Positions 1-64,000 of a stretch of 64,000 bases of DNA are shown in pieces. A program made the translations under genes and the position numbers. The stretch comes from Limnochorda pilosa (GTDB taxonomy: Bacteria > Bacillota > Limnochordia > Limnochordales > Limnochordaceae). The stretch lies in the NCBI RefSeq assembly GCF_001544015.1, contig NZ_AP014924.1, positions 1,178,001 through 1,242,000 on the forward strand. Reading direction: 5' to 3'. The notes beneath the pieces are model-generated. The model did not search any database, had not been told where the DNA came from, and saw only the letters and a list, made by a program, of their open reading frames with translations. Position 1 is the first letter of the stretch; each line of letters starts with the position of its first letter.

Positions 1-1194
1 CTCCTGCACCTTCACCAGGAAGACCGTCTCCCGCAGCTGGTGGTCCCAGGGCCGGAAGGAGACGCCGATCCCCTTGTAGACGTCGAAGAGCGTCGCTTCC
101 CCTTCCAGGTAGGCCGCGAGCTGGCCCGGGTCCGTCGTCCCGGCGAAGGAGGCCGCCTCCCACAGGATCTTCACCGACGCCCAGGCGGCCCAAGCGGGGG
201 GATCCATGGGCTGGCCCCACCGTTCGAGGAAGCGGGCGTTCAGCTCACGTCCCCCGTAGTTGTCCAGGGTCGCCTCCCAGAGGGTGGCGCGGTAGCCAGT
301 CCCGGTCCGGGGCGCCGAGGTGCGGGCGGCCGCGAAGAAGGTGCGGGTCTGGGCGACGGCCTCAGGGAAGCCGGTGACCCGGTGGGGAAGACCCGCCTCC
401 TCGTACTGGCCCAGGAAGTCGAGCTGGCCCACCCCGTCCAGGAGGAGCAGCACGAGGTCGGGTTTGGCCTCCCGGATCTGCTCCAACACCGGGCGGTACT
501 CGGGTTCGCCTGGCGCGACGCTGGCGTTCCCCGCCTCCCTCCCTCCCCAGTGGCGCTGGGCGAGGGCGTGCCGGGCCCGCTCGAGCCGTGCACGGCCCTC
601 GGGGGCGTCGGGCGTCACGAAGAACCAGCGCCGGGCGCCCTGGCGGACGAACCAGTCGGCCACAGCGTCCAGGTACATGGCGGCGCTGGCCTCCACGTGG
701 AAGGTATGGCGCCGGCACCCCTCGTGCCGCAGGGCGTCGCTCGCGCAGCCGATATTGAGGAAGAGCGCCCCTCGCTGCTCGGCCAGGTCTGCGAGGGCGG
801 AGCAGCCCTCCGGGTCGAAGCCGCCCAGGATGCCGTAGACGCCCTCGCGTGCCATGAGGCGCGCCGCCGCCCGCACGGCGGCCGCGGGCGTGGGGGCGCT
901 GGCCGTCAGGACTTCGAAGCGACGCCCCAGCATCTCGGCGATCCCCGAGAACTCCTCACCGGCCATGATGGCGCCCTTCCGGGCGGCCTCGCCCGCCACC
1001 TGGTACGTGGCCGCCGAGACGGGCGAGATCCCCGTGCGTACCGGGCCCACGTAGGCCACGCGCAGGGGCTCGGCCTGAGCCCTTGCCCGGAGTGGGGCGA
1101 TCGACGCGGGCGGGCTGCCGGCCAGGAGCCCTGCTGCCAGCCGGGCCGCCCCCGCCAGGAAGCGGCGTCGCGACATGCCGCGTGGCAGGCTCAC
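1..1194 (-). CDS. PQQ-dehydrogenase-associated ABC substrate-binding protein (3' end outside window)
   Basis: A periplasmic type I solute-binding protein of the branched-chain amino-acid receptor fold, resembling the family that accompanies PQQ alcohol dehydrogenases (TIGR03863 type). It opens with a twin-arginine-like signal (SRRRFLAGA followed by an Ala/Leu-rich stretch) and then the mature start EPLRVAYVGP. I chose the GTG start because it overlaps the upstream stop as GTGA and is preceded by GGAAGGTGG; an ATG six codons later has no ribosome site. The 398 codons seen are near the family length, so little is missing. It is third after xoxF and the XoxJ-cytochrome gene, so it probably serves the same dehydrogenase. 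No transporter for it lies in the window, and its ligand is unknown. Confidence 0.82.
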   Translation of the reverse strand, partial: MSLPRGMSRRRFLAGAARLAAGLLAGSPPASIAPLRARAQAEPLRVAYVGPVRTGISPVSAATYQVAGEAARKGAIMAGEEFSGIAEMLGRRFEVLTASAPTPAAAVRAAARLMAREGVYGILGGFDPEGCSALADLAEQRGALFLNIGCASDALRHEGCRRHTFHVEASAAMYLDAVADWFVRQGARRWFFVTPDAPEGRARLERARHALAQRHWGGREAGNASVAPGEPEYRPVLEQIREAKPDLVLLLLDGVGQLDFLGQYEEAGLPHRVTGFPEAVAQTRTFFAAARTSAPRTGTGYRATLWEATLDNYGGRELNARFLERWGQPMDPPAWAAWASVKILWEAASFAGTTDPGQLAAYLEGEATLFDVYKGIGVSFRPWDHQLRETVFLVKVQE

Positions 1195-2510
1195 CAGACC
1201 ACCTTCCCAGGGTCTCCCTTGTAGAGGGAACGGATGAAGGCGACGACCTCCCAGATCTCCTCCTCGCTCAGATACCCGCCCCAGGCCGGCATGCCGTTGG
1301 GGCGCCCGTCGTGGATGGTCTTGAAGACGCTCGCGTCGTCGCCTCCGTAGATCCACCGGCTGTCCACCAGGCTCGGGCCCATGCCGCCGCCCCCCTGGGT
1401 GCCGTGGCAGCCGTAGCAGCCCCACTTGGAGAAGAGCGCCTTCCCCTCCGCGATGGCCTCCTCGTCGCCGGTGTAGGGGTTCTTCTGGGGGAGCTCCTCG
1501 CCCTCGGCACCGCCTTCCTCGCCCGCAGCGGCGGTAGGTGCGACCCAGCGGCGCAGCTTTGCCAGGGCCGATCGCAGCCGATCCACCAAAGCCCGGGCGC
1601 CCTGCCCGCGCCGAAGGCCGGTGGCCGAGGCATCTTTCGGGGGTGGCGCTGAGGCGCCCGCGGAACCGGGTGCCCCGGGGATGGGCAGGGTGGGGACCCC
1701 GTACTCCGTCAGGACCGCCTGGATCTGCTCCCAGTTGGCCTCAATGGCCCGATCCAGCTGGTCGCGCAGGGCCTCGTCGCCCTGGCGGACCGCCATGGAG
1801 ACCGAGAAGACCATGGGCAGGAAGGGCGGCTCGATCTCGGGGGTGACGGGGTGCAGTTTCAGCTCCACCGGCATCTTCTTGGCGAAGTAGCCCGCGATGG
1901 GTCCCCAGACGATGGCCACGTCCACGTCGCCGTCGGCCACCGCCTGCATGATGGGTGCGAGCGGTGCGGGAGAGGTGTAGTCCCCGTAGACGCTGTAGCC
2001 CACCACGTTTTCCGCCATGCCGCGGTTCGCCAGCGCGTGGGCGGGCGGGGTGTTCGTGTAGTCGTCGCCCACCATCTGAACGCCGATGTGGAGGTCCCGC
2101 AGGACGGGGTCGTCCAGCGAGGCGATCTCGAGAGCGCGATCCGACCGGGTGACGAAGACGTAGCTGGTGCGGTAGTAGGGCTCGGACGTGAGGGCGAGGG
2201 GGTACTGGTCGGGGACGCCCATCACCACGTCGCACAGCCCCTCGCGCAGGGTCTCCCGGATGAAGCCCCGGCGCTGGGGCCACCACGCGTAGGTGAGGCG
2301 GGCGCCCAGGCTGTCCGCCAGCATCTGCGCGATCCGGTTCTCAAACCCCTCCAGCCGGTCGTTGGAATAGGGCAGGTTGTTGGGGTCGGCGCAGACCGTC
2401 AACTCCCAACCATCGTCGCCCTGGGCGGAGGACGTGCTCCCGGAGAGAACCGCCGTCGTCACCAGCAGGCAGGCCAGGAGGATCCCGACCCGCCGGGCAC
2501 CTGGGTGCAT
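1191..2510 (-). CDS. xoxJ: XoxJ-like binding protein fused to class I cytochrome c
   Basis: A 439-residue exported protein with two parts. Residues 1 to about 30 are a signal peptide ending near SSAQG. Residues about 34-270 are a family 3 solute-binding domain of the quinoprotein-associated MxaJ/XoxJ type (start ELTVCADPNNLPYSN). A Pro/Ala-rich linker follows, then a cytochrome c domain with haem site CYGCH at 365-369 and a probable axial Met at 407 in GMPAWGG. It should dock on XoxF and take its electrons. Start ATG 2510 has GAGGGGG upstream; the reading frame stays open further upstream without homology. It lies 137 nt behind xoxF. A separate xoxG was not found, so the cytochrome domain probably replaces it. 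Fused XoxG/XoxJ proteins are known from Methylacidiphilum. Confidence 0.88.
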   Translation of the reverse strand: MHPGARRVGILLACLLVTTAVLSGSTSSAQGDDGWELTVCADPNNLPYSNDRLEGFENRIAQMLADSLGARLTYAWWPQRRGFIRETLREGLCDVVMGVPDQYPLALTSEPYYRTSYVFVTRSDRALEIASLDDPVLRDLHIGVQMVGDDYTNTPPAHALANRGMAENVVGYSVYGDYTSPAPLAPIMQAVADGDVDVAIVWGPIAGYFAKKMPVELKLHPVTPEIEPPFLPMVFSVSMAVRQGDEALRDQLDRAIEANWEQIQAVLTEYGVPTLPIPGAPGSAGASAPPPKDASATGLRRGQGARALVDRLRSALAKLRRWVAPTAAAGEEGGAEGEELPQKNPYTGDEEAIAEGKALFSKWGCYGCHGTQGGGGMGPSLVDSRWIYGGDDASVFKTIHDGRPNGMPAWGGYLSEEEIWEVVAFIRSLYKGDPGKVVW

Positions 2511-2614
2511 GTGCAGGCCCCCTCTTTCGCGCGAGAATGGGGCGGCGTCCCGGCGGCGGGGTGGCGCCGGAGCGGTCGTCACGACGTCACGGCACGCGGG
2601 ACGGCGCAGGATGA

Positions 2615-2636
2615 GGGGAGGGGTGACCCCCTCCCC
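2615..2636 (-). terminator. GC-rich hairpin just after xoxF
   Basis: GGGGAGGGG and CCCCTCCCC form a perfect 9-bp stem with a 4-nt loop, 12 nt past the xoxF stop and before the next gene of the same operon. There is no T-run, so it may be a partial terminator or a 3' stabiliser that sets xoxF expression above the downstream genes. Confidence 0.4.
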
Positions 2637-2647
2637 CCGGCGCTCCG

Positions 2648-4465
2648 CTAGAGGCTGAAGACGTAGAGCATGCCGCCCTTGTTGGTGTAGCGCCCCAGGT
2701 CGCTGAAGGCGTTGACCGCGCCCAGGGCGGCCGTCGGGTCCTCCAGCGAGAGGTCGCCGGCCACGGTCAGGCCCGACCACCCGCCGATCCCTGAGTAGAC
2801 GGCCACGTACTGCTTCCCGTCCGGCCCCAGGAAGGTCATGGGGGCGCCGATGATCCCTGAGCCCACCTTGAACGTCCACAGCACCTCGCCGGTGACGGCG
2901 TTGACTGCCTTGAACCAGCCGTCCATGGTGCCGTAGAAGACCACGTTGCCGCCCGTGGCCAGGACGCCGCTCCAGACGGAGAAGTTCTCCTTGATGCCCC
3001 AGACCTTCCGCCCCCGCGCGCCGTCCCAGGCGACGAACTCGCCCCGGTTGCCGCCGGGGCCCGCATACATCTTCACCGTAGCGCCCACGTAGGGAACGCC
3101 GGCCACGTAGGCGACCTCGGTGCCCTCGTAGTCCATGCAGAGGTTGTTGGTGGGGACGTAGAAGAGCCCGGTCCTGGGCGAGAAGGCCGCGGGTTGCTGA
3201 TCCTTGCCGCCCATGGCCGCGGGGCAGATGTTGGTCGTGTTGACGCCCTGCTTGGTGGACTTGTCGGCGTTGCGCGCGGGCACGCCGGTCTCGAGGTCGA
3301 CGCCGCTCGCCCAGTTGACGTAGACGTAGGGCTGAGCCACCAGCACCTCGCCCGTCGCCCGGTCGATGGTGTAGGCGAAGCCGTTGCGGTCGAAGTTGAC
3401 CAGCACCTTGCGCGGCTTGCCGTTGATGGTGAGGGTGACCAGGATGTTCTCGTTCACCCCGTCGTAGTCCCACTGGTCGTGGGGGGTCTTCTGGTAGGCC
3501 CAGCGCGCGGAGCCCGTATCGGGATCCCGCGCGAAGATGGTCATCGACCACTTGTTGTCGCCGGGGCGCAGGTCCGGGTTCCATGTGCCCGGGTTGCCGA
3601 CCCCGTGGTAGAGCAGGTCCAGCTCGGGATCGTAGGAAAGCCACGTCCAGGTGGCCGAGCCCCCGATCTTCCACTGATCCTCGGGCCAGGTGGTGACGCC
3701 CAGGTCCTTCCCCTTCAGGCTGTCGTAGAAGGGCTTGAAGTCGTCGCCGATGAGCACCTCCGAATCCGGCCCCGTGGTGTACGCCCGCCAGACCTGCTCG
3801 CCGGTGTGGATGTCGTTGGCGGTGAGGAAGCCGCGGATGCCGAACTCCCCGCCGCTGATGCCGGTGATGACCTTGTCCTTCACCACCAAGGGCGCCATGG
3901 TGATGGTCTCGCCCCGGGCCACGTCGCCCTGCTTCACCTGCCAGACGACCTCGCCGGTGTTGGCGTTCAGGGCGTAAGTGTGGGCGTCCAGGGTATTGAA
4001 GAAGACCTTCCCGTCGGCGTAGGTGAGACCCCGGTTCACCACGTCACAGCAGGCGACGCCGATGGAACGCGGGTCGGTGTCGGGGACGAACTTCCACTTG
4101 ACGGCCGGGCCGGGCTGGGTGAGATTCAGGGCGTAGACGATGTTGGGGAAGGGGGTGATGAGGTACATGGTGCTCCCCACCACCAGCGGAGCACCCTCGT
4201 GGCCCCTCAGGACGCCGGTGGAGAAGGTCCACGCCACCTTGAGCTGGTCCACGTTCAGGATGTTGATCTGGTCCAGGGAGCTGTATCGGGTGGCCGAGTA
4301 GTCCTTGGCCGGCATGACCCACTGGCCGTCGTCCCGCTGCAAGTTGAGGAGCTCAGGGAGGGAGCCCTGCTGCTGCGCGATGGCTGGACTCACGGCTGCG
4401 GCGAGGATCAGGGTCAGGGCAGCCATGCAGCCGATCCAACGTCCGGACGAGAGAAGCCTGCTCAT
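2648..4465 (-). CDS. xoxF: Lanthanide-type PQQ methanol dehydrogenase XoxF
   Basis: A 605-residue periplasmic quinoprotein, full length for the PQQ methanol/ethanol dehydrogenase family, with a signal peptide ending AIA-QQQ near residue 30. It oxidises methanol to formaldehyde or formate. Visible features are the vicinal disulfide CC139-140, metal/PQQ ligands E207 (GGEFGIRG) and N291 (GNPGTWN), catalytic D333 and a second Asp, D335, in QWDYDGVN, and R360 in FDRNG. The D-Y-D pattern marks lanthanide-dependent XoxF; calcium enzymes (MxaF) have Ala at the second position. No mxaI-like small subunit gene is present. Upstream are AAAGGAGG and a sigma-A-like promoter. The PQQ genes are 8 kb away on the other strand. 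Methanol is the likely substrate, though other short alcohols are possible. Confidence 0.95.
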   Translation of the reverse strand: MSRLLSSGRWIGCMAALTLILAAAVSPAIAQQQGSLPELLNLQRDDGQWVMPAKDYSATRYSSLDQINILNVDQLKVAWTFSTGVLRGHEGAPLVVGSTMYLITPFPNIVYALNLTQPGPAVKWKFVPDTDPRSIGVACCDVVNRGLTYADGKVFFNTLDAHTYALNANTGEVVWQVKQGDVARGETITMAPLVVKDKVITGISGGEFGIRGFLTANDIHTGEQVWRAYTTGPDSEVLIGDDFKPFYDSLKGKDLGVTTWPEDQWKIGGSATWTWLSYDPELDLLYHGVGNPGTWNPDLRPGDNKWSMTIFARDPDTGSARWAYQKTPHDQWDYDGVNENILVTLTINGKPRKVLVNFDRNGFAYTIDRATGEVLVAQPYVYVNWASGVDLETGVPARNADKSTKQGVNTTNICPAAMGGKDQQPAAFSPRTGLFYVPTNNLCMDYEGTEVAYVAGVPYVGATVKMYAGPGGNRGEFVAWDGARGRKVWGIKENFSVWSGVLATGGNVVFYGTMDGWFKAVNAVTGEVLWTFKVGSGIIGAPMTFLGPDGKQYVAVYSGIGGWSGLTVAGDLSLEDPTAALGAVNAFSDLGRYTNKGGMLYVFSL

Positions 4466-4605
4466 CGTAGTCTCGCCGTCCTCCTTTCGAGCGTGTGACC
4501 CGCGTGGAGCCGCGGCGACCGGTTGCCCGAGGCCCTCGCCTGCCCCGGACCGTCGAGGGTGCCGAGCGTGAACGGAACCCCATCGTCGCGCGCGGCCTGC
4601 AGACT

Positions 4606-4634
4606 ATGGTAGCCAGGAATCACTAGTCCGTCAA
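4606..4634 (-). promoter_or_regulatory. Predicted promoter of xoxF operon
   Basis: On the minus strand TTGACG (-35, 4634-4629) and TACCAT (-10, 4611-4606) are separated by exactly 17 nt, about 140 nt before the xoxF start, leaving a long 5' leader. A short inverted repeat CACTT/AAGTG lies just upstream. Confidence 0.55.
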
Positions 4635-4730
4635 GAAGGATAACACACTTCGCACAAAAAAGTGAACGCGAACGCGTACGGTTCTGTCCTGGGCTGTCGC
4701 GCGCGCGGCGCAGCCGGCGCGGGTGCGGTC

Positions 4731-5474
4731 TCAGAAGGATCCCGCACCCTCCAGGGCTCGGACCGCCTCCCGGGCCAGGGCGGCCAGGCGGGGATCGACG
4801 GGCGTCCGCGGGCGGGGGAGCGACCGGCGGACGTCGAGCTCCTGGACGATCCGCCCCGGCGGGCCGGCTAGGATCACCACCCGATCCGCCAGGTAGATGG
4901 CCTCGGCCGGGTCATGGGTTACGAAGAGGACCGTGGGCCGCCGCTCCTCCCATAGCCGGGCCAGCTCCGCCCGGAGGCGGCAGGCCGTCAGCTCGTCCAG
5001 GGCGCTGAACGGTTCGTCCAGGAGGAGTACGTCCGGGTCCACCGCCAGGGCCCGGGCGACGGCCACCCGCTGCTGCATGCCTGCGGAGAGCTGGTGGGGG
5101 AAGGCGCCGCCATGGTCCCCCAGGCCGACCCGGGCCAGCCACGCCCGCGCGACCCGGCGCCCCTCCTCCCGGGGAAGATCCAGGACGAAGCGGACGTTCT
5201 CCTCCGCCGTGAGCCAGGGCAGGAGCCGTGAGTCCTGGAAGACATGGCCGATCCTGGGAGGCCGGGGGGCGAGGAAGCGGACGGCGCCACCATCAGCCTG
5301 CTCGAGGCCGTTCAAGATCCGCAGGAACGTGGTCTTGCCGCAGCCCGACGGACCCAGCAGGCAGACCAACTCGCCGGGGGCGGCTTCGAGGTGCAACCCG
5401 TCCAGCGCGGCACGCCGGCCCCCGTCGGGGCGGGTGAAGACCTTGGCCAGAGCGGCCACCTGGATCCCGACCAT
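4731..5474 (-). CDS. ABC transporter ATP-binding protein, nitrate/sulfonate/taurine type
   Basis: A 247-residue cytoplasmic ATPase of the SsuB/TauB/NrtD group that powers the adjacent permease. Walker A is GPSGCGKTT, the Q-loop is VFQDSRLLPW, the signature is a relaxed LSAGMQQRVA, and Walker B is VLLLDEPFSALDE. The ATG overlaps the permease stop by one base (TGATG) and has GGAGAGGTG upstream, so the two are translationally coupled. It is the last of three importer genes transcribed toward xoxF. The substrate cannot be read from the sequence; the position next to the methanol genes suggests, but does not show, a role in that pathway. Confidence 0.9.
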   Translation of the reverse strand: MVGIQVAALAKVFTRPDGGRRAALDGLHLEAAPGELVCLLGPSGCGKTTFLRILNGLEQADGGAVRFLAPRPPRIGHVFQDSRLLPWLTAEENVRFVLDLPREEGRRVARAWLARVGLGDHGGAFPHQLSAGMQQRVAVARALAVDPDVLLLDEPFSALDELTACRLRAELARLWEERRPTVLFVTHDPAEAIYLADRVVILAGPPGRIVQELDVRRSLPRPRTPVDPRLAALAREAVRALEGAGSF

Positions 5475-6343
5475 CACCTCTCCTCCCTGTCCCAGGTGGG
5501 GCGGCGCCAGCGGAAGGCCAGGCGCTCCACGGTGCCAAGCACACCCAGGTCCAGCAGGGCCACGACCAGGATGGTGGCCAGGGCGTACGCCAGGATGCCG
5601 CCCATGTCGAACATCTGGAAGAAGAAGCTGATCTGGTACCCCACGCCGTCGGTGCGCCCCATCAGTTCCGCGAAGACGACCATCTTCCAGGCCAGCGACA
5701 GGGCGCCGCGGGCCGCCCCCAGCACGTGGGGCAGCAGCTGGGGCGTCACCACCCGGACCCATACCACCGCGGGGGACCGCCGGAAGGCGCGTGCCATCTC
5801 CACCAGGCCGTGGTCCACCGCCTGGGTAGCCGCCCGGACCTGAGCCGCCACCGATGGGGCCACGCTCAGGGCGACGGCGGCCACCGCCGCCCTGTCGTTG
5901 AGCCCCAGGAGCACGTAGGCCAGCACGATGTAGACGATGCGGGGCAGCGAGAGCCCCACCAGCATCCAGCCCTCCAGGAGCCCGTTCACCAGGCGCGACG
6001 CCCCCATCGCCGCCCCCGCGGCCGAACCGGCGCCCATGGCCAGGGTGAACGCCATCGCCACCCGGCGGAGGGAGACGCCCAGATGGTGCAGCAGGTGACC
6101 GCGGGTCACCTCCTCCACCAGAAGACGAACCGTGGTCCACGGCCCCGGGAGCACCGTCTCCGACAGAAGCAGAGAGAGGAGCCACCAGGCGGCCATCAGG
6201 GTCCACAAGGACAGGATGTGCCCGGCGCCAGGGAGTCGCCGGAAGCGCCTCCCCGCCGGGAGCCCCAGGGTGCGGAGCCCCCGCCAGCCGGCTTCTCCGT
6301 CGACGCGCCCCCGCGCCATCGATCGTGCCCCTTCCAGAGTCAC
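5474..6343 (-). CDS. ABC transporter permease, SsuC/TauC-like
   Basis: A 289-residue inner-membrane permease with about six hydrophobic segments, the first near residues 42-62. The EAA-type coupling loop is degenerate, around VEMARAFRRSPAVVWVRVVTPQLLP. Two starts are plausible: GTG 6343, which overlaps the binding-protein stop as GTGA, and ATG 6319, which has GGAAGGGG eight bases upstream. The longer form is listed. It forms an importer with the ATPase downstream and the binding protein upstream. Confidence 0.88.
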   Translation of the reverse strand: MTLEGARSMARGRVDGEAGWRGLRTLGLPAGRRFRRLPGAGHILSLWTLMAAWWLLSLLLSETVLPGPWTTVRLLVEEVTRGHLLHHLGVSLRRVAMAFTLAMGAGSAAGAAMGASRLVNGLLEGWMLVGLSLPRIVYIVLAYVLLGLNDRAAVAAVALSVAPSVAAQVRAATQAVDHGLVEMARAFRRSPAVVWVRVVTPQLLPHVLGAARGALSLAWKMVVFAELMGRTDGVGYQISFFFQMFDMGGILAYALATILVVALLDLGVLGTVERLAFRWRRPTWDREER

Positions 6344-7335
6344 CTGGCCACCCCGAGGGACGTGGTGAAGACGCCGGGATCGACCCGCTCCACGCCCACG
6401 ACCTCAGCCCCTGCTACCGCCACCAGCCGGCCCACCATGCGCGAGAGGTCGGCCACCGTGGCTTCGCTCCACTCGGACGGGACGCTGGTCTGCCAGGCCT
6501 CCTGTACCGCCGGCAGGAGGGAACGATCGGGCAGACGGTAGAGGCCCTGGTCCACGATCTCCTCCCAGAGGGTCGGGTCCTGCGCGAGACGGTCCCAGGC
6601 GTCCCGCATGGCGGCCACGAAGCCGGACACCGCCTCGGGTTCGGTCTCGACCAACGCTTCCCGGGCCACCAGGACGAGGATGGGCATCTCCGGCGGAAGG
6701 TCCAGGGTGCGGAGGAGCTCATCCACAGAGACGACAGCCCGGTACCGGCCGGTGGCGGTCAGCCGGGCGACGAAGTGCCAGTAGGGCATGGCCGCGTCCA
6801 ACTCGCCCCGGTCCAGCAGCTCCTGCATCAGCGGTGGGGCTGCGGCCAGGGCCTCGGCCTCCTCCTGGGGATCAAAGCCGAAGCGATCGACCGCGGCGGC
6901 CCGCAGGATCAGCCAGCTCTTGTCGTTCAGGCTCGCCACGCCGATGCGCTTCCCCTTCAGGTCCGCAAGGCTGCGGATGGGACTTTCGGCCGGTACCACC
7001 AGCGAGCCCTCTGCCAGGCTGTAGGGGTAGACGGCCTGCACCGGGACCCCCTGGCGCCGGAGGAGGTTGACGCCGATGACGTCGTCGACCACCAGGTCCA
7101 CCTCGCCCGCCTGCAGGGCGATCTTGGCCGCCTGCTTGCTGGCCAGGGTCGTCACCTCCACCTGCACCCCGTGCGCCCGATCCAGCCCGTCGCGCTCGAT
7201 CGCGTGGAGCACCCAGGCGAAGGTCCCCGATGCCTGCAACCCCACCCGGACCGTGCCCGCCGCCCGCGCCGCCCTGGCCGCCAGCATCCAGCAGGCCGCG
7301 AGCACCACCAGGGCCAGTGCCAACCGCCGCTGCAT
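6340..7335 (-). CDS. ABC transporter substrate-binding protein, NrtA/SsuA-like
   Basis: A 331-residue exported type II solute-binding protein. Residues 1-26 are a signal peptide ending ARAA, with no lipobox Cys, so a free periplasmic protein is expected. The body carries family segments such as VRVGLQASGTFAWVLHA, LVVDDVIGVNLLRRQG and LADLKGKRIGVASLN. The ATG has a strong GAGGAGGTG site. It is first of the three-gene importer. The members nearest in architecture bind aliphatic sulfonates, taurine or nitrate. A TTGACC-like -35 lies about 30 nt upstream but the -10 is poor. Confidence 0.88.
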   Translation of the reverse strand: MQRRLALALVVLAACWMLAARAARAAGTVRVGLQASGTFAWVLHAIERDGLDRAHGVQVEVTTLASKQAAKIALQAGEVDLVVDDVIGVNLLRRQGVPVQAVYPYSLAEGSLVVPAESPIRSLADLKGKRIGVASLNDKSWLILRAAAVDRFGFDPQEEAEALAAAPPLMQELLDRGELDAAMPYWHFVARLTATGRYRAVVSVDELLRTLDLPPEMPILVLVAREALVETEPEAVSGFVAAMRDAWDRLAQDPTLWEEIVDQGLYRLPDRSLLPAVQEAWQTSVPSEWSEATVADLSRMVGRLVAVAGAEVVGVERVDPGVFTTSLGVAR

Positions 7336-7879
7336 GATTGCACCTCCTCGCGATCACGAAATGATGGAAAACCTCGGTCAAATCCTACCATAGCACGCTC
7401 CTGGGGCGCGGGCAAGGGCTCGCCGGTGCGAAGACCCGTAGGGGGCGGGCCCGCCCTCGGTCGTCCCGCGCCGGCATCGGCGCGTCCTGCGCCCGGATCC
7501 TGCAGGCCTGCGCCCTCAAGCCCACGAACCGGGCCGTGCGGGCGCGGGGGAGCGCACGGTGGAACGTACGAAAGGCCCAGGGAAAGATGCACAGGCCGCC
7601 TCAGGCTCCAGGAAAAGTTGCCGGCGCGTCGGAAGGAGTCTTCAGTCTGTGAGAGGAAATGTCTTTTTAGGTTCGAGCCACGCTTTTCTGAGTAGCCGCA
7701 TCGGAGACACCGCTCGCAGCAGAAGCTCAACCCCGGCCGGCGACGCGCACCGGCTCCTGCCCCGCTCGACGAGGGAAGGCGTCACGCCTCGGGCACCGAG
7801 GAATCGGAGCCCCGGAGGCCTGCACCCATCATCCGGCAGGCGACCGACGCTCGCCTGCCCGCCGAGAAGGAGTGGTCCC
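7336..7879. other. 544-nt divergent intergenic region
   Basis: No convincing gene is seen here. It separates the minus-strand importer from the plus-strand cox/pqq operon and should hold both promoters. A less GC-rich patch (about 7610-7740) contains T-rich tracts. The part near coxG holds several GC hairpins, including 7835-7859 and GGCGT/ACGCC around 7780. A structured leader RNA is possible but I cannot match one to a known class. Confidence 0.5.
7835..7859 (+). repeat. 9-bp perfect inverted repeat before coxG
   Basis: GGCAGGCGA and TCGCCTGCC enclose a 7-nt loop and end seven bases before the coxG Shine-Dalgarno AAGGAG. The spacing suits a leader hairpin or operator controlling entry into the cox operon. 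No T-run follows, so a simple terminator is less likely. Confidence 0.4.
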
Positions 7880-8335
7880 GTGCAGCTCGAGTACCGTCAC
7901 CAGTACGGGGGCCTCGCCCCGGACGTCCTCTGGGGAGCCCTCTTCGACCCCGAGATCCTTCGAAGGGCCATACCAGGGTGCCAGGGGCTGGAAGGCCAGG
8001 GAGACGGGGCGTACAAAGCGAGCCTCGGGCTGAACGTGGGACCCATCCGGGGCGGTTTCGACGGCCAGGTGGCGCTCAGCGACGCCGAGCCCCCTCGCAG
8101 GTACCGGCTCCGTCTCGACGGCGGCGGCGCCCCCGGCCAGGTCAAGGCCGACGCTTGGATCAGCCTGGAGCCCGACGGGCAGGGCACGTCCCTCCTCTGC
8201 CGGGCGGAGGTGAGCGCCACGGGGACCCTCGCCGCCGTGGGCCAGAGGGTGATGGGCAGCGTCGGCAAGATGCTGGTGGGCCGCTTCTTCAAGAACATCG
8301 AGCACGAGCTCTCCGGCCAACGGGCCACCGGTTGA
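7880..8335 (+). CDS. coxG: CoxG-like SRPBCC protein
   Basis: A 151-residue protein of the CoxG family (SRPBCC/START-like fold), found with aerobic CO dehydrogenases and related molybdenum hydroxylases and thought to help recruit or assemble them at the membrane. The family N-terminal pattern is visible as LFDPEILRRAIPGCQGLE, with GTLAAVGQRVMGSVGKMLVGRF near the C-terminus. The GTG start is set by AAGGAG seven bases upstream; the frame stays open further upstream but without homology. It is the first gene of the plus-strand oxidase operon, 78 nt before coxS. Confidence 0.85.
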   Translation: MQLEYRHQYGGLAPDVLWGALFDPEILRRAIPGCQGLEGQGDGAYKASLGLNVGPIRGGFDGQVALSDAEPPRRYRLRLDGGGAPGQVKADAWISLEPDGQGTSLLCRAEVSATGTLAAVGQRVMGSVGKMLVGRFFKNIEHELSGQRATG

Positions 8336-8413
8336 CCGCCCCGGAGGCCGCGGCCCGCAGCCAGGATCGACGGCGGACGCACCCGCGACCGTCATACGAC
8401 CCAAGGGAGGTGC

Positions 8414-8932
8414 ATGAACGTGGAGGTACCCATCACCGTCACCGTCAACGGCGTGGAGTACAGCCGCCACGTGGAGCCCCGTCAGCTCCTGGTCCATTTC
8501 CTCCGGGAGACCCTGGGGCTGACCGGTACCCACGTGGGATGCGACACGAGCCAGTGCGGGGCCTGTACCGTCCTGCTGGACGGAGAGGCGGTCAAGTCCT
8601 GCACGGTCCTCGCGGCGCAGGCCGACGGCAGCCAGGTCACCACCGTGGAAGGGCTCGAACAGGACGGCATGCTCCATCCCATCCAGGAAGGGTTCTGGGA
8701 GAAGCACGGGCTTCAGTGCGGTTTCTGCACGCCCGGCATGCTCATGGTCACCCAGGCCCTCCTCAACCGGAACCCCGACCCCAGCGACGAGGAGATCCGG
8801 GAGGCCCTGGAAGGCAACCTGTGCCGCTGCACGGGGTACCAGAACATCGTCCGGGCCGTGCGGCGCGCGGCCGAGTCCATGCAGGAGCGGCACGCCCAGG
8901 TGGCGGCCGCCCGTGGAGAGGAGGGTGCCTGA
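8414..8932 (+). CDS. coxS: Molybdenum hydroxylase 2Fe-2S small subunit (CoxS-like)
   Basis: A 172-residue iron-sulfur subunit that carries electrons from the Mo site to FAD. Residues 1-80 are a plant-ferredoxin-type domain with ligands C43, C48, C51 and C63 ([12 protein letters not shown]). Residues about 90-150 are the [2Fe-2S]-binding helical domain with C102, C105, C137 and C139 (QCGFCTPGM and LCRCTGYQ). All eight ligands are intact. AAGGGAGG precedes the ATG. Its stop lies four bases before coxL. Confidence 0.95.
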
Positions 8933-8935
8933 GCC

Positions 8936-11278
8936 ATGCCGACCGTCTTCGGCACCGCCATCAAGCGTCGTGAGGACCCGCGCCTCATCACCGGCCGGGC
9001 GACCTACACCGACGACATCCGCCTGCCCGGCCTGGTCCACGCGGCCATCCTGCGCTCGCCCCACGCGCACGCCCGCATCCGCTCCATCGACGTGGAGAAG
9101 GCCCGGCGCGCGCCGGGCGTGGTGGCCGCCTACACGGGCCGGGACCTGCAGGGCCGGATCGGAACGGTGCCCACCGCCTGGCTGCTCCCCGACTCGGACC
9201 TGAAGACGCCCCCGCACCCCGTGCTGGCCGTGGACCGGGTGCGGTACGTGGGGGACGGCGTGGCCCTGGTGGTGGCCGACAGCCCCGCCCGGGCCCGGGA
9301 CGCGCTGGAACTCATCGGGGTCGAGTACGAGCCCCTTCCGGTGGTGGTGAACCAGGAGGAGGCGATGCAGCCGGGCAAGCCCCAGCTCCACGGCGAGGCG
9401 CCCAAGAACGTGGCCTTCCACTGGAAGGCGGGCAACGGCGCGTCCGAGGCTTTCCAGCAGGCGGAGGTCGTCGTCCGGCACCGCTTCGTCAACAACCGGC
9501 TGATCCCCAACGCCATGGAGCCCCGCTCGGCCGTGGCCCGCTACAATCCCTCCTCGGGCGAGATGACCCTCTGGATGACCTCCCAGAACCCCCACATCCA
9601 CCGGTACCTCCTGTCGGGGATTCTAGGCATCCCGGAGCACAAGCTGCGGGTGGTGGCGCCCGAGGTGGGAGGCGGCTTCGGCAGCAAGATCGCCTGCTAT
9701 CCCGACGAGGCGCTGGTCGCCTTCGCGGCCCGGGAGCTGGGCGTGCCCGTCAAGTGGACCGAGGACCGGCGGGAGAGCTTCATTGCCACCACCCACGGGC
9801 GGGACCACATCCAGGACGTGGAGCTGGCCGGAAGGAAGGACGGTACCATCACCGGCCTCCGGGCGACCGTCCACGCGAGCATGGGCGCCTACGTTTCCAC
9901 TGCGGCGCCCGGTGTGCCCACCATCCTCTTCGGGCTCATGCTCCAGGGCGCGTACCGGATCCCGCAGATCGAGGTGGACGTCTACGGGGTCTTCACCAAC
10001 ACCACCCCCACCGACGCCTACCGGGGGGCCGGCCGGCCCGAGGCCACCTTCATCGTGGAGCGGCTGGTGGACCTCTTCGCCCGACAGATCGGCATGGACC
10101 CGGCGGAGGTCCGGCGCAGGAACTTCATTCCCGCGAACGCCTTCCCCTATGACACGCCCACGGGGCTCACCTACGACTCGGGCGACTACGCCACCGCCCT
10201 GGACAAGCTCCTGGAGGCCCTCGACTACCCCGCCCTGCGCCGGCGCCAGGAGGAGCTCCGTCGCCAGGGGCGCTACCTGGGCGTGGGCTTCTCTACCTAC
10301 GTGGAGATCTGCGGGCTGGGACCGTCCCAGGTCGCGGGGGCGGTCGGCTTCCAGGGCGGTCTTTGGGACAGCGCTACCCTACGGGTCCTGCCCACGGGGA
10401 AGGTCCTGGTCTACACCGGCACGTCGCCCCACGGCCAGGGCGAGGAGACCACCTTCGCCCAGATCGTGGCGGAGGCCCTCGGCATCCCGGTGGAGGACGT
10501 GGAGGTCCGCCACGGCGACACGGGCGAGGTCTACATGGGCTGGGGCACCTACGGAAGCCGGACCACGCCCGTGGGCGGCAGCGCGGTCGCCCGGGCGGCG
10601 GAACGGGTGGTGGAGAAGGCCCGGGTGTTTGCCGCCCACATGCTGGAGGTCGCACAGGACGACCTGACCTTCGAAGAGGGCCGCTTCCAGGTGAAGGGCG
10701 CACCCGGCCGCTCCGTGAGCTTCCAGGACGTGGCCCTGCAGGCCCACCTGGCCTGGAACCTGCCCGAGGGCGTGGAGCCGTCGCTGGAGGCCAGCGCGTT
10801 CTACGATCCCCCCAACTTCTGCTACCCCTTCGGCGCGCACGCGTGCGTGGTGGAGGTGGACCGCGACACGGGCGAGGTGCGGCTCGAGCGCTACGTGGCC
10901 GTGGACGATTGCGGACGCATCATCAACCCCCTCATCGTGGAGGGGCAGGTGCACGGCGGCGTGGTGCAGGGGATCGGCCAGGCCCTCTGGGAGGGCGCCG
11001 TCTACGACGAGAACGGGCAGCTCCTCACGGGCTCCCTCATGGACTACGCCCTCCCCAAAGCCCGGTTCTTTCCCGAGATCGAGACCCACCACACCGAGAC
11101 GCCCGCGCCCCACAACCCGCTGGGCGTCAAGGGCGTGGGGGAGACGGGCACCATCGCCTCCACGCCCGCGGTGGTGAACGCGGTGGTGGACGCGCTCGCA
11201 CCCTTCGGCGTGAAGCACCTGGAGACGCCTCTGACCCCCGAGAAGGTCTGGAAGGCCATGCAGGATGGGAGGAGGTAG
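8936..11278 (+). CDS. coxL: Form II CO-dehydrogenase-like molybdenum subunit (CoxL)
   Basis: A 780-residue catalytic subunit of the xanthine oxidase family that binds molybdopterin cytosine dinucleotide. The active-site loop AYRGAGR is at residues 361-367, the form II signature; true CO-oxidising form I enzymes carry AYRCSFR with the S-selanyl Cys. The catalytic Glu is E736 in [10 protein letters not shown]. The N-terminal fold segment [18 protein letters not shown] is typical. Form II enzymes oxidise various small molecules such as aldehydes, purines or nicotinate-type rings, so CO cannot be assumed. The gene order S-L-M fits form II. A TTG-to-ATG choice is not an issue here: the ATG follows GGAGAGGAGGGTG. 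Confidence 0.95.
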
Positions 11279-11281
11279 ACC

Positions 11282-12154
11282 ATGTTCCCGGCAGCCTTTG
11301 AGTACCAGCGGGCGGCCACCTTGCCCGAGGCGCTGCGGATGCTGGCCGCGTCGGGTGGGGAGGCCAAGGTGCTGGCCGGAGGGCACAGCATCCTGCCCAT
11401 GATGAAGCTGCGCCTCGCCACGCCGCAGAACCTGGTGGACATCGGGCGGGTGCCTGAGCTGAAGGGCATCCGCCTCGAAGGGAACCGGCTGGTGGTGGGC
11501 GCCCTCACGACCCACCGCGAGCTCGAGACGTCGGAGATGGTGGCCCGCCACTGCCCGGTACTGGCCAGGGCGGCCTCGGAGGTGGGCGACGTCCAGGTGC
11601 GGAACCGGGGGACCCTGGGCGGCAACCTGGCCCACGCGGACCCGGCTTCAGACCTCCCGGCCGTGGCCCAGGCGATGGAGGCCGTGCTGAAGCTCGCGAG
11701 CCCCCGGGGGATCCGGGAAGTGGCCATCGGCGACTTCATCCTGGGGCCGCTGGTCACCGACCTGCAGGGCGACGAGATCATCCAGGAGATCTCCTTCGCG
11801 ACCGTCTCGGGGCGGAGCGGCAGCGCGTACGCCAAGTTCGCGCACCCGGCGTCGGGGTACGCGGTGGTGGCTGTGGCCGCCGTCGTGACCCTGGGTGCCG
11901 ATGGAAGCTGCCAGGCCGCCCGGGTGGGCGTGACGGGTGCCTCCTCCACGGCCTACCGCGCTACCGGGGTGGAACAGGCCCTGGTGGGGCGCCGGCCCGA
12001 TGCGCCGGTGCTCGAGCAGGCCGCCGCGCACGCGGCCGAAGGGGCCGACCTCATGGCCGACCTCTTCGCCTCCGAGGCGTACCGCGGGCACCTGTGCCGC
12101 GTGATGACCCACCGGGCCCTGAAGGAGGCCGTGGGTGAGGCCATGGGACGCTGA
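11282..12154 (+). CDS. coxM: Molybdenum hydroxylase FAD subunit (CoxM-like)
   Basis: A 290-residue FAD-binding subunit that takes electrons from the Fe-S subunit. The two FAD motifs are AGGHSILP (residues 32-39) and TLGGNLAHADPASD. The C-terminal CO_deh_flav domain includes SAYAKFAHPASGYAVV. GGAGGAGGTAG precedes the ATG, three bases after coxL. It completes the S-L-M trimer unit. A strong hairpin follows 20 nt downstream before pqqA. Confidence 0.94.
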   Translation: MFPAAFEYQRAATLPEALRMLAASGGEAKVLAGGHSILPMMKLRLATPQNLVDIGRVPELKGIRLEGNRLVVGALTTHRELETSEMVARHCPVLARAASEVGDVQVRNRGTLGGNLAHADPASDLPAVAQAMEAVLKLASPRGIREVAIGDFILGPLVTDLQGDEIIQEISFATVSGRSGSAYAKFAHPASGYAVVAVAAVVTLGADGSCQAARVGVTGASSTAYRATGVEQALVGRRPDAPVLEQAAAHAAEGADLMADLFASEAYRGHLCRVMTHRALKEAVGEAMGR

Positions 12155-12173
12155 GGCGCGGTGAGGGACCGGG

Positions 12174-12199
12174 CCCCAGGGCCCTGGGTGGCCCTGGGG
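12174..12199 (+). terminator. 10-bp perfect hairpin between coxM and pqqA
   Basis: CCCCAGGGCC and GGCCCTGGGG pair perfectly around a 6-nt loop, 20 nt after the coxM stop. No T-run follows. It could be a partial terminator or an RNA-stability element separating cox structural genes from pqqA. Confidence 0.5.
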
Positions 12200-12279
12200 C
12201 GACGGCCCGTCCAGGGCGCCCGAGGGGCAGACGGCACTCCAAGTGGGTCCAGATCTCATGAAGGAAGGAGGCGAACGCC

Positions 12280-12351
12280 ATGTGGGTCAAGCCCGACTAC
12301 GAGATCGTAGAGACGGGTGCCGAGGCCACAGCGTACATGGGGCGCGGCTAA
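12280..12351 (+). CDS. pqqA: PqqA, PQQ precursor peptide
   Basis: A 23-residue peptide from which PQQ is built. The Glu and Tyr that are cross-linked by PqqE are visible as E15-x-x-x-Y19 in EATAY, the invariant PqqA pattern, and the ends (MWVKPDYEIVETG and MGRG) match the usual N-terminal W/P-rich start and short basic tail. AAGGAAGGAGG lies upstream of the ATG. It heads pqqABCDE, 92 nt before pqqB. High expression relative to the enzymes is expected, since one peptide is used up per PQQ. Confidence 0.93.
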   Translation: MWVKPDYEIVETGAEATAYMGRG

Positions 12352-12442
12352 GCGGTGCCTCGCCTTCAAGCTGCCGGGGTCACGGGAACAGCCTGCGTGC
12401 CTCGTTGAGGTAGGCGGACGCGGACTCCCAGGAGGTGGCGCC

Positions 12443-13345
12443 GTGCGCGCAAGGCTCCTCGGAACAGGAGCAGGGGGCGGCTTCCCGCAGTGGAACTGCG
12501 CTTGTCGCGGGTGCGAGCGTGCGCGGGCCCGGCACGCGGGAACCCGGGTACGGACCCAATCCTCGCTGGCACTGAACGCGAACGGAACGGAGTGGTACTT
12601 GGTGGATGCCACGCCCGACGTGCGCGTTCAGGTCGAGGCCTTCCCCCTGCTCCGTCCGGGCCCCGGGCTCCGGCAGACGCCGATCCGAGGCATCCTCCTC
12701 ACCGACGCAGAGCTGGATCACACCGTGGGTCTCCTGGTCCTCCGGGAAGGAGCGGAACTGACGGTCCACTCCACCGCTACGGTGCGAGAGGCGTTGAGCG
12801 GTCCTTTCCCCGTACGAGAGATGCTGAGACCCTATGCCACCCTGGAGTGGATCGAGGTCCGCCCAGGTGCGAGCTTCGTCTTGGATGGGGGGCGCATCCG
12901 AGCGGTCGCCTTTCGCACCGGCTCCAAGGCCCCCAGGTACGTGGGGTCGGCCGTGCGGGGCGACGGCTGGAGCGTCGGCTACCGGTTCGAGGACACGTCG
13001 ACGGGAGGCGCCCTGGCGTACGTGCCGGGCCTGGAGGCGTGGACCCCAGAGGTGGAGGAGCACCTGGCTGGAACGGGAGCGGTCTTCCTGGACGGAACGT
13101 TCTGGTCGGACGACGAGCTCGTCGCCCTTCACGCCTCGGAGTCGACCGCACGGGAGATGGGTCACCTGCCCATGACGGGCCCCGGGGGAACGGCCCGCCG
13201 GCTTGCCGAGCTCGCGGTACCGCTCAAGGCCTACGTTCACGTGAACAACACCAATCCGGTCCTCCGGGAGGATGGACCGGAGTACCGGTTCCTGGCCTCT
13301 TTGGGTATCGGGGTGGGGTGGGACGGCCTGGAGGTGGAGCTCTGA
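12443..13345 (+). CDS. pqqB: PqqB, PQQ biosynthesis hydroxylase-like protein
   Basis: A 300-residue metallo-beta-lactamase-fold protein of PQQ biosynthesis, reported in other organisms to hydroxylate the tyrosine of the cross-linked precursor. The diagnostic N-terminus is LLGTGAGGGFPQWNC with cysteines C19, C21 and C24, and the metal-site segment LLTDAELDHTVGLL is present. The GTG start is placed by GGAGG seven bases upstream and by alignment with the family start; upstream in-frame codons overlap pqqA. It is followed 22 nt later by pqqC. Confidence 0.93.
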   Translation: MRARLLGTGAGGGFPQWNCACRGCERARARHAGTRVRTQSSLALNANGTEWYLVDATPDVRVQVEAFPLLRPGPGLRQTPIRGILLTDAELDHTVGLLVLREGAELTVHSTATVREALSGPFPVREMLRPYATLEWIEVRPGASFVLDGGRIRAVAFRTGSKAPRYVGSAVRGDGWSVGYRFEDTSTGGALAYVPGLEAWTPEVEEHLAGTGAVFLDGTFWSDDELVALHASESTAREMGHLPMTGPGGTARRLAELAVPLKAYVHVNNTNPVLREDGPEYRFLASLGIGVGWDGLEVEL

Positions 13346-13367
13346 AGGGTGTCGAGGAGGTGGGCGC

Positions 13368-14060
13368 GTGGAGGCGCCGTGGTCCCGAGAGGAGTTCGTT
13401 GACCGCCTCAGGGCGGTGGGTGAGGCGAAGTATCACGACAAGCACCCCTTCCACGTCCGCATGCACCGGGGGGAACTGAGCCCGCCGGAAGTGAGGGGAT
13501 GGATCGCCAACCGGTTCTACTACCAGAAGATGATCCCGGTGAAGGATGCGCTCATCCTGTCCAAGCTCCCGAACCGCGAGGACCGGCGTCGTTGGATCCA
13601 GCGCATCCTGGATCACGATGGCCGGGGCGATGACGAGGGAGGCATCGAGGCGTGGCTGCGGCTGGGCGAGGCCGCAGGGATTCCGCGGGCGGCTCTCCTG
13701 GACGAACGGCACGTCGTGCCCGGCGTGCGCTTCGCGGTGGATGCGTACGTCCACTTCTGCCGCCTCGAGCCGTGGTGGGTGGCCGTCGCCTCCTCCCTCA
13801 CGGAGCTCTTTGCGCCGGACCTGGTGGCACGCCGGATCAGGGTTTTCGAAGAGCACTACCCGTGGGTGCGGCCCGAGGGCCTTGCGTACTTTCGCCAGCG
13901 CCTGCATCAGGCGCCTCGCGACGCTGAGCACGGCCTGGAGCTGGTCGTGCGGGCGGCGCCCACCCGAGCGGACCAGGAGCGGACGGTGGCGGCGTTGAGC
14001 TTCAAGTGCGACGTCCTCTGGGCGCTCCTGGACGCAGTGGAACGCGCCGGTCCTGCCTGA
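13368..14060 (+). CDS. pqqC: PqqC, pyrroloquinoline-quinone synthase
   Basis: A 230-residue cofactor-free oxidase that performs the last ring closure and eight-electron oxidation to PQQ. The family core is visible as KYHDKHPFHVRMHRGEL, GWIANRFYYQKMIPVKDA and HVVPGVRFAVDAYVHF, including conserved His, Tyr and Arg residues of the active site. The GTG start has GGAGG seven bases upstream. pqqD starts 14 nt after its stop. Confidence 0.95.
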   Translation: MEAPWSREEFVDRLRAVGEAKYHDKHPFHVRMHRGELSPPEVRGWIANRFYYQKMIPVKDALILSKLPNREDRRRWIQRILDHDGRGDDEGGIEAWLRLGEAAGIPRAALLDERHVVPGVRFAVDAYVHFCRLEPWWVAVASSLTELFAPDLVARRIRVFEEHYPWVRPEGLAYFRQRLHQAPRDAEHGLELVVRAAPTRADQERTVAALSFKCDVLWALLDAVERAGPA

Positions 14061-14074
14061 GAGGGGATGGAACC

Positions 14075-14341
14075 GTGGGCTGGACGCGCTCCTCCACGCC
14101 CCGCCTGGCGCGGGGGGTTCGGCTTCGCTGGGATCCGGGACGCGGCCGTCACCTCCTGCTCCTACCGGAGAGGGTCGTGGTCCTCAACGAGACGGCGGGT
14201 GCCATTCTCGAGCTCTGCGACGGAGAGCGGCCGGTGTCGGACGTCGTGCGGGAGATGGAAGCTCGCTACGGGGCTCGGGGGATCGAGTCGGACGTCCTGG
14301 AGTTCCTCGAGCGCATGAACGAGGAAGGGTGGATCACATGA
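14075..14341 (+). CDS. pqqD: PqqD, PqqA-binding chaperone
   Basis: An 88-residue RRE-type chaperone that holds PqqA and presents it to PqqE. Family segments are PRLARGVRLRWDPGRGRHLLLLPE, given here only in part as RLARGVRLRWD, and VVVLNETAGAILELCDG. The GTG start has GAGGGG eight bases upstream. Its TGA overlaps the pqqE ATG (ATGA), which suggests coupled synthesis of the two partners that act as a complex. Confidence 0.92.
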   Translation: MGWTRSSTPRLARGVRLRWDPGRGRHLLLLPERVVVLNETAGAILELCDGERPVSDVVREMEARYGARGIESDVLEFLERMNEEGWIT

Positions 14342-15480
14342 AGGAGGTTGCGGTGAGCGAGAGGGTGACGAGGGGCGTGCAAGAGTCCGAGGTCCCCTCC
14401 CCCTTCTCCTTGCTCGCCGAGCTGACCCACCGTTGCCCCCTGCACTGCCCCTATTGCTCGAATCCGCTGCGTTTAGCAAGGCGTGAGGAGGAGCTGGAGA
14501 CCGGGACCTGGCTGCGGGTGCTGGACGAGGCGAGGGACCTGGGCGTGGTCCAGGTGCACTTCTCGGGAGGCGAGCCCCTGCTGCGGCGGGACCTGGAGGC
14601 GTTGACGGCGCGTGCCCGGGAGAACGGAGCCTACGTCAACCTCATCACCAGCGGCGTCGGATTGGATCGGACGCGGGTGCGACGCCTGCGAGAAGCAGGG
14701 TTGGACGCAATCCAGGTGAGCGTCCAGGCTGCGCGCCCCGAGCTCTCGGATCGCATCGTCGGAAGGAAGGCCTGGGAGGAGAAGCGCCAGGCGGCGCTGG
14801 CCGTGAAGGCGGAAGGGCTTCCCCTCACGCTCAACGTGGTCCTCCATCGCTTCAACCTGGACGACCTGGAGCCGATCATCCTCATGGCGGAGGCCTGGGG
14901 AGCCGACCGGTTGGAGCTCGCCAACACCCAGTACTACGGCTGGGCCTTCCTGAACCGGGAGCGGTTGCTTCCTTCGGTCGAGCAGGTGGCTCGCGCCGAG
15001 GAGGTCTACCGGCGCCACGCCGAGCGGCTGCACGGCCAGATGGAGCTGGTCTGGGTGGTGCCGGACTACCATGCCGACCATCCCAAGCCGTGCATGGGCG
15101 GATGGGGGCGCATCGGGCTGACGGTGAGCCCGGAAGGAGATCTCCTTCCATGCCCGACCGCGGGTGTCATCGCCGATCTCTCCTTTCCCAGTGTTCGCAC
15201 GTGGACCCTGGCGCGGGCGTGGCGTTCCTCGGAGGCGTTCAACCGGTTTCGCGGCTTCCAGTGGATGCCAGAGCCGTGCCGCAGTTGTGACCGGCGCTTC
15301 GTCGACTTTGGGGGCTGCCGCTGCCAGGCGTACCTCCTCACCGGCGACGCTGCCCGCACCGATCCCGTCTGCCGGTGGTCCTCCGATCACTTCATCGTCG
15401 AGAACACGGTCATGGAGGCCCGTGAGCTCACACACGCCGGGGTACCGGGCACAATGCGTGGCGTGCTGAGAATCTGGTAG
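14338..15480 (+). CDS. pqqE: PqqE, radical SAM PqqA cross-linking enzyme
   Basis: A 380-residue radical SAM enzyme that forms the C-C bond between Glu and Tyr of PqqA. The SAM-cluster cysteines are C33, C37 and C40 (RCPLHCPYC). The C-terminal SPASM-type auxiliary-cluster region is rich in Cys, with PCMGGWG, LLPCPTAG, CRSCDRRF and GGCRCQAY. The listed ATG overlaps the pqqD stop. A GTG at 14353 has a better site (AAGGAGG, 5-nt spacing), so the protein may be five residues shorter. It is the last pqq gene; no pqqF/G protease is nearby. Confidence 0.95.
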   Translation: MKEVAVSERVTRGVQESEVPSPFSLLAELTHRCPLHCPYCSNPLRLARREEELETGTWLRVLDEARDLGVVQVHFSGGEPLLRRDLEALTARARENGAYVNLITSGVGLDRTRVRRLREAGLDAIQVSVQAARPELSDRIVGRKAWEEKRQAALAVKAEGLPLTLNVVLHRFNLDDLEPIILMAEAWGADRLELANTQYYGWAFLNRERLLPSVEQVARAEEVYRRHAERLHGQMELVWVVPDYHADHPKPCMGGWGRIGLTVSPEGDLLPCPTAGVIADLSFPSVRTWTLARAWRSSEAFNRFRGFQWMPEPCRSCDRRFVDFGGCRCQAYLLTGDAARTDPVCRWSSDHFIVENTVMEARELTHAGVPGTMRGVLRIW

Positions 15481-15515
15481 ATTAACCACATCTCAAGAAC
15501 AAAAGCGGGTAGGTT

Positions 15516-15525
15516 TTCACGTGAA
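15516..15525. promoter_or_regulatory. Palindrome between pqqE and coxD
   Basis: The perfect 10-bp palindrome TTCACGTGAA sits in an unusually AT-rich 86-nt gap (pqqE stop to coxD start). It may be an operator for the downstream maturation genes; nothing else supports it. Confidence 0.25.
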
Positions 15526-15566
15526 GAGCGCCGCAGGTGCCATGAAACCGCACGGAAAGGACGGTG

Positions 15567-16463
15567 ATGCCGACGGAGAACCCCTTCGGGAGCATTGAAG
15601 CGCTGGAGGCCGCGGTGGAACAGGCCGGATACGTTCCTGACCGGGCCCTGTCGACCGTGCTCTACCTGGCCCTGGCCCTGGAGCACCCCCTCTTCCTGGA
15701 AGGCGAGCCGGGGGTGGGGAAGACCGAGGTGGCCAAGGTGCTCGCTCAGGCCACGGGGCGCCCCCTGGAGCGTCTCCAGTGCTACGAGGGGCTGGACGTG
15801 GCCCACGCGCTCTACGAGTGGGATTATCCCAGGCAGCTCCTGGAGATCCGCCTGGCCGAGGCATCGGGTCCGGTGGATCGACCGGCCGTCAACCGGCAGG
15901 TCTTCAGCCCGGCCTTCCTCATTCGGAGACCCCTCCTGCGGGCCATCGACCCCGAGGGTCCGGCCCCCGTGCTCCTCATCGACGAGATCGACCGGAGCGA
16001 CGAAGAGTTCGAGGCGTTCCTGCTGGAGCTGCTCTCGGACTTCCAGGTGACCATCCCCGAGCTGGGCACGCTGCGGGCCCGGGAGCGACCCGTGGTGGTC
16101 ATCACCTCCAACCGCACCCGGGAGATCCACGACGCGCTGAAGCGGCGGTGCCTCTACCACTGGATCGACTACCCCGACGCCGAGCGGGAGCGCCAGATCC
16201 TCCTCCGTAAGGTCCCAGGCGTGACCGAAGGGCTGGCCCGGCAAGCGGTGGCCTTCGTCCAGCGGTTGCGCCAGATGGATCTCTACAAGCTTCCCGGCGT
16301 GGCCGAGACCATCAACTGGGCGGCAGCCCTGCAGGCCCTGGGGCAGCGGGAACTGGACCCGGGCACGGTGGAGGCCAGCCTGGGGGTCCTCCTCAAGTAC
16401 CGCGACGATCTCCAGGGCCTGGATCGGGAGCAGGTCCGCCAGATCCTGGCGGAGGTGGGGTAG
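15567..16463 (+). CDS. coxD: MoxR-type AAA+ ATPase, CoxD-like
   Basis: A 298-residue AAA+ chaperone. In CO-dehydrogenase clusters CoxD remodels the apo-enzyme while the active-site sulfur and copper are inserted. Walker A is GEPGVGKT (46-53), Walker B is VLLIDEIDR, sensor 1 lies in VVVITSNRTR, followed by the Arg-finger segment DALKRRC. ATG 15567 is preferred over the adjacent GTG because AAGGA lies five bases upstream. Its stop is three bases before coxE, and the MoxR/VWA pair acts together in known systems. MoxR was first named for methanol dehydrogenase clusters, so a role for XoxF is an alternative. Confidence 0.9.
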   Translation: MPTENPFGSIEALEAAVEQAGYVPDRALSTVLYLALALEHPLFLEGEPGVGKTEVAKVLAQATGRPLERLQCYEGLDVAHALYEWDYPRQLLEIRLAEASGPVDRPAVNRQVFSPAFLIRRPLLRAIDPEGPAPVLLIDEIDRSDEEFEAFLLELLSDFQVTIPELGTLRARERPVVVITSNRTREIHDALKRRCLYHWIDYPDAERERQILLRKVPGVTEGLARQAVAFVQRLRQMDLYKLPGVAETINWAAALQALGQRELDPGTVEASLGVLLKYRDDLQGLDREQVRQILAEVG

Positions 16464-16465
16464 GC

Positions 16466-17722
16466 GTGAGCATGGACCTTCCGGCGCTCGTGACGCGACC
16501 CGAGGTGATCCTGGCCAACCTGCTGGTGCTGGAGCGGCTACTGCGCCTGGGCGGCCTGGGCGTGGGTCCCGAGCGCATGGCCCTGGCCCTGAAGGCCCTC
16601 GAGGTCGTGGGGGTGCACGATCGGGAACGGGTGCAGGGAGCGCTCCGGTGCGTGGCGGCGTCCGGGCGGGAGGAGGCCCGGCGCTTCGACCAGGTCTTCC
16701 AGGTCTTCCTGGGGCTGCTGGCGGGTCGCCGGGAGGACGCGGAGCTGGCCGCCCGGACGCTGGGCGCGTCGGCGGCGGCCCAGCGGGAGCGCTGGCGCCG
16801 GGCGCCGTCCCGCAACGGCGCCCCGCCGTCGCCGGGCGAAACGGCCCGACCCACCCCGGCCAGGGTTCCCTGGCAGGTGTGGGAGGGGCATGGAGGTGAT
16901 GAGGTCCCCGAAGGGCGGCCCGCGGGAGGGTACAGCCCGGCGGAGCGGCTCGCCCAGAAGGACTTCGCCCGGTACGACGCGGCCGATCGGGGGCTCGCCC
17001 TGCAGCGGCTGGAGACGCTGGCCTGGCAGGGCGTGCGACGTTCCCACCGGTGGCGCCGGTCGACCCGCGGCCACGGCGTCGACCTGCGCCGGGCCTTGCG
17101 GGAGACCGCGACCCGGGGCGAGGTGTGGGCGCTGCCCCGGCGCCGGCGGCGGGAAAGGCTGCGACCGGGTGTGGTGCTCCTGGACGTGAGCGGCTCCATG
17201 GAGCCCTATGCGTGGCCCCTGCTGGCGCTGGCCCACCACCTGGTGGCCCGCCGGCAGCCGGTGGAGGTCTTCCTCTTCGGCACGCGCCTGACGCGGGTCA
17301 CCCGCCTCCTGCGCCGGCGGCCGGTGGAGGAGGCGCTCCGGCGGGCGGTGAGCGAGGTACCCGACTGGTCTGGCGGGACCCGCATCGGCGAGAACCTGGG
17401 CCGGTTCAACCGGGCGTGGGCCCGCCGGGTGGCGACCCGGGGGGCGGTGGTGATGGTGGTCTCCGACGGCCTGGACCGCGGCGACCCCCGGGCCGTCGCC
17501 CGCGAGATGGCCCACTTGCAGCGGACCGCCCACCGTCTGATCTGGCTGAACCCTCTCCTGGGTGGCGAGGGCTACCAGCCCCTGGCGGCGGGGATGCAGG
17601 CGGCGCTGCCCTTCGTGGACGACTTCCTGCCCATGGCGCGGCTGGCCGACGTGGAAGGTCTCCTCAGGCGCCTGCAGGCGGTGGGGAGCCGGCGGCCGGT
17701 GCGGCGGCAACAGGCTCGATGA
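16466..17722 (+). CDS. coxE: VWA-domain protein, CoxE-like
   Basis: A 418-residue cytoplasmic von Willebrand factor A protein, partner of the MoxR ATPase in maturing molybdenum hydroxylases. The MIDAS motif DVSGS is at 240-244, with further metal-site segments SGGTRIGENL and VSDGLDRGD. The N-terminal 200 residues are helical and Arg-rich. GTG 16466 has GGAGGTGGGG at proper spacing; an ATG two codons later is less well placed. Its last 59 bases overlap the convergent xdhC-like gene. Confidence 0.9.
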   Translation: MSMDLPALVTRPEVILANLLVLERLLRLGGLGVGPERMALALKALEVVGVHDRERVQGALRCVAASGREEARRFDQVFQVFLGLLAGRREDAELAARTLGASAAAQRERWRRAPSRNGAPPSPGETARPTPARVPWQVWEGHGGDEVPEGRPAGGYSPAERLAQKDFARYDAADRGLALQRLETLAWQGVRRSHRWRRSTRGHGVDLRRALRETATRGEVWALPRRRRRERLRPGVVLLDVSGSMEPYAWPLLALAHHLVARRQPVEVFLFGTRLTRVTRLLRRRPVEEALRRAVSEVPDWSGGTRIGENLGRFNRAWARRVATRGAVVMVVSDGLDRGDPRAVAREMAHLQRTAHRLIWLNPLLGGEGYQPLAAGMQAALPFVDDFLPMARLADVEGLLRRLQAVGSRRPVRRQQAR

Positions 17723-18038
17723 GGATCTGAACGACGCCGTTGCAGCCCATCCCCAGGCCCCAGAGGCCGTCTTCGTCGTGGGTGAGGTCGTAGGTGACCA
17801 GCCTCGGTCGGCCTTCGGCCACCACCTGGCGGGCGATCTCGGCCACGTCGCCCTCCAGGCAGCCGCCGCTGAGGGTGCCGCAGGTGGTGCCGTCAGGGCG
17901 GATCAGAAGACGGGCGCCCTCGTGGCGGTAGCCGGAGCCCTCGATGCCTACCACGGTGGCCATGGCCACCGGTTGGCCCGCCTCCTGGGCCCGAAGGGCC
18001 TCGCGCAGCACGTCGAGGGTCTCAAGCGGGTGACTCAT
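17664..18038 (-). CDS. XdhC N-domain (CoxI-type) stand-alone protein
   Basis: A 124-residue protein consisting only of the XdhC/CoxI N-terminal domain (MATVVGIEGSGYRHEGARLL and GTLSGGCLEGDV). XdhC proteins bind the molybdenum cofactor and add the sulfido ligand before insertion into xanthine-oxidase-type enzymes. The C-terminal Rossmann domain usually fused to it is absent here and is found instead in the divergent gene at 18220. Its 3' end overlaps coxE tail to tail. The C-terminal stretch AAAPAAGSPPPAGA looks like low-complexity read-out of coxE antisense. Confidence 0.85.
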   Translation of the reverse strand: MSHPLETLDVLREALRAQEAGQPVAMATVVGIEGSGYRHEGARLLIRPDGTTCGTLSGGCLEGDVAEIARQVVAEGRPRLVTYDLTHDEDGLWGLGMGCNGVVQILIEPVAAAPAAGSPPPAGA

Positions 18039-18219
18039 GCCGCCACCTCCGTGGCCTCCCAGGTGCCGGGGCCTCGGGAGCGGGCCGGGTACCCGGGAGG
18101 AAAAGGATGCTTGCCGTCAGAATACTCGATGCACCCTTCTCCGGCAAGACCCTGGTCCGCAAGGAGCGCCCGCCGCTGCAGGTCCGGGATGGGCTGGAGT
18201 GGGAAGGGAGGGCCGTGCT

Positions 18220-19026
18220 GTGGATCCTGGGATGGCAAGGGCGATGGTGGCCGAGCTGGAGGCGGGCCGGTCGCTCTGGCTCGCAACGGTGGTGCAGAGC
18301 AGTCACCCGCAGGTCCCTCTGGGCGCCCGCCTGCTGGTGACGGGCGACCTTCGTGCCACCGGATCGCTGGGGGCACCGGCCCTGGACCAGGACGTCCTGA
18401 CGCGTTTGCGGGCGGGCCGCCCCCAGAGCCACCTGCGGCTGCACTGGCCTGAATCCGGCCGCTCGCCCTCGGCGGAGGTGCTGGTGGAGTGGGTCCGGGC
18501 GGTGCCCTGGCTCCTGGTGCTGGGGGCGGGGGGCGACGCGGAGGCGCTGGCCACTATCGGCGCCGCGGCGGGTTTCCGGGTGGCCGTGGCGGACCACAGG
18601 CCTGCCCTCTTACGCCGGGAGCGCTTTCCCAGAGCCGAGGAGCTGGTTTCCTGCGAGCCCGAGGAGCTGCCCGAGCGGCTACTCACCCCGCAGAGCTACG
18701 GGGTGGTGTTGACCCACCACTTCCAGCGGGATGTCCGCTGGCTCAAACGCCTCTTTGCCTCGCCGGTGCCCTACGTGGGGGTCTTGGGCCCCAGGAGCCG
18801 GGCGGAGCAGCTTCTCGCCCACTTGAGGCGCGAAGGTGACGCGCCGGGGCAGCAGGATCTGGCCCGGCTTTACGCCCCCGTGGGCCTCGATCTGGGCGGT
18901 GAGGGGGCCGGCGCTGTCGCCCTCGCGGTGGTCGCGGAGGCCGCGGCCCTCCACCACGGGCGGGAAGCCCGCCACCTGCGGGACCGCCAGGGCGCGCTCC
19001 ACCCCGAGCGTGCGCAGGGGGCCTGA
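18220..19026 (+). CDS. XdhC-family protein with Rossmann domain
   Basis: A 268-residue XdhC-type maturation protein. Residues about 1-45 resemble a degenerate XdhC N-domain (LATVVQSSHPQVPLGARLLV), and the C-terminal XdhC Rossmann fold starts at LLVLGAGGDAEALATIG, with GVVLTHHFQRD and YVGVLGPRSRAEQLL. The GTG start follows AGGGAGG with 8-nt spacing. With its divergent neighbour it would supply the sulfurated Mo cofactor to CoxL. The Cys/Gly motifs of the typical N-domain (GTxSGGC) are missing here, which may explain why a separate N-domain gene is kept. Confidence 0.82.
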   Translation: MDPGMARAMVAELEAGRSLWLATVVQSSHPQVPLGARLLVTGDLRATGSLGAPALDQDVLTRLRAGRPQSHLRLHWPESGRSPSAEVLVEWVRAVPWLLVLGAGGDAEALATIGAAAGFRVAVADHRPALLRRERFPRAEELVSCEPEELPERLLTPQSYGVVLTHHFQRDVRWLKRLFASPVPYVGVLGPRSRAEQLLAHLRREGDAPGQQDLARLYAPVGLDLGGEGAGAVALAVVAEAAALHHGREARHLRDRQGALHPERAQGA

Positions 19027-19063
19027 GGGGGTGGGCGGGGACGCGCCTGGGGAGGGCCGGACC

Positions 19064-20263
19064 ATGGCCGGCCCCGCCTGGGGGGCCGTGGTGCTCGCGG
19101 CGGGGCAGGCCCGGCGCTTCGGCACCCTCAAGCAGGTGCTCCCGGTGAGGGGCCGCCCCATGTTCCTGCACGCGGTGGGCGCCGCGCTGGAGGCAGGAGC
19201 CGCCCAGGTGTGCGTGGTGACCGGGGCCGGGCGGGAGGCCGTGGAAGCAGCCCTCTCTCCCCTGCGGGCCAGGGGCCTGCCCGTGGAGCCCGTCTTCAAC
19301 CCCGAGTTTGCCTCAGGGTTGGCCGGCTCGCTCCGGGTGGGCCTCGCGGCCCTGGCGCCCCAGTGCCAGGTGGCGGTGGTCCTCCTGGCCGATCAGCCCG
19401 GCGTGGGGGCCGGGCTCGTGGCGGCCCTGGTGAGGGCTGCCCGCTCGACCGCCTCTGGGGCGGCCGCGGTGAGCTACCCTGGGGGAGATGTGGGGGTACC
19501 GGCCGCGTTCGGCAGGAAGCTGTGGCCCCGCCTCGAAACGCTTCGCGGAGACGCAGGGGCCCGCTCGATCGTCCGCTCGCTGGAGGGTGTCGTGGCCCTG
19601 GAAGCGCCCCCGCCGGCTCTGGCCGACGTGGACACCCCCGAGGCGTACCGGGCGCTGCGGCACGCGGGCGGGGCGTTCGCATCCGTAGGCCAAGCAGAGG
19701 CCGGCGCTCAGGTTCGGCCGGGGAGGGAAGGGTCGATGGTGCCCGTCGTCTGTCTGGTGGGGCCTTCGGGTTCCGGGAAGACGACCCTGCTGGTGCGGCT
19801 GGTGGAGGATCTGGTGGGCCGGGGCCTCCGGGTGGCCACGGTGAAGCACGCCTCCCACGGATTCCAGATGGACCGGCCCGGGAAGGACAGCCACCGCCAC
19901 TTCCACGCCGGGGCCGAGGCGGTGCTGATCAGCTCGCCGGAAGGCTACGCCCTGGTGGGGCGGCACCGGGAGGAGGAGCCCCCGCTCGAGGCGCTCCTGC
20001 CGCTCCTGCCGCCTGTGGACCTGGTCCTGGTGGAGGGGTTCAAGGGCAGCGCCTTCCCGTCCATCGAGGTCCACCGGCGGGCGTCCGGCAAGCCCCGGAT
20101 CCGGGATCTGGAGAACCGCATCGCTGTGGCCAGCGACGAGCCCGTGGAGCCCGGGCTCCGCCGCTTCGGCCTGGACGATGTGCAGGAGCTGGCCGAGTTC
20201 ATCCTGGCCACGACGGGCCTCACGGCGGCGGACCGGTCGCAGGTTCGTCCCGCCCGCTCATGA
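19064..20263 (+). CDS. Molybdopterin nucleotidyltransferase-MobB fusion
   Basis: A 399-residue fusion. Residues 1-200 are a MocA/MobA-type NTP transferase ([29 protein letters not shown]), which attaches CMP or GMP to molybdopterin; the CoxL family uses the CMP form, so a MocA role is likely. Residues 225-399 are MobB, a GTP-binding adaptor with P-loop GPSGSGKT at 233-240 and [11 protein letters not shown] and [11 protein letters not shown] segments. ATG 19064 follows GGGGAGGG. An internal ATG at 19736 with GGGGAGGGAAGGG upstream marks the MobB start, so free MobB may also be made. Confidence 0.87.
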
Positions 20264-20276
20264 AAGGGGCGCGATC

Positions 20277-21290
20277 ATGGAGCAAGCCCTCACCGATACC
20301 CTCCGGCGGTCGCTCCGGGACCTGCGGATCTCGGTGACCGATCGGTGCAACTTCCGGTGCACGTACTGCATGCCCAAGGCGGTCTTCGGGCGCGACTTCC
20401 AGTTCCTGCCGCGGAGCGCGCTCCTCACCTTCGAGGAGATCGCGCGCCTGGTGCGGATCCTCTCGGGGATGGGCGTGCGCAAGGTCCGGCTCACGGGCGG
20501 TGAGCCCCTGCTCCGCCACGAGGTGGAGAAGCTGGTGGCGATGCTGGCAGGGATCGAGGGCGTGGAAGACCTCACCCTCACCACCAACGGCTCGCTGCTG
20601 GCCCGCAAGGCCCGCACCCTGAAGGAGGCGGGGCTGCACCGGGTCACGGTGAGCCTGGACTCCCTGGATGACGCGATCTTCCGGTCCATGAACGACGTGG
20701 ACTTCCCCGTGGTGCGGGTGCTGGAGGGCATCGAGGCGGCCGAGGCGGTGGGGCTCGCGCCTGTGAAGGTCAACATGGTGGTGAAGCGCGGGGTGAACGA
20801 CGGCAGCATCCTGGAGATGGCCCGGTTCTTCCGGGGCACCGGGCACGTGCTGCGCTTCATCGAGTACATGGACGTGGGCACCACCAACGGCTGGCGCATG
20901 CAGGACGTGGTGCCGGCCGCGGAGATCCTGGCCATCCTCCGGCGCGAGGCGGACCTGGAACCGGTGGAGCCAGGCTACCGGGGTGAGGTGGCCCGTCGCT
21001 ACCGCTACCGCGACGGCAGCGGCGAGATCGGCATCATCGCCTCGGTGACCCAGCCCTTCTGCGGCGACTGCACCCGGCTGCGTCTCTCTTCGGAAGGGAA
21101 GCTCTACACCTGCCTCTTCTCGAGCCTCGGCCACGACCTGCGGGCGCTCCTGCGCGGGGGGCGGACCGACGAGCAGGTCGCGGCCTTCGTCCGGGGCGTA
21201 TGGGAAGGCCGCCGCGACCGCTACTCGGAGCTGCGGACCCAGGAGACGGCCCGCCAGCCCAAGGTGGAGATGTCGCACATTGGAGGATAA
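20277..21290 (+). CDS. moaA: MoaA, GTP 3',8-cyclase
   Basis: A 337-residue radical SAM enzyme catalysing the first step of molybdenum cofactor synthesis from GTP. The N-terminal SAM cluster ligands are C24, C28 and C31 (RCNFRCTYC). The C-terminal cluster is seen as FCGDCTRLR and LYTCLF, and the protein ends with the diagnostic Gly-Gly tail SHIGG. The ATG is the family start; AAAGGGG lies upstream. moaC, moaB and moaD are not in the window. Confidence 0.95.
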
Positions 21291-21327
21291 GGGCCGCGCG
21301 AGCCGGCCCGGGAGGAGGAGAGCCCCC

Positions 21328-21816
21328 TTGGCGTCGGAGCGATCGGTCTCGTTCGAGGAGAAGGTCGGCCTCGTCCGGGAGCCGCTGGTACCCCAGCAGG
21401 TGGCGGCGCGGGTGGAGGGCCCCACCACCGTGGGGGGGAGCGTCTGCTTCGTGGGGTGGGTCCGGGAGTGGACCGGGGCCCGTCGCACGCTGGAGCTTGA
21501 GTACGAGGCGTACGAGCCCATGGCCCTGCGGGAGATGGCGGCGCTGGTGGAGCTGGCCCAGCGGCGCTGGTCCGGCGTGGACCTGGCCATGGTCCACCGG
21601 CTGGGGGTCCTGAAGCCGGGGGAGGCGGCGGTGGTCGTGGCGGCTGCCGCCCCTCACAGGAACGAGGCCTTCGAGGCCTGCCGCTGGGCCATCGAACGCT
21701 TGAAGGAACAGGTGCCCATCTGGAAGCGGGAGCGCTACGCCGACGGAACCGAGGAGTGGGTCGGTCTCGAGCGGCGCCTCTCCCGGGGCCGGTCCAGCAC
21801 CAGCAGCCGCTCCTGA
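21328..21816 (+). CDS. moaE: MoaE, molybdopterin synthase catalytic subunit
   Basis: A 162-residue subunit that converts precursor Z to molybdopterin with MoaD as sulfur donor. Family motifs are FVGWVRE, LEYEAYEPMALREM, VHRLG and AFEACRWAIERLKEQVPIWK, with the catalytic Lys region intact. The TTG start at 21328 is chosen because GGAGGAGG lies at proper distance; a TTG at 21280 would overlap the end of moaA and has no good site. Its last 82 bases overlap the convergent chemoreceptor gene, so its Ser-rich tail RGRSSTSSRS is unlikely to be functional. Confidence 0.92.
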   Translation: MASERSVSFEEKVGLVREPLVPQQVAARVEGPTTVGGSVCFVGWVREWTGARRTLELEYEAYEPMALREMAALVELAQRRWSGVDLAMVHRLGVLKPGEAAVVVAAAAPHRNEAFEACRWAIERLKEQVPIWKRERYADGTEEWVGLERRLSRGRSSTSSRS

Positions 21817-23462
21817 ACCATCGCGGCCAGGGCCTCCTGCTCTCGGGCGAGCCGGAGCTGCTCGGAGAGCCCCTGGGCCAGGTCCCGGTTCTCCCCGAGG
21901 ATCCGCTGGGCGGTGGCATGAAGCTGCTCCATGGCCGCCGCGGTCTCCTGGAGCTGGGCACTCACCTCCTGCACCCCCGCCGCCGCATCGGAGAGCCGGG
22001 CGTTCACCTCCTGGCGGAGGGCGTCCTGGTCCGCGGCGAGCTTGGCCACACTCCGGCCATGGCCCTCCACCTCACGAAAACTCTCCTCCAGTGAGACGAA
22101 GAGGTCGTCCAGGGTGCCGATGGCTTCGGCGCGCGCCTGGACCTCGGAGGCAACGCCGGCCACCCGGGCGGCAAGCTCGGTGCTTCCGGCCTCCAAGCCG
22201 TTTACGATGCGGCCGATGGCCTGGGCGGACTCCCGGCTGGTCTCGGAGAGGGTCTTGATCTCCTGGGCGACCACCGCGAAGCCCCGACCGTGCGCGCCCG
22301 CCCGGGCCGCCTCGATGCTCGCGTTGAAGGAGAGCACCCGGGTGCGTTCGGCGATCTCGGAGATGGCCCGCACGATGCCGTGGATCTCCTGCATCTCCTC
22401 CCGGAAGCCCCGCAGCCGTCCCTCCAGCTCACTGATCTGCGAGAGGTTGGCCCGGAGGGATTCGATGCCCTCCCGCAGCCGCTCTGCACCGCTCCGCACC
22501 TGGGCTGCCGTCGCCTGGATGCGCCGAGAGGCCGCCTCGGTGCCGCGGGTGGTTTCGGCCAAGCGGTCCGTGGCCTGCTGCACCTGCTGCTCCACCTCGG
22601 CCAGGTGGCCGCTCATGCGGGTCACCGCCTCGGCCGCCTGCTGGCTCCCCCGGCTGATCTGCTCCGAGGCTCCCGTCGCTTCCTCCATGCCCGAGCGGAC
22701 ACGCTCGGAGACCTCCACCATGGTACGGAGCCAGCTTCCGAGCCGGGAGGCGCTCTCCGCGGACCGGTGCGCATCCGCCTGGATCCCCCGCACGCTTCCC
22801 TTGAGCCGCCGCAGGCTGGCCACGCCCAGGAGGCCGTTGAGCAGCAGGAGGAAGGCGCCCAGGGCGATGAGGCCCACCCGGCTCAACTCGGCCAGGCGGC
22901 TGGACTCCTCGGCCAGGGAGGCCGCCCCCTGGCGGACCTGCTCGCGCAGGCCGGTCAGGGCCTGGGCAAGCTCGGCCGCCTGAGAGGCTGCCTGGGTGAT
23001 CAGCTCCTCCTGCCGAACCAGGTCCAGGGTCTCGCTCAGGGCGGTGAAGGTGCGCTGCAACTGCCGGGAGAGCTGGAGGGCCCGGTCCCAGCGTCCCGCG
23101 TACGAACCGGCTCGGGGCGCGGCGGCCTCCAGATCGTCCAGCCAGTCCACAGGGTTCTCGGCTGCCGAGAAGTTGGCCAGATACCCGAAGCTGAGGGCGT
23201 AGGAACGGAGGGCCTCCCCCCCTTCGGGCAGGCTCAGCAGGTAGGTGGAGCGGGTGCGCTCGAGACGCGCCTCCGCGGCCTGAACCGTTTCCAGGAGCTG
23301 CAGCTCCCGGCCGGCCAGCTCGTCGGTGTGCCGCCCGAGGAGGTCGGTGACCGCCACGGATCCCGCCACCACCACGAGCAGGAGCAGGCTGGACCCCACC
23401 AGCAGCCACCCCAGCTCCCGGCTCGCCGTCCGTCGCCTGGCCACGGAACCTGCCCCAGCCAC
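21735..23462 (-). CDS. Methyl-accepting chemotaxis protein
   Basis: A 575-residue membrane receptor. A transmembrane helix at about 18-40 and a second at about 196-216 flank a helical extracytoplasmic sensor of roughly 155 residues. The cytoplasmic coiled coil carries the conserved signalling hairpin tip around 370-410 (RTRVLSFNASIEAARAG, GRGFAVVAQEI). No typical HAMP sequence is obvious after the second helix. The ligand is unknown. It starts at GTG 23462, or possibly six codons later, and converges on moaE with an 82-base overlap. No other chemotaxis gene is in the window. Confidence 0.9.
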   Translation of the reverse strand: MAGAGSVARRRTASRELGWLLVGSSLLLLVVVAGSVAVTDLLGRHTDELAGRELQLLETVQAAEARLERTRSTYLLSLPEGGEALRSYALSFGYLANFSAAENPVDWLDDLEAAAPRAGSYAGRWDRALQLSRQLQRTFTALSETLDLVRQEELITQAASQAAELAQALTGLREQVRQGAASLAEESSRLAELSRVGLIALGAFLLLLNGLLGVASLRRLKGSVRGIQADAHRSAESASRLGSWLRTMVEVSERVRSGMEEATGASEQISRGSQQAAEAVTRMSGHLAEVEQQVQQATDRLAETTRGTEAASRRIQATAAQVRSGAERLREGIESLRANLSQISELEGRLRGFREEMQEIHGIVRAISEIAERTRVLSFNASIEAARAGAHGRGFAVVAQEIKTLSETSRESAQAIGRIVNGLEAGSTELAARVAGVASEVQARAEAIGTLDDLFVSLEESFREVEGHGRSVAKLAADQDALRQEVNARLSDAAAGVQEVSAQLQETAAAMEQLHATAQRILGENRDLAQGLSEQLRLAREQEALAAMVQERLLVLDRPRERRRSRPTHSSVPSA

Positions 23463-23610
23463 ACCGTCGCCCCCCGGTGGATCCCGCCCTGGAAAGGCCC
23501 CTTCTCTCTCTTCGCTTCGGCCGAAAAGGGCGGAAACTTGATCCTCGCCTGGCGGGCCGGCAGGAAGCGCAGGAAAGATGGGGAAAGGAAGATGGGGTTG
23601 TGCAACAAGG

Positions 23611-23626
23611 GCGCAAACGCGTGCGC
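23611..23626. promoter_or_regulatory. LacI-type operator-like site before the regulator
   Basis: GCGCAAACGCGTGCGC is an imperfect dyad containing the CAAACG core of LacI-family operators, 22 nt upstream of the regulator start. It resembles the perfect CAAACGTTTG site before malE, suggesting autoregulation. Confidence 0.4.
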
Positions 23627-23647
23627 TAGGACCCGGAGGGTTGTCCC

Positions 23648-24682
23648 GTGCCCGTCACCATCAAGGATGTGGCCCGCTCCGCGGGTGTCTCGCCGTCCAC
23701 GGTCTCCCGCGTGATCTCGGACCACCCCCGCATCAGCCAGGGCACCAAGGAACGGGTCCGGCGGGCCATGAAGGAGCTGGGCTACCACCCCAACGCCATC
23801 GCCCGCAGCCTCGTCACCCAGAGCAGCCGCACCCTGGGGCTGGTCATGTCCCGGGCGGCTGAGGCCGCACTGGCCAACCCCTTCTTCCCCGAGGTCATCC
23901 GCGGCATCGGCTCCGTGGCCAACCAGGCCCGGTACGCCCTCCTCCTCTCCACGTCCCTCACGCCCCGCCAGGAGCTGGAGGAGTGCCAGGAGATGCTCGA
24001 GAGCCACCGAGTGGACGGGCTGGTCCTGCTGGCCTCCAGGGTGGAGGACCGCCTCGTGACCCGGCTGGCCCGGCGGGGATATCCCTTCGTGGTGGTGGGC
24101 CGGGTTCCCGAAGACCAGGAGGTCTGGTGGGTGAACAACGACAACGCCGCGGCCGCCCGGGAAGCGGTGGAGCACCTGCTGGGGTTGGGGCACCGGCGGG
24201 TGGGCTGCCTCGCGGGCGCTCCCGAGTACCTGGTGACCCAGGACCGGGTGACCGGCTACCGTCAGGCGCTCGAGGCGCATGGGCTTCCTTTCGACCCGGA
24301 GTTGGTCCGCTTCACCGACTTCTCCCGGGAGCAGGGCTCCCAGGCCGCCCGTGGGCTCCTGGGTCTCCCGGACCCGCCGACAGCCTTCTTCGCCACCGAC
24401 GACCTGCTGGCCTGGGGGGCGCTCCAGGTTGCGTCGGACCTGGGGCTGCAGGTGCCCCGCGACCTGTCGGTGGTGGGCTTCAACGACGACCCCATGAGCG
24501 GCTACCTGAACCCGCCGCTGACCACGGTCCGGGTCCCCATCTTCGAGCTGGGCCGCGTCGCAGCGCGGCTCCTGCTGGAGCGCCTCCACGACCCCGCAAG
24601 CCCCGTCCAGCACGTGCTGGTGCCCACCCACCTGGTGCCACGGGCGTCCACGGCGGCGGCACCCCGGGCGGCCACGGCCTGA
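23648..24682 (+). CDS. LacI-family transcriptional regulator
   Basis: A 344-residue repressor. The N-terminal HTH is TIKDVARSAGVSPSTVSRVI (residues 4-23) with hinge helix ELGYHPNAIARSL, then a periplasmic-binding-protein-like sensor domain (VDGLVLLASRVEDR, VNNDNAAAAREAVEHLL, VPRDLSVVGFNDDP). The sequence resembles MalR-type regulators. It is divergently organised relative to the importer genes, whose malG end lies five bases after its stop. The GTG start has GGAGGG upstream. It probably represses malEFG in the absence of the sugar. Confidence 0.92.
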   Translation: MPVTIKDVARSAGVSPSTVSRVISDHPRISQGTKERVRRAMKELGYHPNAIARSLVTQSSRTLGLVMSRAAEAALANPFFPEVIRGIGSVANQARYALLLSTSLTPRQELEECQEMLESHRVDGLVLLASRVEDRLVTRLARRGYPFVVVGRVPEDQEVWWVNNDNAAAAREAVEHLLGLGHRRVGCLAGAPEYLVTQDRVTGYRQALEAHGLPFDPELVRFTDFSREQGSQAARGLLGLPDPPTAFFATDDLLAWGALQVASDLGLQVPRDLSVVGFNDDPMSGYLNPPLTTVRVPIFELGRVAARLLLERLHDPASPVQHVLVPTHLVPRASTAAAPRAATA

Positions 24683-24686
24683 GGCG

Positions 24687-25544
24687 CTACTCCTTCACCG
24701 CCCCCGACGTGAGGCCCGACACCAGCTGGCTCTGCACCAGCAGGAAGATGATCACGATGGGGATCGCCCCCAGGATCGCCCCGGCGGCGAAGATGCCCCA
24801 GCGGCTGTCGTACTGGTTGAAGATGAAGAGCTGCATCCCCACCGGGAGGGTGAAGCGGTCCGTGCTCTGAAGGAGCACCCGGGCCAGGATGTACTCCGAG
24901 TACTGGCCGATGAGGCTGAGCATGAAGACCACGGTGAGGATCGGCCGCACCAGGGGCAGGATGATGTGCACGAAGGCCTGGAGGTGGGAGGCGCCGTCCA
25001 TCATGGCCGACTCCTCCAGCGAGCGGGGGATCGTGTCGAAGTAGCCCTTCATCAGCCAGGTGTTCACGCCCATCGCCCCGCCCAGGTAGACCATGATCAG
25101 GCCCAGGTGGGTGTTGAGGCCCAGCCAGGGGAGGTACCGCCCGATCTCGAGCAGCAGCAGGTAGATGGCCACCATGGCCAGCATCTGGGGGAACATCTGG
25201 ATCAGGATCAGGGTGAAGAGCCCGCCCCGCCGGCCCTGGAAGCGGAAGCGCGAGAAGGCGTACGCCCCCAGCGCGGTCAGCGCGACCGTGAGAACCGCCG
25301 CGATCACGGCCACCTTGACGCTGTTCCACATCCACAGGTGGAAGGGGTGGCGGGGGTCCGAGAAGAGCGCGCGGTAGTGCTCCAGCGACAGCTGCGTCGG
25401 GATCAGGGGCTGGCCCACGATGGTGTTGGCGGGGCTGAAGGAGGCCGAGAACACCCACAGGATCGGCCCGAGGGCGAAGGCGATCGCGAGCCACGTGAGC
25501 CCGTTGCGCCACAACCGGTCCCAGAACGAGCAGCGGCTATACAT
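24687..25544 (-). CDS. malG: Maltose-type ABC transporter permease MalG
   Basis: A 285-residue inner-membrane permease of the carbohydrate uptake type 1 group, with about six transmembrane segments and the EAA loop EESAMMDGASHLQAFVHIILP (first 12 residues matter: E-A-x-x-x-G). It ends SGLTSGAVKE, typical of MalG. Its ATG overlaps the malF end by eight bases. The ATPase (MsmK/MalK type) is not in the window and may be shared with other importers. Confidence 0.93.
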   Translation of the reverse strand: MYSRCSFWDRLWRNGLTWLAIAFALGPILWVFSASFSPANTIVGQPLIPTQLSLEHYRALFSDPRHPFHLWMWNSVKVAVIAAVLTVALTALGAYAFSRFRFQGRRGGLFTLILIQMFPQMLAMVAIYLLLLEIGRYLPWLGLNTHLGLIMVYLGGAMGVNTWLMKGYFDTIPRSLEESAMMDGASHLQAFVHIILPLVRPILTVVFMLSLIGQYSEYILARVLLQSTDRFTLPVGMQLFIFNQYDSRWGIFAAGAILGAIPIVIIFLLVQSQLVSGLTSGAVKE

Positions 25545-27132
25545 TCTCTCCCACCTTCTCGAAGACGCCGGTGAAGCGGAAGTTGACGTAGCTGATCAAG
25601 CCGATGAGGACGAAGATCATCATGGCCACGGCCGAGGCCAGGCCGTAGTTGGTGCCGGAACCGCCCTCGAAGGCGAGCCGGTAGGTGTAGGAGATCAGGA
25701 TGTCCGTGGCCCCCGCCGGCGTCCCCGCACCCGGGATGGGCGGCCGGCCCTGAGTGACCAGGTAGATGACGTTGAAGTTGTTGAAGTTGAAGGCGAAGGA
25801 GCTGATGAGGAGCGGTGCCACCGAGATCATCAGCATGGGCAGGGTGATGTGGCGGAGCCTTTGCCAGCCGGTGGCCCCGTCGCAGTAGGCGGCCTCGTAG
25901 AGCTCGCCGGGGATGCTCTGCAGTGCCCCGGTCGTGATGAGCATCATGTAGGGGAAGCCGAGCCAGAGGTTGACCAGCACCACCCCCACCTTCGCCCAGA
26001 AGGGGTCCGTGAGCCAGGGCACGGCCGCGATCCCCACCGACTCCAGCACCCGGTTGATGAGCCCCACTTCTGTGTTGAGGAGCCCCCGCCACACCAGCGC
26101 GGAGATGAAGGCCGGAAAAGCGTAGGGCAGGATCAGGAGCGACCGGTAGAGCTTCCGCATCCGGATGCGCGGGTCGTTGAGCACCAGCGCGAGCCCCAGC
26201 CCCATGATGAAGGTGCTGGCCACGCTCGCGAGCGCCCAGACGAAAGTCCAGACGAAGACACGCATGAAGGGCCGCGAGATGCGGGGGTTCGTGACCAGCT
26301 GCTGGAAGTTCCTGAGGCCCACCACGCTCCGGTAGCCGGGGCTCAGGCGCTCGCCCTGGTCATTGGTGAAGTAGCCGCCTACCGGACGGTAGACTGTGTC
26401 CGTCTGGAGATCCACCAGGCGGTCGGCCTCGGGCTCGTAGCGGTAGCGGTGCTGGAGCTCGGCGAAGGCGGTGAGGCTCGCCAGGCGCAGCTCGGACTCG
26501 CCGTACGAGAACGTCCGCTTCTGCAGGTCCCCCAGGTGCCGCATCAGGCTCAGACCCGTCACCGCCTGGTACCCGCCCGCGAGCTCGTCGACGGTGCCGT
26601 CCCCGTCCGTGTCCACCAGGGTGGGATCCCCCGGGGGTACGGCCTCGAAGCGGTCGCCCTCCGAGAGGATCGTGTCGCCGTCGGGAAGGGTGATCAGGAA
26701 GCGGAGCTCGCCTGCCTCGTTCTGAAAGGCCCGGAAGGGGTACCGGGGCGCGCTGGCGGGCTCGTAGAGGCGGCTCTCGAGCTGATCGATCGCCTGACCC
26801 TTGGTGAGCACGTGCCCGGTCCCGTAGTCGGTGAAGGCCACGTAGACCGTGTAGCCAATGGGGTAAACGACCATCATGGTCATGAAGAAGAGGCCGGGCA
26901 GGAGGTAGCGCAGGGGGTAGGCTCGCGGGCTCAGGAGCGCCACGTTCAGTCCCCCCGTGCCCAGGAGCAGGAAGCTCAGGAGGAGGTAGCCGCCCGATGC
27001 GGCCAGCCAGATGGCCGCCCAGAGCGCGAGGGCGTCCAGGACGGCGACGAACCCGTAGCGCAGGAGCGAGCCCAGCCGTCCCATACGGAAGAGCGCGTGC
27101 CCCCGGACCTCCGGGTGCGAGTGGGTTGCCAT
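25537..27132 (-). CDS. malF: Maltose-type ABC transporter permease MalF with large periplasmic loop
   Basis: A 531-residue permease, long like enterobacterial MalF because it keeps a periplasmic P2 domain between the third and fourth helices (about residues 120-280). The membrane core has the EAA loop YEAAYCDGATGWQRLRHITLP and FNFNNFNVIYLVTQG. The P2 region contains an EF-hand-like DTDGDGTVDEL segment, which is unusual for MalF. An upstream hairpin separates it from malE. It works with MalG and MalE to import an oligosaccharide, probably a maltodextrin. Confidence 0.93.
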   Translation of the reverse strand: MATHSHPEVRGHALFRMGRLGSLLRYGFVAVLDALALWAAIWLAASGGYLLLSFLLLGTGGLNVALLSPRAYPLRYLLPGLFFMTMMVVYPIGYTVYVAFTDYGTGHVLTKGQAIDQLESRLYEPASAPRYPFRAFQNEAGELRFLITLPDGDTILSEGDRFEAVPPGDPTLVDTDGDGTVDELAGGYQAVTGLSLMRHLGDLQKRTFSYGESELRLASLTAFAELQHRYRYEPEADRLVDLQTDTVYRPVGGYFTNDQGERLSPGYRSVVGLRNFQQLVTNPRISRPFMRVFVWTFVWALASVASTFIMGLGLALVLNDPRIRMRKLYRSLLILPYAFPAFISALVWRGLLNTEVGLINRVLESVGIAAVPWLTDPFWAKVGVVLVNLWLGFPYMMLITTGALQSIPGELYEAAYCDGATGWQRLRHITLPMLMISVAPLLISSFAFNFNNFNVIYLVTQGRPPIPGAGTPAGATDILISYTYRLAFEGGSGTNYGLASAVAMMIFVLIGLISYVNFRFTGVFEKVGENV

Positions 27133-27151
27133 GCCAGCACCACCTCGAAGA

Positions 27152-27175
27152 GGCGGGCGGCTAGAGCCGCCCGCC
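27152..27175 (-). repeat. Perfect 10-bp hairpin between malE and malF
   Basis: GGCGGGCGGC and GCCGCCCGCC flank a TAGA loop in the 70-nt malE-malF gap. It would cap the 3' end of malE mRNA and could keep MalE in excess of the permeases, as the REP element does between malE and malF in E. coli. Confidence 0.6.
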
Positions 27176-27202
27176 GTCCGTGCAGGTCACCGTGGGTCCA
27201 GG

Positions 27203-28408
27203 CTACTGGCTCATGCTCTCCTCGATGGTGCGCCGGATCTGGGCCACCGCGTCGTCCATGGCCTGCTGGGGCTCCAATTCTTGGTTGGCCACCAACTGCA
27301 ATGCATCCCCCCAGGCGGTCCATACCGCGTCCATCTGGCGGATCGCTGGCATAGGGATACCGTCGGCAGCCGCCCGGGCCACCGTCGCCACGTCCGGGTC
27401 CTTCCTGGCCTCCTCCAGCGCGGGCAGGTAGGCCGGGGGCCGCGGGTCCTGCTCGAAGAGGGCCAGCATGGTCTCCTTGGTGGCCACGTACTCGTTCAGG
27501 AAGGCTTGGGCCAGCAGCTTGTTCTTGCTGAAGCTGCTGATCGCGAAGCCCTGGACGCCCACGAAGGGCCGGGCGGGGTGACCGGCGACGGGCGGGATGG
27601 GTACGAAGCCGTAGTTGATGCCCGCCTTGCGCACGTTACCCAGCTCCCACGGGCCCGTCTGCATCATGGCCAGCTTCCCAGTGGTGAAGAGCCCAGTCAT
27701 GGTCGAGTAGTCCAGGACGGGCATGGCCCCTTCCTCGATCAGCCGGTCGAAGAGGGCGACGCCCTGGACGGCGCCGGCGTTGTTCAGACCGATGTCCAGC
27801 GGGTTGAGGCCGCCGTTGTCGCTGGGGCGGAAGACGTAGCCGCCCAGCGCGGACATGAGCGGGAAGGTGTGGTAGGGGTCAGGGATGGGCAGGGCGAAGC
27901 CGTAGCTGCCCTTGGCCCGGTCCGTCGCCTTCTTGGCCAGGCTCTCCAGGTCTGCGAAGCTGGTGGGCGCGTGGTCCACCAGGTCCTTGTTGTAGTACAG
28001 CCCGATGGCCTCGGTGGCGTAGGGAAGACCGTAGAGGACTCCGTCGTAGGTCCACGCCTCGAGGGCGGTGGGGACGAACTCCTTCGCCTTGGCACCCAGG
28101 TCCATGGGCTCCAGGAGGCCGTTTGCCACAAGCTTACCCAGCCCATCGTGGGCCGTGACGAGGATGTCCGGTCCCTCACCTGCAGGGGCCGCTACGGCCA
28201 GGTTGTTCGCAATGTCGGTGAAGGGCAACTCCTGGATCCGCACGGGCACGCCGAACTCGGCCTCGAAGTCCTCCGAGATGCCGGCCAGGACCTTCGAACG
28301 GATTTCATCCGCCCAGATGAGGAGGGTACCCTCCTCGGAGGCCAGCACCTGGCCGGTGCCCGCCACGACCAGGGCTAGCAGCACCAGTGCAACCGCCAGA
28401 CGCTTCAT
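27203..28408 (-). CDS. malE: Maltose/maltodextrin-binding protein MalE-like
   Basis: A 401-residue exported solute-binding protein. The signal peptide (1-24) ends VLAS. The mature part has family segments GTLLIWADEIRSK, PDILVTAHDGLG, LYGLPYATEAIGLYYNKDL and PVAGHPARPFVGVQGFAIS. No lipobox Cys is seen, which fits a periplasm bounded by an outer membrane. It is the first transporter gene of the operon and follows a LacI-type operator. Maltodextrin is the likely ligand from similarity, not proven. Confidence 0.92.
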   Translation of the reverse strand: MKRLAVALVLLALVVAGTGQVLASEEGTLLIWADEIRSKVLAGISEDFEAEFGVPVRIQELPFTDIANNLAVAAPAGEGPDILVTAHDGLGKLVANGLLEPMDLGAKAKEFVPTALEAWTYDGVLYGLPYATEAIGLYYNKDLVDHAPTSFADLESLAKKATDRAKGSYGFALPIPDPYHTFPLMSALGGYVFRPSDNGGLNPLDIGLNNAGAVQGVALFDRLIEEGAMPVLDYSTMTGLFTTGKLAMMQTGPWELGNVRKAGINYGFVPIPPVAGHPARPFVGVQGFAISSFSKNKLLAQAFLNEYVATKETMLALFEQDPRPPAYLPALEEARKDPDVATVARAAADGIPMPAIRQMDAVWTAWGDALQLVANQELEPQQAMDDAVAQIRRTIEESMSQ

Positions 28409-28475
28409 CGCCCCATCACTCCTTCGTTCCCGCGCGCGAGCAGGCTGAGCGCCCGATCCGTCGCCGCAGGATCAT

Positions 28476-28487
28476 TCAAACGTTTGC
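28476..28487. promoter_or_regulatory. LacI-type operator before malE
   Basis: TCAAACGTTTGC contains the perfect palindrome CAAACGTTTG, very close to the GCAAACGTTTGC consensus of LacI-family sites, 68 nt upstream of malE. It is the expected target of the regulator at 23648. Confidence 0.65.
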
Positions 28488-28573
28488 TCACGAAGGAAGT
28501 TCGACCCTGTCCGGGAGGTCTCCTGCCTGGACGTGTCAGGAAGCGACGGAAGGTGGGGGCCGTGAACGATGCC

Positions 28574-28825
28574 TTACCAGGGATAGCGGGCCTCGAAGCG
28601 GGAGGTGATGAGCCAGCGCTGAACCAGCTCGGTCTCGGGGGTGCGGATGGCCCGGCGAACGTCGCTGGTGTAGCGGTTGAGGATGCGGGCGATCGCCGGG
28701 GGCTCATGGCCGTCCAGGAGGAGATCGGCCAGCACCAGGCGGTCGTCCTCGCGCCAGGGGCGGAGGACGGGCTGGTAGTACCGGTCCGCCGGCTCCTTCG
28801 CCTTGGCCTGTCTCCTCCGGGGCAC
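28574..28825 (-). CDS. Small basic HTH-like protein, unknown function
   Basis: An 83-residue protein that I do not recognise. It starts at GTG with GGGAGGTG eight bases upstream. It opens with a basic stretch (RRRQAKAK), and the middle (LADLLLDGHEPPAIARILNR) reads like a helix-turn-helix in which a short turn (GHEP) precedes a second helix, followed by SDVRRAIRTPE. It lies between malE and the alcohol dehydrogenase on the same strand, so it may be a local DNA-binding regulator. The assignment to HTH is by eye only. Confidence 0.55.
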   Translation of the reverse strand: MPRRRQAKAKEPADRYYQPVLRPWREDDRLVLADLLLDGHEPPAIARILNRYTSDVRRAIRTPETELVQRWLITSRFEARYPW

Positions 28826-29034
28826 GCCCGATGCACCTCCCAACCGGCTTTCTCGCAGCGGCATTCCCTCTTGCGACCGGTTCTTCGTCGCGGGCCGGGG
28901 CGACTCCTCCTGCCCTCGGCAGTATCCGCCTTGGAATGGCCTCCGTATACCGGGCCGCAGCCTGTCGGCCCCGGGAAGGTTCTCAGGCCCCGCACGGGGA
29001 CATCCATCCCGCGAGGCGGCCCGTTCCGCCGGTC

Positions 29035-30069
29035 TCAGTCGACGCGCAGGACGATCTTCCCGAAGTGCTGGCGCTCGTCCATGCGCCGGTGGGCTTCGGC
29101 CGCTCCGGCCAGCGGGTGGACGCTGTCCACCACGGGCCGCAACCGTCCCTCGTTGACGTGGGGGAGGAGCTCCCAGAGCTCGCTCTTGCTCCCCATGTAG
29201 GAGCCGAGGATCTGGAGCTGCTTGGCGAAGAGATGGCGAAGGTGGGTGGCGCCGTTGGGGCCGGTGGTGGCGCCGCACGTCACCAGCCGCCCCCGGGGCG
29301 CCAGGGCCCGTACGCTCTGGTCCCACGTGGCCTCGCCCGTGTGCTCCACCACCACGTCCACGCCCCGCTTGCCCGTGAGCGCCTTCACCTCCGAGTGCAC
29401 GTCCTGGTTCGTGTGGTTGAAGACGCGGGCCGCTCCGAGCTCCAGGGCGCGCTCGAGCTTCTCGTCGGAGCCTACGGTGGCGAAGACCTGCGCCGAGAAC
29501 AGGCGGGCCACCTGGATGGCCGCCACACCTACGCCGCTGCCCGCCCCCCACACCAGCACGCTCTCCCCCGGCTGCACCCGGGCCAGGGCGACCAGCATGT
29601 GCCAGGCGGTGAGGAAGGTGAGGGGGAAGGCGGCCGCCTCCTCGAAGCTGAGGCGGGGCGGCATGGGGAGGAGGTTGGCCGCCGGGACGGTGACGTACTC
29701 GGCGTAGGTGCCGTCCCGGCCCGTTCCCAGCACGGTGTACTCCCGGCAGAGGGTGTCCCAGCCCGAAAGGCAGGCCTGGCACCGGCCGCAGGAGATCCCA
29801 GGGTTGATCACCACCCGGCGGTCGACCCAGGCGGGGTCCACCCCGGGCCCCACCTGGTCCACCACGCCGGCCCCGTCCGCACCCGGGATCCGTCCCTTGA
29901 GAGCGCCGGGCCCGTCCGGCACGCCCGTGCGGTTCCAGACGTCCAGGTGGTTGAGGGCGGCGGCCCGGAGGCGCACCCGCACCTCGCCGGGCCCGGGCTC
30001 GGGCGTGGGCACCTCCTGCCAGTGCAGGACCTCCGGGCCACCCTGCTGACGGATGATGACGGCATGCAC
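29035..30069 (-). CDS. Zinc-containing MDR alcohol dehydrogenase
   Basis: A 344-residue medium-chain dehydrogenase/reductase. The N-terminus HAVIIRQQGGPEVLHW matches the family start, so GTG 30069 is chosen over the in-frame GTG at 30105; both have weak ribosome sites. The structural zinc site is intact as CGRCQACLSGWDTLC. The NAD(P)-binding fold shows VWGAGSGVGVAAIQVA. The catalytic Cys usually found near residue 38-45 is replaced by NHLD, so this belongs to the quinone-reductase-like branch that keeps only the structural zinc. The substrate is unknown; it sits downstream of a sugar-phosphate aldolase gene. Confidence 0.88.
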   Translation of the reverse strand: MHAVIIRQQGGPEVLHWQEVPTPEPGPGEVRVRLRAAALNHLDVWNRTGVPDGPGALKGRIPGADGAGVVDQVGPGVDPAWVDRRVVINPGISCGRCQACLSGWDTLCREYTVLGTGRDGTYAEYVTVPAANLLPMPPRLSFEEAAAFPLTFLTAWHMLVALARVQPGESVLVWGAGSGVGVAAIQVARLFSAQVFATVGSDEKLERALELGAARVFNHTNQDVHSEVKALTGKRGVDVVVEHTGEATWDQSVRALAPRGRLVTCGATTGPNGATHLRHLFAKQLQILGSYMGSKSELWELLPHVNEGRLRPVVDSVHPLAGAAEAHRRMDERQHFGKIVLRVD

Positions 30070-30193
30070 GGATCCGCGCGGCGCCCGGCCTCCGGGGATC
30101 CGCACCGGGATCCAGGAAGATCCCGTGCCCCGGGGCCGGCACCGCCACCCCCCTTCCTGGTCAGCCTACGTTCGGCCCCGGGCTGGCGCTCCC

Positions 30194-31183
30194 TCAGGCC
30201 TCGAGGCCCCGGTAGTCCCGATACCATCCCTCGTCCACGCGGCTGGCAGAGAGCTTCGACGTCCACGGTGCGGCCTCCCGCCGGGCGATGGCCACGAGCT
30301 CCCGCAGGCGCTCGGGCATCACCCGGTTCAGGAAGGCCTGGCGCCGGGAGGAGTCGGTCTCCTCGGCCGCCTCGCGCCAGATGGCCCGCCCCGCCACGAA
30401 GCCGGAGGCCCCAGCCCGGCAGGCCACCTTGAGCTGGCGGGCGTAGGTGTCGAAGTCCACCCCGGCCGAGAGCAGCGCCCACGGCGTGCGCGAAGCCTCG
30501 GTGAGCTCCCGGCACGCCTGGTACCAGACCGCCTCGTCCTGGGTGACGGCGGGCGCCACCGGGAACTCGGCCTTGAAGAGGTCGATGCCGAGGGCGGTGA
30601 TGCGGGCGGCGCTCTCGACGACGAGCGCCCGCCGCTCGGCCTGGAACGCCTCGCGGCTCTGGTCGTCCGAGGACGGGTACGTGACCACCTCGACCATGAG
30701 CGCGATGTCGAGGGCTCGACACCGGGCCGAGACTTGCCGGACCAGCTCCTCCTGATGGCGAGCCGCCGCCTCGCGCCGCGGGTTGTAGTAGATGAGGAGC
30801 TTGACGGCGCTCGCGCCCATGGCCTTGATCTTGGCCTCGCTCCAGCCGTCCAGCACCGAGGAGAGGCGGTCCCCGGCCCGCTCCTCGTACCCCGTGGCCT
30901 CCAATGAGACGGCCAGGCCGTTACGCCCCAGAAGGTCGCCGCTCGCCGCGAGCGGCGCGGCCCCAAACTCCGGATCCAGCAGGAACCCGGTGGCGTCCCG
31001 GTTGAGGGCGCCCACGATCTCCCGCTTGACGGCCGTCATGGCGGCGGGGTCCGAGGACCGCCCCTTACCCTCCAGCATCCGCTTCAAGGCGCCCCGCTGG
31101 TCGACGGCCACGATGCAGAAGACGCCCTCGGGCGTCGAGAGCTGCTGCAGGCCCCGCCAGCGGCCGATGGTCAACGACTCCAA
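30194..31183 (-). CDS. lacD: LacD-type class I aldolase (tagatose 1,6-bisphosphate aldolase-like)
   Basis: A 329-residue class I aldolase of the LacD family. The Schiff-base lysine is probably K204 in DLFKAEFP, with K128 in AVKLLIYYNP; both match the LacD layout and length. Other family segments are VAVDQRGALKRML and EVVTYPSSDD. The TTG start has AAAGGGG about ten bases upstream; upstream in-frame sequence has no homology. Substrate could be tagatose 1,6-bisphosphate or another ketose phosphate such as sulfofructose 1-phosphate. No lacC or sulfoglycolysis partner is visible. Confidence 0.87.
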   Translation of the reverse strand: MESLTIGRWRGLQQLSTPEGVFCIVAVDQRGALKRMLEGKGRSSDPAAMTAVKREIVGALNRDATGFLLDPEFGAAPLAASGDLLGRNGLAVSLEATGYEERAGDRLSSVLDGWSEAKIKAMGASAVKLLIYYNPRREAAARHQEELVRQVSARCRALDIALMVEVVTYPSSDDQSREAFQAERRALVVESAARITALGIDLFKAEFPVAPAVTQDEAVWYQACRELTEASRTPWALLSAGVDFDTYARQLKVACRAGASGFVAGRAIWREAAEETDSSRRQAFLNRVMPERLRELVAIARREAAPWTSKLSASRVDEGWYRDYRGLEA

Positions 31184-31501
31184 GTGACCAACCCCTTTCC
31201 GCTGGAAGTGATTCGTCCCCCGCGAGTTTTCCCCTGTGCCAGTGGGAGCCCCCCTCCTCCCAAGGGCCAGCTCGCGCCGAGGGGGCCGCGTGGCCCGAGC
31301 CCAGCCCGGAGGCGAGCCGTTGCCGCCCGGGCACGGCGAACTTCCAGAAAGAAGGAGTTGGTGAAACGAGTAACGAATGCTCTCCGCGTGTGCCGTTCCA
31401 CGCCCGCGTTGGGCTCGGGCACGGTCTGGGGCCGGGGGCGGGCGGCCGCCGCACCGGTCCATGGGGGCCCGGGGGCGGCGGGCGATGGGGGGATCCGGTT
31501 C
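31184..31501. other. 318-nt divergent intergenic region
   Basis: It separates the aldolase (minus) from the M42 peptidase (plus) and should contain both promoters. An AT-richer patch at 31350-31380 holds AAGGAG, an in-frame GTG at 31361 and two AACGA repeats seven bases apart. No further gene is seen. Confidence 0.45.
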
Positions 31502-32578
31502 GTGCAGGCGTGGACGCAGCTCCTTCAGGAGCTCACCGAGGCCCCCGGGGTGCCGGGCTTCGAGGGGCCGGTTCGGGACGTGATGCGTCGTCATCTGGAG
31601 CCCGTGGCCGATGAGATCGTTACCGACAACCTGGGCGGTGTGGCGGGCGTGCTCCGCGGCGCCTCCGGCCGCCCGCGGGTGATGGTGGCCGGGCACCTGG
31701 ACGAAGTGGGATTCATGGTCTCCCACGTCACCGGTGAGGGGTTCCTGCGCTTCCAGACCCTGGGCGGCTGGTGGCACCAGGTGATGCTGGCCCAGAGGGT
31801 CCGGGTGCTCACCCGCCAGGGCGAGCATACGGGCGTCATCGGCTCCAAACCCCCGCACCTCCTATCCCCGGAGGACCGCAAGAAGCCGGTGGAGATCGCG
31901 GAGATGTTCATCGACGTGGGCGCCACCAGCCGGGAGGAGGCCGAGGCCCTGGGCATCCGGCCGGGGGATCCGGTGGTGCCTCTCTGCCCCTTCACGCGCC
32001 TGGGGAGCGGCAAGCTCCTGATGGCCAAAGCCTGGGACAACCGGGCGGGCTGCGCAGCGGCGGTGCGGGTGCTCCACGATCTGAAGGGCAGCGACCACCC
32101 CAACACCGTCTACGGGGTGGGGAACGTGCAGGAGGAGGTGGGCCTGCGGGGCGCCCAGACCATGAGCGAGCGGATCGACCCCGACGTGGCCTTCGCTGTG
32201 GACGTGGGCATCGCCGGCGACACCCCCGGCGTCAAGGAGACCGAGGCCCGGGCCCGGCTGGGCCAGGGGCCGGTGGTGCTCCTCTACGACGCCAGCATGG
32301 TGCCGCACCGGGGCCTGCGGGACCTGGTGGTCGACACGGCGGCCGAGGAGGGCATCCCGCTTCAGTTCGAGGTGATGCCCCGGGGCGGCACCGATGCGGG
32401 GCGCATGCACCTGCACGGCTCCGGCACGCCCTCCCTGGCCCTGGGGCCGCCGGTCCGCTACATCCATAGCCACGCCTCCGTCCTGCACGAGGAGGACCTG
32501 GAGCAGACGGTGCGGCTCCTGACGGCGGTGATCCGCCGCCTGGACGCAGAGACCGCCCGCCGGCTGCGGGAGCAGTGA
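31502..32578 (+). CDS. M42-family metallo-aminopeptidase
   Basis: A 358-residue cytosolic peptidase of the M42 family (glutamyl aminopeptidase / PepA-like, formerly annotated as cellulase M or FrvX). Metal ligands are visible in AGHLDEVGFM, AKAWDNRAG, NVQEEVGLRGA, FAVDVGIAGD and YIHSHASV. It probably trims peptides. GTG 31502 is chosen because VQAWTQLLQELTEAPGVPG matches the family N-terminus; a longer GTG start at 31361 would add 47 residues with no homology. The sdh operon starts 47 nt downstream. Confidence 0.9.
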   Translation: MQAWTQLLQELTEAPGVPGFEGPVRDVMRRHLEPVADEIVTDNLGGVAGVLRGASGRPRVMVAGHLDEVGFMVSHVTGEGFLRFQTLGGWWHQVMLAQRVRVLTRQGEHTGVIGSKPPHLLSPEDRKKPVEIAEMFIDVGATSREEAEALGIRPGDPVVPLCPFTRLGSGKLLMAKAWDNRAGCAAAVRVLHDLKGSDHPNTVYGVGNVQEEVGLRGAQTMSERIDPDVAFAVDVGIAGDTPGVKETEARARLGQGPVVLLYDASMVPHRGLRDLVVDTAAEEGIPLQFEVMPRGGTDAGRMHLHGSGTPSLALGPPVRYIHSHASVLHEEDLEQTVRLLTAVIRRLDAETARRLREQ

Positions 32579-32625
32579 CCGGCCGGCCGGCGACCCAGTT
32601 CACCAACGAGAAGGGGTGAGACGCG

Positions 32626-32982
32626 GTGTATCGCGGCGGGCAGGGGATGTGGTCCTGGATCCTGCACCGGGTGACCGGTGTGGGCGTCATGTTCTTCCTC
32701 GTCTTCCACATCCTCGACACCTGGCTGGTGGGCTTCGGCCCCGAGCTCTACAACGACGTCATGGCCATCTACAACCACCCGGTCTTCCGGCTGGGCGAGG
32801 TGGGCCTGGTGGGCGCCCTGCTCTTCCACGGGCTCAACGGGGTGCGGATCGTCCTGGTGGACTTCTGGCCCCAAGCCTCGCTCTTCCAGAAGCAGCGGCA
32901 GCTCTTCTACGTGGTGGTGGGCCTCTTCGTGGTGCTCTACGTGCCCACCGCCTGGTACATGATCGCCGAGATCCTGCACTAG
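32626..32982 (+). CDS. sdhC: Succinate dehydrogenase membrane subunit SdhC (cytochrome b)
   Basis: A 118-residue membrane anchor with three hydrophobic helices. The family pattern W-x-x-H-R-V-T-G is seen as WSWILHRVTGVGVM, and a probable haem b ligand lies in FLVFHILDTW, with a second His in LLFHGLNGVR. It anchors SdhAB and passes electrons to quinone. GTG 32626 follows AGAAGGGGTGA. Genes run sdhC-D-A-B. Confidence 0.9.
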   Translation: MYRGGQGMWSWILHRVTGVGVMFFLVFHILDTWLVGFGPELYNDVMAIYNHPVFRLGEVGLVGALLFHGLNGVRIVLVDFWPQASLFQKQRQLFYVVVGLFVVLYVPTAWYMIAEILH

Positions 32983-33060
32983 GGGCCGAGGCGAGCGCCC
33001 TGGGTGGGCATCGGGGCGGCGGCCACCGAACGCGTGGGAGTCTTCGGGGGAGGGAGAAGC

Positions 33061-33441
33061 ATGGCGCGAGCCAGCGTGCATCAACGACCCGCTGGGGGCG
33101 GGTTCGAGCTCATGGCGTGGTACTTCATGCGGGTCTCCGGGCTGGTGCTCATCTTCATGGCCCTGGGGCACGTGGTCATCATGCACCTGATCAACAGCGT
33201 GGAAACCATCAACTATGCCTTCGTGGCGAGCCGCTGGGCGCTGCCCGGCTGGCGCGTGTACGACTGGGTCCTGCTGGCCCTGGCCGTCCTCCACGGAGCG
33301 AACGGCATCCGCACCCTCATCGACGACTACGTCCACCGCCGCGGATGGCGCGTGGTCTGGACCTCGGCCCTCTACGTGCTGGTCTTCGGCCTGCTGGTGA
33401 CGGGCACCGAGGTCATCCTCACCTTCAACCCCGTCTCCTGA
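33061..33441 (+). CDS. sdhD: Succinate dehydrogenase membrane subunit SdhD
   Basis: A 126-residue membrane anchor with three hydrophobic helices. Candidate haem ligands are His in MALGHVVIMH and VLHGANGIRTL. The ATG follows GGGAGGGAGAAG; the 19 codons upstream in the same frame are dispensable. The presence of two small anchors (C and D) rather than one large one places this enzyme outside the Bacillus type B arrangement. Confidence 0.9.
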   Translation: MARASVHQRPAGGGFELMAWYFMRVSGLVLIFMALGHVVIMHLINSVETINYAFVASRWALPGWRVYDWVLLALAVLHGANGIRTLIDDYVHRRGWRVVWTSALYVLVFGLLVTGTEVILTFNPVS

Positions 33442-33553
33442 CGCCGGCCGGCCCTAGGGCAGGCGGCGACCGGGCGCCGAGCCGGCGGGGTGGGGGTCCC
33501 GCAGGCGGCGTCCTCAAGGACCGGGGACGAAGGACCTAAGGAGGCAGCGGGGG

Positions 33554-35284
33554 ATGCAACACCACACGTTTGACGCGTGTATCGTGGGCGCCGGGGGCGC
33601 GGGGCTCTTCGCCGCCCTGGAGGCCTCCCAGTCGGCCAGCGTGGCCGTCATCAGCAAGCTCTACCCGACCCGCTCCCACACGGGTACGGCCCAGGGAGGC
33701 ATCGGCGCCGCGCTGGGCAACATGGAAGAGGACCACTGGGAGTGGCACATGTTCGACACGGTGAAGGGGAGCGACTACCTGGGCGATCAGGACGCGATCG
33801 AGGTCATGTGCCGGGACGCGATCGACGTGGTCTACCACCTGGAGCACCTGGGGCTCCCCTTCAGCCGCACGCCCGACGGGCGCATCGCCCAGCGGCCCTT
33901 CGGGGGCCACACCCGCAACTACGGCGAGGCCCCCGTCCGGCGGGCCTGCTACGCCGCCGACCGCACGGGCCACATGATCCTCCAGACCCTGTACCAGCAG
34001 TGCATCAAGAACCGGGTGACCTTCTTCGACGAGTTCCAGGTGCTGGACCTGCTCGTCGAGGACGGGCGCACGGCCGGCGTGGTGGCGCTGGAGCTCCGTA
34101 CCGGCGAGCTGCACGTCTTCCACAGCAAGGCGGTGCTCTTCGCCACCGGCGGCTTCGGCCGGATGTACCGGGTCACCAGCAACGCCCACGCGCTCACGGG
34201 CGACGGGGCGGCGCTGGTCCTCCGCCGGGGCCTTCCCCTGGAGGACATGGAGTTCTTCCAGTTCCACCCCACGGGCATCCGGAAGATGGGGATCCTCATC
34301 ACCGAGGGCGCCCGGGGTGAGGGCGGCATCCTGCGGAACAAGGACGGCGAGCGCTTCATGGAGCGCTACGCGCCCACCCTGCTGGACCTGGCGCCCCGCG
34401 ACATGATCTCCCGGGCCATCTACACCGAGATCCGCGAGGGCCGGGGGATCAACGGCGAGGACTACGTCCTCCTGGACCTGACCCACCTGGATCCCAAGGT
34501 CATCGAGGAGCGGCTGCCCGACATCACCGACTTCGTCCGCACCTATCTGGGACTGGACCCCATCAAGGACCCGATCCCGGTGCAGCCCACGGCCCACTAC
34601 GCCATGGGCGGCATTCCCACCGACGTGGACGGGCGTGTGGTGGTGGACGAGCAGAACACGGTCCTGCCCGGCCTCTACGCAGCCGGCGAGATCGCCTGCG
34701 TCTCCGTGCACGGCGCGAACCGGCTGGGCACCAACTCCCTCCTGGACATCCTGGTCTTCGGCCGCCGGGCAGGGGCCGACATCGCCCGCTTCGTGAAGGA
34801 GGCGGAGCTGCCGCCGCTGCCCAAGGAGCCCGATGGCAACGTGCGGGCAGAGGTGGAGCGGCTCCTGGGGCAGCAGGGCAAGGAGCACGCGGCGACCCTC
34901 CGCCGGGAGCTCCAGGACGCCATGATGGACAAGGCTTCGGTCTTCCGCACCGAGGAGGGCCTCACCGAGATGCGGGAGAAGCTGGGCGAGCTGCGGGAGC
35001 GCTACCGCCACGTGCACGTGGGGGACCGGGGGCACCAGTTCAACACCGACCTGCTCGAGACCATGGAGCTGGGCTTCATGCTCGACCTGGCCGAAGCGAC
35101 GGTGGAGTCGGCCCTGGCCCGCAAGGAGAGCCGCGGCGCCCACTACCGGGAGGACTATCCGAAGCGGGACGACGCCAACTTCCTCAAGCACACCCTCTTC
35201 CACCGGAAAGAAGAGGGCGGCTTCGAGCTCCGGTACAAGCCCGTGACCATCACGCGCTTCCAGCCCAAGGAGCGGGTCTACTGA
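33554..35284 (+). CDS. sdhA: Succinate dehydrogenase flavoprotein subunit SdhA
   Basis: A 576-residue catalytic subunit oxidising succinate to fumarate. FAD is attached through H42 in [18 protein letters not shown]; the dinucleotide fold is [13 protein letters not shown]. Active-site segments [16 protein letters not shown] and [13 protein letters not shown] are intact. The ATG follows AAGGAGG. The 102-nt gap before sdhB holds a perfect palindrome. Confidence 0.96.
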
Positions 35285-35328
35285 CCGCGAAGGTCTGGGC
35301 ATCGGCGGGGGTCTACGAGGGGCGGCGG

Positions 35329-35346
35329 GCGGCCGGCGCCGGCCGC
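35329..35346. repeat. 18-bp perfect palindrome between sdhA and sdhB
   Basis: GCGGCCGGCGCCGGCCGC is a perfect GC palindrome in the sdhA-sdhB gap. It may form an mRNA hairpin that tunes the relative amounts of the two subunits. Confidence 0.35.
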
Positions 35347-35386
35347 GACGCCGCAACCAGGGGTGGAAGATAGGGGTGGAGAATCG

Positions 35387-36085
<699 letters not shown>

Positions 36086-36167
36086 GACCCGCACGGCGGC
36101 GTACGCCTAGTCCGTCTGGCCCAGACGCGTGGGCGCGGGAGCCACCCGTGCTGGCGCGTCCGGGCCA

Positions 36168-36196
36168 TTTACGCGGGAACCGTTCGCAACTATCCT
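36168..36196 (+). promoter_or_regulatory. Possible promoter of the copper protein gene
   Basis: TTTACG (36168-36173) and TATCCT (36191-36196) are spaced by 17 nt, each matching four of six consensus positions, 71 nt before the cupredoxin start. The preceding gene is sdhB. Confidence 0.35.
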
Positions 36197-36267
36197 GACG
36201 GCAGGCGGAGCCCGGCGGCGGAGCGCGCCCATGGGCCCGCAAGCACCGGTACCGGGCCCTGGGAGGG

Positions 36268-36729
36268 ATGAGGGTGTCGATCCGACGGGTGACAGCGCTG
36301 CTGATGACCCTCGCGCTCGCTGCGGGGTGGTGGGGTACCTCGGCCCTGGGAGCCGAGGAGGCCCAGGAAACCCAGGAGGCCCCCGAGGCGGCTGCCCCCC
36401 AGGCAGCCCCGGAAGCACAGGCCCCGGAGGTCATGGTGGTGCTGCGCGACTTCCAGGTCGTCCTTCCCAAGGGGACCGTAGGGCAACGCCTGGTCCTTCC
36501 CGTGGGGACCACGGTCCGGTTCGTGAACGAGGGACCTTCCTACCACAACGTGCGCCAGTCCCGTCCCGAGGAGGCCTACGGCGGCCACTACCTCTTCCAG
36601 TCGCCGGACCTGGCCCCCGGCGAGAGCTGGCGCTACACCTTCGATCAGCCCGGCACCTACCCCATCCTCTGCGATTTCGGCGCCCACTACCTCCTGGGCA
36701 TGACGGCCGAGATCGAGGTCACGCCATGA
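36268..36729 (+). CDS. Exported cupredoxin (blue copper protein)
   Basis: A 153-residue secreted protein. Residues 1-29 are a signal peptide ending SALGA, followed by a Glu/Ala/Pro-rich linker (30-53) and a cupredoxin fold. Type 1 copper ligands are H93 (SYHNV), C135, H140 and M145 (ILCDFGAHYLLGM); the C-x4-H-x4-M spacing is like auracyanin. It probably shuttles electrons in the periplasm. The listed ATG abuts GGGAGGG; GTG 36274, two codons in, has better spacing and may be the true start. It follows the sdh operon but has its own candidate promoter. Confidence 0.87.
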   Translation: MRVSIRRVTALLMTLALAAGWWGTSALGAEEAQETQEAPEAAAPQAAPEAQAPEVMVVLRDFQVVLPKGTVGQRLVLPVGTTVRFVNEGPSYHNVRQSRPEEAYGGHYLFQSPDLAPGESWRYTFDQPGTYPILCDFGAHYLLGMTAEIEVTP

Positions 36730-36860
36730 CGCCGGGCGCCTCATTCTACGAGGACCCCGAAGGGGATCGCGCGCAAGGCTGGCCGTGACCGGATCGCCCG
36801 CCGGGTCTGCCTGCGCGCGACCCGGTCTCGGCCCGACCCGCCCCAACCCACCCCACCCGT

Positions 36861-36889
36861 TTGAACCTTCCAGTGCCGAGCGGTATAAT
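36861..36889 (+). promoter_or_regulatory. Consensus sigma-A promoter of the HD-domain gene
   Basis: TTGAAC (36861-36866), 17-nt spacer, then a perfect TATAAT (36884-36889), about 65 nt before the next start codon. It is the clearest promoter in the window. Confidence 0.75.
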
Positions 36890-36953
36890 GCCGGAGTAGC
36901 GGTCCAATGCGATCCGCCCCTGCACCCCATCCACACCGGAGGTGACCCGCGCC

Positions 36954-37544
36954 TTGCCCCACCCGGACGGCTTGCCCGAGAGCCGCGAGGACGCGATCGA
37001 GCTGCTTCGGACGTACACCGAATCGCCCCAACTGGTGAAGCACGCGCTGGCCGTAGAGGCGGCCCTGGCCGCCTACGCCGGCCACTTCCACGCGCCGGGG
37101 GAGCTCTGGGCGCGCACCGGCCTGCTGCACGACCTGGACTACGAGCGCTGGCCGGAAGAGCACCCCCATCGCGGCGTGGCGCTGCTGGCGGAGCGGGGGT
37201 ACCCGGAGGCCGTCCTGCACGCGATCCGGGCGCACGCCGACGGGACGGTGCCCCGGGAAAGCCTGCTGGACCGGGCGCTCTTCGCCGTTGACGAGCTCAC
37301 CGGCTTCCTGGCGGCGGTGGCCCTGGTGCGGCCGGACCGCCGCATCGACCAGGTCACCTTCGGATCGGTTCGCAAGAAGATGAAGGACAAGAGTTTCGCC
37401 CGGGGCGTGGACCGGGAGGACCTGGAGCGGAGCGCGCAGGAGCTGGGAGTGCCCTTCCAGGAGCACGTGGAGCGGGTCATCGGCGCCATGAGGGGCATCG
37501 CCTCCGAGCTGGAGCTGGACGGGCGGGCGGCCTCGGGGCGCTGA
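36954..37544 (+). CDS. HD-domain hydrolase
   Basis: A 196-residue metal-dependent phosphohydrolase-like protein. The HD motif is H59-D60 in TGLLHDLDYERWPEEH, with H30 in QLVKHALAVE and a further His in LHAIRAHAD as likely metal ligands. The TTG start is chosen because GGAGGTGA lies eight bases before it; GTG 36942 lies within that ribosome site. Substrate is not predictable from the motif. DUF2203 and RNase HI genes follow closely and may be cotranscribed. Confidence 0.85.
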   Translation: MPHPDGLPESREDAIELLRTYTESPQLVKHALAVEAALAAYAGHFHAPGELWARTGLLHDLDYERWPEEHPHRGVALLAERGYPEAVLHAIRAHADGTVPRESLLDRALFAVDELTGFLAAVALVRPDRRIDQVTFGSVRKKMKDKSFARGVDREDLERSAQELGVPFQEHVERVIGAMRGIASELELDGRAASGR

Positions 37545-37563
37545 GCCCGCCGGGGGAGGTCCC

Positions 37564-38004
37564 TTGAGCGGGACACGCCATTTCACCGTCGACGAGGCGA
37601 ATCGCCTCATCCCCTTCCTCCGGCAGGAGCTCCTGCGCCTGAAGGCTCTGGTGCGGTCGGCCCAGGAGACGTACCGGGAGCTCGAGGTCATCAAGGCGGT
37701 GGGGGCGGACGAGTCCGGACGGCTGGTGATGCTGGCGGACTACAAAGACGCCCGCAGGCGGCTGCGCGCGCTGGGCGACGAAGCGGGCGCTCTGGTGGAA
37801 GGCATTCACCGGAGGGGCTGCGAGCTGAAGGACGTGGAGCTGGGGCTGGTGGACTTCCCCGCACTCCTGGACGGGCGGGAGGTGCTCCTCTGCTGGCGGA
37901 TGGACGAGGACGAGGTGCGTCACTACCACGACCCTGCCGCGGGCTACGCCGGGCGGAAGCCGCTGCCGCCGGCTCCCGGTTCAGAGCCCTCCCGAGGCGG
38001 CTGA
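37564..38004 (+). CDS. DUF2203 family protein
   Basis: A 146-residue protein of the uncharacterised DUF2203 family. Family segments are FTVDEANRLIPFLRQEL, GCELKDVELGLVDFPAL and DGREVLLCWRMDEDEVRHYH. The N-terminal half is helical and the C-terminal half compact. No function is known. TTG 37564 follows GGGGGAGG. It is 19 nt after the HD gene and its stop is one base before rnhA. Confidence 0.85.
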   Translation: MSGTRHFTVDEANRLIPFLRQELLRLKALVRSAQETYRELEVIKAVGADESGRLVMLADYKDARRRLRALGDEAGALVEGIHRRGCELKDVELGLVDFPALLDGREVLLCWRMDEDEVRHYHDPAAGYAGRKPLPPAPGSEPSRGG

Positions 38005-38005
38005 C

Positions 38006-38506
38006 ATGGCCGGCGCCGTGAGCCGGCTGGCTTCCAACCAGGAGAAGGGGCCGGTGGTGCGGATCTACACCGATGGGGCCTGCTCGGGCAACCCCGGCCC
38101 GGGGGGGTGGGCGGCCGTCCTCCTCTACGGGCAGAAGGTGAAGGAGCTCTCGGGGTTCGAGGCCGAGACCACCAACCAGCGCATGGAGCTGCGGGCCGCC
38201 GTGGAGGCCCTGAGCGCCCTGACCCGGCCGTGCCGGGTGGACCTCTACTCGGACTCGGCCTACCTGGTGAACGCCTTCCGGCAGGGGTGGGTGGAGCGCT
38301 GGCTCGCGAACGGGTGGCGCACGGCCCGCAAGGAGCCCGTGGAGAACCAGGACCTCTGGCACCGGCTGGTGGAGCTGACGGGGCGGCACCGGGTCCAGTG
38401 GCTGAAGGTGCGGGGCCACGCCCAGGTGCCGTGGAACGAGCGGTGTGACCAGCTTGCCCGCCAGGCCATCCGGACGGGGGTCCGCGGCGCCCCGGAAGGA
38501 GAATGA
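38006..38506 (+). CDS. rnhA: Ribonuclease HI
   Basis: A 166-residue endonuclease that degrades RNA in RNA-DNA hybrids. The four catalytic acids are in place: D23 (YTDGACSGNPGPGGW), E61 (TNQRMELRA), D83 (YSDSAYL) and D148 (WNERCDQLA). A helical basic 'handle' region (VERWLANGWRT) is present. The first 17 residues form a short extra N-terminal extension. The ATG lies one base after the DUF2203 stop. Confidence 0.95.
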   Translation: MAGAVSRLASNQEKGPVVRIYTDGACSGNPGPGGWAAVLLYGQKVKELSGFEAETTNQRMELRAAVEALSALTRPCRVDLYSDSAYLVNAFRQGWVERWLANGWRTARKEPVENQDLWHRLVELTGRHRVQWLKVRGHAQVPWNERCDQLARQAIRTGVRGAPEGE

Positions 38507-38583
38507 TCCTTCCGGCCCGAACTCTTCCGAAGAACCCAGCACAACAGGCCAGTTGAGAACGCTTGCCACCTGGAGGGAGAAGG

Positions 38584-39213
38584 GTGGGCCCCCCCAAAGG
38601 CAGGGTCGTGAAGGTCCTGGCCGTCCTGGTCCTCTTTGCCTGGATCGCCCGGGTCGAGGCCGCGGTGCAACCTCTGCGCCCGGACGAGGTGCCCGAGGCG
38701 CTGGCGCGCGTCGCGCACGCGAACCGGATCTACGATCGGGACATGACGGTGCGCCAGGAGTACGACGTGCGGGCGCTGTTGATGCGCTGGCAGTTCACCG
38801 GGACCGTCCGCAAGGAGGGCGCCGAGGCACACGTGGAGCTGCAGGGGGCTCCGTCCTTCTTCCCCGAGGACCTGTCGACGACGCTCTTCGACGTCGCCCA
38901 GTGGCTGGAGACGTTCGACGTCGAGTACCAGGGCCTGGAGGCGGTGGAGGGGCGCACGCACCACGTCTTTCGCGGCGAGCCCCGGCGCGACGATGGGAGC
39001 TCGACCCGATGGGGAACCATTTGGGTAGACCCCGAGACCTTCCTGATCGACCGCATCCTGGTCCAGTACTGGTGGGGCCGGGTTACCATCCAGCAGGGCT
39101 TTCGGACGGAAGGAGAGTACGTGCTCCTCGACCGCCAGAGCGCACGCATCGACCCGCTGGGCATCCGGGCCGAGGTGCGGTGGAAAGACTACCGCTTCGT
39201 CGATCGCCGCTAG
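38584..39213 (+). CDS. Exported protein, LolA/LppX-like fold possible
   Basis: A 209-residue protein with an N-terminal signal (KGRVVKVLAVLVLFAWIARVEA) and a beta-rich mature part (LMRWQFTGTVRKEG, RWGTIWVDPETFLIDRILVQYW, GIRAEVRWKDYRF). Alternating strand-like segments resemble outer-membrane lipoprotein-sorting proteins, but I cannot assign it. GTG 38584 is set by GGAGGGAGAAGG; a GTG at 38608 is also possible. It follows rnhA by 77 nt. Confidence 0.65.
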   Translation: MGPPKGRVVKVLAVLVLFAWIARVEAAVQPLRPDEVPEALARVAHANRIYDRDMTVRQEYDVRALLMRWQFTGTVRKEGAEAHVELQGAPSFFPEDLSTTLFDVAQWLETFDVEYQGLEAVEGRTHHVFRGEPRRDDGSSTRWGTIWVDPETFLIDRILVQYWWGRVTIQQGFRTEGEYVLLDRQSARIDPLGIRAEVRWKDYRFVDRR

Positions 39214-39250
39214 GGCCGAGGGCACGGTCTGAAGCGAGGACTGGTATCCC

Positions 39251-40510
39251 ATGAGGATGGAGAGTGAGACCTACCGTATGGCGGTCTCCAGGCATTTCGA
39301 CGCGCTGCGGGAGAAAGACGACGGCCGCGACGAGGAACAGCAGGCTCTGGAGCGCATGGCGCTCGAGCCCCGGCAGACGCGCGAGTTCCTCAAGAACCTG
39401 GACGGGCAGCCGCCCGAGGTTCAGCGCCACTTCTACGCGTACCTGCTCGCACGCGGCAAGACCGACGCCTTCTTCGCGGACATGGAGCGGCACCTGCGCC
39501 ACCGCTTCTACGAGGCGCGGGAGGAGATCAAGGCGGTGCTCGCGACCCTCACCCAGGAACCGGAGGTCCTCCCCGGTCTCTTCCGTCTCATCCGGCAGAC
39601 GGACGAGGGGTGGCTCGCCGGCGAGCTGATCCACCTCTGCCTCTCCTTCGCCCCCGAGCACCTCGCGGGCGCGGTGGAGCAGGCGCTGGGCTCGCGGGAC
39701 TACCTGCTCCAGTGCCTGGGCATCTACCTGGCCGGCCAGTCGGCCGATCCCCTCCTGGCCGACGTGCTCATCGGTTTCTACCGGAAGCCCGAGGGGGAGA
39801 AGCTGGACCGACTGGAGAGCAAGAGCCGAGACGCCCTCCTGGAGGCATCGGCCAAGCTGCCGCCGAGCGTGCTCAGGGGATGGCTCTCCGACAGCAACGC
39901 CAGGGTACGTCGGGTGGGCGTGGAAGCCGCTCGGAGCCGGAAGGCGCTGGAGACCGCCGCGGACCTGGTGCGCCTGGTGCTGGTGGACGCCAAGACCCGC
40001 GACGAGGCGGCGGCGGCCCTGCTCGTCCTGGAGGAAGCCGGGCTCCGGCTCACCCCCGGCGGCGAGGGGGCCGAAGGGGTGGCCCAGCTCCTCGGCCAGG
40101 CCCGGCGCGACGCGATGGAGAAGGTGATCAAGGGGCTGGCCCGCCAGGGGGGCGACGCGGTCCGCCAGGTGGCCCTCAAGCTCATCGACTTCGTCGCGAG
40201 CCAGGACCTGCTCTTCCAGGCGCGGCGCATGGCGGTGGAAGACCGCGTGCCAGCCGTACAGAAGGGCGCCCTGGACCTGCTCCTGGCGCGCGACCGGAAG
40301 CTGCTCCTGGACGCGCTGGTCCACCTGGCCGAGGCGCGCGGCACCCTGGCGCCGGACCTCAGGGCACGGGTGGGGGAGATCGTCGAGCAGGCGCTCACCC
40401 CAGACGAGCGGGAGGAGCTTCGCCGGCGGGTGGAGGAGAAGCGCCACCGGCGCGACCGCGCCCTGGAGCGGTACAGCGCCGACGTGGAGTGGTGGCGCGA
40501 CGAGGACTGA
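39251..40510 (+). CDS. HEAT-repeat-like cytoplasmic protein
   Basis: A 419-residue all-helical protein without membrane segments or a signal. Repeated helix pairs such as LLEASAKLPPSVLRGWLSD, LKLIDFVASQDLLFQARRM and QKGALDLLLARDRKLLLDAL suggest HEAT/ARM repeats across about 120-390. The C-terminus is a charged helix (EELRRRVEEKRHRRDRAL). No enzymatic motif is seen; a scaffold role is likely. A strong hairpin terminator follows. A second ATG two codons downstream is an alternative start. Confidence 0.7.
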   Translation: MRMESETYRMAVSRHFDALREKDDGRDEEQQALERMALEPRQTREFLKNLDGQPPEVQRHFYAYLLARGKTDAFFADMERHLRHRFYEAREEIKAVLATLTQEPEVLPGLFRLIRQTDEGWLAGELIHLCLSFAPEHLAGAVEQALGSRDYLLQCLGIYLAGQSADPLLADVLIGFYRKPEGEKLDRLESKSRDALLEASAKLPPSVLRGWLSDSNARVRRVGVEAARSRKALETAADLVRLVLVDAKTRDEAAAALLVLEEAGLRLTPGGEGAEGVAQLLGQARRDAMEKVIKGLARQGGDAVRQVALKLIDFVASQDLLFQARRMAVEDRVPAVQKGALDLLLARDRKLLLDALVHLAEARGTLAPDLRARVGEIVEQALTPDEREELRRRVEEKRHRRDRALERYSADVEWWRDED

Positions 40511-40527
40511 TCCCACCCTTCCCACCC

Positions 40528-40554
40528 GGGCCCGCGACCTCCGGTCGCGGGCCC
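40528..40554 (+). terminator. Strong hairpin terminator
   Basis: GGGCCCGCGACC and GGTCGCGGGCCC form a perfect 12-bp stem with a 3-nt loop, 18 nt after the stop of the HEAT-like gene. A short T-poor stretch follows, so termination may be hairpin-driven. Confidence 0.65.
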
Positions 40555-40575
40555 GCTGCATTCCCGCGTGTTCGC

Positions 40576-40604
40576 TTGGAATGCGTGCATGAATTTCCTA
40601 TCTC
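40576..40604 (+). promoter_or_regulatory. Possible promoter before the coiled-coil/HTH gene
   Basis: TTGGAA (40576-40581) and TATCTC (40599-40604) with a 17-nt spacer lie in an AT-richer patch between a terminator and the next gene. Confidence 0.35.
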
Positions 40605-40665
40605 CCCTCCATACTAAGCCGCGAAAGACGGCGAGGGACCCAAGGACGGAAGAGGGGGAGAGATC

Positions 40666-41382
40666 GTGGCGCGATCCAATCGGCAGAAGCAGCCCTACTA
40701 CGCGAAGCTGGTGGGGGAGAAGTCGGCGGAGCAGGTCCAGCGCTCGCCCGAAGGAGAGGGAGAAGAGACGGGCGATCCCTTCCAGAGCGTCTACGCTGAG
40801 ATGGGCATGAAGGCCTTCGGGGCCTTCACCAACCTCCTGGACTACCTGTCGGTGCTGCGGCCCGCGGAGGCCCTGGGCTGGGGGAGGGGTGGCGAGCAGG
40901 CTCGCCGGGTGATGGAGGAGGCCGTGCGGCCCGCGGCCCAGGAGATCATGGAGCTCCGGGCCCGCCTGGACCGGGTCGAGGCCCAGATGGTCCAGGTGGT
41001 CGCGGGCATGAACCGCATGGACCGCTTTGCCCTGGACACCTTCCGCCAGATCGAGGAGCTGACCCGCCGCCTTTCCCAGATTCAGGAGCGGGTCGAGGCG
41101 GCCGCCCGGCAGATGGAGGCGCTGGGGCCCTCCGTGGACCGCTGGGCCGTGGTGCGGGGGCGCATCCCCAAGGAAGAGGCCGTGGAGCTGGCCATCAACG
41201 CCGCCCGGGAGCTCCGGCTGAAGGGGCGGAAGCTCACCCTGGCTGCGGTGGCCCGCCAGGCAGGGCTGAAGTACGGCCAGGTGATGTACGCCTTCGGCAA
41301 CAAGGAGCGATTCTTCCAGCAGCTGGAAGGCGCCCTTGCTGCGGGCGAGGTGGAGGCCCTCTCCGAAAGCGCTTCGGCCTGA
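40666..41382 (+). CDS. Coiled-coil protein with C-terminal TetR-like HTH
   Basis: A 238-residue soluble protein. Residues about 78-152 are a long heptad-rich helix (EIMELRARLDRVEAQM, FRQIEELTRRLSQIQERVE). Residues about 188-216 (TLAAVARQAGLKYGQVMYAF) closely resemble the DNA-binding domain of TetR regulators, followed by GNKERFF, but at the C-terminus rather than the N-terminus. The N-terminal 60 residues have a Phe/Leu-rich patch. It could be a DNA-binding or chromosome-organising factor; function unknown. GTG 40666 has AGGGGGAGAG upstream. Confidence 0.7.
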   Translation: MARSNRQKQPYYAKLVGEKSAEQVQRSPEGEGEETGDPFQSVYAEMGMKAFGAFTNLLDYLSVLRPAEALGWGRGGEQARRVMEEAVRPAAQEIMELRARLDRVEAQMVQVVAGMNRMDRFALDTFRQIEELTRRLSQIQERVEAAARQMEALGPSVDRWAVVRGRIPKEEAVELAINAARELRLKGRKLTLAAVARQAGLKYGQVMYAFGNKERFFQQLEGALAAGEVEALSESASA

Positions 41383-41420
41383 CCCGACCCGGCGCGGTCT
41401 GAGTCGCAGGCGGGGTCAGG
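41378..41420. terminator. Weak convergent hairpin
   Basis: CCTGACCC and GGGTCAGG can pair (8 bp) across a 27-nt loop between convergent genes and could act in both directions. The large loop lowers confidence. Confidence 0.3.
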
Positions 41421-41979
41421 GCGTGCGGCCCGGCTTCCCATACCCCACCAGGCGGGTGGTGGAGAGGCCGGGCCGCAGCTCCACCAGCACCAGCTCGATG
41501 CCGAGGCGCTCCAGCGTGGGCGCCTCGGGGAGCGTCCGGGGGGTGTAGTCCCCGCCCTTCACGTACACGTGGGGACGGACCGCTTCCAGCAGACGGTCCG
41601 CGTGGAGGTCGCCGAAGAGGACCACGTAGTCTACGGGCTTCAGGGCGGCCAGGAGCAGCGCCCGGTGCGGCGCTGGCTGGACGGGCCGCCCGGGGCCCTT
41701 GAGGCGGCGCACGGAGAGGTCCGTGTTCAGCCCTACCACCAAGCGATCCGCGCGGGCGCGAGCGGCCTGCAGGAGGTGCAGGTGGCCCGGATGGAGCAGG
41801 TCGAAGCATCCGTTGGTCAGGGCCAGGCGGAGCCCGGCGGCGGCCAGGGCCGCCCCTTCGGCCTGGAAGCTCCAAAGGTCGAAGATGCGGGCCGCCGTCT
41901 CGCCGGCCGTCCAGGACGGGGAGGGCCCTGGCCCTGGGGGCGTCGGGGCGGCCGTACCCGGAGAGCCGCCAGGACTCAT
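41416..41979 (-). CDS. rfaE2: D-glycero-beta-D-manno-heptose 1-phosphate adenylyltransferase
   Basis: A 187-residue nucleotidyltransferase making ADP-heptose for surface glycans. The cytidylyltransferase-fold motif is LTNGCFDLLHPGHLHLLQAA, with KGGDYTPRTLPE and a C-terminal STTRLVGYG. In E. coli this activity is fused to the kinase as HldE; here the two are separate, the ATG overlapping the kinase stop (ATGA). The N-terminal Pro/Gly-rich 28 residues are extra. It is the last gene of the glycan operon. Confidence 0.92.
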   Translation of the reverse strand: MSPGGSPGTAAPTPPGPGPSPSWTAGETAARIFDLWSFQAEGAALAAAGLRLALTNGCFDLLHPGHLHLLQAARARADRLVVGLNTDLSVRRLKGPGRPVQPAPHRALLLAALKPVDYVVLFGDLHADRLLEAVRPHVYVKGGDYTPRTLPEAPTLERLGIELVLVELRPGLSTTRLVGYGKPGRTP

Positions 41980-43028
41980 CGGGTGGACGCACCCCCGAAG
42001 GCCGGCGGATCCACGGGCTCCGGGGAGGGTAGCTGATCGTCCAGGGCTTCCAGCATCTCCTCGGGGGAAACCGTGGCCGTTCCAGGCTTGCGAACCACGA
42101 TGCCGCCGGCCACCGAGGCCAGGAGCGCCGCCTGCAGCACGCTCCCGCCGGCAGCCCGGGCCAGCGCCAGTACCGCGGCTACCGTGTCACCGGCGCCGGT
42201 GACGTCGTAGACCCGGGCGGGCCGGACGGCGGGGACGTGGTGCACGGGCCCTCCGGCCAGGGCTACCACCAGGCCCTCCTCTCCCCGGGTGACCACGGCC
42301 GCGCTCACCTCGAGCCTGCGGCAGAGTTCGAGGGCGGCCCGGGCCGCGTCCTCGCGCCCGCGCAGGGGAAGGCCCAACCACTCCTCCACCTCCGACTGGT
42401 TGGGCGTGGGCATCCCCAGCCCCCGGAAGAAGTCCAGGCGGTGCCGGGTGTCCACCACCACCGGCGGCGCTCCCTGCACGAATCGGCTGGCGTAGCCCCG
42501 CAAGAGCTCCAGGGCCGACCGGTCGACCACCCTGTCCGCGTAGTCGGCGACGAGGACCGCGTCGGCCGCGCCCAGGGAGCGGGTGAGCGCGATGCGGAGG
42601 GCGGCGCGGGCATCCTCGGGAGGCTCCCATTCCTCGTTCTGGTCGATGCGCAAGACCTGCTGCTGGAGGGCATGCCGGCCCCCCGCCACCACCCGGGTCT
42701 TGGTGATGGTGCGCCCCCCCGGGACCTCCACCAGCCCCTCGGTGGAGGCGCCCATGACGGCGAAGGCGGCCATCAGCGCCTGGCCGGGCTCGTCGTCGCC
42801 CACGAGACCCACGGGCACGGCCAGGCCGCCCAGGGACGCCACGTTGGCGGCCGCGTTCCCGGCTCCACCCGGCCGTACCTCGCGCCCCTTCTCGCGCAGG
42901 ATGAGCACCGGCGCCTCCCGGGAGATGCGCGCCGGCTCCGCGAAGAGATAGCGGTCTGCCAGGAAGTCGCCCACCACGCAGACCCGGCACCCGGCGAAGG
43001 CTCGGATCAGCCGCTTCAGCGCCGCCAC
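41976..43028 (-). CDS. rfaE1: D-glycero-beta-D-manno-heptose-7-phosphate kinase
   Basis: A 350-residue PfkB-family kinase that phosphorylates heptose 7-phosphate at C1. Family segments are VVGDFLADRYLF, RPGGAGNAAANVASLGG and the catalytic VYDVTGAGDTVAAVLALA (Asp as base). GTG 43028 gives the family N-terminus AALKRLIRAFAGCRV, though its ribosome site is weak. It is 144 nt after the GT4 gene and overlaps rfaE2. gmhA and gmhB are not in the window. Confidence 0.92.
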   Translation of the reverse strand: MAALKRLIRAFAGCRVCVVGDFLADRYLFAEPARISREAPVLILREKGREVRPGGAGNAAANVASLGGLAVPVGLVGDDEPGQALMAAFAVMGASTEGLVEVPGGRTITKTRVVAGGRHALQQQVLRIDQNEEWEPPEDARAALRIALTRSLGAADAVLVADYADRVVDRSALELLRGYASRFVQGAPPVVVDTRHRLDFFRGLGMPTPNQSEVEEWLGLPLRGREDAARAALELCRRLEVSAAVVTRGEEGLVVALAGGPVHHVPAVRPARVYDVTGAGDTVAAVLALARAAGGSVLQAALLASVAGGIVVRKPGTATVSPEEMLEALDDQLPSPEPVDPPAFGGASTR

Positions 43029-43172
43029 GGACAGGTTATCGTCACCGGTCGGGGGAAGAGGTGGGCCGGGGTCTCGAAAGGATCGTAGGGGATCGAAAGG
43101 GTCGTGGACGGACGTGGAGACTCCCTCCTCAGGGTGACCGGTCGCTCTGGCTTCAGGAGGAGGCGCGGAGGC

Positions 43173-44348
43173 TCATCCTACGGCGGTCGGCCCCTGGGCC
43201 TGGGCGTGCTCGGCCCCGGCGTCCGCGTAGGCCTGGAGGAGCCGGTCGGTCATGCGGGCCACGGAGAGCTCCGCAGCCCGGCGCCTGGCCTCGGCCGCCA
43301 TGCGGTCCCTCCTCTCCTTGTTCGACAGGAGCTCGAGCACCCTTTCCACGAAGGTCGGGACGTCGTGGGGGGTCAGGTAGCCGTCGATACCGTCCCGCAC
43401 CAGGTCGGTGACGCCCGAAGCGGAGACAGCCACCACCGGCAGCCCTGCGGCCATCGACTCCGCGATGACGAGCCCCTGGGTCTCGGTCTGGGAGGCGAAG
43501 ACGAAGAGGTCCGCCCCCGCGTAGGCGTCGATCACCCGCTCGTGGGGGAGGAAGCCGGTCATGATCACCCGGCCGGCCACGCCCAGAGCCCGGGCCCGGG
43601 CCTCGAGGCGTTCCCGGTCGGGCCCGCCCGCCGCCAGGACCAACCAGGCCCGCGGGACCTTGGGAAGGATGAGCGCCATGGCTTCCAGCAGGAACTCCAG
43701 GTTCTTCTCCCGGGCCAGCCGCCCCACGTAAAGCAGGACGGGATCGCCCGGCTTCGTGGCCCACTCGCGCGAGAGCCACCCGGGGTCGCCCGCCGCCAGG
43801 GCGTCGGGATCGATGCCCGTGGGGATGACGCGGATCGGCCGCGTCACGCCCTGGGCCCGGATGCGCGCCTCCACCGGCTGGCTGGGGGCGATCACCAGGT
43901 CGCAGCGGTTGGCGAACGAGCGGACCCAGTGGACGGTGAGGCGGCGGGTCACCTGGGGCGGCGTGAAGGGGACGTAGTGCACGTACTCATCGTACAGGGT
44001 GTGGTGGGTGAAGACCACGGGCACCCCCAGACGCCGGGCGAGACGGGCGCCCAGCCTCCCCATGAGGAAAGGCGAGTGGACGTGGATCACATCAAGGGCC
44101 AGCTCGCGGGCCCTCCGGGTGAGGTGGGGCGCGAAGGGGAGGGCCAGGCTGAACTCGGGGTTGCTGGGCGCCCTCACCGAGCGAAAACGGTAGACGTCCG
44201 GCTCGTCCTCCCGGTGGCCCGGGTATGACGGGGCGAAGATCGCGACCGCGTGGCCCCGCCGCCGGAGCTCGCCCGCGAAGCTCTCGATGGACCGCACCAC
44301 CCCGCTCACGTACGGCCGGTAGCTGTCGGAAAACATGCCGATGCGCAC
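43173..44348 (-). CDS. GT4 glycosyltransferase
   Basis: A 391-residue retaining glycosyltransferase. The N-terminal domain carries RIGMFSDSYRPYVSGVV and HVHSPFLMGRLGARLA; the C-terminal nucleotide-sugar domain carries LLYVGRLAREKNLEFLLEA and the E-x7-E motif ETQGLVIAE. It resembles enzymes of the GDP-mannose-dependent alpha-mannosyltransferase group. The GTG is two bases after the GT9 stop with GAGGGG upstream. The acceptor could be a lipid or an LPS-like core. Confidence 0.9.
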   Translation of the reverse strand: MRIGMFSDSYRPYVSGVVRSIESFAGELRRRGHAVAIFAPSYPGHREDEPDVYRFRSVRAPSNPEFSLALPFAPHLTRRARELALDVIHVHSPFLMGRLGARLARRLGVPVVFTHHTLYDEYVHYVPFTPPQVTRRLTVHWVRSFANRCDLVIAPSQPVEARIRAQGVTRPIRVIPTGIDPDALAAGDPGWLSREWATKPGDPVLLYVGRLAREKNLEFLLEAMALILPKVPRAWLVLAAGGPDRERLEARARALGVAGRVIMTGFLPHERVIDAYAGADLFVFASQTETQGLVIAESMAAGLPVVAVSASGVTDLVRDGIDGYLTPHDVPTFVERVLELLSNKERRDRMAAEARRRAAELSVARMTDRLLQAYADAGAEHAQAQGPTAVG

Positions 44349-44350
44349 GT

Positions 44351-45463
44351 TCAGGGCCCCTCGAAAGCCGGCACCGTCGACTGGGCCGCCGTTCGCTCGA
44401 GAAGCGGCCCGGCTGCGGCCATGACGTCGTCCACGGTGATCTGGCGGATGCACTCGAAGTTGCACGCCGGGTTGCGGAAGGAGTGGAGGTACAGGTTGGC
44501 CGCCTCCAGCCAGTGGATGCACGGGCCGCACACGTCGCGGCGCACCACCCGGTGCATCTCCCCGAGAGGCCGGAAGTTGGCGGGGTCCGTGGGGCCGAAG
44601 AGGGCGACCACCGGCGTGCCCACCGCCTCAGCCATGTGCATGGGCCCCGAGTCGTTGCCGATGAAGAGCTGGCAGGCCTGAAGCACGGCGGCCGTCTGGC
44701 GGAGCCCCAGGGATCCGGTGAGGTCCACCATGGGTCGCCGTGCCTGCCGCATGATCTCGCCGGCCAGCTCCACGTCGTCCTCCCCACCCACCAGCACCAC
44801 GCCCGCCCCGTAGCGATCCACCAGGCCGTCGGCCACCTCGGCGAATCCCCGGGTGGACCAGCGTTTCCCGCGAAAGAAGTGACCGCCCGGGTGGATGGCC
44901 ACCAGCGGGCGTCCGGCCACACCCCGCCGGGCCAGGAGCCGCACGGCTTCCGCCCTCTCCGCGGGTTCCAGGTAGAGCCGGAGCCGGAGGGGGACCTCCG
45001 GGGCCCCGCAGGCGCGCACCACGTTCAGGCAGTAACGAGCTGCGTGAACCTGCCGGTCGTCGGGGATGGGCACGGTGTAGAGCCAGCCCAGCTCCTCGGA
45101 ACGGAAGCCCGCCCGGAAGCGCGCCCGGATCAGGGCGAGCAGCCAGCTTCCAAAATGGGAGAGGCCCACCGCCAGGTCCAGCGACCGCTCCTGCAGCTCG
45201 TGAAAGGCCTTGGGGAGCTCCAAGCTGTTCCGGCAGGCGATGATCTCGTCGACGTGGGGGTTTCCCCGCAGGAGCGCCGCGTTGCTCTGCCAGCAGCAGA
45301 CGCTGATGCTCGCCTGGGGGTACGCGAGATCCAGGGCTTCGAGGGCCGGGGTGGCGAAGAGGGTGTCCCCCAGCGGGCTCAGGAGGAGCACCAGGATGCG
45401 TTGGATCGATGCCGGATCGAAGGGCTCCTGGCCGGTCTCACCTTTGGCAGAGAAAGGAAGCAT
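44351..45463 (-). CDS. GT9 glycosyltransferase (ADP-heptose transferase-like)
   Basis: A 370-residue GT9 enzyme resembling WaaF/WaaC/WaaQ heptosyltransferases. The N-terminal motif is RILVLLLSPLGDTLFATPAL, the linker HPGGHFFRGKRW, and the donor-binding motif FIGNDSGPMHMAEAVGTPVV with LFGPTDPANFRP. Cysteines in CGPCIHW and PACNFECI are conserved in some members. It heads the four-gene glycan operon. With rfaE1/rfaE2 it indicates ADP-heptose use and hence a probable outer membrane or heptosylated surface polymer. Confidence 0.9.
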   Translation of the reverse strand: MLPFSAKGETGQEPFDPASIQRILVLLLSPLGDTLFATPALEALDLAYPQASISVCCWQSNAALLRGNPHVDEIIACRNSLELPKAFHELQERSLDLAVGLSHFGSWLLALIRARFRAGFRSEELGWLYTVPIPDDRQVHAARYCLNVVRACGAPEVPLRLRLYLEPAERAEAVRLLARRGVAGRPLVAIHPGGHFFRGKRWSTRGFAEVADGLVDRYGAGVVLVGGEDDVELAGEIMRQARRPMVDLTGSLGLRQTAAVLQACQLFIGNDSGPMHMAEAVGTPVVALFGPTDPANFRPLGEMHRVVRRDVCGPCIHWLEAANLYLHSFRNPACNFECIRQITVDDVMAAAGPLLERTAAQSTVPAFEGP

Positions 45464-45646
45464 CGTTCCGGTCTGTCCCCCAGTCCCGGCCCCGAGGTTC
45501 GCCGATGTCGTTCCCGAGGTTCACCGGCGCCGGCGAGCCCCCAGGAGGCTGGGCCTCGCTTCGGGCGCGTGTGGCAGGTCCATTCTACCATATCGGGCGC
45601 GGAACCACACCGGGTGAGGCGTGTGGGACGGGGCCGGCCGGAGGTG

Positions 45647-46102
45647 TCAGGAGGGAACCTGCCCCGAGGTCTGGGAGAGCGAGGGACGGCGCTCCGCCCG
45701 GCAGACGGGGCAAAGGCCCTCGAAGTAGAGCTCGACAGCCTCGAGGTGGTACCCGGTCTCCACTTCGGCCGCGCTGGCTAGGGTGTCCAGGGATGGGCCG
45801 TAGTAGTCCGCCAACCGCCCGCACTCCCGGCAGACCACGTGGTAGTGCTGAGAGGTGTCCGCGTCGAAGCGGCTGGCGCTGCCGTCCACACGCAGCTCGC
45901 GCACCAGCCCCTCCTGGGCCAGCATGTTGAGGGTGTTGTAGACCGTACCCCGGCTCAACCCGGGGAAGCGGGCGTGAAGCTGACCGAAGATCTCCTCGGC
46001 GCTGGGGTGGCTCTTGGTGTTCTTGAGGAAGTGGTAGATCGCCTGGCGCTGGGGGGTGAGGCGCATGCCCTTCCTCCGCAATGCCAGCAGCTCTTCGTCC
46101 AC
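45647..46102 (-). CDS. perR: PerR-type Fur-family peroxide regulator
   Basis: A 151-residue metalloregulator. The N-terminal winged helix contains RLTPQRQAIYHFL and SRGTVYNTLNML. The structural zinc site is C91, C94, C131 and C134. Candidate regulatory metal ligands are H32, D80, H86, H88 and D99; Asp at the last position (RLADYYG) is the PerR type, whereas Fur usually has Glu. It probably controls oxidative-stress genes. The GTG follows AGGGGGGGA. A strong promoter lies 73 nt upstream, divergent from yigZ. Confidence 0.87.
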   Translation of the reverse strand: MDEELLALRRKGMRLTPQRQAIYHFLKNTKSHPSAEEIFGQLHARFPGLSRGTVYNTLNMLAQEGLVRELRVDGSASRFDADTSQHYHVVCRECGRLADYYGPSLDTLASAAEVETGYHLEAVELYFEGLCPVCRAERRPSLSQTSGQVPS

Positions 46103-46174
46103 ACGTGGTCCCCCCCTGGCCGGCGATCGGATGCCATGGCTGAAAGCCGTTCTCAATCCGACCTGTCTTACCTT

Positions 46175-46203
46175 ATGGTACCCCGGTGATGCGGACGTGT
46201 CAA
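46175..46203 (-). promoter_or_regulatory. Predicted promoter of perR
   Basis: On the minus strand a perfect TTGACA (46203-46198) is followed after 17 nt by TACCAT (46180-46175). The -10 is embedded in the palindrome TACCATAAGGTA, a possible site for autoregulation. Confidence 0.65.
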
Positions 46204-46228
46204 CGGAACCATGGGCCCCGCAGCAGGA

Positions 46229-46257
46229 TTGATCGTGCCTTCGTTGCATTCTATACA
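46229..46257 (+). promoter_or_regulatory. Predicted promoter of yigZ
   Basis: TTGATC (46229-46234), 17-nt spacer, TATACA (46252-46257), 51 nt before the GTG start. It is divergent from the perR promoter with 26 nt between the -35 elements. Confidence 0.65.
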
Positions 46258-46307
46258 GGAACGGCCTGCCGAGGGGCGATTCTCTGTTCCTGAAAGAGGG
46301 GCCGCGG

Positions 46308-46946
46308 GTGCCCGGAAGCCACAGGCGGACGCTTTCCCACGAAGGGACCTTCCACGTGGAGGTCAAGGGCTCCCGCTTCCTGGCGGTGGCCCGTCCCGTT
46401 TCCGACCCCGCTGGCGCCCGCTCCCTCCAGGAGGAGATGCGGGCCCGCCATCCCCAGGCGAGGCACCACGTCTGGGCCGCCCGGCTGGCCGAGCCGGAGC
46501 TCTGGCAGTCGTACGACGAGGACGGGGAGCCCGCCGGGACGGCCGGGCGGCCGATCATGGGCCTCCTGGAGCGAGCCTCCCTGGTCCAGGTGGCGGTGGT
46601 GGTCACCCGTTACTTCGGGGGAACGCTGCTGGGCGCCGGCGGTCTGGTGCGGGCCTATACCCAGAGCGCGCAGGGGGCCCTGGAGGCCGCCGGGCCCGTG
46701 GAGGTCGTCCCCCTGGTGCGGCTCGAGGCCTCGTGCGATTACCCGACGGCGGCCCGACTGGAGCCCAGGTTGCGGGAGTGGGGCGCCCGGGTGGTGAACG
46801 CCCGGTACGGGGCCGAGGTCACCTGGGAGCTGGAGCTCCCCGCGGAGCTCGAGGCGGAGGTGGACGCGTCCCTGCGCGGCCAGAGCCGGGGCGCGGCCGT
46901 CGTGCGCCGGCTGGGCAGGGCCTGGGGCCCTCCGCCCCGCCCATAG
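46308..46946 (+). CDS. yigZ: YigZ/IMPACT family protein
   Basis: A 212-residue protein of the conserved YigZ (UPF0029/IMPACT) family. The N-terminal domain has VKGSRFLAVARPV, HHVWAARL, SYDEDGEPAGTAGRPIMGLL and VVVVTRYFGGTLLGAGGLVRAY-type segments (the last seen as TRYFGGTLLGAGGLVRAY); the C-terminal half is an EF-G-domain-like fold. Its cellular role is unclear; eukaryotic IMPACT acts in translation stress signalling. GTG 46308 has GAAAGAGGGGCCG upstream. Confidence 0.92.
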   Translation: MPGSHRRTLSHEGTFHVEVKGSRFLAVARPVSDPAGARSLQEEMRARHPQARHHVWAARLAEPELWQSYDEDGEPAGTAGRPIMGLLERASLVQVAVVVTRYFGGTLLGAGGLVRAYTQSAQGALEAAGPVEVVPLVRLEASCDYPTAARLEPRLREWGARVVNARYGAEVTWELELPAELEAEVDASLRGQSRGAAVVRRLGRAWGPPPRP

Positions 46947-47053
46947 CCTGCTGAGGCCGGCACACCGGGCTTCCTGTCCTGTGGAAAACCGGGCCGGCCG
47001 CGTGGGGGCTGGGCTCGGGCCCGGCCCACATCCGAAGGAGGAGATGGAGCCGC

Positions 47054-48097
47054 ATGTCTCCCTGGATCGACCTGCGGAGCGACACCGTCACCCAACCCAC
47101 CAGCGCCATGCGCGAGGCCATGGCCCGGGCCGAGGTGGGCGACGACGTGTACGGCGAGGACCCCACGGTCAACCGCCTGGAGGCCGAGGCGGCCCGCCGG
47201 ATGGGGAAGGAGGCCGGCCTCTTCTGCGCCTCGGGCACCATGGCCAACCTGTTGGGGGTGCTGAGCCAGACCCAGCCAGGGGACGAGCTCATCTGCGAGG
47301 CCGAGGCGCACGTCTACTACTACGAGGTGGCTGGCATGAGCCGCATCGGCGGCGTGATCCCCCGCACGCTGCCGGGCGAGCGGGGCCGCCTCCTGCCCGA
47401 GCAGGTCGAGCGGGCCCTCCGGGCGCCCGACATCCACTTCCCGCCCACCCGCCTCCTCTGCCTGGAGAACACCCACAATCGGGGCGGCGGCAGCACCTAC
47501 GGGGTGGAGGAGACCGAGCGCCTCGCCCGGGTGGCCCACGACCACGGGTTGAAGGTGCACCTGGACGGGGCGCGGATCTTCAACGCCGCGCTCGCCCGGG
47601 GCGTGGAGGCCGCCCGGCTGGCGGCGCCAGCGGATACGGTGATGTTCTGCCTCTCCAAGGGGTTGAGCGCGCCGGTGGGCTCGGTCCTGTGCGGGCCGGA
47701 GGAGACCATTCGGCGGGCCCGGAAGCTGCGGAAGCTGGTGGGCGGCGGCATGCGGCAGGCGGGGGTGCTGGCGGCCGCAGGGCTGGTGGCCCTGGAGCAG
47801 ATGGTGGACCGCCTGGCCGAGGACCACGCCAGGGCCTGGCGCCTGGCCCAGGCCCTGGCCGGGACCCCAGGCGTCGAGCTGGACCCCGAGACGGTGGAGA
47901 CCAACATCGTCTCTTTCGAAGTGACGTGCTGCCCGGAGAAGGCCTTCCTTGCCGCGCTGCGGGACGAGGGTGTGCTGGCGGGGAGCCCCGGCCCAGGCCG
48001 GGTGCGGATGGTGCTCCACCGGCACATAGGGGACGCGGAGCTGGAGGCGGCCGTCGGGGCCGTGCGGCGGGTGACCGCCCGGCCGGGCGCAGCCTGA
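47054..48097 (+). CDS. ltaE: Low-specificity L-threonine aldolase
   Basis: A 347-residue PLP enzyme cleaving threonine or allo-threonine to glycine and acetaldehyde. The N-terminus DLRSDTVTQPTSAMREAMA is diagnostic, with VGDDVYGEDPTVNRLE and the PLP lysine in FCLSKGLSAPVGSVL. The ATG follows AAGGAGGAG. It is followed by a 208-nt gap with GC-rich repeats. A beta-hydroxyaspartate-type relative is unlikely given these motifs. Confidence 0.94.
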   Translation: MSPWIDLRSDTVTQPTSAMREAMARAEVGDDVYGEDPTVNRLEAEAARRMGKEAGLFCASGTMANLLGVLSQTQPGDELICEAEAHVYYYEVAGMSRIGGVIPRTLPGERGRLLPEQVERALRAPDIHFPPTRLLCLENTHNRGGGSTYGVEETERLARVAHDHGLKVHLDGARIFNAALARGVEAARLAAPADTVMFCLSKGLSAPVGSVLCGPEETIRRARKLRKLVGGGMRQAGVLAAAGLVALEQMVDRLAEDHARAWRLAQALAGTPGVELDPETVETNIVSFEVTCCPEKAFLAALRDEGVLAGSPGPGRVRMVLHRHIGDAELEAAVGAVRRVTARPGAA

Positions 48098-48305
48098 CGG
48101 CTTTGGCAACGCGGGCTGCGGCGAGCCCCTGCGCGCCCGTGAGCCGGCGGCCGGGAGGGGAGGCCGCATAGGGCCCGCCGCCGGGCCGGCACACTAAGGG
48201 GGCCCTGACGGGTGGCGCCGGCCGCATTCGGGGAGGGAACGGGGCGGCCACGGACGGCGGGCGCTCGCGTCCCCGCCAGGAGCCCTCTTGGGAAGGTTGA
48301 TCCGC

Positions 48306-48548
48306 ATGATCACGGCCCAGGTCTCCCTCTACCCCGTGGAGAGCGACGATCCGGACGAGGTCGTCAACCTGTCGCTGCAGGGCCTGGCAGACCACGGTGT
48401 TCACTGGCAGGTGGGACCGGTCAGCACCGAGATCCAGGGGGAGCCGGAGCAGGTCTGGGGGGCGATTCGCTCCCTCTTCGACCAGGCGCTCGCGCAGGGT
48501 GCCGGCGAGGTTTCGATGGTGGTGACGGTGACGAACGCGCGACCCTGA
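48306..48548 (+). CDS. MTH1187/YkoF thiamine-binding-type small protein
   Basis: An 80-residue protein of the thiamine-binding MTH1187/YkoF ferredoxin-like fold family (ITAQVSLYPVESDDPDE, VHWQVGPVSTEIQGEPEQVW). Members bind thiamine or its pyrimidine part or are of unknown role. ATG 48306 fits the family start and has GGAAGG nine bases upstream; a TTG at 48288 with AGGAG is an alternative. Its last 128 bases overlap the convergent queG gene. Confidence 0.85.
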   Translation: MITAQVSLYPVESDDPDEVVNLSLQGLADHGVHWQVGPVSTEIQGEPEQVWGAIRSLFDQALAQGAGEVSMVVTVTNARP

Positions 48549-49647
48549 GGGCGTCCTCCAGCTCCCGGCGCACGCCGCGGTCGCACTCCGTCACCAGGGC
48601 GGCGGCCAGCGCCTCCACGGCGCGGGCGGTCGCGATGCGCCCCAGGGCCCAGGCGGCCGCACCCCGCACCGTGGGCGACGGATCGGCGACCAGCCGTTCC
48701 GCCAGGGCGGGGACGGTGCTAGCCCGGCGGAGGTTCCCCAGGGCATAGGCGGCGTTCCGTTGGAGGACCTTCTCGTCCCGCCAGTTGAGCGCGCTGTGGG
48801 CGAAACGCTCCCGGAAGCCCTGCCGGGTGAGGGTGAGGAGCTCGAGCAGCGACGGGTTGGGGCCCACCTGGGGCAATGGGTCCAGGAGCGCGCCCTCAGG
48901 GTCGACGTCCCGGTTCCAGGGGCAGACCTGCTGGCAGATGTCGCATCCCCAGACGTACCGGCCCAGGCTTTCGCGCCGCTCGCCGGGCAGCGGTCCCCGG
49001 AGTTGGGTGGCCTCGGAGATGCAAAGGCGCGGGTCGACCCGGTACGGCTCCAGCGCGCCCGTGGGGCACGCCTCCACGCACCGGTTGCAGGTGCCGCAGT
49101 CCAGGGAGACGGGCTCGTCGGGCGTCAGGGCGACGTCGGTGACCGCCTCGCCCAGGACCACCCACGAGCCGGCCCCATTCACGAAGAGGCACCCGTTCTT
49201 GCCGACCCCCCCCAGCCCGGCCTTCTCGGCCACGGCCCGGTCCACGGCCGGCCCCGTGTCCACCAGGAGCCGCCATCGCACCGGGCGCCCGGCGCGCCGG
49301 GCAAGAAGGGCCATCAGCTTCCGCAACCCCTCTTCGATCACGGGATGGTAGTCTTCGAAGCAAGCGTATCGGGCCACGAGGCCGCGGGGCGAGCCGTCCG
49401 AGGGCGCGGAGCGGGGCGGGTGGGGGTAGGCCAGGGCCACCGCCACCACGGAGCGGGCTCCTTCCAGCCAGCGGGAGGGATCCGTGCGCAAGGCGGCGTC
49501 CGGGTGGGTGAAGGCGGGGTAGGTGCCCTGCTCGGCCTGGGACTGCAGCAGCGCCCGCGCCCGTGCCAGCTCCGAGGCGGGCGCGATGCCCACACGATGG
49601 AAGCCCAGGCGACGGCCTTCGGCCTTGAGTTCTTCCTCCAGGCTCAC
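48421..49647 (-). CDS. queG: Epoxyqueuosine reductase QueG
   Basis: A 408-residue enzyme that reduces epoxyqueuosine to queuosine in tRNA using a cobalamin cofactor. The first [4Fe-4S] motif is CGTCNRCVEACP and the second CDICQQVCPWN; the substrate/cobalamin region includes VDTGPAVDRAVAEKAGLG. HEAT repeats follow (YALGNLRRASTVPALAERL, AAWALGRIATARAVEAL). The last 40 residues (Pro/Arg/Ser-rich) are encoded antisense to the thiamine-binding-type gene and look non-functional. The start lies 121 nt from gdh on the other strand. Confidence 0.94.
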   Translation of the reverse strand: MSLEEELKAEGRRLGFHRVGIAPASELARARALLQSQAEQGTYPAFTHPDAALRTDPSRWLEGARSVVAVALAYPHPPRSAPSDGSPRGLVARYACFEDYHPVIEEGLRKLMALLARRAGRPVRWRLLVDTGPAVDRAVAEKAGLGGVGKNGCLFVNGAGSWVVLGEAVTDVALTPDEPVSLDCGTCNRCVEACPTGALEPYRVDPRLCISEATQLRGPLPGERRESLGRYVWGCDICQQVCPWNRDVDPEGALLDPLPQVGPNPSLLELLTLTRQGFRERFAHSALNWRDEKVLQRNAAYALGNLRRASTVPALAERLVADPSPTVRGAAAWALGRIATARAVEALAAALVTECDRGVRRELEDALRVARSSPSPPSKPRRHPARAPGRRGSESPPRPAPAPPGSRC

Positions 49648-49768
49648 GCAGGCACCCCCCGGCAGGTGGCGGCACGTGCGAGGCGAAATGGTTAGGGGAC
49701 TGGGGCAGGAGGTGAGCCTCCGGGCGGTCCCATCGGAGAGGATTCCCCAGCCCCAAGGAGGTTCTCAG

Positions 49769-51043
<1,275 letters not shown>

Positions 51044-51120
51044 GCTCCGGCAACGACGCCGTCGAGCGCGGCGGGGCCGGACGCTGCACGAAGGAACCGG
51101 CTGCACCCCGAAGGGGGCAG

Positions 51121-51145
51121 GGAGGGCCGCCGCGAGGCGGCCTCC
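51121..51145 (+). terminator. Hairpin after the first glutamate dehydrogenase
   Basis: GGAGGGCCGCC and GGCGGCCTCC form a stem with one bulged G and a GCGA tetraloop, 77 nt after the gdh stop. No T-run follows. Confidence 0.45.
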
Positions 51146-51315
51146 TCGCGCCCCGCGCGTCCTCCGGCCGCGCGCGGGATGGGCAGGAAATCTCCCACGG
51201 AGAATGAATAAACATCCCCATTCCAGTCAGGCTCGTCCCAACGAAGGGGCCCAGGGCGGGGGGAATCATCCCCCGCCTGACGCCCCACCCTACCCTCAGA
51301 CCGGAGGTGGCGTTC

Positions 51316-52572
51316 TTGCTCTCCCTCGAGGCCCTCCGGGGCCCCCTGGCCGTGGCCCAGCACCAGCTGGAAGAGGCCGCGGCGCGGCTCGGCATCCCAC
51401 CGCACGTGGTCGATCTCCTGCGGGAGCCGGAGCGGGCGATCGCGGTCCGCTTTCCCGTCCGCATGGACGACGGCTCCACCCGCATCTTCACCGGTTACCG
51501 CGTTCAGCACAGCACCGCCCGGGGGCCCGGCAAGGGAGGCCTCCGCTTCCACCCCGACGTAACCCAGGACGAGGTGAGCGCGCTCGCCATGTGGATGACG
51601 TGGAAGTGCGCGCTCCTGGACCTGCCCTTCGGCGGCGCCAAGGGCGGGGTGATCTGCAACCCCAAGGAGCTCTCGGAGGGGGAGCTGGAGCGGCTCTCCC
51701 GGCGGTTCGCCGAGGAGATCGCCGGCCTGGTGGGCCCGGGGCGGGACATCCCTGCGCCCGACGTCTACACCGACGAACGGGTGATGGGCTGGATGATGGA
51801 CACCTTCAGCCGCATGGGCGGGCGGCCGCTCCCCGAGTCGGTGACGGGCAAGCCGCTGGCGCTGGGGGGCTCGCACGGCCGCAGCACGGCCACGGCCCGC
51901 GGGCTGGTGGAGACGGTGAAGGAGGCTACAGGCCGCCTGGGGCTGCCGCTGAAGGGCGCGCGGGCGGTCATCCAGGGATTCGGCAACGCCGGTGCCCACG
52001 CCGCCCGGTTCTTGGAGGAGCTGGGCTGCCGCGTGGTGGCCGTCAGCGACTCGCAAGCCGCGGTCGGCCGGGAGGACGGGCTCCCGGTGGAGGTGCTGGT
52101 GGCCCACAAGGAGCGCACCGGGAGCGTGGCGGGCTTCCCGGGGGCCGAGGAGGTGCGCCCGCCCGAGAGCATCGTCGAGCTGCCCTGCGAGATCCTGATC
52201 CCTGCGGCGCTGGAGGGAAGCATCACCGAGGAGAACGCCCCCCGCATCCAGGCCCGCCTGGTGGCGGAGGCGGCCAACGGCCCTACCCTGCCCGCGGCCG
52301 ATCGGATCCTTCACGAGCGCGGCGTCACCGTGATCCCGGACATCCTGGCCAACGCGGGCGGCGTGACCGTCTCCTACTTCGAGTGGGTGCAAGGACTCCA
52401 GCGCTACGCCTGGAAAGAGGAGACGGTGGCCGAGCGCCTGGCGGAACACATGCGGGAAGCGTTCGCGCATGCCTGGGAGGTGGCCCGGAGGGAGGGCACC
52501 GACCTGCGCACCGCCGCGACCATGGTGGCCGTGAGCCGCGTCTACGACGCCCTGAGGTGGCGGGGCGTGTGA
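51316..52572 (+). CDS. Glutamate/leucine dehydrogenase, paralogue 2
   Basis: A 418-residue paralogue of the preceding gene. The same motifs are YRVQHSTARGPGKGGLRFHP, MTWKCALLDLPFGGAKGGV and VIQGFGNAGAHAARFLEELG. TTG 51316 is preferred because GGAGG lies eight bases upstream; GTG 51307 lies inside that site. The two proteins diverge strongly in the loops, so they may differ in coenzyme or substrate or form mixed hexamers, as for paired GDHs in some thermophiles. It has its own 272-nt leader region. Confidence 0.92.
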   Translation: MLSLEALRGPLAVAQHQLEEAAARLGIPPHVVDLLREPERAIAVRFPVRMDDGSTRIFTGYRVQHSTARGPGKGGLRFHPDVTQDEVSALAMWMTWKCALLDLPFGGAKGGVICNPKELSEGELERLSRRFAEEIAGLVGPGRDIPAPDVYTDERVMGWMMDTFSRMGGRPLPESVTGKPLALGGSHGRSTATARGLVETVKEATGRLGLPLKGARAVIQGFGNAGAHAARFLEELGCRVVAVSDSQAAVGREDGLPVEVLVAHKERTGSVAGFPGAEEVRPPESIVELPCEILIPAALEGSITEENAPRIQARLVAEAANGPTLPAADRILHERGVTVIPDILANAGGVTVSYFEWVQGLQRYAWKEETVAERLAEHMREAFAHAWEVARREGTDLRTAATMVAVSRVYDALRWRGV

Positions 52573-52664
52573 TGCGGGTCGGGCGCGGGGGCGCGGCGAT
52601 CCCTCCGCCGGGCGCGGGCCCTGAGCGGGGATGTGAGGCCCCGTAGAAAGGCAGGGGGAGACTC

Positions 52665-53675
52665 GTGGGAGACGAGCTGGCACAACGGGTGATGGAGCCT
52701 CTCTGGGAGAGAGCCCGCAGCCTCAAGCGGCGGGTGCTCCTGGTGGAGGGCGAGGACGAGCGGGTTCTTCGGGCGGCCCGGATCCTGGCCGACGAGGGCT
52801 TGGTGGAACCGGCGGTGGTGGGCGACACCGATCGGGTGCGGCAGTTGGCCGGCCGGATCGGCATGGACCTGGCCGGCATCGAGCTCCGGGACCCGGCCCG
52901 CGATCCGCAGCGGGAGGCCCTGATCGCCCATCTCTTGGAGCTCCGGCGCGAGAAGGGCATGACGGCGGAGCAGGCGGAGCGCCTGGTCCGCGCCGACGTC
53001 AACTACTACGGCGCCCTGCTGGTGCTCCGGGGGGAGGCGCACGGGTACGTGGGCGGGGCGGCGCACGCCACCGCCGACACCCTGCGGCCGGCCCTCCAGC
53101 TCATCCGGGCCCGTTCGGGCGTGAAGACCGTCTCGTCCTACTTCATCATGGTCGTGCCCGACCGCCGCTTCGGGGAGGACGGGGTGCTGCTCTTCGCGGA
53201 CTGCGGCCTGGTCCCCCAGCCCGAGCCCGAGGAACTGGCCGAGATCGGGCTCAGCACCGCGGCCAGCACCCGGAGCCTCTTCGGCGTCGAGCCCCGGGTG
53301 GCTTTCCTCTCCTTCTCCACCCTGGGGAGTGCGAGCCACCCGCTGGTGGACCGGGTGCGGGAGGCGGTTCGCATCGCCCGCGAGCGGGAGCCAGGCTTGG
53401 CCCTGGACGGGGAGCTGCAGGTGGACGCCGCCCTGATCCCCGAGGTGGCCGCCCGCAAGGCGCCCGGCAGCGGTGTGGCGGGCCGGGCCAACGTGCTCGT
53501 CTTCCCGGACCTGCAGGCCGGGAACATCGGATACAAGCTGGTCCAGCGCCTGGCGGGGGCGGCCGCTCTCGGGCCCATCGTGCAGGGCCTGCGCAAGCCC
53601 GTGAACGACCTCTCCCGGGGGTGCAGCGCCGAGGACGTGGTTCAGGTGGCGGTGCTCACGGCGCTGGGGGAGTGA
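52665..53675 (+). CDS. pta: Phosphate acetyltransferase (Pta family)
   Basis: A 336-residue acyltransferase transferring an acyl group between CoA and phosphate. Family segments are [93 protein letters not shown] and [21 protein letters not shown]. Phosphotransbutyrylase is an alternative but the motifs favour acetyl. GTG 52665 has GGGGGAGACTC upstream. No ackA lies nearby; a strong bidirectional hairpin follows. Confidence 0.92.
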
Positions 53676-53700
53676 CGGGACCTTCTCTGCTCCCGTGAAT

Positions 53701-53731
53701 CCGGCGGGACGGGGCCGGCCCCGCCCGCCGG
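53701..53731. terminator. Bidirectional terminator hairpin
   Basis: CCGGCGGG-A-CGGGGCC pairs with GGCCCCG-C-CCGCCGG, 15 base pairs with one A.C mismatch and almost no loop, between the convergent pta and the small protein gene. Confidence 0.6.
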
Positions 53732-53735
53732 GCGG

Positions 53736-53924
53736 CTACTCCCAGTCGAACTCGCCCATGCACTCGGGGCAGAGGTCGTACGCCTCCAGTTCCACCATCA
53801 TCCGCACCTCTTCGGGCGACTCGGTCTCCACCCGGTGCTCGGCCGGAAGTTGATGGATCGGGCACGCCGCCGCCTCTGCCGAGTGCACCCGGTGCCGGTG
53901 GGTGTCGGCCACGTAGCGACTCAT
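53736..53924 (-). CDS. Small Cys/His protein, unknown function
   Basis: A 62-residue acidic protein. It has Cys/His pairs CPIH near the middle and CPEC near the C-terminus that could bind one zinc, plus a His-rich N-terminus (DTHRHRVHS). It begins at ATG with GGGAGGAGGTT upstream. I do not recognise it; it lies divergent from the CDF metal exporter, with about 220 nt between them, so a role in metal handling is a guess. Confidence 0.6.
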   Translation of the reverse strand: MSRYVADTHRHRVHSAEAAACPIHQLPAEHRVETESPEEVRMMVELEAYDLCPECMGEFDWE

Positions 53925-54075
53925 GAGGAAACCTCCTCCCTTCCCCCAGGATGCCGCTGGCCGCGGCGGTCCATGTGCGCGGGCAGCTGGGGGCGAGCCT
54001 GGCTTTGCCCCCGAGGGGACGGTTTGGCCTTCACCAAGTCACCGATGCAGGCAAGGCCAAAGACCGGCCTTCGCC

Positions 54076-54105
54076 TTGGCCAAAGGGCCGGTGCCGTGCT
54101 ATACT
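54076..54105 (+). promoter_or_regulatory. Predicted promoter of CDF exporter with inverted repeat
   Basis: TTGGCC (54076-54081), 18-nt spacer, TATACT (54100-54105). ACCGGCC before and GGCCGGT within the spacer form an inverted repeat around the -35, a likely repressor site. Confidence 0.5.
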
Positions 54106-54142
54106 GCGGCCGCCTGGACCGAACGGGTGGGGAGGAGCACGC

Positions 54143-55027
54143 GTGAGCGAGGGGAGCGAGGGCCGGAGGCGGGTGGTTTCGCCCGTCATCTCAGCGGCCC
54201 TGGTGGCCGCGACGACCAACCTGGTCCTGGGGCTCGTGAAGCTCTGGGGAGCCTGGTCCTCGGGCTCTACCGCCCTCATGGCCGATGGCTACGACTCCCT
54301 CGCGGACGCCCTCATCAGTGCCGTGGTGCTGGGCGGCCTCATCGTGGCCCGTCGACCCGCGGACCAGGACCACCCCTACGGGCACGGCAAGGCCGAAAGC
54401 ATCGCCTCCCTGGCCGTGGCCCTCTTCGTGGCCGCGGCCGGCCTCCAGATCGGGATCGAGGCCTGGAGCCGCTTGCGCCTTCCCCAATCGGCCCCGCCGG
54501 GCACCGTTGCGTTGGGGGTCGCGGCCCTTTCGGTGGCAGTGAAGCTCCTCCTGGCCTCGTACCACCTGCGGGTGGGGAAGGCCAACCATTCGCCCGCCCT
54601 GGAGGCCAACGGGCGCAACTTCCGGGCCGACGTCGTCTCCTCCGCCGGCGTCTTCGCCGGCGTGCTGGGAGCCCGCCTGGGGTGGCCATGGCTCGACCCC
54701 TTGGCTGGCCTCCTCATCGCCCTGCTGGTGCTGCGCACCGGCTTATCGGTGGCCCGGCGGTCGGTGGACGAGCTGATGGATCGGGTCTGGGATCCGGACC
54801 TGGTGGAGCAGATGGTCCACGCCATCCGCACCGTCAGGGGGTGCCGGGCCGTGGAGCGCATCCATCCTCGGTCCATGGGCTCGTACCTGGTGGTGGACCT
54901 GGAGATCGGCGTGCCCGCCCACCTCACCGTGCGGGAGGGCGACCAGGTGGCTCATCAGGTGGAGCAGGCCATCCGCGATCAGTGTCCCCAGGTCGCCCAG
55001 GTGCTGGTCCACGTGAACCCTGTATAG
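54143..55027 (+). CDS. Cation diffusion facilitator metal exporter
   Basis: A 294-residue inner-membrane antiporter expelling Zn2+, Fe2+, Mn2+ or similar ions. Six hydrophobic segments and the metal site ALMADGYDSLADAL (D-x3-D) plus RNFRADVVSSAGVFAG are present; the HPYGHGKAE motif follows TM3. The C-terminal cytosolic ferredoxin-like domain includes VRGCRAVERIHPRSMGSYL. The GTG start follows GGGGAGGAG. Metal specificity cannot be set. Its stop overlaps a possible small ORF. Confidence 0.93.
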   Translation: MSEGSEGRRRVVSPVISAALVAATTNLVLGLVKLWGAWSSGSTALMADGYDSLADALISAVVLGGLIVARRPADQDHPYGHGKAESIASLAVALFVAAAGLQIGIEAWSRLRLPQSAPPGTVALGVAALSVAVKLLLASYHLRVGKANHSPALEANGRNFRADVVSSAGVFAGVLGARLGWPWLDPLAGLLIALLVLRTGLSVARRSVDELMDRVWDPDLVEQMVHAIRTVRGCRAVERIHPRSMGSYLVVDLEIGVPAHLTVREGDQVAHQVEQAIRDQCPQVAQVLVHVNPV

Positions 55028-55196
55028 GCCGCGTCGCTTCCGCTACCCGCACGGCGAGCGGCTCCGCAACCGGGTGAACGGCGACCACCCGCTCGAGGTC
55101 TACCGGTATGGGTGCACCTGGACCCACGCACCCAGCTTCCAGCGGTCGGCTGAGCGGGCCGTCACCTTTGTCCGCAGCTGCGTGGGCTGCGGGTGA
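55020..55196 (+). CDS. Possible 58-residue CxxC protein
   Basis: An open frame overlapping the CDF stop, starting at CTG (or GTG at 55071 for 41 residues) and ending in the antisense end of the mannosidase gene. The product is strongly basic with YRPRRFRYPHGERLRNR, VYRYGCTWTHAP and a C-terminal SCVGCG. Composition looks protein-like (aromatics, balanced Arg), but there is no clear ribosome site and no recognised family. Confidence 0.35.
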   Translation: MYRPRRFRYPHGERLRNRVNGDHPLEVYRYGCTWTHAPSFQRSAERAVTFVRSCVGCG

Positions 55197-58100
55197 GCTT
55201 CACCGAGCGGATCTGGTAGGGCAGGAAGCGGATCCGGATCAGGCTCGCCCCCTCTGCCTGCTCCACGGGCAGCCGGACCTCCGCATCATCCAGCAGGTTC
55301 ACCTCTTCCGCCTCGCCGAAGGCCAGCGGGCCCTGGCCCCGCACGGCCGCCTCGCCGCGGGACCCGTGGGCCTCGTAGAGTCGGACGATCAGGCTCTCGT
55401 CATCCTCGGCGAGCTTCACGGCTCCCAGGCGGAGGGCGTTGGCCCCCACCTCCAGCAGCCTGAACTCGGGGGGCAGGTCGCCCTCGGGGTCCGTCCAGGT
55501 CGCCACCAGGGGGGCGTTGAGCGACTCCGCCTCGGCCACCGTGCCGTTCCGCCAGTCGCCTTCATGGGGGTAGAGGGCGTAGGTGAAGTGGTGTGTCCCC
55601 TCGTCGGCGTAAGGGTCCGGGTGGATGGGCGATCGGAGGAGCGTGAGGCCCAGCACGTTCCCCCTGGCGCTGTGCCCGTAGCGTCCGTCGTTCAGCAGGC
55701 TTACCCCATAGCCGCCCTCGCTCAGGTCCGCCCAGCGGTGGGCGGGTACCTCGAAGCGGGCCTGGTCCCACGAGGTGTTCCGGTGGGTGGGGCGGGTGAC
55801 GGCGCCGTACGCGGTCTCGAAGGTGGCCTCGTGGGCACGGACGGCGAGGGGGAAGAGGGCTTTCAGCAGGGTGCGCCGGCCCGTCCAGTCGATCCAGGTT
55901 TCGATGTCGAGCCGGGGTGAGCCAGCGGCCAGCACGTAGCGCTGGCGGAGAACGGCGCCGCCCAGGCGGTAGGTGTGCTCGATGGCCGCCCGCAGCGGTC
56001 CCGCCTCCACGAGTCGGGGGCCTCCCTCGGCCTCCAGACGGAGACCTTCTTGGAAAGCCTCCTCGTCAACGTCCCAGGCGTCGTAGGTGGCCGGGCGGTC
56101 CGAGAAGGCCACGAGCCGATTGCCGTCTCCCTCCAGGATCTCCCGGTGCGCCCGGAGGTCGTATACGCTCGCGAGCGCGCCCGTGCGGTTCACCTGGACC
56201 CGCAGGAGCCCGTTCTCCAACTCGTTCTCGGTCGCGCGCACCTGTGGCGCGATCGGGGCAGGGCGGCCGGGGACCACCGCCAGCGAGACGTAGCCCACGC
56301 CCTGAACCGGCGCGCCGCCGGTGACGACGAGGCCGCTTTCCGTCTCCTGCCACGGCACCTCCCGTCCGTCGGGGGAGATGAGCCGGAAGGGGCCCTGGAT
56401 CGGCGCAGGGGCGGTCGCCTCCAGCGCCAACCGGTGCGATCCGCTGCGGAGGTTCCATACCACCAGGGCGCCTTCGGGGGATCCGGCTGCAAGCGGTGCG
56501 GGGATACGGGCCGCCAGGTTCCGGGCGGCCTCGTCACGCAAGGCCGAAGCGCGCCTCACCACCCGCCCGAGCTCGGCTTCCGCCTCTTGGGAGACGACAC
56601 GCACGGAAGAGCCGGGCAGGATGTCGTGGAACTGGTTTCGGAGCAAGGTCTCCCAGGCTTCCCGGAGCTCCTCTCGAGGATAGGCCTGGTTCAGGGACCA
56701 GGCTACCGCCGCCAGGGCCTCGGCCTCGTAGAGCCGGTGCTCCGCGCGCCGGTTGAGCTGCTTCACCCGCCCCTGGGTGGTGTAGGTGCCCCGATGGAAC
56801 TCCAGGTACATCTCCCCGGTCCACACGGGCAGGATCTGGGTGCGGTCGATGCGGTCGAAGAAGTCCTCGACCCGGCTCATGCGGAGCGAGGGCAGGGCGG
56901 GGAAATCCTTCAGGCGCTGGTAGCGATCGAGCATCTCCTCGGTGGGCCCGCCGCCGCCATCGCCCCAACCGAAGGAGAAAAGGCTCTCGGGATGGCGGGT
57001 CTTGCCCCGAATGCGGCGCCACACCTCAAGCAGGTCGTGGGCCTGGACGACGCCGTTGTACCCGCGCCCCTCGTTCCAGAGGAGGTGGGCCAGCACCCGG
57101 CTGCCGTCGAGGCCCTCCCACCAGAAGAGGTCATGGGGAAAGAGGTCTCGGTCGTTCCAGTAGACCTTGGTGGTGAAGAGGAAGTCGATGCCTGCCTGGC
57201 GGAGGATCTGGGGTAGCGCGCCCGTGAAGCCGAAGGTGTCGGGCAGCCAGGCCACTCGGCTCCGCCGGCCGAAGGCGCGCTGGAAGTAGCGTTGGCCGAG
57301 GAGCATCTGCCGCACCAGCGACTCACCCGAAGTGAGGTTGCAGTCCATCTCCACCCAGGAGCCGCCCACGGGCTCCCAGCGTCCCTCGGCCACCCGCTCC
57401 CGGAGGCGGTGGAAGAGCTCGGGGTCGTCCTCCTCCACGAACCGGTACACCTGCGCCGACGACTGGTTGAAGATGAAGTCGGGATGGTGCTCCATGAGAG
57501 CAAGGACGCTGCTGAAGGTGCGCCGCAGCTTACGGCGGGTCTCGTCCAGGGGCCAGAGCCAGGCCAGGTCGATGTGGGCATGCCCGGTCAGGGCCAGGGC
57601 GCCCTGGCTGCCGAACCGGCCGCGGAGATGCTCGAGCCCATCATGCAGCAGCGCCGTCGCTTCCTCCAGGCTCTCGCGGTGTGTGGCCTCCAGCGGCGGT
57701 GGCGGGCCCTGGGCCGAAGGATCCCACTCGTCCCACACGTCCCGCAGGAGCCGGTGCCCCTCCCGGGTCCGGCCGATGGCGGCGAGGTAGGGACCCGTTG
57801 CCCCGTCGGGCAGCCGTAGGCGGTGGAAGGCCTGCTCCAGCAGCTCCACCAGCAGGAGCCGCTCGGCCTCGCACGCCGTAGGGTCGAGAGCCTGGGCCGC
57901 ATCCCACACGGCCAGCAGGTCCTCGTAAAGGGCGCGCACCTGGGGGTCCGGCACGAGCGCGCGGGCTTCGCGGAAGCGGGGCTCGTACACGGGGGTGCCG
58001 AAGGGCCCCCTCGGAACCGCCTCGATGACCACGTGGAAGGTCTCGCCACCCCGGGCTGCCTGCGTGAGCAGGTGCTCCCGCCGGGAGGCAGCCAGGAGCG

Positions 58101-58431
58101 GATCGGCGGCCGGACCCACCAGTGCCCCCACCCGGCGACCGTTCACAGAGATCAGCGCCTCACCCTCCACGTCCGCCGCGAGCCGTACGGGCTGCCCGGC
58201 CCAGTTCCGTGGCGCTGTGACCGCAAAGGTGAACCGGGCGGGGAGCCCCCGGGAGGGCCAGGGGTCGCCGGGGCGGAGCGTTACGGCCTCGCCCCCCTCG
58301 GCCCCTTCGAAGAGCACCTCCTCCACGGGCCGCTCGTCCAGATCGGACCAGGCTCGGAACTCGGCCAGGCGGAGGCGTGCGGCCTCGAGCCGCCGCGCCA
58401 GGGGGTCCTTCCATCCGAGGGAATCAGGCAA
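55162..58431 (-). CDS. GH38 alpha-mannosidase
   Basis: A 1089-residue glycoside hydrolase, the usual length for bacterial GH38. An N-terminal beta-rich region (1-230) precedes the catalytic domain with zinc/active-site segments TGHAHIDLAWLWPLDETRRK and the nucleophile Asp in VAWLPDTFGFTGALPQIL; a central helical bundle and C-terminal beta-sandwiches follow. No signal peptide is seen, so it acts in the cytosol on imported mannosides. TTG 58431 is placed by GGGAGG; upstream in-frame codons lack homology. The end overlaps the small plus-strand ORF by 35 bases. Confidence 0.93.
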   Translation of the reverse strand: MPDSLGWKDPLARRLEAARLRLAEFRAWSDLDERPVEEVLFEGAEGGEAVTLRPGDPWPSRGLPARFTFAVTAPRNWAGQPVRLAADVEGEALISVNGRRVGALVGPAADPLLAASRREHLLTQAARGGETFHVVIEAVPRGPFGTPVYEPRFREARALVPDPQVRALYEDLLAVWDAAQALDPTACEAERLLLVELLEQAFHRLRLPDGATGPYLAAIGRTREGHRLLRDVWDEWDPSAQGPPPPLEATHRESLEEATALLHDGLEHLRGRFGSQGALALTGHAHIDLAWLWPLDETRRKLRRTFSSVLALMEHHPDFIFNQSSAQVYRFVEEDDPELFHRLRERVAEGRWEPVGGSWVEMDCNLTSGESLVRQMLLGQRYFQRAFGRRSRVAWLPDTFGFTGALPQILRQAGIDFLFTTKVYWNDRDLFPHDLFWWEGLDGSRVLAHLLWNEGRGYNGVVQAHDLLEVWRRIRGKTRHPESLFSFGWGDGGGGPTEEMLDRYQRLKDFPALPSLRMSRVEDFFDRIDRTQILPVWTGEMYLEFHRGTYTTQGRVKQLNRRAEHRLYEAEALAAVAWSLNQAYPREELREAWETLLRNQFHDILPGSSVRVVSQEAEAELGRVVRRASALRDEAARNLAARIPAPLAAGSPEGALVVWNLRSGSHRLALEATAPAPIQGPFRLISPDGREVPWQETESGLVVTGGAPVQGVGYVSLAVVPGRPAPIAPQVRATENELENGLLRVQVNRTGALASVYDLRAHREILEGDGNRLVAFSDRPATYDAWDVDEEAFQEGLRLEAEGGPRLVEAGPLRAAIEHTYRLGGAVLRQRYVLAAGSPRLDIETWIDWTGRRTLLKALFPLAVRAHEATFETAYGAVTRPTHRNTSWDQARFEVPAHRWADLSEGGYGVSLLNDGRYGHSARGNVLGLTLLRSPIHPDPYADEGTHHFTYALYPHEGDWRNGTVAEAESLNAPLVATWTDPEGDLPPEFRLLEVGANALRLGAVKLAEDDESLIVRLYEAHGSRGEAAVRGQGPLAFGEAEEVNLLDDAEVRLPVEQAEGASLIRIRFLPYQIRSVKLTRSPRSCGQR

Positions 58432-58526
58432 GGGTACGGCCTCCCATGGAGGGCTGAAGCACGAAGCGAGCGGGCGGCCAACCACCAAGGATGACCGCCC
58501 GCAGGCCGTGTCAGATCGTAAGCGGA

Positions 58527-59405
58527 TCAGGCGTACACCGGCGTCCCTTCCTCCCGGGCGACCCGGGCGTAGGTGTCCATGAGCCGGCGGGTGATGGGGC
58601 CGGGCGTGCCGTCGCCCAGCGGCCGGCCGTCGAGCTTCACCACGGGGACCACTTCGGCGGCGGTGCCGGTCATGAAGGCCTCGTCGGCCGTCCAGGCGTC
58701 GGTCCGGGTGAGCACCCGCTCCTGCACGGTGATGCCCATGGAGCGGGCCAGGCCCATGACGGTCTCTCGTGTGATGCCTCCCAGGGCCCCCTGGGAGGTG
58801 GGCGGGGTGGCCACCACGCCGTTCCGCACTACGAAGAAGTTGTCGGCCGAGCACTCGGCGATGTACCCCTGGTGGTTCAGCATCAGGGCCTCGGCCGCGC
58901 CGGAGAGGTTGGCCTCGAGCTTGGCCAGGATCATGTTCAGGTAGTTGAGCGACTTCACCTCGGGACTCACCGCGTCCGGCACGTTCTTCCGGGTGCCGAC
59001 GGTGACCACCTCCACGCCCTTCTCGTAGAGCTCGGGCGGGTAGAGCTGGATGGTGGAGGCGATGACGATCACCGTGGGGCTCGAGCACTTGCGGGGATCG
59101 AGCCCCAGGTCGCCCACCCCGCGGGTGACGATGGGCCGGATGTACCCGTCGTGCAGCCCGTTGGCCCGAACCGTGTCGATGATGGCCTTCTCCATGGCCT
59201 CGGGGCCGATGGGAATCTGGAGCTGGATCGCCCGGGCGGAGCGGTAGAGCCGGTCGACGTGCTCCTTGAGCCTGAAGATGCGGTCCTTGTAGAGCCGGAT
59301 CCCCTCGAAGACCCCGTCGCCGTAAAGGAGGCCGTGGTCGAAGACCGAGACCGTGGCCTCCTCCTGGGGAACCAGCCGCCCGTTCAGGTAGATCTGCAAG
59401 CCCAT
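58527..59405 (-). CDS. ilvE: Branched-chain amino acid aminotransferase
   Basis: A 292-residue class IV PLP aminotransferase. Segments IYLNGRLVPQEEATVSVFDHG, YGDGVFEGIRLY, the PLP Lys region EVKSLNYLNMILAK and FMTGTAAEVVPVVKLDGR are present. It interconverts Leu/Ile/Val with their 2-oxo acids. ATG 59405 is favoured over ATG 59411, which directly abuts AGGAGG. D-amino-acid or 4-amino-4-deoxychorismate lyase relatives are less likely. Confidence 0.94.
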   Translation of the reverse strand: MGLQIYLNGRLVPQEEATVSVFDHGLLYGDGVFEGIRLYKDRIFRLKEHVDRLYRSARAIQLQIPIGPEAMEKAIIDTVRANGLHDGYIRPIVTRGVGDLGLDPRKCSSPTVIVIASTIQLYPPELYEKGVEVVTVGTRKNVPDAVSPEVKSLNYLNMILAKLEANLSGAAEALMLNHQGYIAECSADNFFVVRNGVVATPPTSQGALGGITRETVMGLARSMGITVQERVLTRTDAWTADEAFMTGTAAEVVPVVKLDGRPLGDGTPGPITRRLMDTYARVAREEGTPVYA

Positions 59406-59538
59406 TGCCATCCTCCTGTTCGAGAGCAGCATGAGTATGGGTACACCCGGGGCCTCTCCGAAGGCCCTCGCGTCCCTCGTCGCCCGACGCCCCCCTACCC
59501 CTTCGGGGCGCGGCCGATCTCTCCTCCGGCGCTCGGGC

Positions 59539-59760
59539 TCACCCGGAGTCATCGCCCTCCCCGTCGGCGTCGTCCGTGGAGTGGTTGGGTCCTGGGTCAT
59601 CGCCCGGTTCGGGGACGGCCTCGATGGTGTAGTCGTCCTCCAGCTCGCCCCGCACGTACTCAAGGAGACCCGCATCCCGCAGCGCGGCGAAGGCGCTGTA
59701 CACCCAGTCCTCGGGCTCCACCCCGCTGAGGTCGAAGTAGAGCGAGACACGGTAGCGCAT
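59539..59760 (-). CDS. Small acidic protein, unknown
   Basis: A 73-residue protein: a compact N-terminal half (RYRVSLYFDLSGVEPEDW, AFAALRDAGLLEYV) and a strongly acidic Asp/Glu/Gly tail. The N-terminal half resembles a small beta-alpha fold. No family recognised. AAAGGGG lies before the ATG. It lies upstream of ilvE on the same strand. Confidence 0.6.
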   Translation of the reverse strand: MRYRVSLYFDLSGVEPEDWVYSAFAALRDAGLLEYVRGELEDDYTIEAVPEPGDDPGPNHSTDDADGEGDDSG

Positions 59761-59989
59761 GGTGCTCCGTTCCCCTTTCGGCGGACAAATGCCTCATTAA
59801 ACCATGTCCCGAGAGGTTCCTGCTTCATCCACCGGCCGGGTTCCCGCCAGGAGCCTGGGCCCGCTACCTCCGGTGCGCGGTCCCGCGGGACAAGATGGGC
59901 ACGGGCGGGGAGGATTTGTCCCAACCGGGGCGAAGTGAGCCGCACCGACCCCGATCCTCCCGACCTGATCCCAGAAAGGAGCGAACCCC

Positions 59990-61126
59990 GTGGAACCGCT
60001 GCTCTTGATCCCAGGCCCCACGCCCCTGCCCCAGGAAGTACGCGACGCCCTGGCCCGTCCCATGATCGGCCACCGGGGCGAAGCCTTCGCCACGCTCTAC
60101 CGCCGGGTGACCGCGCGCCTGAAGCCCCTCTTCGGCACCGGGCAGGAGGTCCTCATCTTCCCGGGATCCGGCACGGGAGCCATGGAGGCGGCGGTGGTCA
60201 ACCTCTTCTCGCCCGGCGACCGGGTGGTGGCGCTGGTGGCGGGCGATTTCGGCGCCCGCTTCGCGGCCATCGCAGACGCCTTTGGACTCGCCGTGGACCG
60301 CCTGGAGGTCCCCTGGGGCTGGGTCGTCTCACCCGAGGCGCTGCGTGATCGGCTGCGCACCTACCCCCCGGGCGAGGTGCGCGGGGTGCTCATCACCCAC
60401 AACGAAACGTCCACGGGCGCCCTGAGCCCGGTGCAAGAGCTGGCCCGGGTGGCGCACCAGGAGGCGGGCGCCCTGGTGGTGGTGGACGCGGTCAGCGGTC
60501 TGGGCGGGGCGCCGCTCGCGCTGGACGGGTGGGGGATCGACCTTCTTCTCACCGCCTCCCAGAAGTGCCTCATGACCCCGCCGGGGCTCGCCCTGCTGGC
60601 ACTCAGCCCCACGGCCTGGGAGGCGGCGGAGCGGGCCCGGCTGCCCCGGTCCTACTGGGACGTGCGGGAAGCCCGGCGCTTTGGTGCTCGGGGTGAGACC
60701 CCCTACACGCCGGCGGTCTCGCTTTGGTTCGCACTGGACCGCGCCCTGGACCTGATCGAGCGGGAAGGGCTCGACGCCGTCTTCGAGCGGCACCGCCGGA
60801 TGGGCGCCATGGTGCGGGCCGGCGCCCGTGTCCTGGGCTTGCAGGTGCTGGCCGGGGAAGAGCACGCCTCGCCCACGGTCACCTGCTTGCTCCTGCCCGA
60901 GGGCGTAGAGCCGGCCGCCCTCCGCCGCAGCCTGCGGGAGCGGGGCGTGGAGGTAGCCGGCGGGCAGGGTGCCCTCAAGGGCAGCGCGATCCGCATCGCC
61001 CACATGGGCGCCACCCGGCCCCAGGACCTCCTGGTGGCCGTGGAAGCGCTGGGCGAGGCGCTACGGGAGCACGGACGCGACGTCTCCCCGCAGGCGGCCG
61101 TGGAGGCGGCTCGGGCCCAGGCGTAG
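59990..61126 (+). CDS. Class V aminotransferase (alanine-glyoxylate / serine-pyruvate type)
   Basis: A 378-residue PLP enzyme. It starts LLLIPGPTPLPQEVRDALARPMIGHRG, a pattern shared by alanine-glyoxylate and serine-glyoxylate aminotransferases; the PLP lysine is in LLLTASQKCLMTPPGLA and the phosphate site in FPGSGTGAMEAAVVNL. It probably transaminates glyoxylate; in one-carbon metabolism the serine-glyoxylate activity serves the serine cycle, but purine or other roles are equally possible. GTG 59990 follows AAAGGAG. Confidence 0.9.
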   Translation: MEPLLLIPGPTPLPQEVRDALARPMIGHRGEAFATLYRRVTARLKPLFGTGQEVLIFPGSGTGAMEAAVVNLFSPGDRVVALVAGDFGARFAAIADAFGLAVDRLEVPWGWVVSPEALRDRLRTYPPGEVRGVLITHNETSTGALSPVQELARVAHQEAGALVVVDAVSGLGGAPLALDGWGIDLLLTASQKCLMTPPGLALLALSPTAWEAAERARLPRSYWDVREARRFGARGETPYTPAVSLWFALDRALDLIEREGLDAVFERHRRMGAMVRAGARVLGLQVLAGEEHASPTVTCLLLPEGVEPAALRRSLRERGVEVAGGQGALKGSAIRIAHMGATRPQDLLVAVEALGEALREHGRDVSPQAAVEAARAQA

Positions 61127-61491
61127 ACCCGATCGACCGGTTTCCAGACCGATCCTCGTCCTTCGTTGCCCGCCCCCGTCCCGCGACGGGGGCCGTGCTC
61201 TTCCGAGCCGCTGGTGCATCGCACGACGATTCCCGGTATGCGGGTGAAGAGACCGCAACCAGTCCACGGGGCCTCTCGTCCCGCGACGAGACGAACCGGG
61301 AAACCTCGTATATAATAGACAACCTTCGCACTCTTTGAGAAGGCGGTCCCGTCCCCCGCGGCCAACCAGTCCACGGGTGCACCCTCGGGAAATCGGGCGC
61401 GCGCGAGCAGTCCCGCTTCAGCCCTCCCACCCACGGTGCGCTCACGTCACCCGTCTGGATCACCACATCACACCCTCGGGAGGTAGCATCG
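61127..61491 (+). promoter_or_regulatory. 365-nt leader region of the protease with TATAAT
   Basis: No gene is seen. A perfect TATAAT lies at 61311-61316; at 17-nt spacing the -35 position reads GAGACG, a poor match, so an activator or another sigma factor may be needed. The inverted repeat CTCGTC/GACGAG (61275-61290) sits just before. About 175 nt of leader precede the protease start. Confidence 0.45.
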
Positions 61492-64000
61492 ATGCAGGGA
61501 GGTCCCAGGCTCGCGTCCCGGATCCGCATGGCCTTGCTCCGAGCGCTCCTGCTGCTCCCCCTAGCCCTTGCCCTGGTGGTGGCCGCCGCGGGAACGGCCG
61601 GCGTGCTGGCTCAAGATCCCGAGAAGCCCAGCCGGGAGCGCAGCGCCTGGCAGCCCGGTCCCCTGGAGTATCATCCCGATCGCGTCATCGTGCGCGTGCG
61701 GGGCGGCCTTGCGGCCCAGGAAGCCACCGACGGCCTGAGGGCCATGGGCTATGCCCAGGTGCGCCCCGTCTCCTTCACTTCCAGCCGGGCCTTTCCGGAC
61801 GGGCTGGACCTCCGCATCATCACCCTCCCAGAGTCCGAGTCCGTGGAAACGGCCATCGGCCGGCTCTCCACCCGGCCCGAGGTGCTTTACGCCGAGCGCG
61901 ACTGGAAGGTCTACTGGGCCCAGACGGGCGCGCTCTTCCCGGACGATCCCCTCTTCCCGGCCATGTGGGGGCTCCACAACGAAGCTCTGCCGGAGGAGTA
62001 CTGGGATCCCGAGATGGTCGATGCCGGCGGCGTACCCGTGGACGACGCCGACATCGACATGCCCGAGGCCTGGGCGGTCCACTCCTCGTCGCCCGAGGTG
62101 ATCGTGGGCCTCATCGACACCGGGGCCTACATCGACCACCCCGACCTGGCCCCCAGCATCTGGGTGAACGAGGCCGAGCTCTACGGCACGCCGGGCGTGG
62201 ACGACGACGGCAACGGCTACGTGGACGACCTCCACGGCTGGGACTTCTTCAACAACGACAACACCGTGTGGGACCCCGAGGAGCGGGATCTCTACGGCTA
62301 CCTGAACGACGAGCACGGGACCCACACGGCCGGCACCATCGGCGCGCTCACCGACAACGCCATGGGCGTTGCGGGCATCAACTGGGACGTCCGGATCATG
62401 GTGCTCAAGTTCCTGGGACCCGAGGGTGGGTATACCTCCGACGCCATCCTGGCCCTCCAGTACGCCGCGGCGAACGGAGCCCTGCTCACCAGCAACAGCT
62501 GGGGTGGGGGCGGCTTCAGCCAGGCCATGAAGGATGCCATCGAGGCCGCCGGCATCCTCTTCGTGGCCGCCGCCGGCAACAGCGACCAGAACACCGACGT
62601 CTCGCCCCACTATCCCTCGAGCTACGACTCGCCCAACATCATCTCGGTGGCGGCGAGCATGCAGAACGACGAGAGGGCCGACTACCCGGGGTGGTGGGGC
62701 TCCAACTGGGGACCCACCACCGTGGACCTCTTCGCACCCGGTGGCTTCATCCTCTCCACCATCCCGCCGGACCCCCCGCCGGGCCCGGGGGAGCCGCCCG
62801 AAGAGGCGTACGCCTTCTTCTACGGCACCTCCATGGCCACGCCCCACGTGGCCGGGGTCGCGGCGGCGCTCATCGCCCAGCACCCGGACCTGCCCCAGTA
62901 CCCGGCAGCCCCGGGCTGGGTGGAGGGGAGCCCCAGCATCAAGGGGATCATCCTCGACACGGTCGACGTGAAGCCCGCCTTCCAGGGGCAGGTGCTCACG
63001 GGCGGCCGGCTCAACGCGGCCCATGCGTTCGCCATGTCCCTGCCGCCTGTCATCACCCAAGCGTCGGCGGAGCCCGCCGAGGGACCCCCGCCCCTGGAGG
63101 TCGCCTTCACCGCGGCCGCCCAGGACCCCGACGGCCAGGTCGTCCACGTCTGGTGGGACTTCGGCGACGGCAGCGAGCCGGTCGACGAGGCGAGCGCGAC
63201 GCACACGTACACCGAGCAAGGACGCTTCGACGCAACCTTCCACGCAGTGGACGATTCGGGGCTGGAGAGCACGGCCACGGTGCCGATTCGGGTCTTCTTC
63301 CCGCCCGAGATCGCCGTGGAGCCCCTGAGCCTCGAGGTCGCGCTCGACTGGAACCAGAGCCAGACCGAGACCCTCACCCTCTCCAACACGGGCCAGGGCC
63401 TGCTCACCTACTCCATCCAGGTCCGGCCCTTCGGCGGCGCGGCCGAGTCGCCCGGCCCAGCAGCCGACCACCTGGAGCTGGCCAAGGGCGAGGCCGACCC
63501 GCGCCGGTACCCGCCCCAGCCCCTGGGGCGCGGCGGGCCTGATGCCTTCGGCTACACCTGGATCGACAGCGACGAGCCAGGTGGCCCGGCCTTCCAGTGG
63601 AACGACATCCGCGAGGCCGGCCAGCTCCTGGACCTGCACCGGGACGACGGCTACGTGGACGTGGAGCTGCCCTTCCCGTTCCCCTTCTACGGGGAGGAGA
63701 AGACGTCGGTGCGGATCTCCTCCAACGGGTACCTCACCTTCGGGGCCGACGGAACGGATTTCACCAACGACGCGATCCCCGACCCGGCCGACCCCAACGA
63801 CCTCCTGGCCGTCTTCTGGGACGACCTCACCCTGAGCTCCAGCGGTGCCGTCTACACCTGGGGCAGCGCCGAGGAGGGCGTCTTCGTGATCCAGTACCAG
63901 GAGGTGCCCCGCCTGGGTACGGGCCAGCGGTACACCTTCCAGGCGATCCTGGACGCGGGTGGGGGCATCACCTACCAGTACCTGAGCATGGAGCCCGGCC
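61492..64000 (+). CDS. Secreted subtilisin-like serine protease (C-terminus outside window)
   Basis: At least 836 residues of a secreted S8 protease. A long signal peptide (to about residue 45) is followed by an inhibitor-like propeptide (VIVRVRGGLAAQEATDGL) and the catalytic domain: Asp209 in LIDTGAYIDHPDL, His275 in HGTHTAG, oxyanion Asn363 in AAGNS, Ser447 in GTSMATPHVAG. A calcium-site-like DDDGNGYVDD follows the Asp. After it come a PKD domain (VWWDFGDGSEP), a strand-rich SNTGQGLLTYSIQ repeat and a further beta domain, so cell-surface attachment or release is likely. ATG 61492 follows GGGAGG. Confidence 0.93.
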   Translation, partial: MQGGPRLASRIRMALLRALLLLPLALALVVAAAGTAGVLAQDPEKPSRERSAWQPGPLEYHPDRVIVRVRGGLAAQEATDGLRAMGYAQVRPVSFTSSRAFPDGLDLRIITLPESESVETAIGRLSTRPEVLYAERDWKVYWAQTGALFPDDPLFPAMWGLHNEALPEEYWDPEMVDAGGVPVDDADIDMPEAWAVHSSSPEVIVGLIDTGAYIDHPDLAPSIWVNEAELYGTPGVDDDGNGYVDDLHGWDFFNNDNTVWDPEERDLYGYLNDEHGTHTAGTIGALTDNAMGVAGINWDVRIMVLKFLGPEGGYTSDAILALQYAAANGALLTSNSWGGGGFSQAMKDAIEAAGILFVAAAGNSDQNTDVSPHYPSSYDSPNIISVAASMQNDERADYPGWWGSNWGPTTVDLFAPGGFILSTIPPDPPPGPGEPPEEAYAFFYGTSMATPHVAGVAAALIAQHPDLPQYPAAPGWVEGSPSIKGIILDTVDVKPAFQGQVLTGGRLNAAHAFAMSLPPVITQASAEPAEGPPPLEVAFTAAAQDPDGQVVHVWWDFGDGSEPVDEASATHTYTEQGRFDATFHAVDDSGLESTATVPIRVFFPPEIAVEPLSLEVALDWNQSQTETLTLSNTGQGLLTYSIQVRPFGGAAESPGPAADHLELAKGEADPRRYPPQPLGRGGPDAFGYTWIDSDEPGGPAFQWNDIREAGQLLDLHRDDGYVDVELPFPFPFYGEEKTSVRISSNGYLTFGADGTDFTNDAIPDPADPNDLLAVFWDDLTLSSSGAVYTWGSAEEGVFVIQYQEVPRLGTGQRYTFQAILDAGGGITYQYLSMEPG

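Follow-up and report, generated by a model that had tools for sequence, protein, structure and literature searches.

Gene content of the locus

The window, i.e. the whole stretch of 64,000 nucleotides that was analysed, originates from the chromosome of Limnochorda pilosa (genome G000). A gene for a XoxF-type methanol dehydrogenase lies on its minus strand and is followed, in the direction of transcription, by a xoxJ-xoxG fusion and by lutA-, lutB-, lutE- and lutF-like genes, of which only lutA reaches into the window (the others have negative positions in Table 1). The fused gene, directly downstream of xoxF, supplies both the XoxG cytochrome and the XoxJ partner. Its XoxJ domain scores 294.6 bits with TIGR03871, over the cut-off, and has XoxJ (6ONP) as its best PDB match (E=3e-43), while the cytochrome domain displays one CXXCH haem motif at residue 365. 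The A-B-E-F order of the lut-like genes also adjoins xoxF, cytochrome c and binding protein genes in Roseomonas. All four lut-like TIGRFAM matches score under the curated cut-offs; homology is clear, and the cargo is assigned by analogy. The lut genes carry La in Methylorubrum extorquens (PMC7391723), and lanthanide is the putative cargo of the importer described here.

A second ABC importer (4731-7335) is encoded upstream of xoxF on the same strand. This NMT1/Ssu-type importer accompanies the xox island in three Limnochordales families. A form-II cox-type cluster is transcribed divergently from xoxF and encloses, 8-11 kb from that gene and on the opposite strand, the complete set pqqABCDE.

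Table 1. Coordinates of the genes of the xox island and of its surroundings
Feature	Position in window	Strand	Basis or remark
lutF-like permease	-3394..-2504 (outside window)	-	below curated cut-off
lutE-like ATPase	-2483..-1587 (outside window)	-	below curated cut-off
lutB-like YVTN propeller	-1321..-326 (outside window)	-	below curated cut-off
lutA-like periplasmic binding protein (TIGR03863-like)	1..1176, continuing to -137 (G000 1177864-1179176)	-	
xoxGJ, 439 aa: XoxJ-type binding domain (residues 36-275) fused to XoxG-type cytochrome c domain	1191..2510	-	TIGR03871, PDB 6ONP, cytochrome cL matches
xoxF, PQQ/lanthanide methanol dehydrogenase	2648..4465	-	605 aa, ATG start, signal peptide; ligands E207, N291, D333, D335
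ATPase of second, Ssu/nitrate-type ABC importer	4731..5474	-	family-level match, below cut-offs
Permease of second ABC importer	5474..6319	-	PF00528
NMT1/SsuA-like binding protein of second ABC importer	6340..7335	-	kept with island in three families
CoxG-like protein	7880..8335	+	gene call; 48% homologue in syntenic G003 locus; without NCBIfam match
CoxS-like [2Fe-2S] subunit	8414..8932	+	PF01799, PF00111
CoxL-like molybdenum subunit, AYRGAGR (form II) motif	8936..11278	+	TIGR02416 792 bits, below cut-off 991
CoxM-like FAD subunit	11282..12154	+	PF00941, PF03450
pqqA, MWVKPDYEIVETGAEATAYMGRG, with E-x3-Y	12280..12351	+	read directly from sequence
pqqB	12443..13345	+	TIGR02108 365 bits, cut-off 245
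pqqC	13368..14060	+	TIGR02111 312 bits, cut-off 240
pqqD	14066..14341	+	TIGR03859 92 bits, cut-off 46
pqqE	14338..15480	+	TIGR02109 501 bits, cut-off 381
CoxD-like AAA ATPase	15567..16463	+	
CoxE-like VWA protein	16472..17722	+	PF05762
XdhC/CoxI-like protein	18244..19026	+	PF13478
MobA/MobB-like molybdenum cofactor protein	19031..20263	+	PF03205, PF12804

The dehydrogenase and its metal site

The xoxF product is a quinoprotein with an N-terminal secretion signal and matches TIGR03075, the PQQ methanol/ethanol dehydrogenase model, with 694 bits (cut-off 480). Its top PDB match is the Ce/Eu enzyme XoxF2 of Methylacidiphilum fumariolicum (4MAE, E=4e-236, 61% identity); other XoxF and MxaF chains rank behind, and ethanol and sorbose enzymes are found far below. 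A chance match is excluded. The lanthanide-type Asp, two residues past the catalytic Asp, is present together with the Glu and Asn ligands: upon alignment with MAFFT, residues E207, N291, D333 and D335 correspond to E172, N256, D299 and D301 of 4MAE. At the fourth ligand position, where the window protein has Asp335, the calcium enzyme MxaF (4TQO) carries Ala (WDYAG). The CC pair (residues 139-140) and the catalytic Asp are intact, and none of the five departures from columns conserved at ~90% or more falls on a ligand. The AlphaFold model (mean pLDDT 85, pTM 0.88) is closest to the Eu and Ce structures of XoxF2, 6FKW and 4MAE (TM 0.92-0.96, 1.7 A).

The original prediction had named these four residues as a XoxF metal signature, had placed Ala at the second motif position of calcium MxaF enzymes and had described a XoxF-PQQ island. 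Each of these points was borne out, the XoxF identity being supported by the sequence, the tree, the metal site and the modelled fold, in the company of the xoxJ-G, lut-like and pqq genes. The enzyme is a typical XoxF, the novelty of which resides in its host and context, and its signature predicts lanthanide dependence and methanol as the substrate. That the enzyme uses calcium in spite of its additional Asp is very improbable: this residue is reported to be indispensable for the coordination of lanthanides and is lacking in MxaF (PMC8546591), MxaI was not noticed among the island genes, and lut-like genes adjoin.

Phylogenetic placement

A phylogeny of 43 sequences was computed using IQ-TREE and a second tree was built without the long branches. 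The window XoxF pairs with a homologue, 78-81% identical, from another family of Limnochordales (support 100/99). The pair is included, again at 100/99, in a superclade with XoxF2, XoxF1 (7O6Z), XoxF5, MxaF and sequences from Binatota, Myxococcota and Gemmatimonadota, which is split from the ethanol and sugar quinoproteins at 100/100. Within this XoxF/MxaF superclade the Limnochordales pair is the outermost branch (99/96 for the rest), a position on which the tree without long branches agrees (98/96). In AU tests, grouping of the window XoxF with the presumed XoxF3 set, a label inferred from the taxonomy of that Acidobacteria/Alphaproteobacteria group, obtained p=0.0001. Its union with XoxF2 (p=0.13) or XoxF5 (p=0.064) is disfavoured by the tree, and groupings with Binatota (p=0.066) or with the Gemmatimonadota pair (p=0.18) are likewise disfavoured, not rejected.

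Other identities could be discarded. XoxF3 was rejected on the AU result given above, and XoxF1, in which a diagnostic Asp immediately precedes the metal Glu (PMC8546591), on the presence of Gly206 at that position. MxaF was rejected on Asp335, instead of Ala, at the second motif position, and an ethanol or sugar quinoprotein on the 100/100 split in addition to the structural ranking. The safe statement is that the enzyme is a XoxF, neither XoxF1 nor XoxF3; in a sequence set where XoxF4 (Methylophilales) has no representative, it probably constitutes a branch of its own.

Host lineage and distribution

The genome of L. pilosa, of the order Limnochordales, is a single closed chromosome of 3,817,036 bases, 99.95% complete. 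Spo0A was found in the host and in 20/20 relatives searched and, among 14 controls, in Bacillus subtilis alone. Omp85 was found in all five genomes searched (G000, G002, G003, G005 and G006). RuBisCO is present in G000 and G003 and absent from G006, these being three one-contig genomes of the order. This set matches the closed genomes reported for Limnochordales, namely L. pilosa, Carboxydochorda subterranea L945 and G. subterranea LN, of which the first two, not LN, have RuBisCO (PMC11456536), and we infer that G003 is C. subterranea, representing a second family of the order. A sporulation regulator, an outer-membrane machinery and a closed genome with RuBisCO are thus all present in the host, as for Limnochordales. 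Since Omp85 occurs in all five genomes and didermic walls are described in Limnochordales isolates (PMC11456536), a periplasm exists; the host being diderm, the periplasmic location of the enzyme is compatible with a genome of Firmicutes type. A Firmicutes-type host had been anticipated at the outset, with two outcomes named that would speak against the reading, a position among ethanol or sugar quinoproteins and a known proteobacterial XoxF host. The tree places the protein with XoxF/MxaF and the host belongs to Bacillota.

The chance that the gene is a contaminant of the assembly of a Bacillota genome is practically nil. The 3.82-Mb chromosome is a single closed contig and GC is even across the window; contamination was rejected on the closed chromosome and on the synteny of the same block in G003. 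In that genome the xox-lut-cox block recurs with a XoxF 78-81% identical to that of the window: xoxF, xoxGJ and the lutABEF-like genes display the same order, the cox cluster is located ~10 kb further on, and parts of the second importer are nearby. The pqqB and pqqE genes of G003 are located elsewhere on the chromosome.

Strong relatives are confined to Limnochordales among 398 genomes of the phylum and are patchy inside the order; no match was obtained in the 47 genomes of the class outside the order. A scan of 84,980 species, which may leave out close neighbours of the window's record, gave 407 relatives, and none of the best 80 is recorded under a Bacillota name. Among the matches listed, the closest relatives outside the order come from MAGs assigned to Binatota, Gemmatimonadota and Myxococcota (66-72%). 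The island may have been gained by Limnochordales through horizontal transfer from a donor resembling Binatota or Gemmatimonadota, as opposed to being an old lineage of their own. We rate this possibility slightly below even; it concerns the origin only and is compatible with the proposed function. The identity of these nearest relatives, the AU tests, which do not reject the Binatota or Gemmatimonadota-pair groupings, and the patchy distribution within the order all favour a transfer, whereas the Limnochordales pair lies outside all these groups in both trees and the long xox-lut-cox block is common to two families.

Several related loci were observed in the order. G001, the sole other representative of the genus and a MAG of 86% completeness, is without xoxF and pqq genes. 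A second quinoprotein alcohol dehydrogenase, which carries the Asp pair and clusters close to the ethanol-type enzymes, is encoded in G003 and its congener G009 (L095, L090). The sole full-length CoxL-like protein found in G003 (L132 13022-15352) displays the form II motif AYRGAGR, as does its counterpart in the window. The isolate taken as G003 (Carboxydochorda) is reported to grow on CO (PMC11456536); form II enzymes may function in CO oxidation, or else the annotation should be re-examined. In family f2, the MAGs G002 and G005 (L102 8928-10703, L103 9991-11688) encode a different quinoprotein with an Asp-Asp signature, WDFDE, and also carry lut-like genes and the second importer. PqqB and PqqE were not found at cut-off in these two MAGs, and a dependence on external PQQ is possible.

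Passage of the metal through the outer membrane

The Lut uptake system includes LutH, a TonB-dependent receptor of the kind by which known lanthanide users bring the metal through the outer membrane, and LutH-like receptors are present across all the phyla studied among methane oxidisers (PMC12482762). The barrel and plug domains of such receptors (PF00593, PF07715) were not found in the five Limnochordales genomes in which Omp85 had been searched; both searches were positive in the E. coli, Caulobacter and Bacteroides controls. This raises the question of how lanthanide crosses the outer membrane. Tentatively, and with the balance leaning against this proposal as a whole, Limnochordales would use lanthanides by means of their own deep-branching XoxF and acquire the metal without a TonB-dependent receptor, possibly by way of a different porin or barrel together with the second ABC importer, while members of family f2 would run a lanthanide dehydrogenase on the PQQ of their neighbours.

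Proposed physiology

On the genes, ligands, gene order, conservation, phylogeny and host lineage described above, it is very likely that Limnochordales possess a lanthanide-dependent methanol dehydrogenase system combining XoxF/PQQ methanol oxidation, electron transfer by XoxGJ, lut-like uptake and a Calvin route. XoxF would be exported to the periplasm of the diderm cell, bind a light lanthanide and the PQQ produced by pqqABCDE, and oxidise methanol. The cytochrome domain of the XoxGJ fusion would receive the electrons and hand them on to a cytochrome c oxidase, and the lutABEF-like importer would carry the lanthanide across the inner membrane. Candidates for the formaldehyde step are XoxF, the adjacent molybdenum hydroxylase and a folate route. 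Because Fae, which marks one formaldehyde route, was not found in G000 or G003 and RuBisCO is present, carbon would most likely leave as formate and CO2 and then be fixed by the Calvin cycle. The likeliest route is thus the XoxF, formate, CO2 and Calvin sequence discussed in PMC12997859. The isolate taken as G003 grows on formate and O2, and the main text on Limnochordia does not contain the word 'methanol' (PMC11456536).

A lanthanide-dependent XoxF could alternatively serve mainly to oxidise aldehydes or small alcohols other than methanol, or to detoxify, instead of supporting growth on methanol. This is unlikely in our estimation, though the methylotrophy genes observed are xoxF, xoxGJ and pqq and none further, with Fae absent, the adjoining molybdenum hydroxylase with its form II motif could act on aldehydes, and facultative methylotrophs often carry XoxF enzymes. 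Against it, the sequence, tree position and fold of the window protein are those of the methanol dehydrogenases, not of PedH/ExaA, and ethanol and propanol are not used for fumarate respiration by C. subterranea (PMC11456536).

Comparison with known systems

XoxF2 of M. fumariolicum SolV (4MAE, 6FKW) shares the four metal ligands and the fold with the window enzyme. The host phylum differs, and the window XoxF branches outside XoxF2 with support, the AU test not rejecting their union. A cytochrome cGJ fusion occurs in strain SolV as well. The XoxF of Candidatus Binatota MAGs (PMC8262859) is 68-72% identical to that of the window, and in most Binatota loci xoxJ and xoxG are fused in one frame, as in L. 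pilosa; the host phylum differs, and lut-like and cox genes were not detected beside xoxF in the flanks examined. Methylorubrum extorquens AM1 (PMC7391723) shares XoxF, XoxG, XoxJ and lutA/B/E/F-type genes with the system described here. In AM1, however, xoxG and xoxJ are separate and the TonB receptor LutH is present, whereas in Limnochorda xoxGJ is fused, the genes form one block, no TonB receptor was found, and the cox cluster and a further ABC importer are present in addition. XoxF and RuBisCO occur together in the XoxF-CBB methylotrophy of Bradyrhizobium and Sinorhizobium, as in Limnochorda; these genera take the glutathione route for formaldehyde (PMC12997859).

Significance

In the open-access literature, to which the search was devoted and outside which subscription journals lie, no earlier report was found that joins Limnochorda with methanol dehydrogenase or describes XoxF in Bacillota; in one paper that contains both XoxF and Bacillota, the Bacillota passages concern other organisms. 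Lanthanide metabolism has been treated so far as a trait of Gram-negative phyla, and one survey calls it unsurprising that Gram-positive MAGs are without XoxF (PMC10875860). We found a full rare-earth methanol-oxidising gene set in a diderm member of Bacillota bearing spore genes, the descriptions found elsewhere being of other phyla only. With such a complete set in Bacillota, the use of rare earths among living organisms is probably wider than had been assumed. The deep XoxF branch is relevant to the question of whether the lanthanide enzymes are older than those using calcium, and since these spore-gene-bearing diderm lineages have cultured members, their use of lanthanides is directly testable.

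Follow-up and report, generated by a model that had tools for sequence, protein, structure and literature searches.

The gene at 40666–41382 (+) of the window, the 64,000-nucleotide stretch analyzed here (bases 1178001–1242000 of one 3,817,036-base contig), encodes a 238-residue protein with a GTG start that belongs to an unnamed family of constant domain order, recovered by computational searches, in which a coiled coil is followed by a C-terminal helix-turn-helix (HTH). We tentatively propose, with a little less than even confidence, that the product is a forespore-expressed oligomeric DNA-binding regulator, working like RsfA or SpoVT. If so, some deep-branching spore-formers would possess a forespore DNA-binding factor for which no description was found in open-licence PMC titles and abstract beginnings, and the common TetR HTH would have been recast as a ligand-free, coiled-coil-driven protein. 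A lineage-specific forespore regulator would also illustrate the replacement of later control layers, and 40666–41382 is a specific gene on which experiments can be done in a lineage that has received little study.

The gene is a real one because it has orthologues, one of them 75% identical and from the same genus, and 11 others in the class at 32–41% identity. A likely ribosome-binding site (GAGGGGGAG, 40652–40660 (+), by sequence reading) lies directly 5′ of the start codon. The next gene upstream is HEAT-like, with a HEAT_2 match in Pfam at E 0.0093 only. Between it and the promoter described below, the 13-bp arms of a perfect inverted repeat flank a 3-base loop (40527–40555), with no T run; the repeat may keep the two transcription units apart. 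The window protein passes no curated Pfam or NCBIfam cut-off and has no match in PHROGs at E 0.01, where four other family members have at most one weak match each. A PDB sequence search gave a designed scaffold as its best match (E 0.006), together with coronin coils and weak TetR matches. Window 41416–45463 (−) holds a split HldE-like pair (a cytidylyltransferase, PF01467, and a PfkB kinase), a GT4 glycosyltransferase and a GT9 heptosyltransferase-family gene, possibly genes for ADP-heptose or LPS-like sugars in a genome with sporulation genes.

The HTH (residues 164–222; 41155–41331 (+)) is a homologue of the DNA-binding domain that TetR regulators carry at the N-terminus, as Pfam, AlphaFold2, Foldseek, VIA-align and profile comparison all indicate. 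Pfam TetR_N aligns with residues 179–219 but, with 19.5 bits, stays short of the 24 bits set as its cut-off; it reaches E ≤ 0.01 in 13 of 17 family members, paralogues counted. In the AlphaFold2 model (built from 12 sequences; mean pLDDT 72.8 and pTM 0.31 for the whole chain), HTH helices span residues 169–185, 192–199, 203–210 and 213–237, with a pLDDT of about 90. The 50 PDB matches listed by Foldseek, of 885, are TetR-family chains, the best at E 0.033 and none below 0.001. VIA-align likewise lists TetR-family chains (50 of the 886 with Z of 2 or more; Z 7.7–9.6 over 55–77 residues), with model residues 162–238 aligned on their N-terminal part; the chains listed by either program are assigned to the TetR family by title or, where the title is silent, by their known identity. 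Comparison of the family profile with nine TetR N-termini gave 98.7% at E 2.3e-16, the nine having been picked by that same profile and not being independent. The sequence-only reading, which had placed a TetR-like HTH behind a long coiled coil and noted that TetR regulators carry theirs at the N-terminus, is thus borne out on both counts: the predicted fold contains the HTH, and 19 TetR proteins met in the search for family members have it N-terminally, the reverse of the window protein.

Conservation within the HTH points to specific recognition. The third helix (residues 203–210; 41272–41295 (+)) would be the recognition helix by analogy with TetR, and its region fits L-[KR]-Y-[GA]-Q-[IV]-[VM]-Y-A-F-G-[NR]-K in 13/13 class orthologues, a near invariance expected for one conserved DNA target. 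In the second clade, C replaces F210 and S replaces K213, so that DNA contacts may differ there. Residues 161–222 carry a net charge of +6. Behind the HTH the chain ends in a tail of variable sequence, 16 residues long in the window protein, with no ligand-binding domain.

The coiled coil (residues 81–153; 40906–41124 (+)) stands as described in the earlier reading: its hydrophobic residues recur with a period of 3.5, equally strong in 0 of 5000 shuffles, 20 of its 21 a/d positions hold hydrophobic residues (with alanine included; best of seven registers), and AlphaFold2 models residues 75–153 as one helix. From so regular a coil, we infer that the protein likely oligomerizes through it. What had been called a Phe/Leu-rich head corresponds to a conserved helix (residues 38–63, with three Phe and three Leu; 40777–40854 (+)), seen in both AlphaFold2 and conservation. 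Folded alone, the head gave helices only (pLDDT 71.3, pTM 0.32), and its helical periodicity is not significant. It is preceded by a conserved N-terminal peptide (residues 8–25; 40687–40740 (+)), modeled as a helix at low confidence.

This arrangement is common to 18 genomes, 13 among the 72 of the protein's own class and five among the 12 of a second, and the HTH is C-terminal in 18/18 orthologues. A protein search of 60 relatives gave matches in 16 genomes, mostly full-length orthologues, and a profile search of the 72 class genomes found 13 carriers of the full-length gene, spread over families f1, f2, f6, f10 and f12, with matches outside these families covering the HTH part only. Matches occurred in 36 of 398 sampled genomes of the phylum; the 26 loci inspected among them (L054–L079) comprised five full-length second-class members, the 19 TetR proteins with N-terminal HTHs, one chemoreceptor-like protein and one locus without a hit. 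A contig scan with two peptide patterns gave 11 loci, in bacterial MAGs that are labeled Bacillota or Clostridia or are unclassified. Residues identical in all 18 orthologues fall in the N-terminal peptide (Y11, Y12), the head helix (G47, A53, N56, L58), the coil (R117, D119, L123) and the HTH (R166, A179, L192, A196, R197, A199, Y203, Y208, A209), and the linkers and C-terminal tail are variable.

Since 13 of 72 class genomes carry the family while sigG is above cut-off in 64 of the 72, the family is dispensable for sporulation in general; sigG is also above cut-off in 5/5 second-class carriers. Small acid-soluble spore protein (SASP) genes are present in 68 of the 72 class genomes, with the family absent from 55 of those 68; all 13 class carriers keep SASPs, and the four SASP-less genomes all lack the family. 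Co-occurrence with sporulation genes was considered as a clue and set aside as uninformative, as nearly all class genomes have such genes. Paralogues were also seen. A shorter one, present in the same genus and carrying this HTH C-terminally too (L022:8621–9178 (−), at G000:C1 about 761620–762180, and L024:9154–9648 (+)), is directly followed 3′ by a gene with OB-fold and HD domains that reads as a YhaM-like nuclease. Divergent ones occur in two f12 genomes (L028:10764–11384 and L037:7571–8275), of which that in L028 is divergently oriented to a gene that reads as SbcD-like.

A forespore-type promoter, absent from the earlier reading, points to a sporulation role for 40666–41382. The σG consensus is GHATR-N18-CATNHTA, and the forespore σF/σG form, of the kind found before SASP genes, is GHATR-N17/18-CATNHTA. 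Upstream of the gene, GCATG (40587–40591), 18 bases and CATACTA (40610–40616) form a σF/σG-like site (40587–40616 (+)) that ends 49 bases 5′ of the GTG start, and upstream regions read by eye show GCATA or GCATG, 18–19 bases and then a CATACTA-like hexamer or heptamer. In C. difficile, σF and σG promoters are described as similar to each other and to those of B. subtilis, the −10 element having a preceding G for σF and a following A for σG (PMC3789822). The window site has the A after and no G before its −10 element, and so leans toward σG rather than σF.

Sites were scored with a matrix of 35 sites out of 40 SASP upstream regions fetched, against a background of 246 other gene starts from a simple gene finder that missed at least one real gene (the ABC ATPase of L183); spacers of 17–18 were scanned at first, and 19 was added after the f2 sites had been seen. 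Over 100 nt with spacers 17–19, the window promoter scores 18.1 and its sister-species orthologue, which keeps the site except for the last −35 base, 17.3, with 0/246 background starts as high in either case. As many as 3/246 are as high for L026, 7/246 for L025 and 0–2/246 for five f2 orthologues, which need spacer 19. A similar site (≤7/246) is therefore found in 9/13 orthologues, or 8/12 excluding the window gene, five of them only at spacer 19; L030, L031, L027 and L029 have no good site within 100 nt (32, 56, 113 and 184 of 246 as high). Over 200 nt, broadly the same nine are high, except that L025 drops to 13/246, and L030 rises to 7/246 at a different site; with spacers 17–18 only, 5/13 reach the same mark over 200 nt, including L030 at its odd site. 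A Mann-Whitney test gave p 2.6e-6, a value that overstates independence, the f2 sequences being close relatives.

Beyond the orthologues, the matrix gives no promoter support to the four paralogues (L022, L024, L028, L037; 29–175/246 background starts as high) and weak scores to four of the five second-clade members, those tested (3, 22, 22 and 67/246). Four second-clade loci (L080–L082, L084) have a conserved CACAT ... GG(T/A)AATA(A/G)TAAT block just 5′ of the gene, which we take to be reminiscent of a σF promoter. Two of the 12 best-scoring background genes are the SpoVT-like genes of L030 and L029. A genome search with up to two mismatches for the conserved promoter-region block GGAATGCGYGCATNAAT found the gene's own copy only, and with no second copy at that stringency, no regulon is visible through this block.

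Genome-wide counts show a modest excess over control: GHATR-N18-CATNHTA occurs at 3 sites in the 3.8 Mb genome, the window site among them, vs. 1 in the reversed control, and the looser GCAT-N18..20-CATNHTA at 10 vs. 4. Four of the 10 loose sites are correctly oriented and lie 28–56 bases before a start codon, namely those 28 bases before a SASP gene (the genome's own SASP promoter, spacer 19), 42 bases before the likeliest ytfJ/gerW start (with alternative starts at 21 and 63 bases; TIGR02874, 169 bits), 49 bases before the 40666–41382 gene and 56 bases before lonB (TIGR02902, 810 bits). The 56-base limit was set post hoc, the next sites being at 69 bases before a GntR/FCD regulator gene (a distance that takes an ATG inside the open frame as the start) and at 100 bases before a gene for an ABC ATPase; neither is known to us as a spore gene. 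Two more sites lie 132 bases before a TPR gene and 192 bases before an Rne/Rng ribonuclease gene, and the last two have no convincing gene downstream. lonB and ytfJ appear as σF genes in a published list (PMC3416734), and a reference title within PMC5506225 calls lonB transcription forespore-specific. These sites before spore genes are the strongest evidence that the sequence offers for a spore role of 40666–41382.

There is no conserved operon; neighbors vary between families, so that no partner can be named. A HEAT-like gene is upstream in the protein's own genus, and TrkA- and TrkH-like genes (names by reading) in f2. In f6, f10 and f12, a SpoVT-like gene lies upstream on the same strand within about 2.5 kb in 6/6 carriers, directly upstream in four of them. 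Of these six copies, a single one exceeds the NCBIfam SpoVT cut-off, and the other five fall short of it; the L025 copy matches Pfam SpoVT_C and combines a MazE/AbrB-type DNA-binding domain with SpoVT_C/GAF. Gene calls over 19 kb surrounding the window gene include no SpoVT-like gene, the SpoVT matches of that genome lying elsewhere, and many class genomes have a second full-length SpoVT-like gene beyond the best match. The second clade has other neighbors again. At L080, L081, L082 and L084, a convergent gene for a product of 556–594 aa lies downstream of the family gene (4/4 loci with room), the kinship of these genes being judged by eye from their N-termini.

Taken together, the near-invariant recognition-helix region, the missing ligand domain, the coil and the promoter favor a forespore regulator that would be turned on by being expressed. 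RNA polymerase with σG (or σF) would transcribe 40666–41382 in the developing spore, and the coiled coil would join at least two chains, standing in for the dimerization domain found behind the HTH in TetR proteins. The paired C-terminal HTHs would then recognize one conserved DNA target. Lacking a ligand pocket, the protein would be active according to when and where it is synthesized, and it would tune forespore gene expression, as RsfA or SpoVT does in Bacillus. The N-terminal YY peptide and head helix would probably serve in partner binding or in lengthening the oligomer.

A nucleoid role, raised by the sequence-only reading, is possible. Its fullest form would be a DNA-bridging forespore chromatin protein of deep-branching Bacillota, H-NS- or Rok-like. 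Its coil would oligomerize, and TetR HTHs moved to the coiled-coil end would coat DNA or link it into bridges, in the manner of H-NS, Lsr2 and Rok; the protein would thereby shape the nucleoid of the spore beside SASPs instead of controlling selected genes. The long regular coil, the variable linker, the net charge and a promoter type shared with the SASP gene are all compatible with this, as is the H-NS-like order of N-terminal oligomerization part, linker and C-terminal DNA-binding domain (PMC6936261). However, a near-invariant recognition-helix region (13/13) suggests specific sites, and SASPs are retained in all 13 class carriers, so that we regard a chromatin protein, the chief alternative to the regulator, as rather unlikely. 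The far-off conservation of Y11, Y12, G47, A53, N56 and L58 in 18/18 orthologues would in turn suit a tether or segregation factor, with the HTH on the chromosome and the N-terminal peptide and head on a partner at the membrane or the pole, so that the chromosome of the forespore would be anchored. Among the neighbors read, many without annotation, no partition or polarity gene was recognized, and the head lacks significant periodicity; we give such a factor only a slim chance.

The protein may otherwise be a vegetative orphan TetR-like repressor with a coil in place of the ligand domain, its promoter match being due to chance, as the TetR-like HTH, the lack of the promoter in 4/13 orthologues and the four paralogues, and motif sites before genes not known as spore genes would allow. 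The window score, reached by none of the 246 background starts, the conservation of the site in the sister species and the presence of this rare element before three spore genes argue against chance, and this repressor seems improbable to us, if a shade less so than the tether. The plasmid role of the earlier reading is disfavored by the location of the gene on a single 3,817,036-base contig. A granule role had also been suggested there. PhaF has a coiled coil and then a C-terminal DNA-binding part, and a polyhydroxyalkanoate granule protein (phasin) with a DNA-binding end would share this layout. PhaC_N was sought in the genome and not found, while a control search was positive in Caulobacter, and no phasin family is among the Pfam matches of the window protein and other members; a granule protein is thus disfavored, and its probability is close to nil.

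With TetR/AcrR proteins the window protein shares, in fold and profile, a homologous HTH and the following helix 4, but the window HTH is C-terminal (residues 164–222 of 238) where theirs is N-terminal, and no helical ligand-binding and dimerization domain stands behind it; by this architecture, the protein is not a TetR regulator. A search of open-licence PMC titles and abstract beginnings for C-terminal TetR HTHs with coiled coils, or for Limnochordia regulators, did not find the family. The likeness to RsfA and SpoVT would lie in the expected σF/σG timing and compartment and in the presumed DNA-binding role, whereas no sequence kinship was found. RsfA carries a Myb-like domain and has a model in NCBIfam, which is not among the six families returned by an NCBIfam scan of the window protein to E 5, and the SpoVT-like neighbor has a MazE/AbrB-type domain. 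From phasins and PhaF, the protein differs in having no phasin domain, in a genome with no PhaC_N match. The predicted order of an N-terminal oligomerization part and a C-terminal DNA-binding domain recalls Rok, H-NS, Lsr2 and MvaT (PMC6936261), but Rok has a winged helix that favors AT-rich DNA and the window protein a TetR-type HTH. KfrA also joins a DNA-binding head to a long coiled coil (PMC7821693); its head is N-terminal and its gene on a plasmid, whereas the window protein has the reverse order and is encoded on a 3.8 Mb contig.
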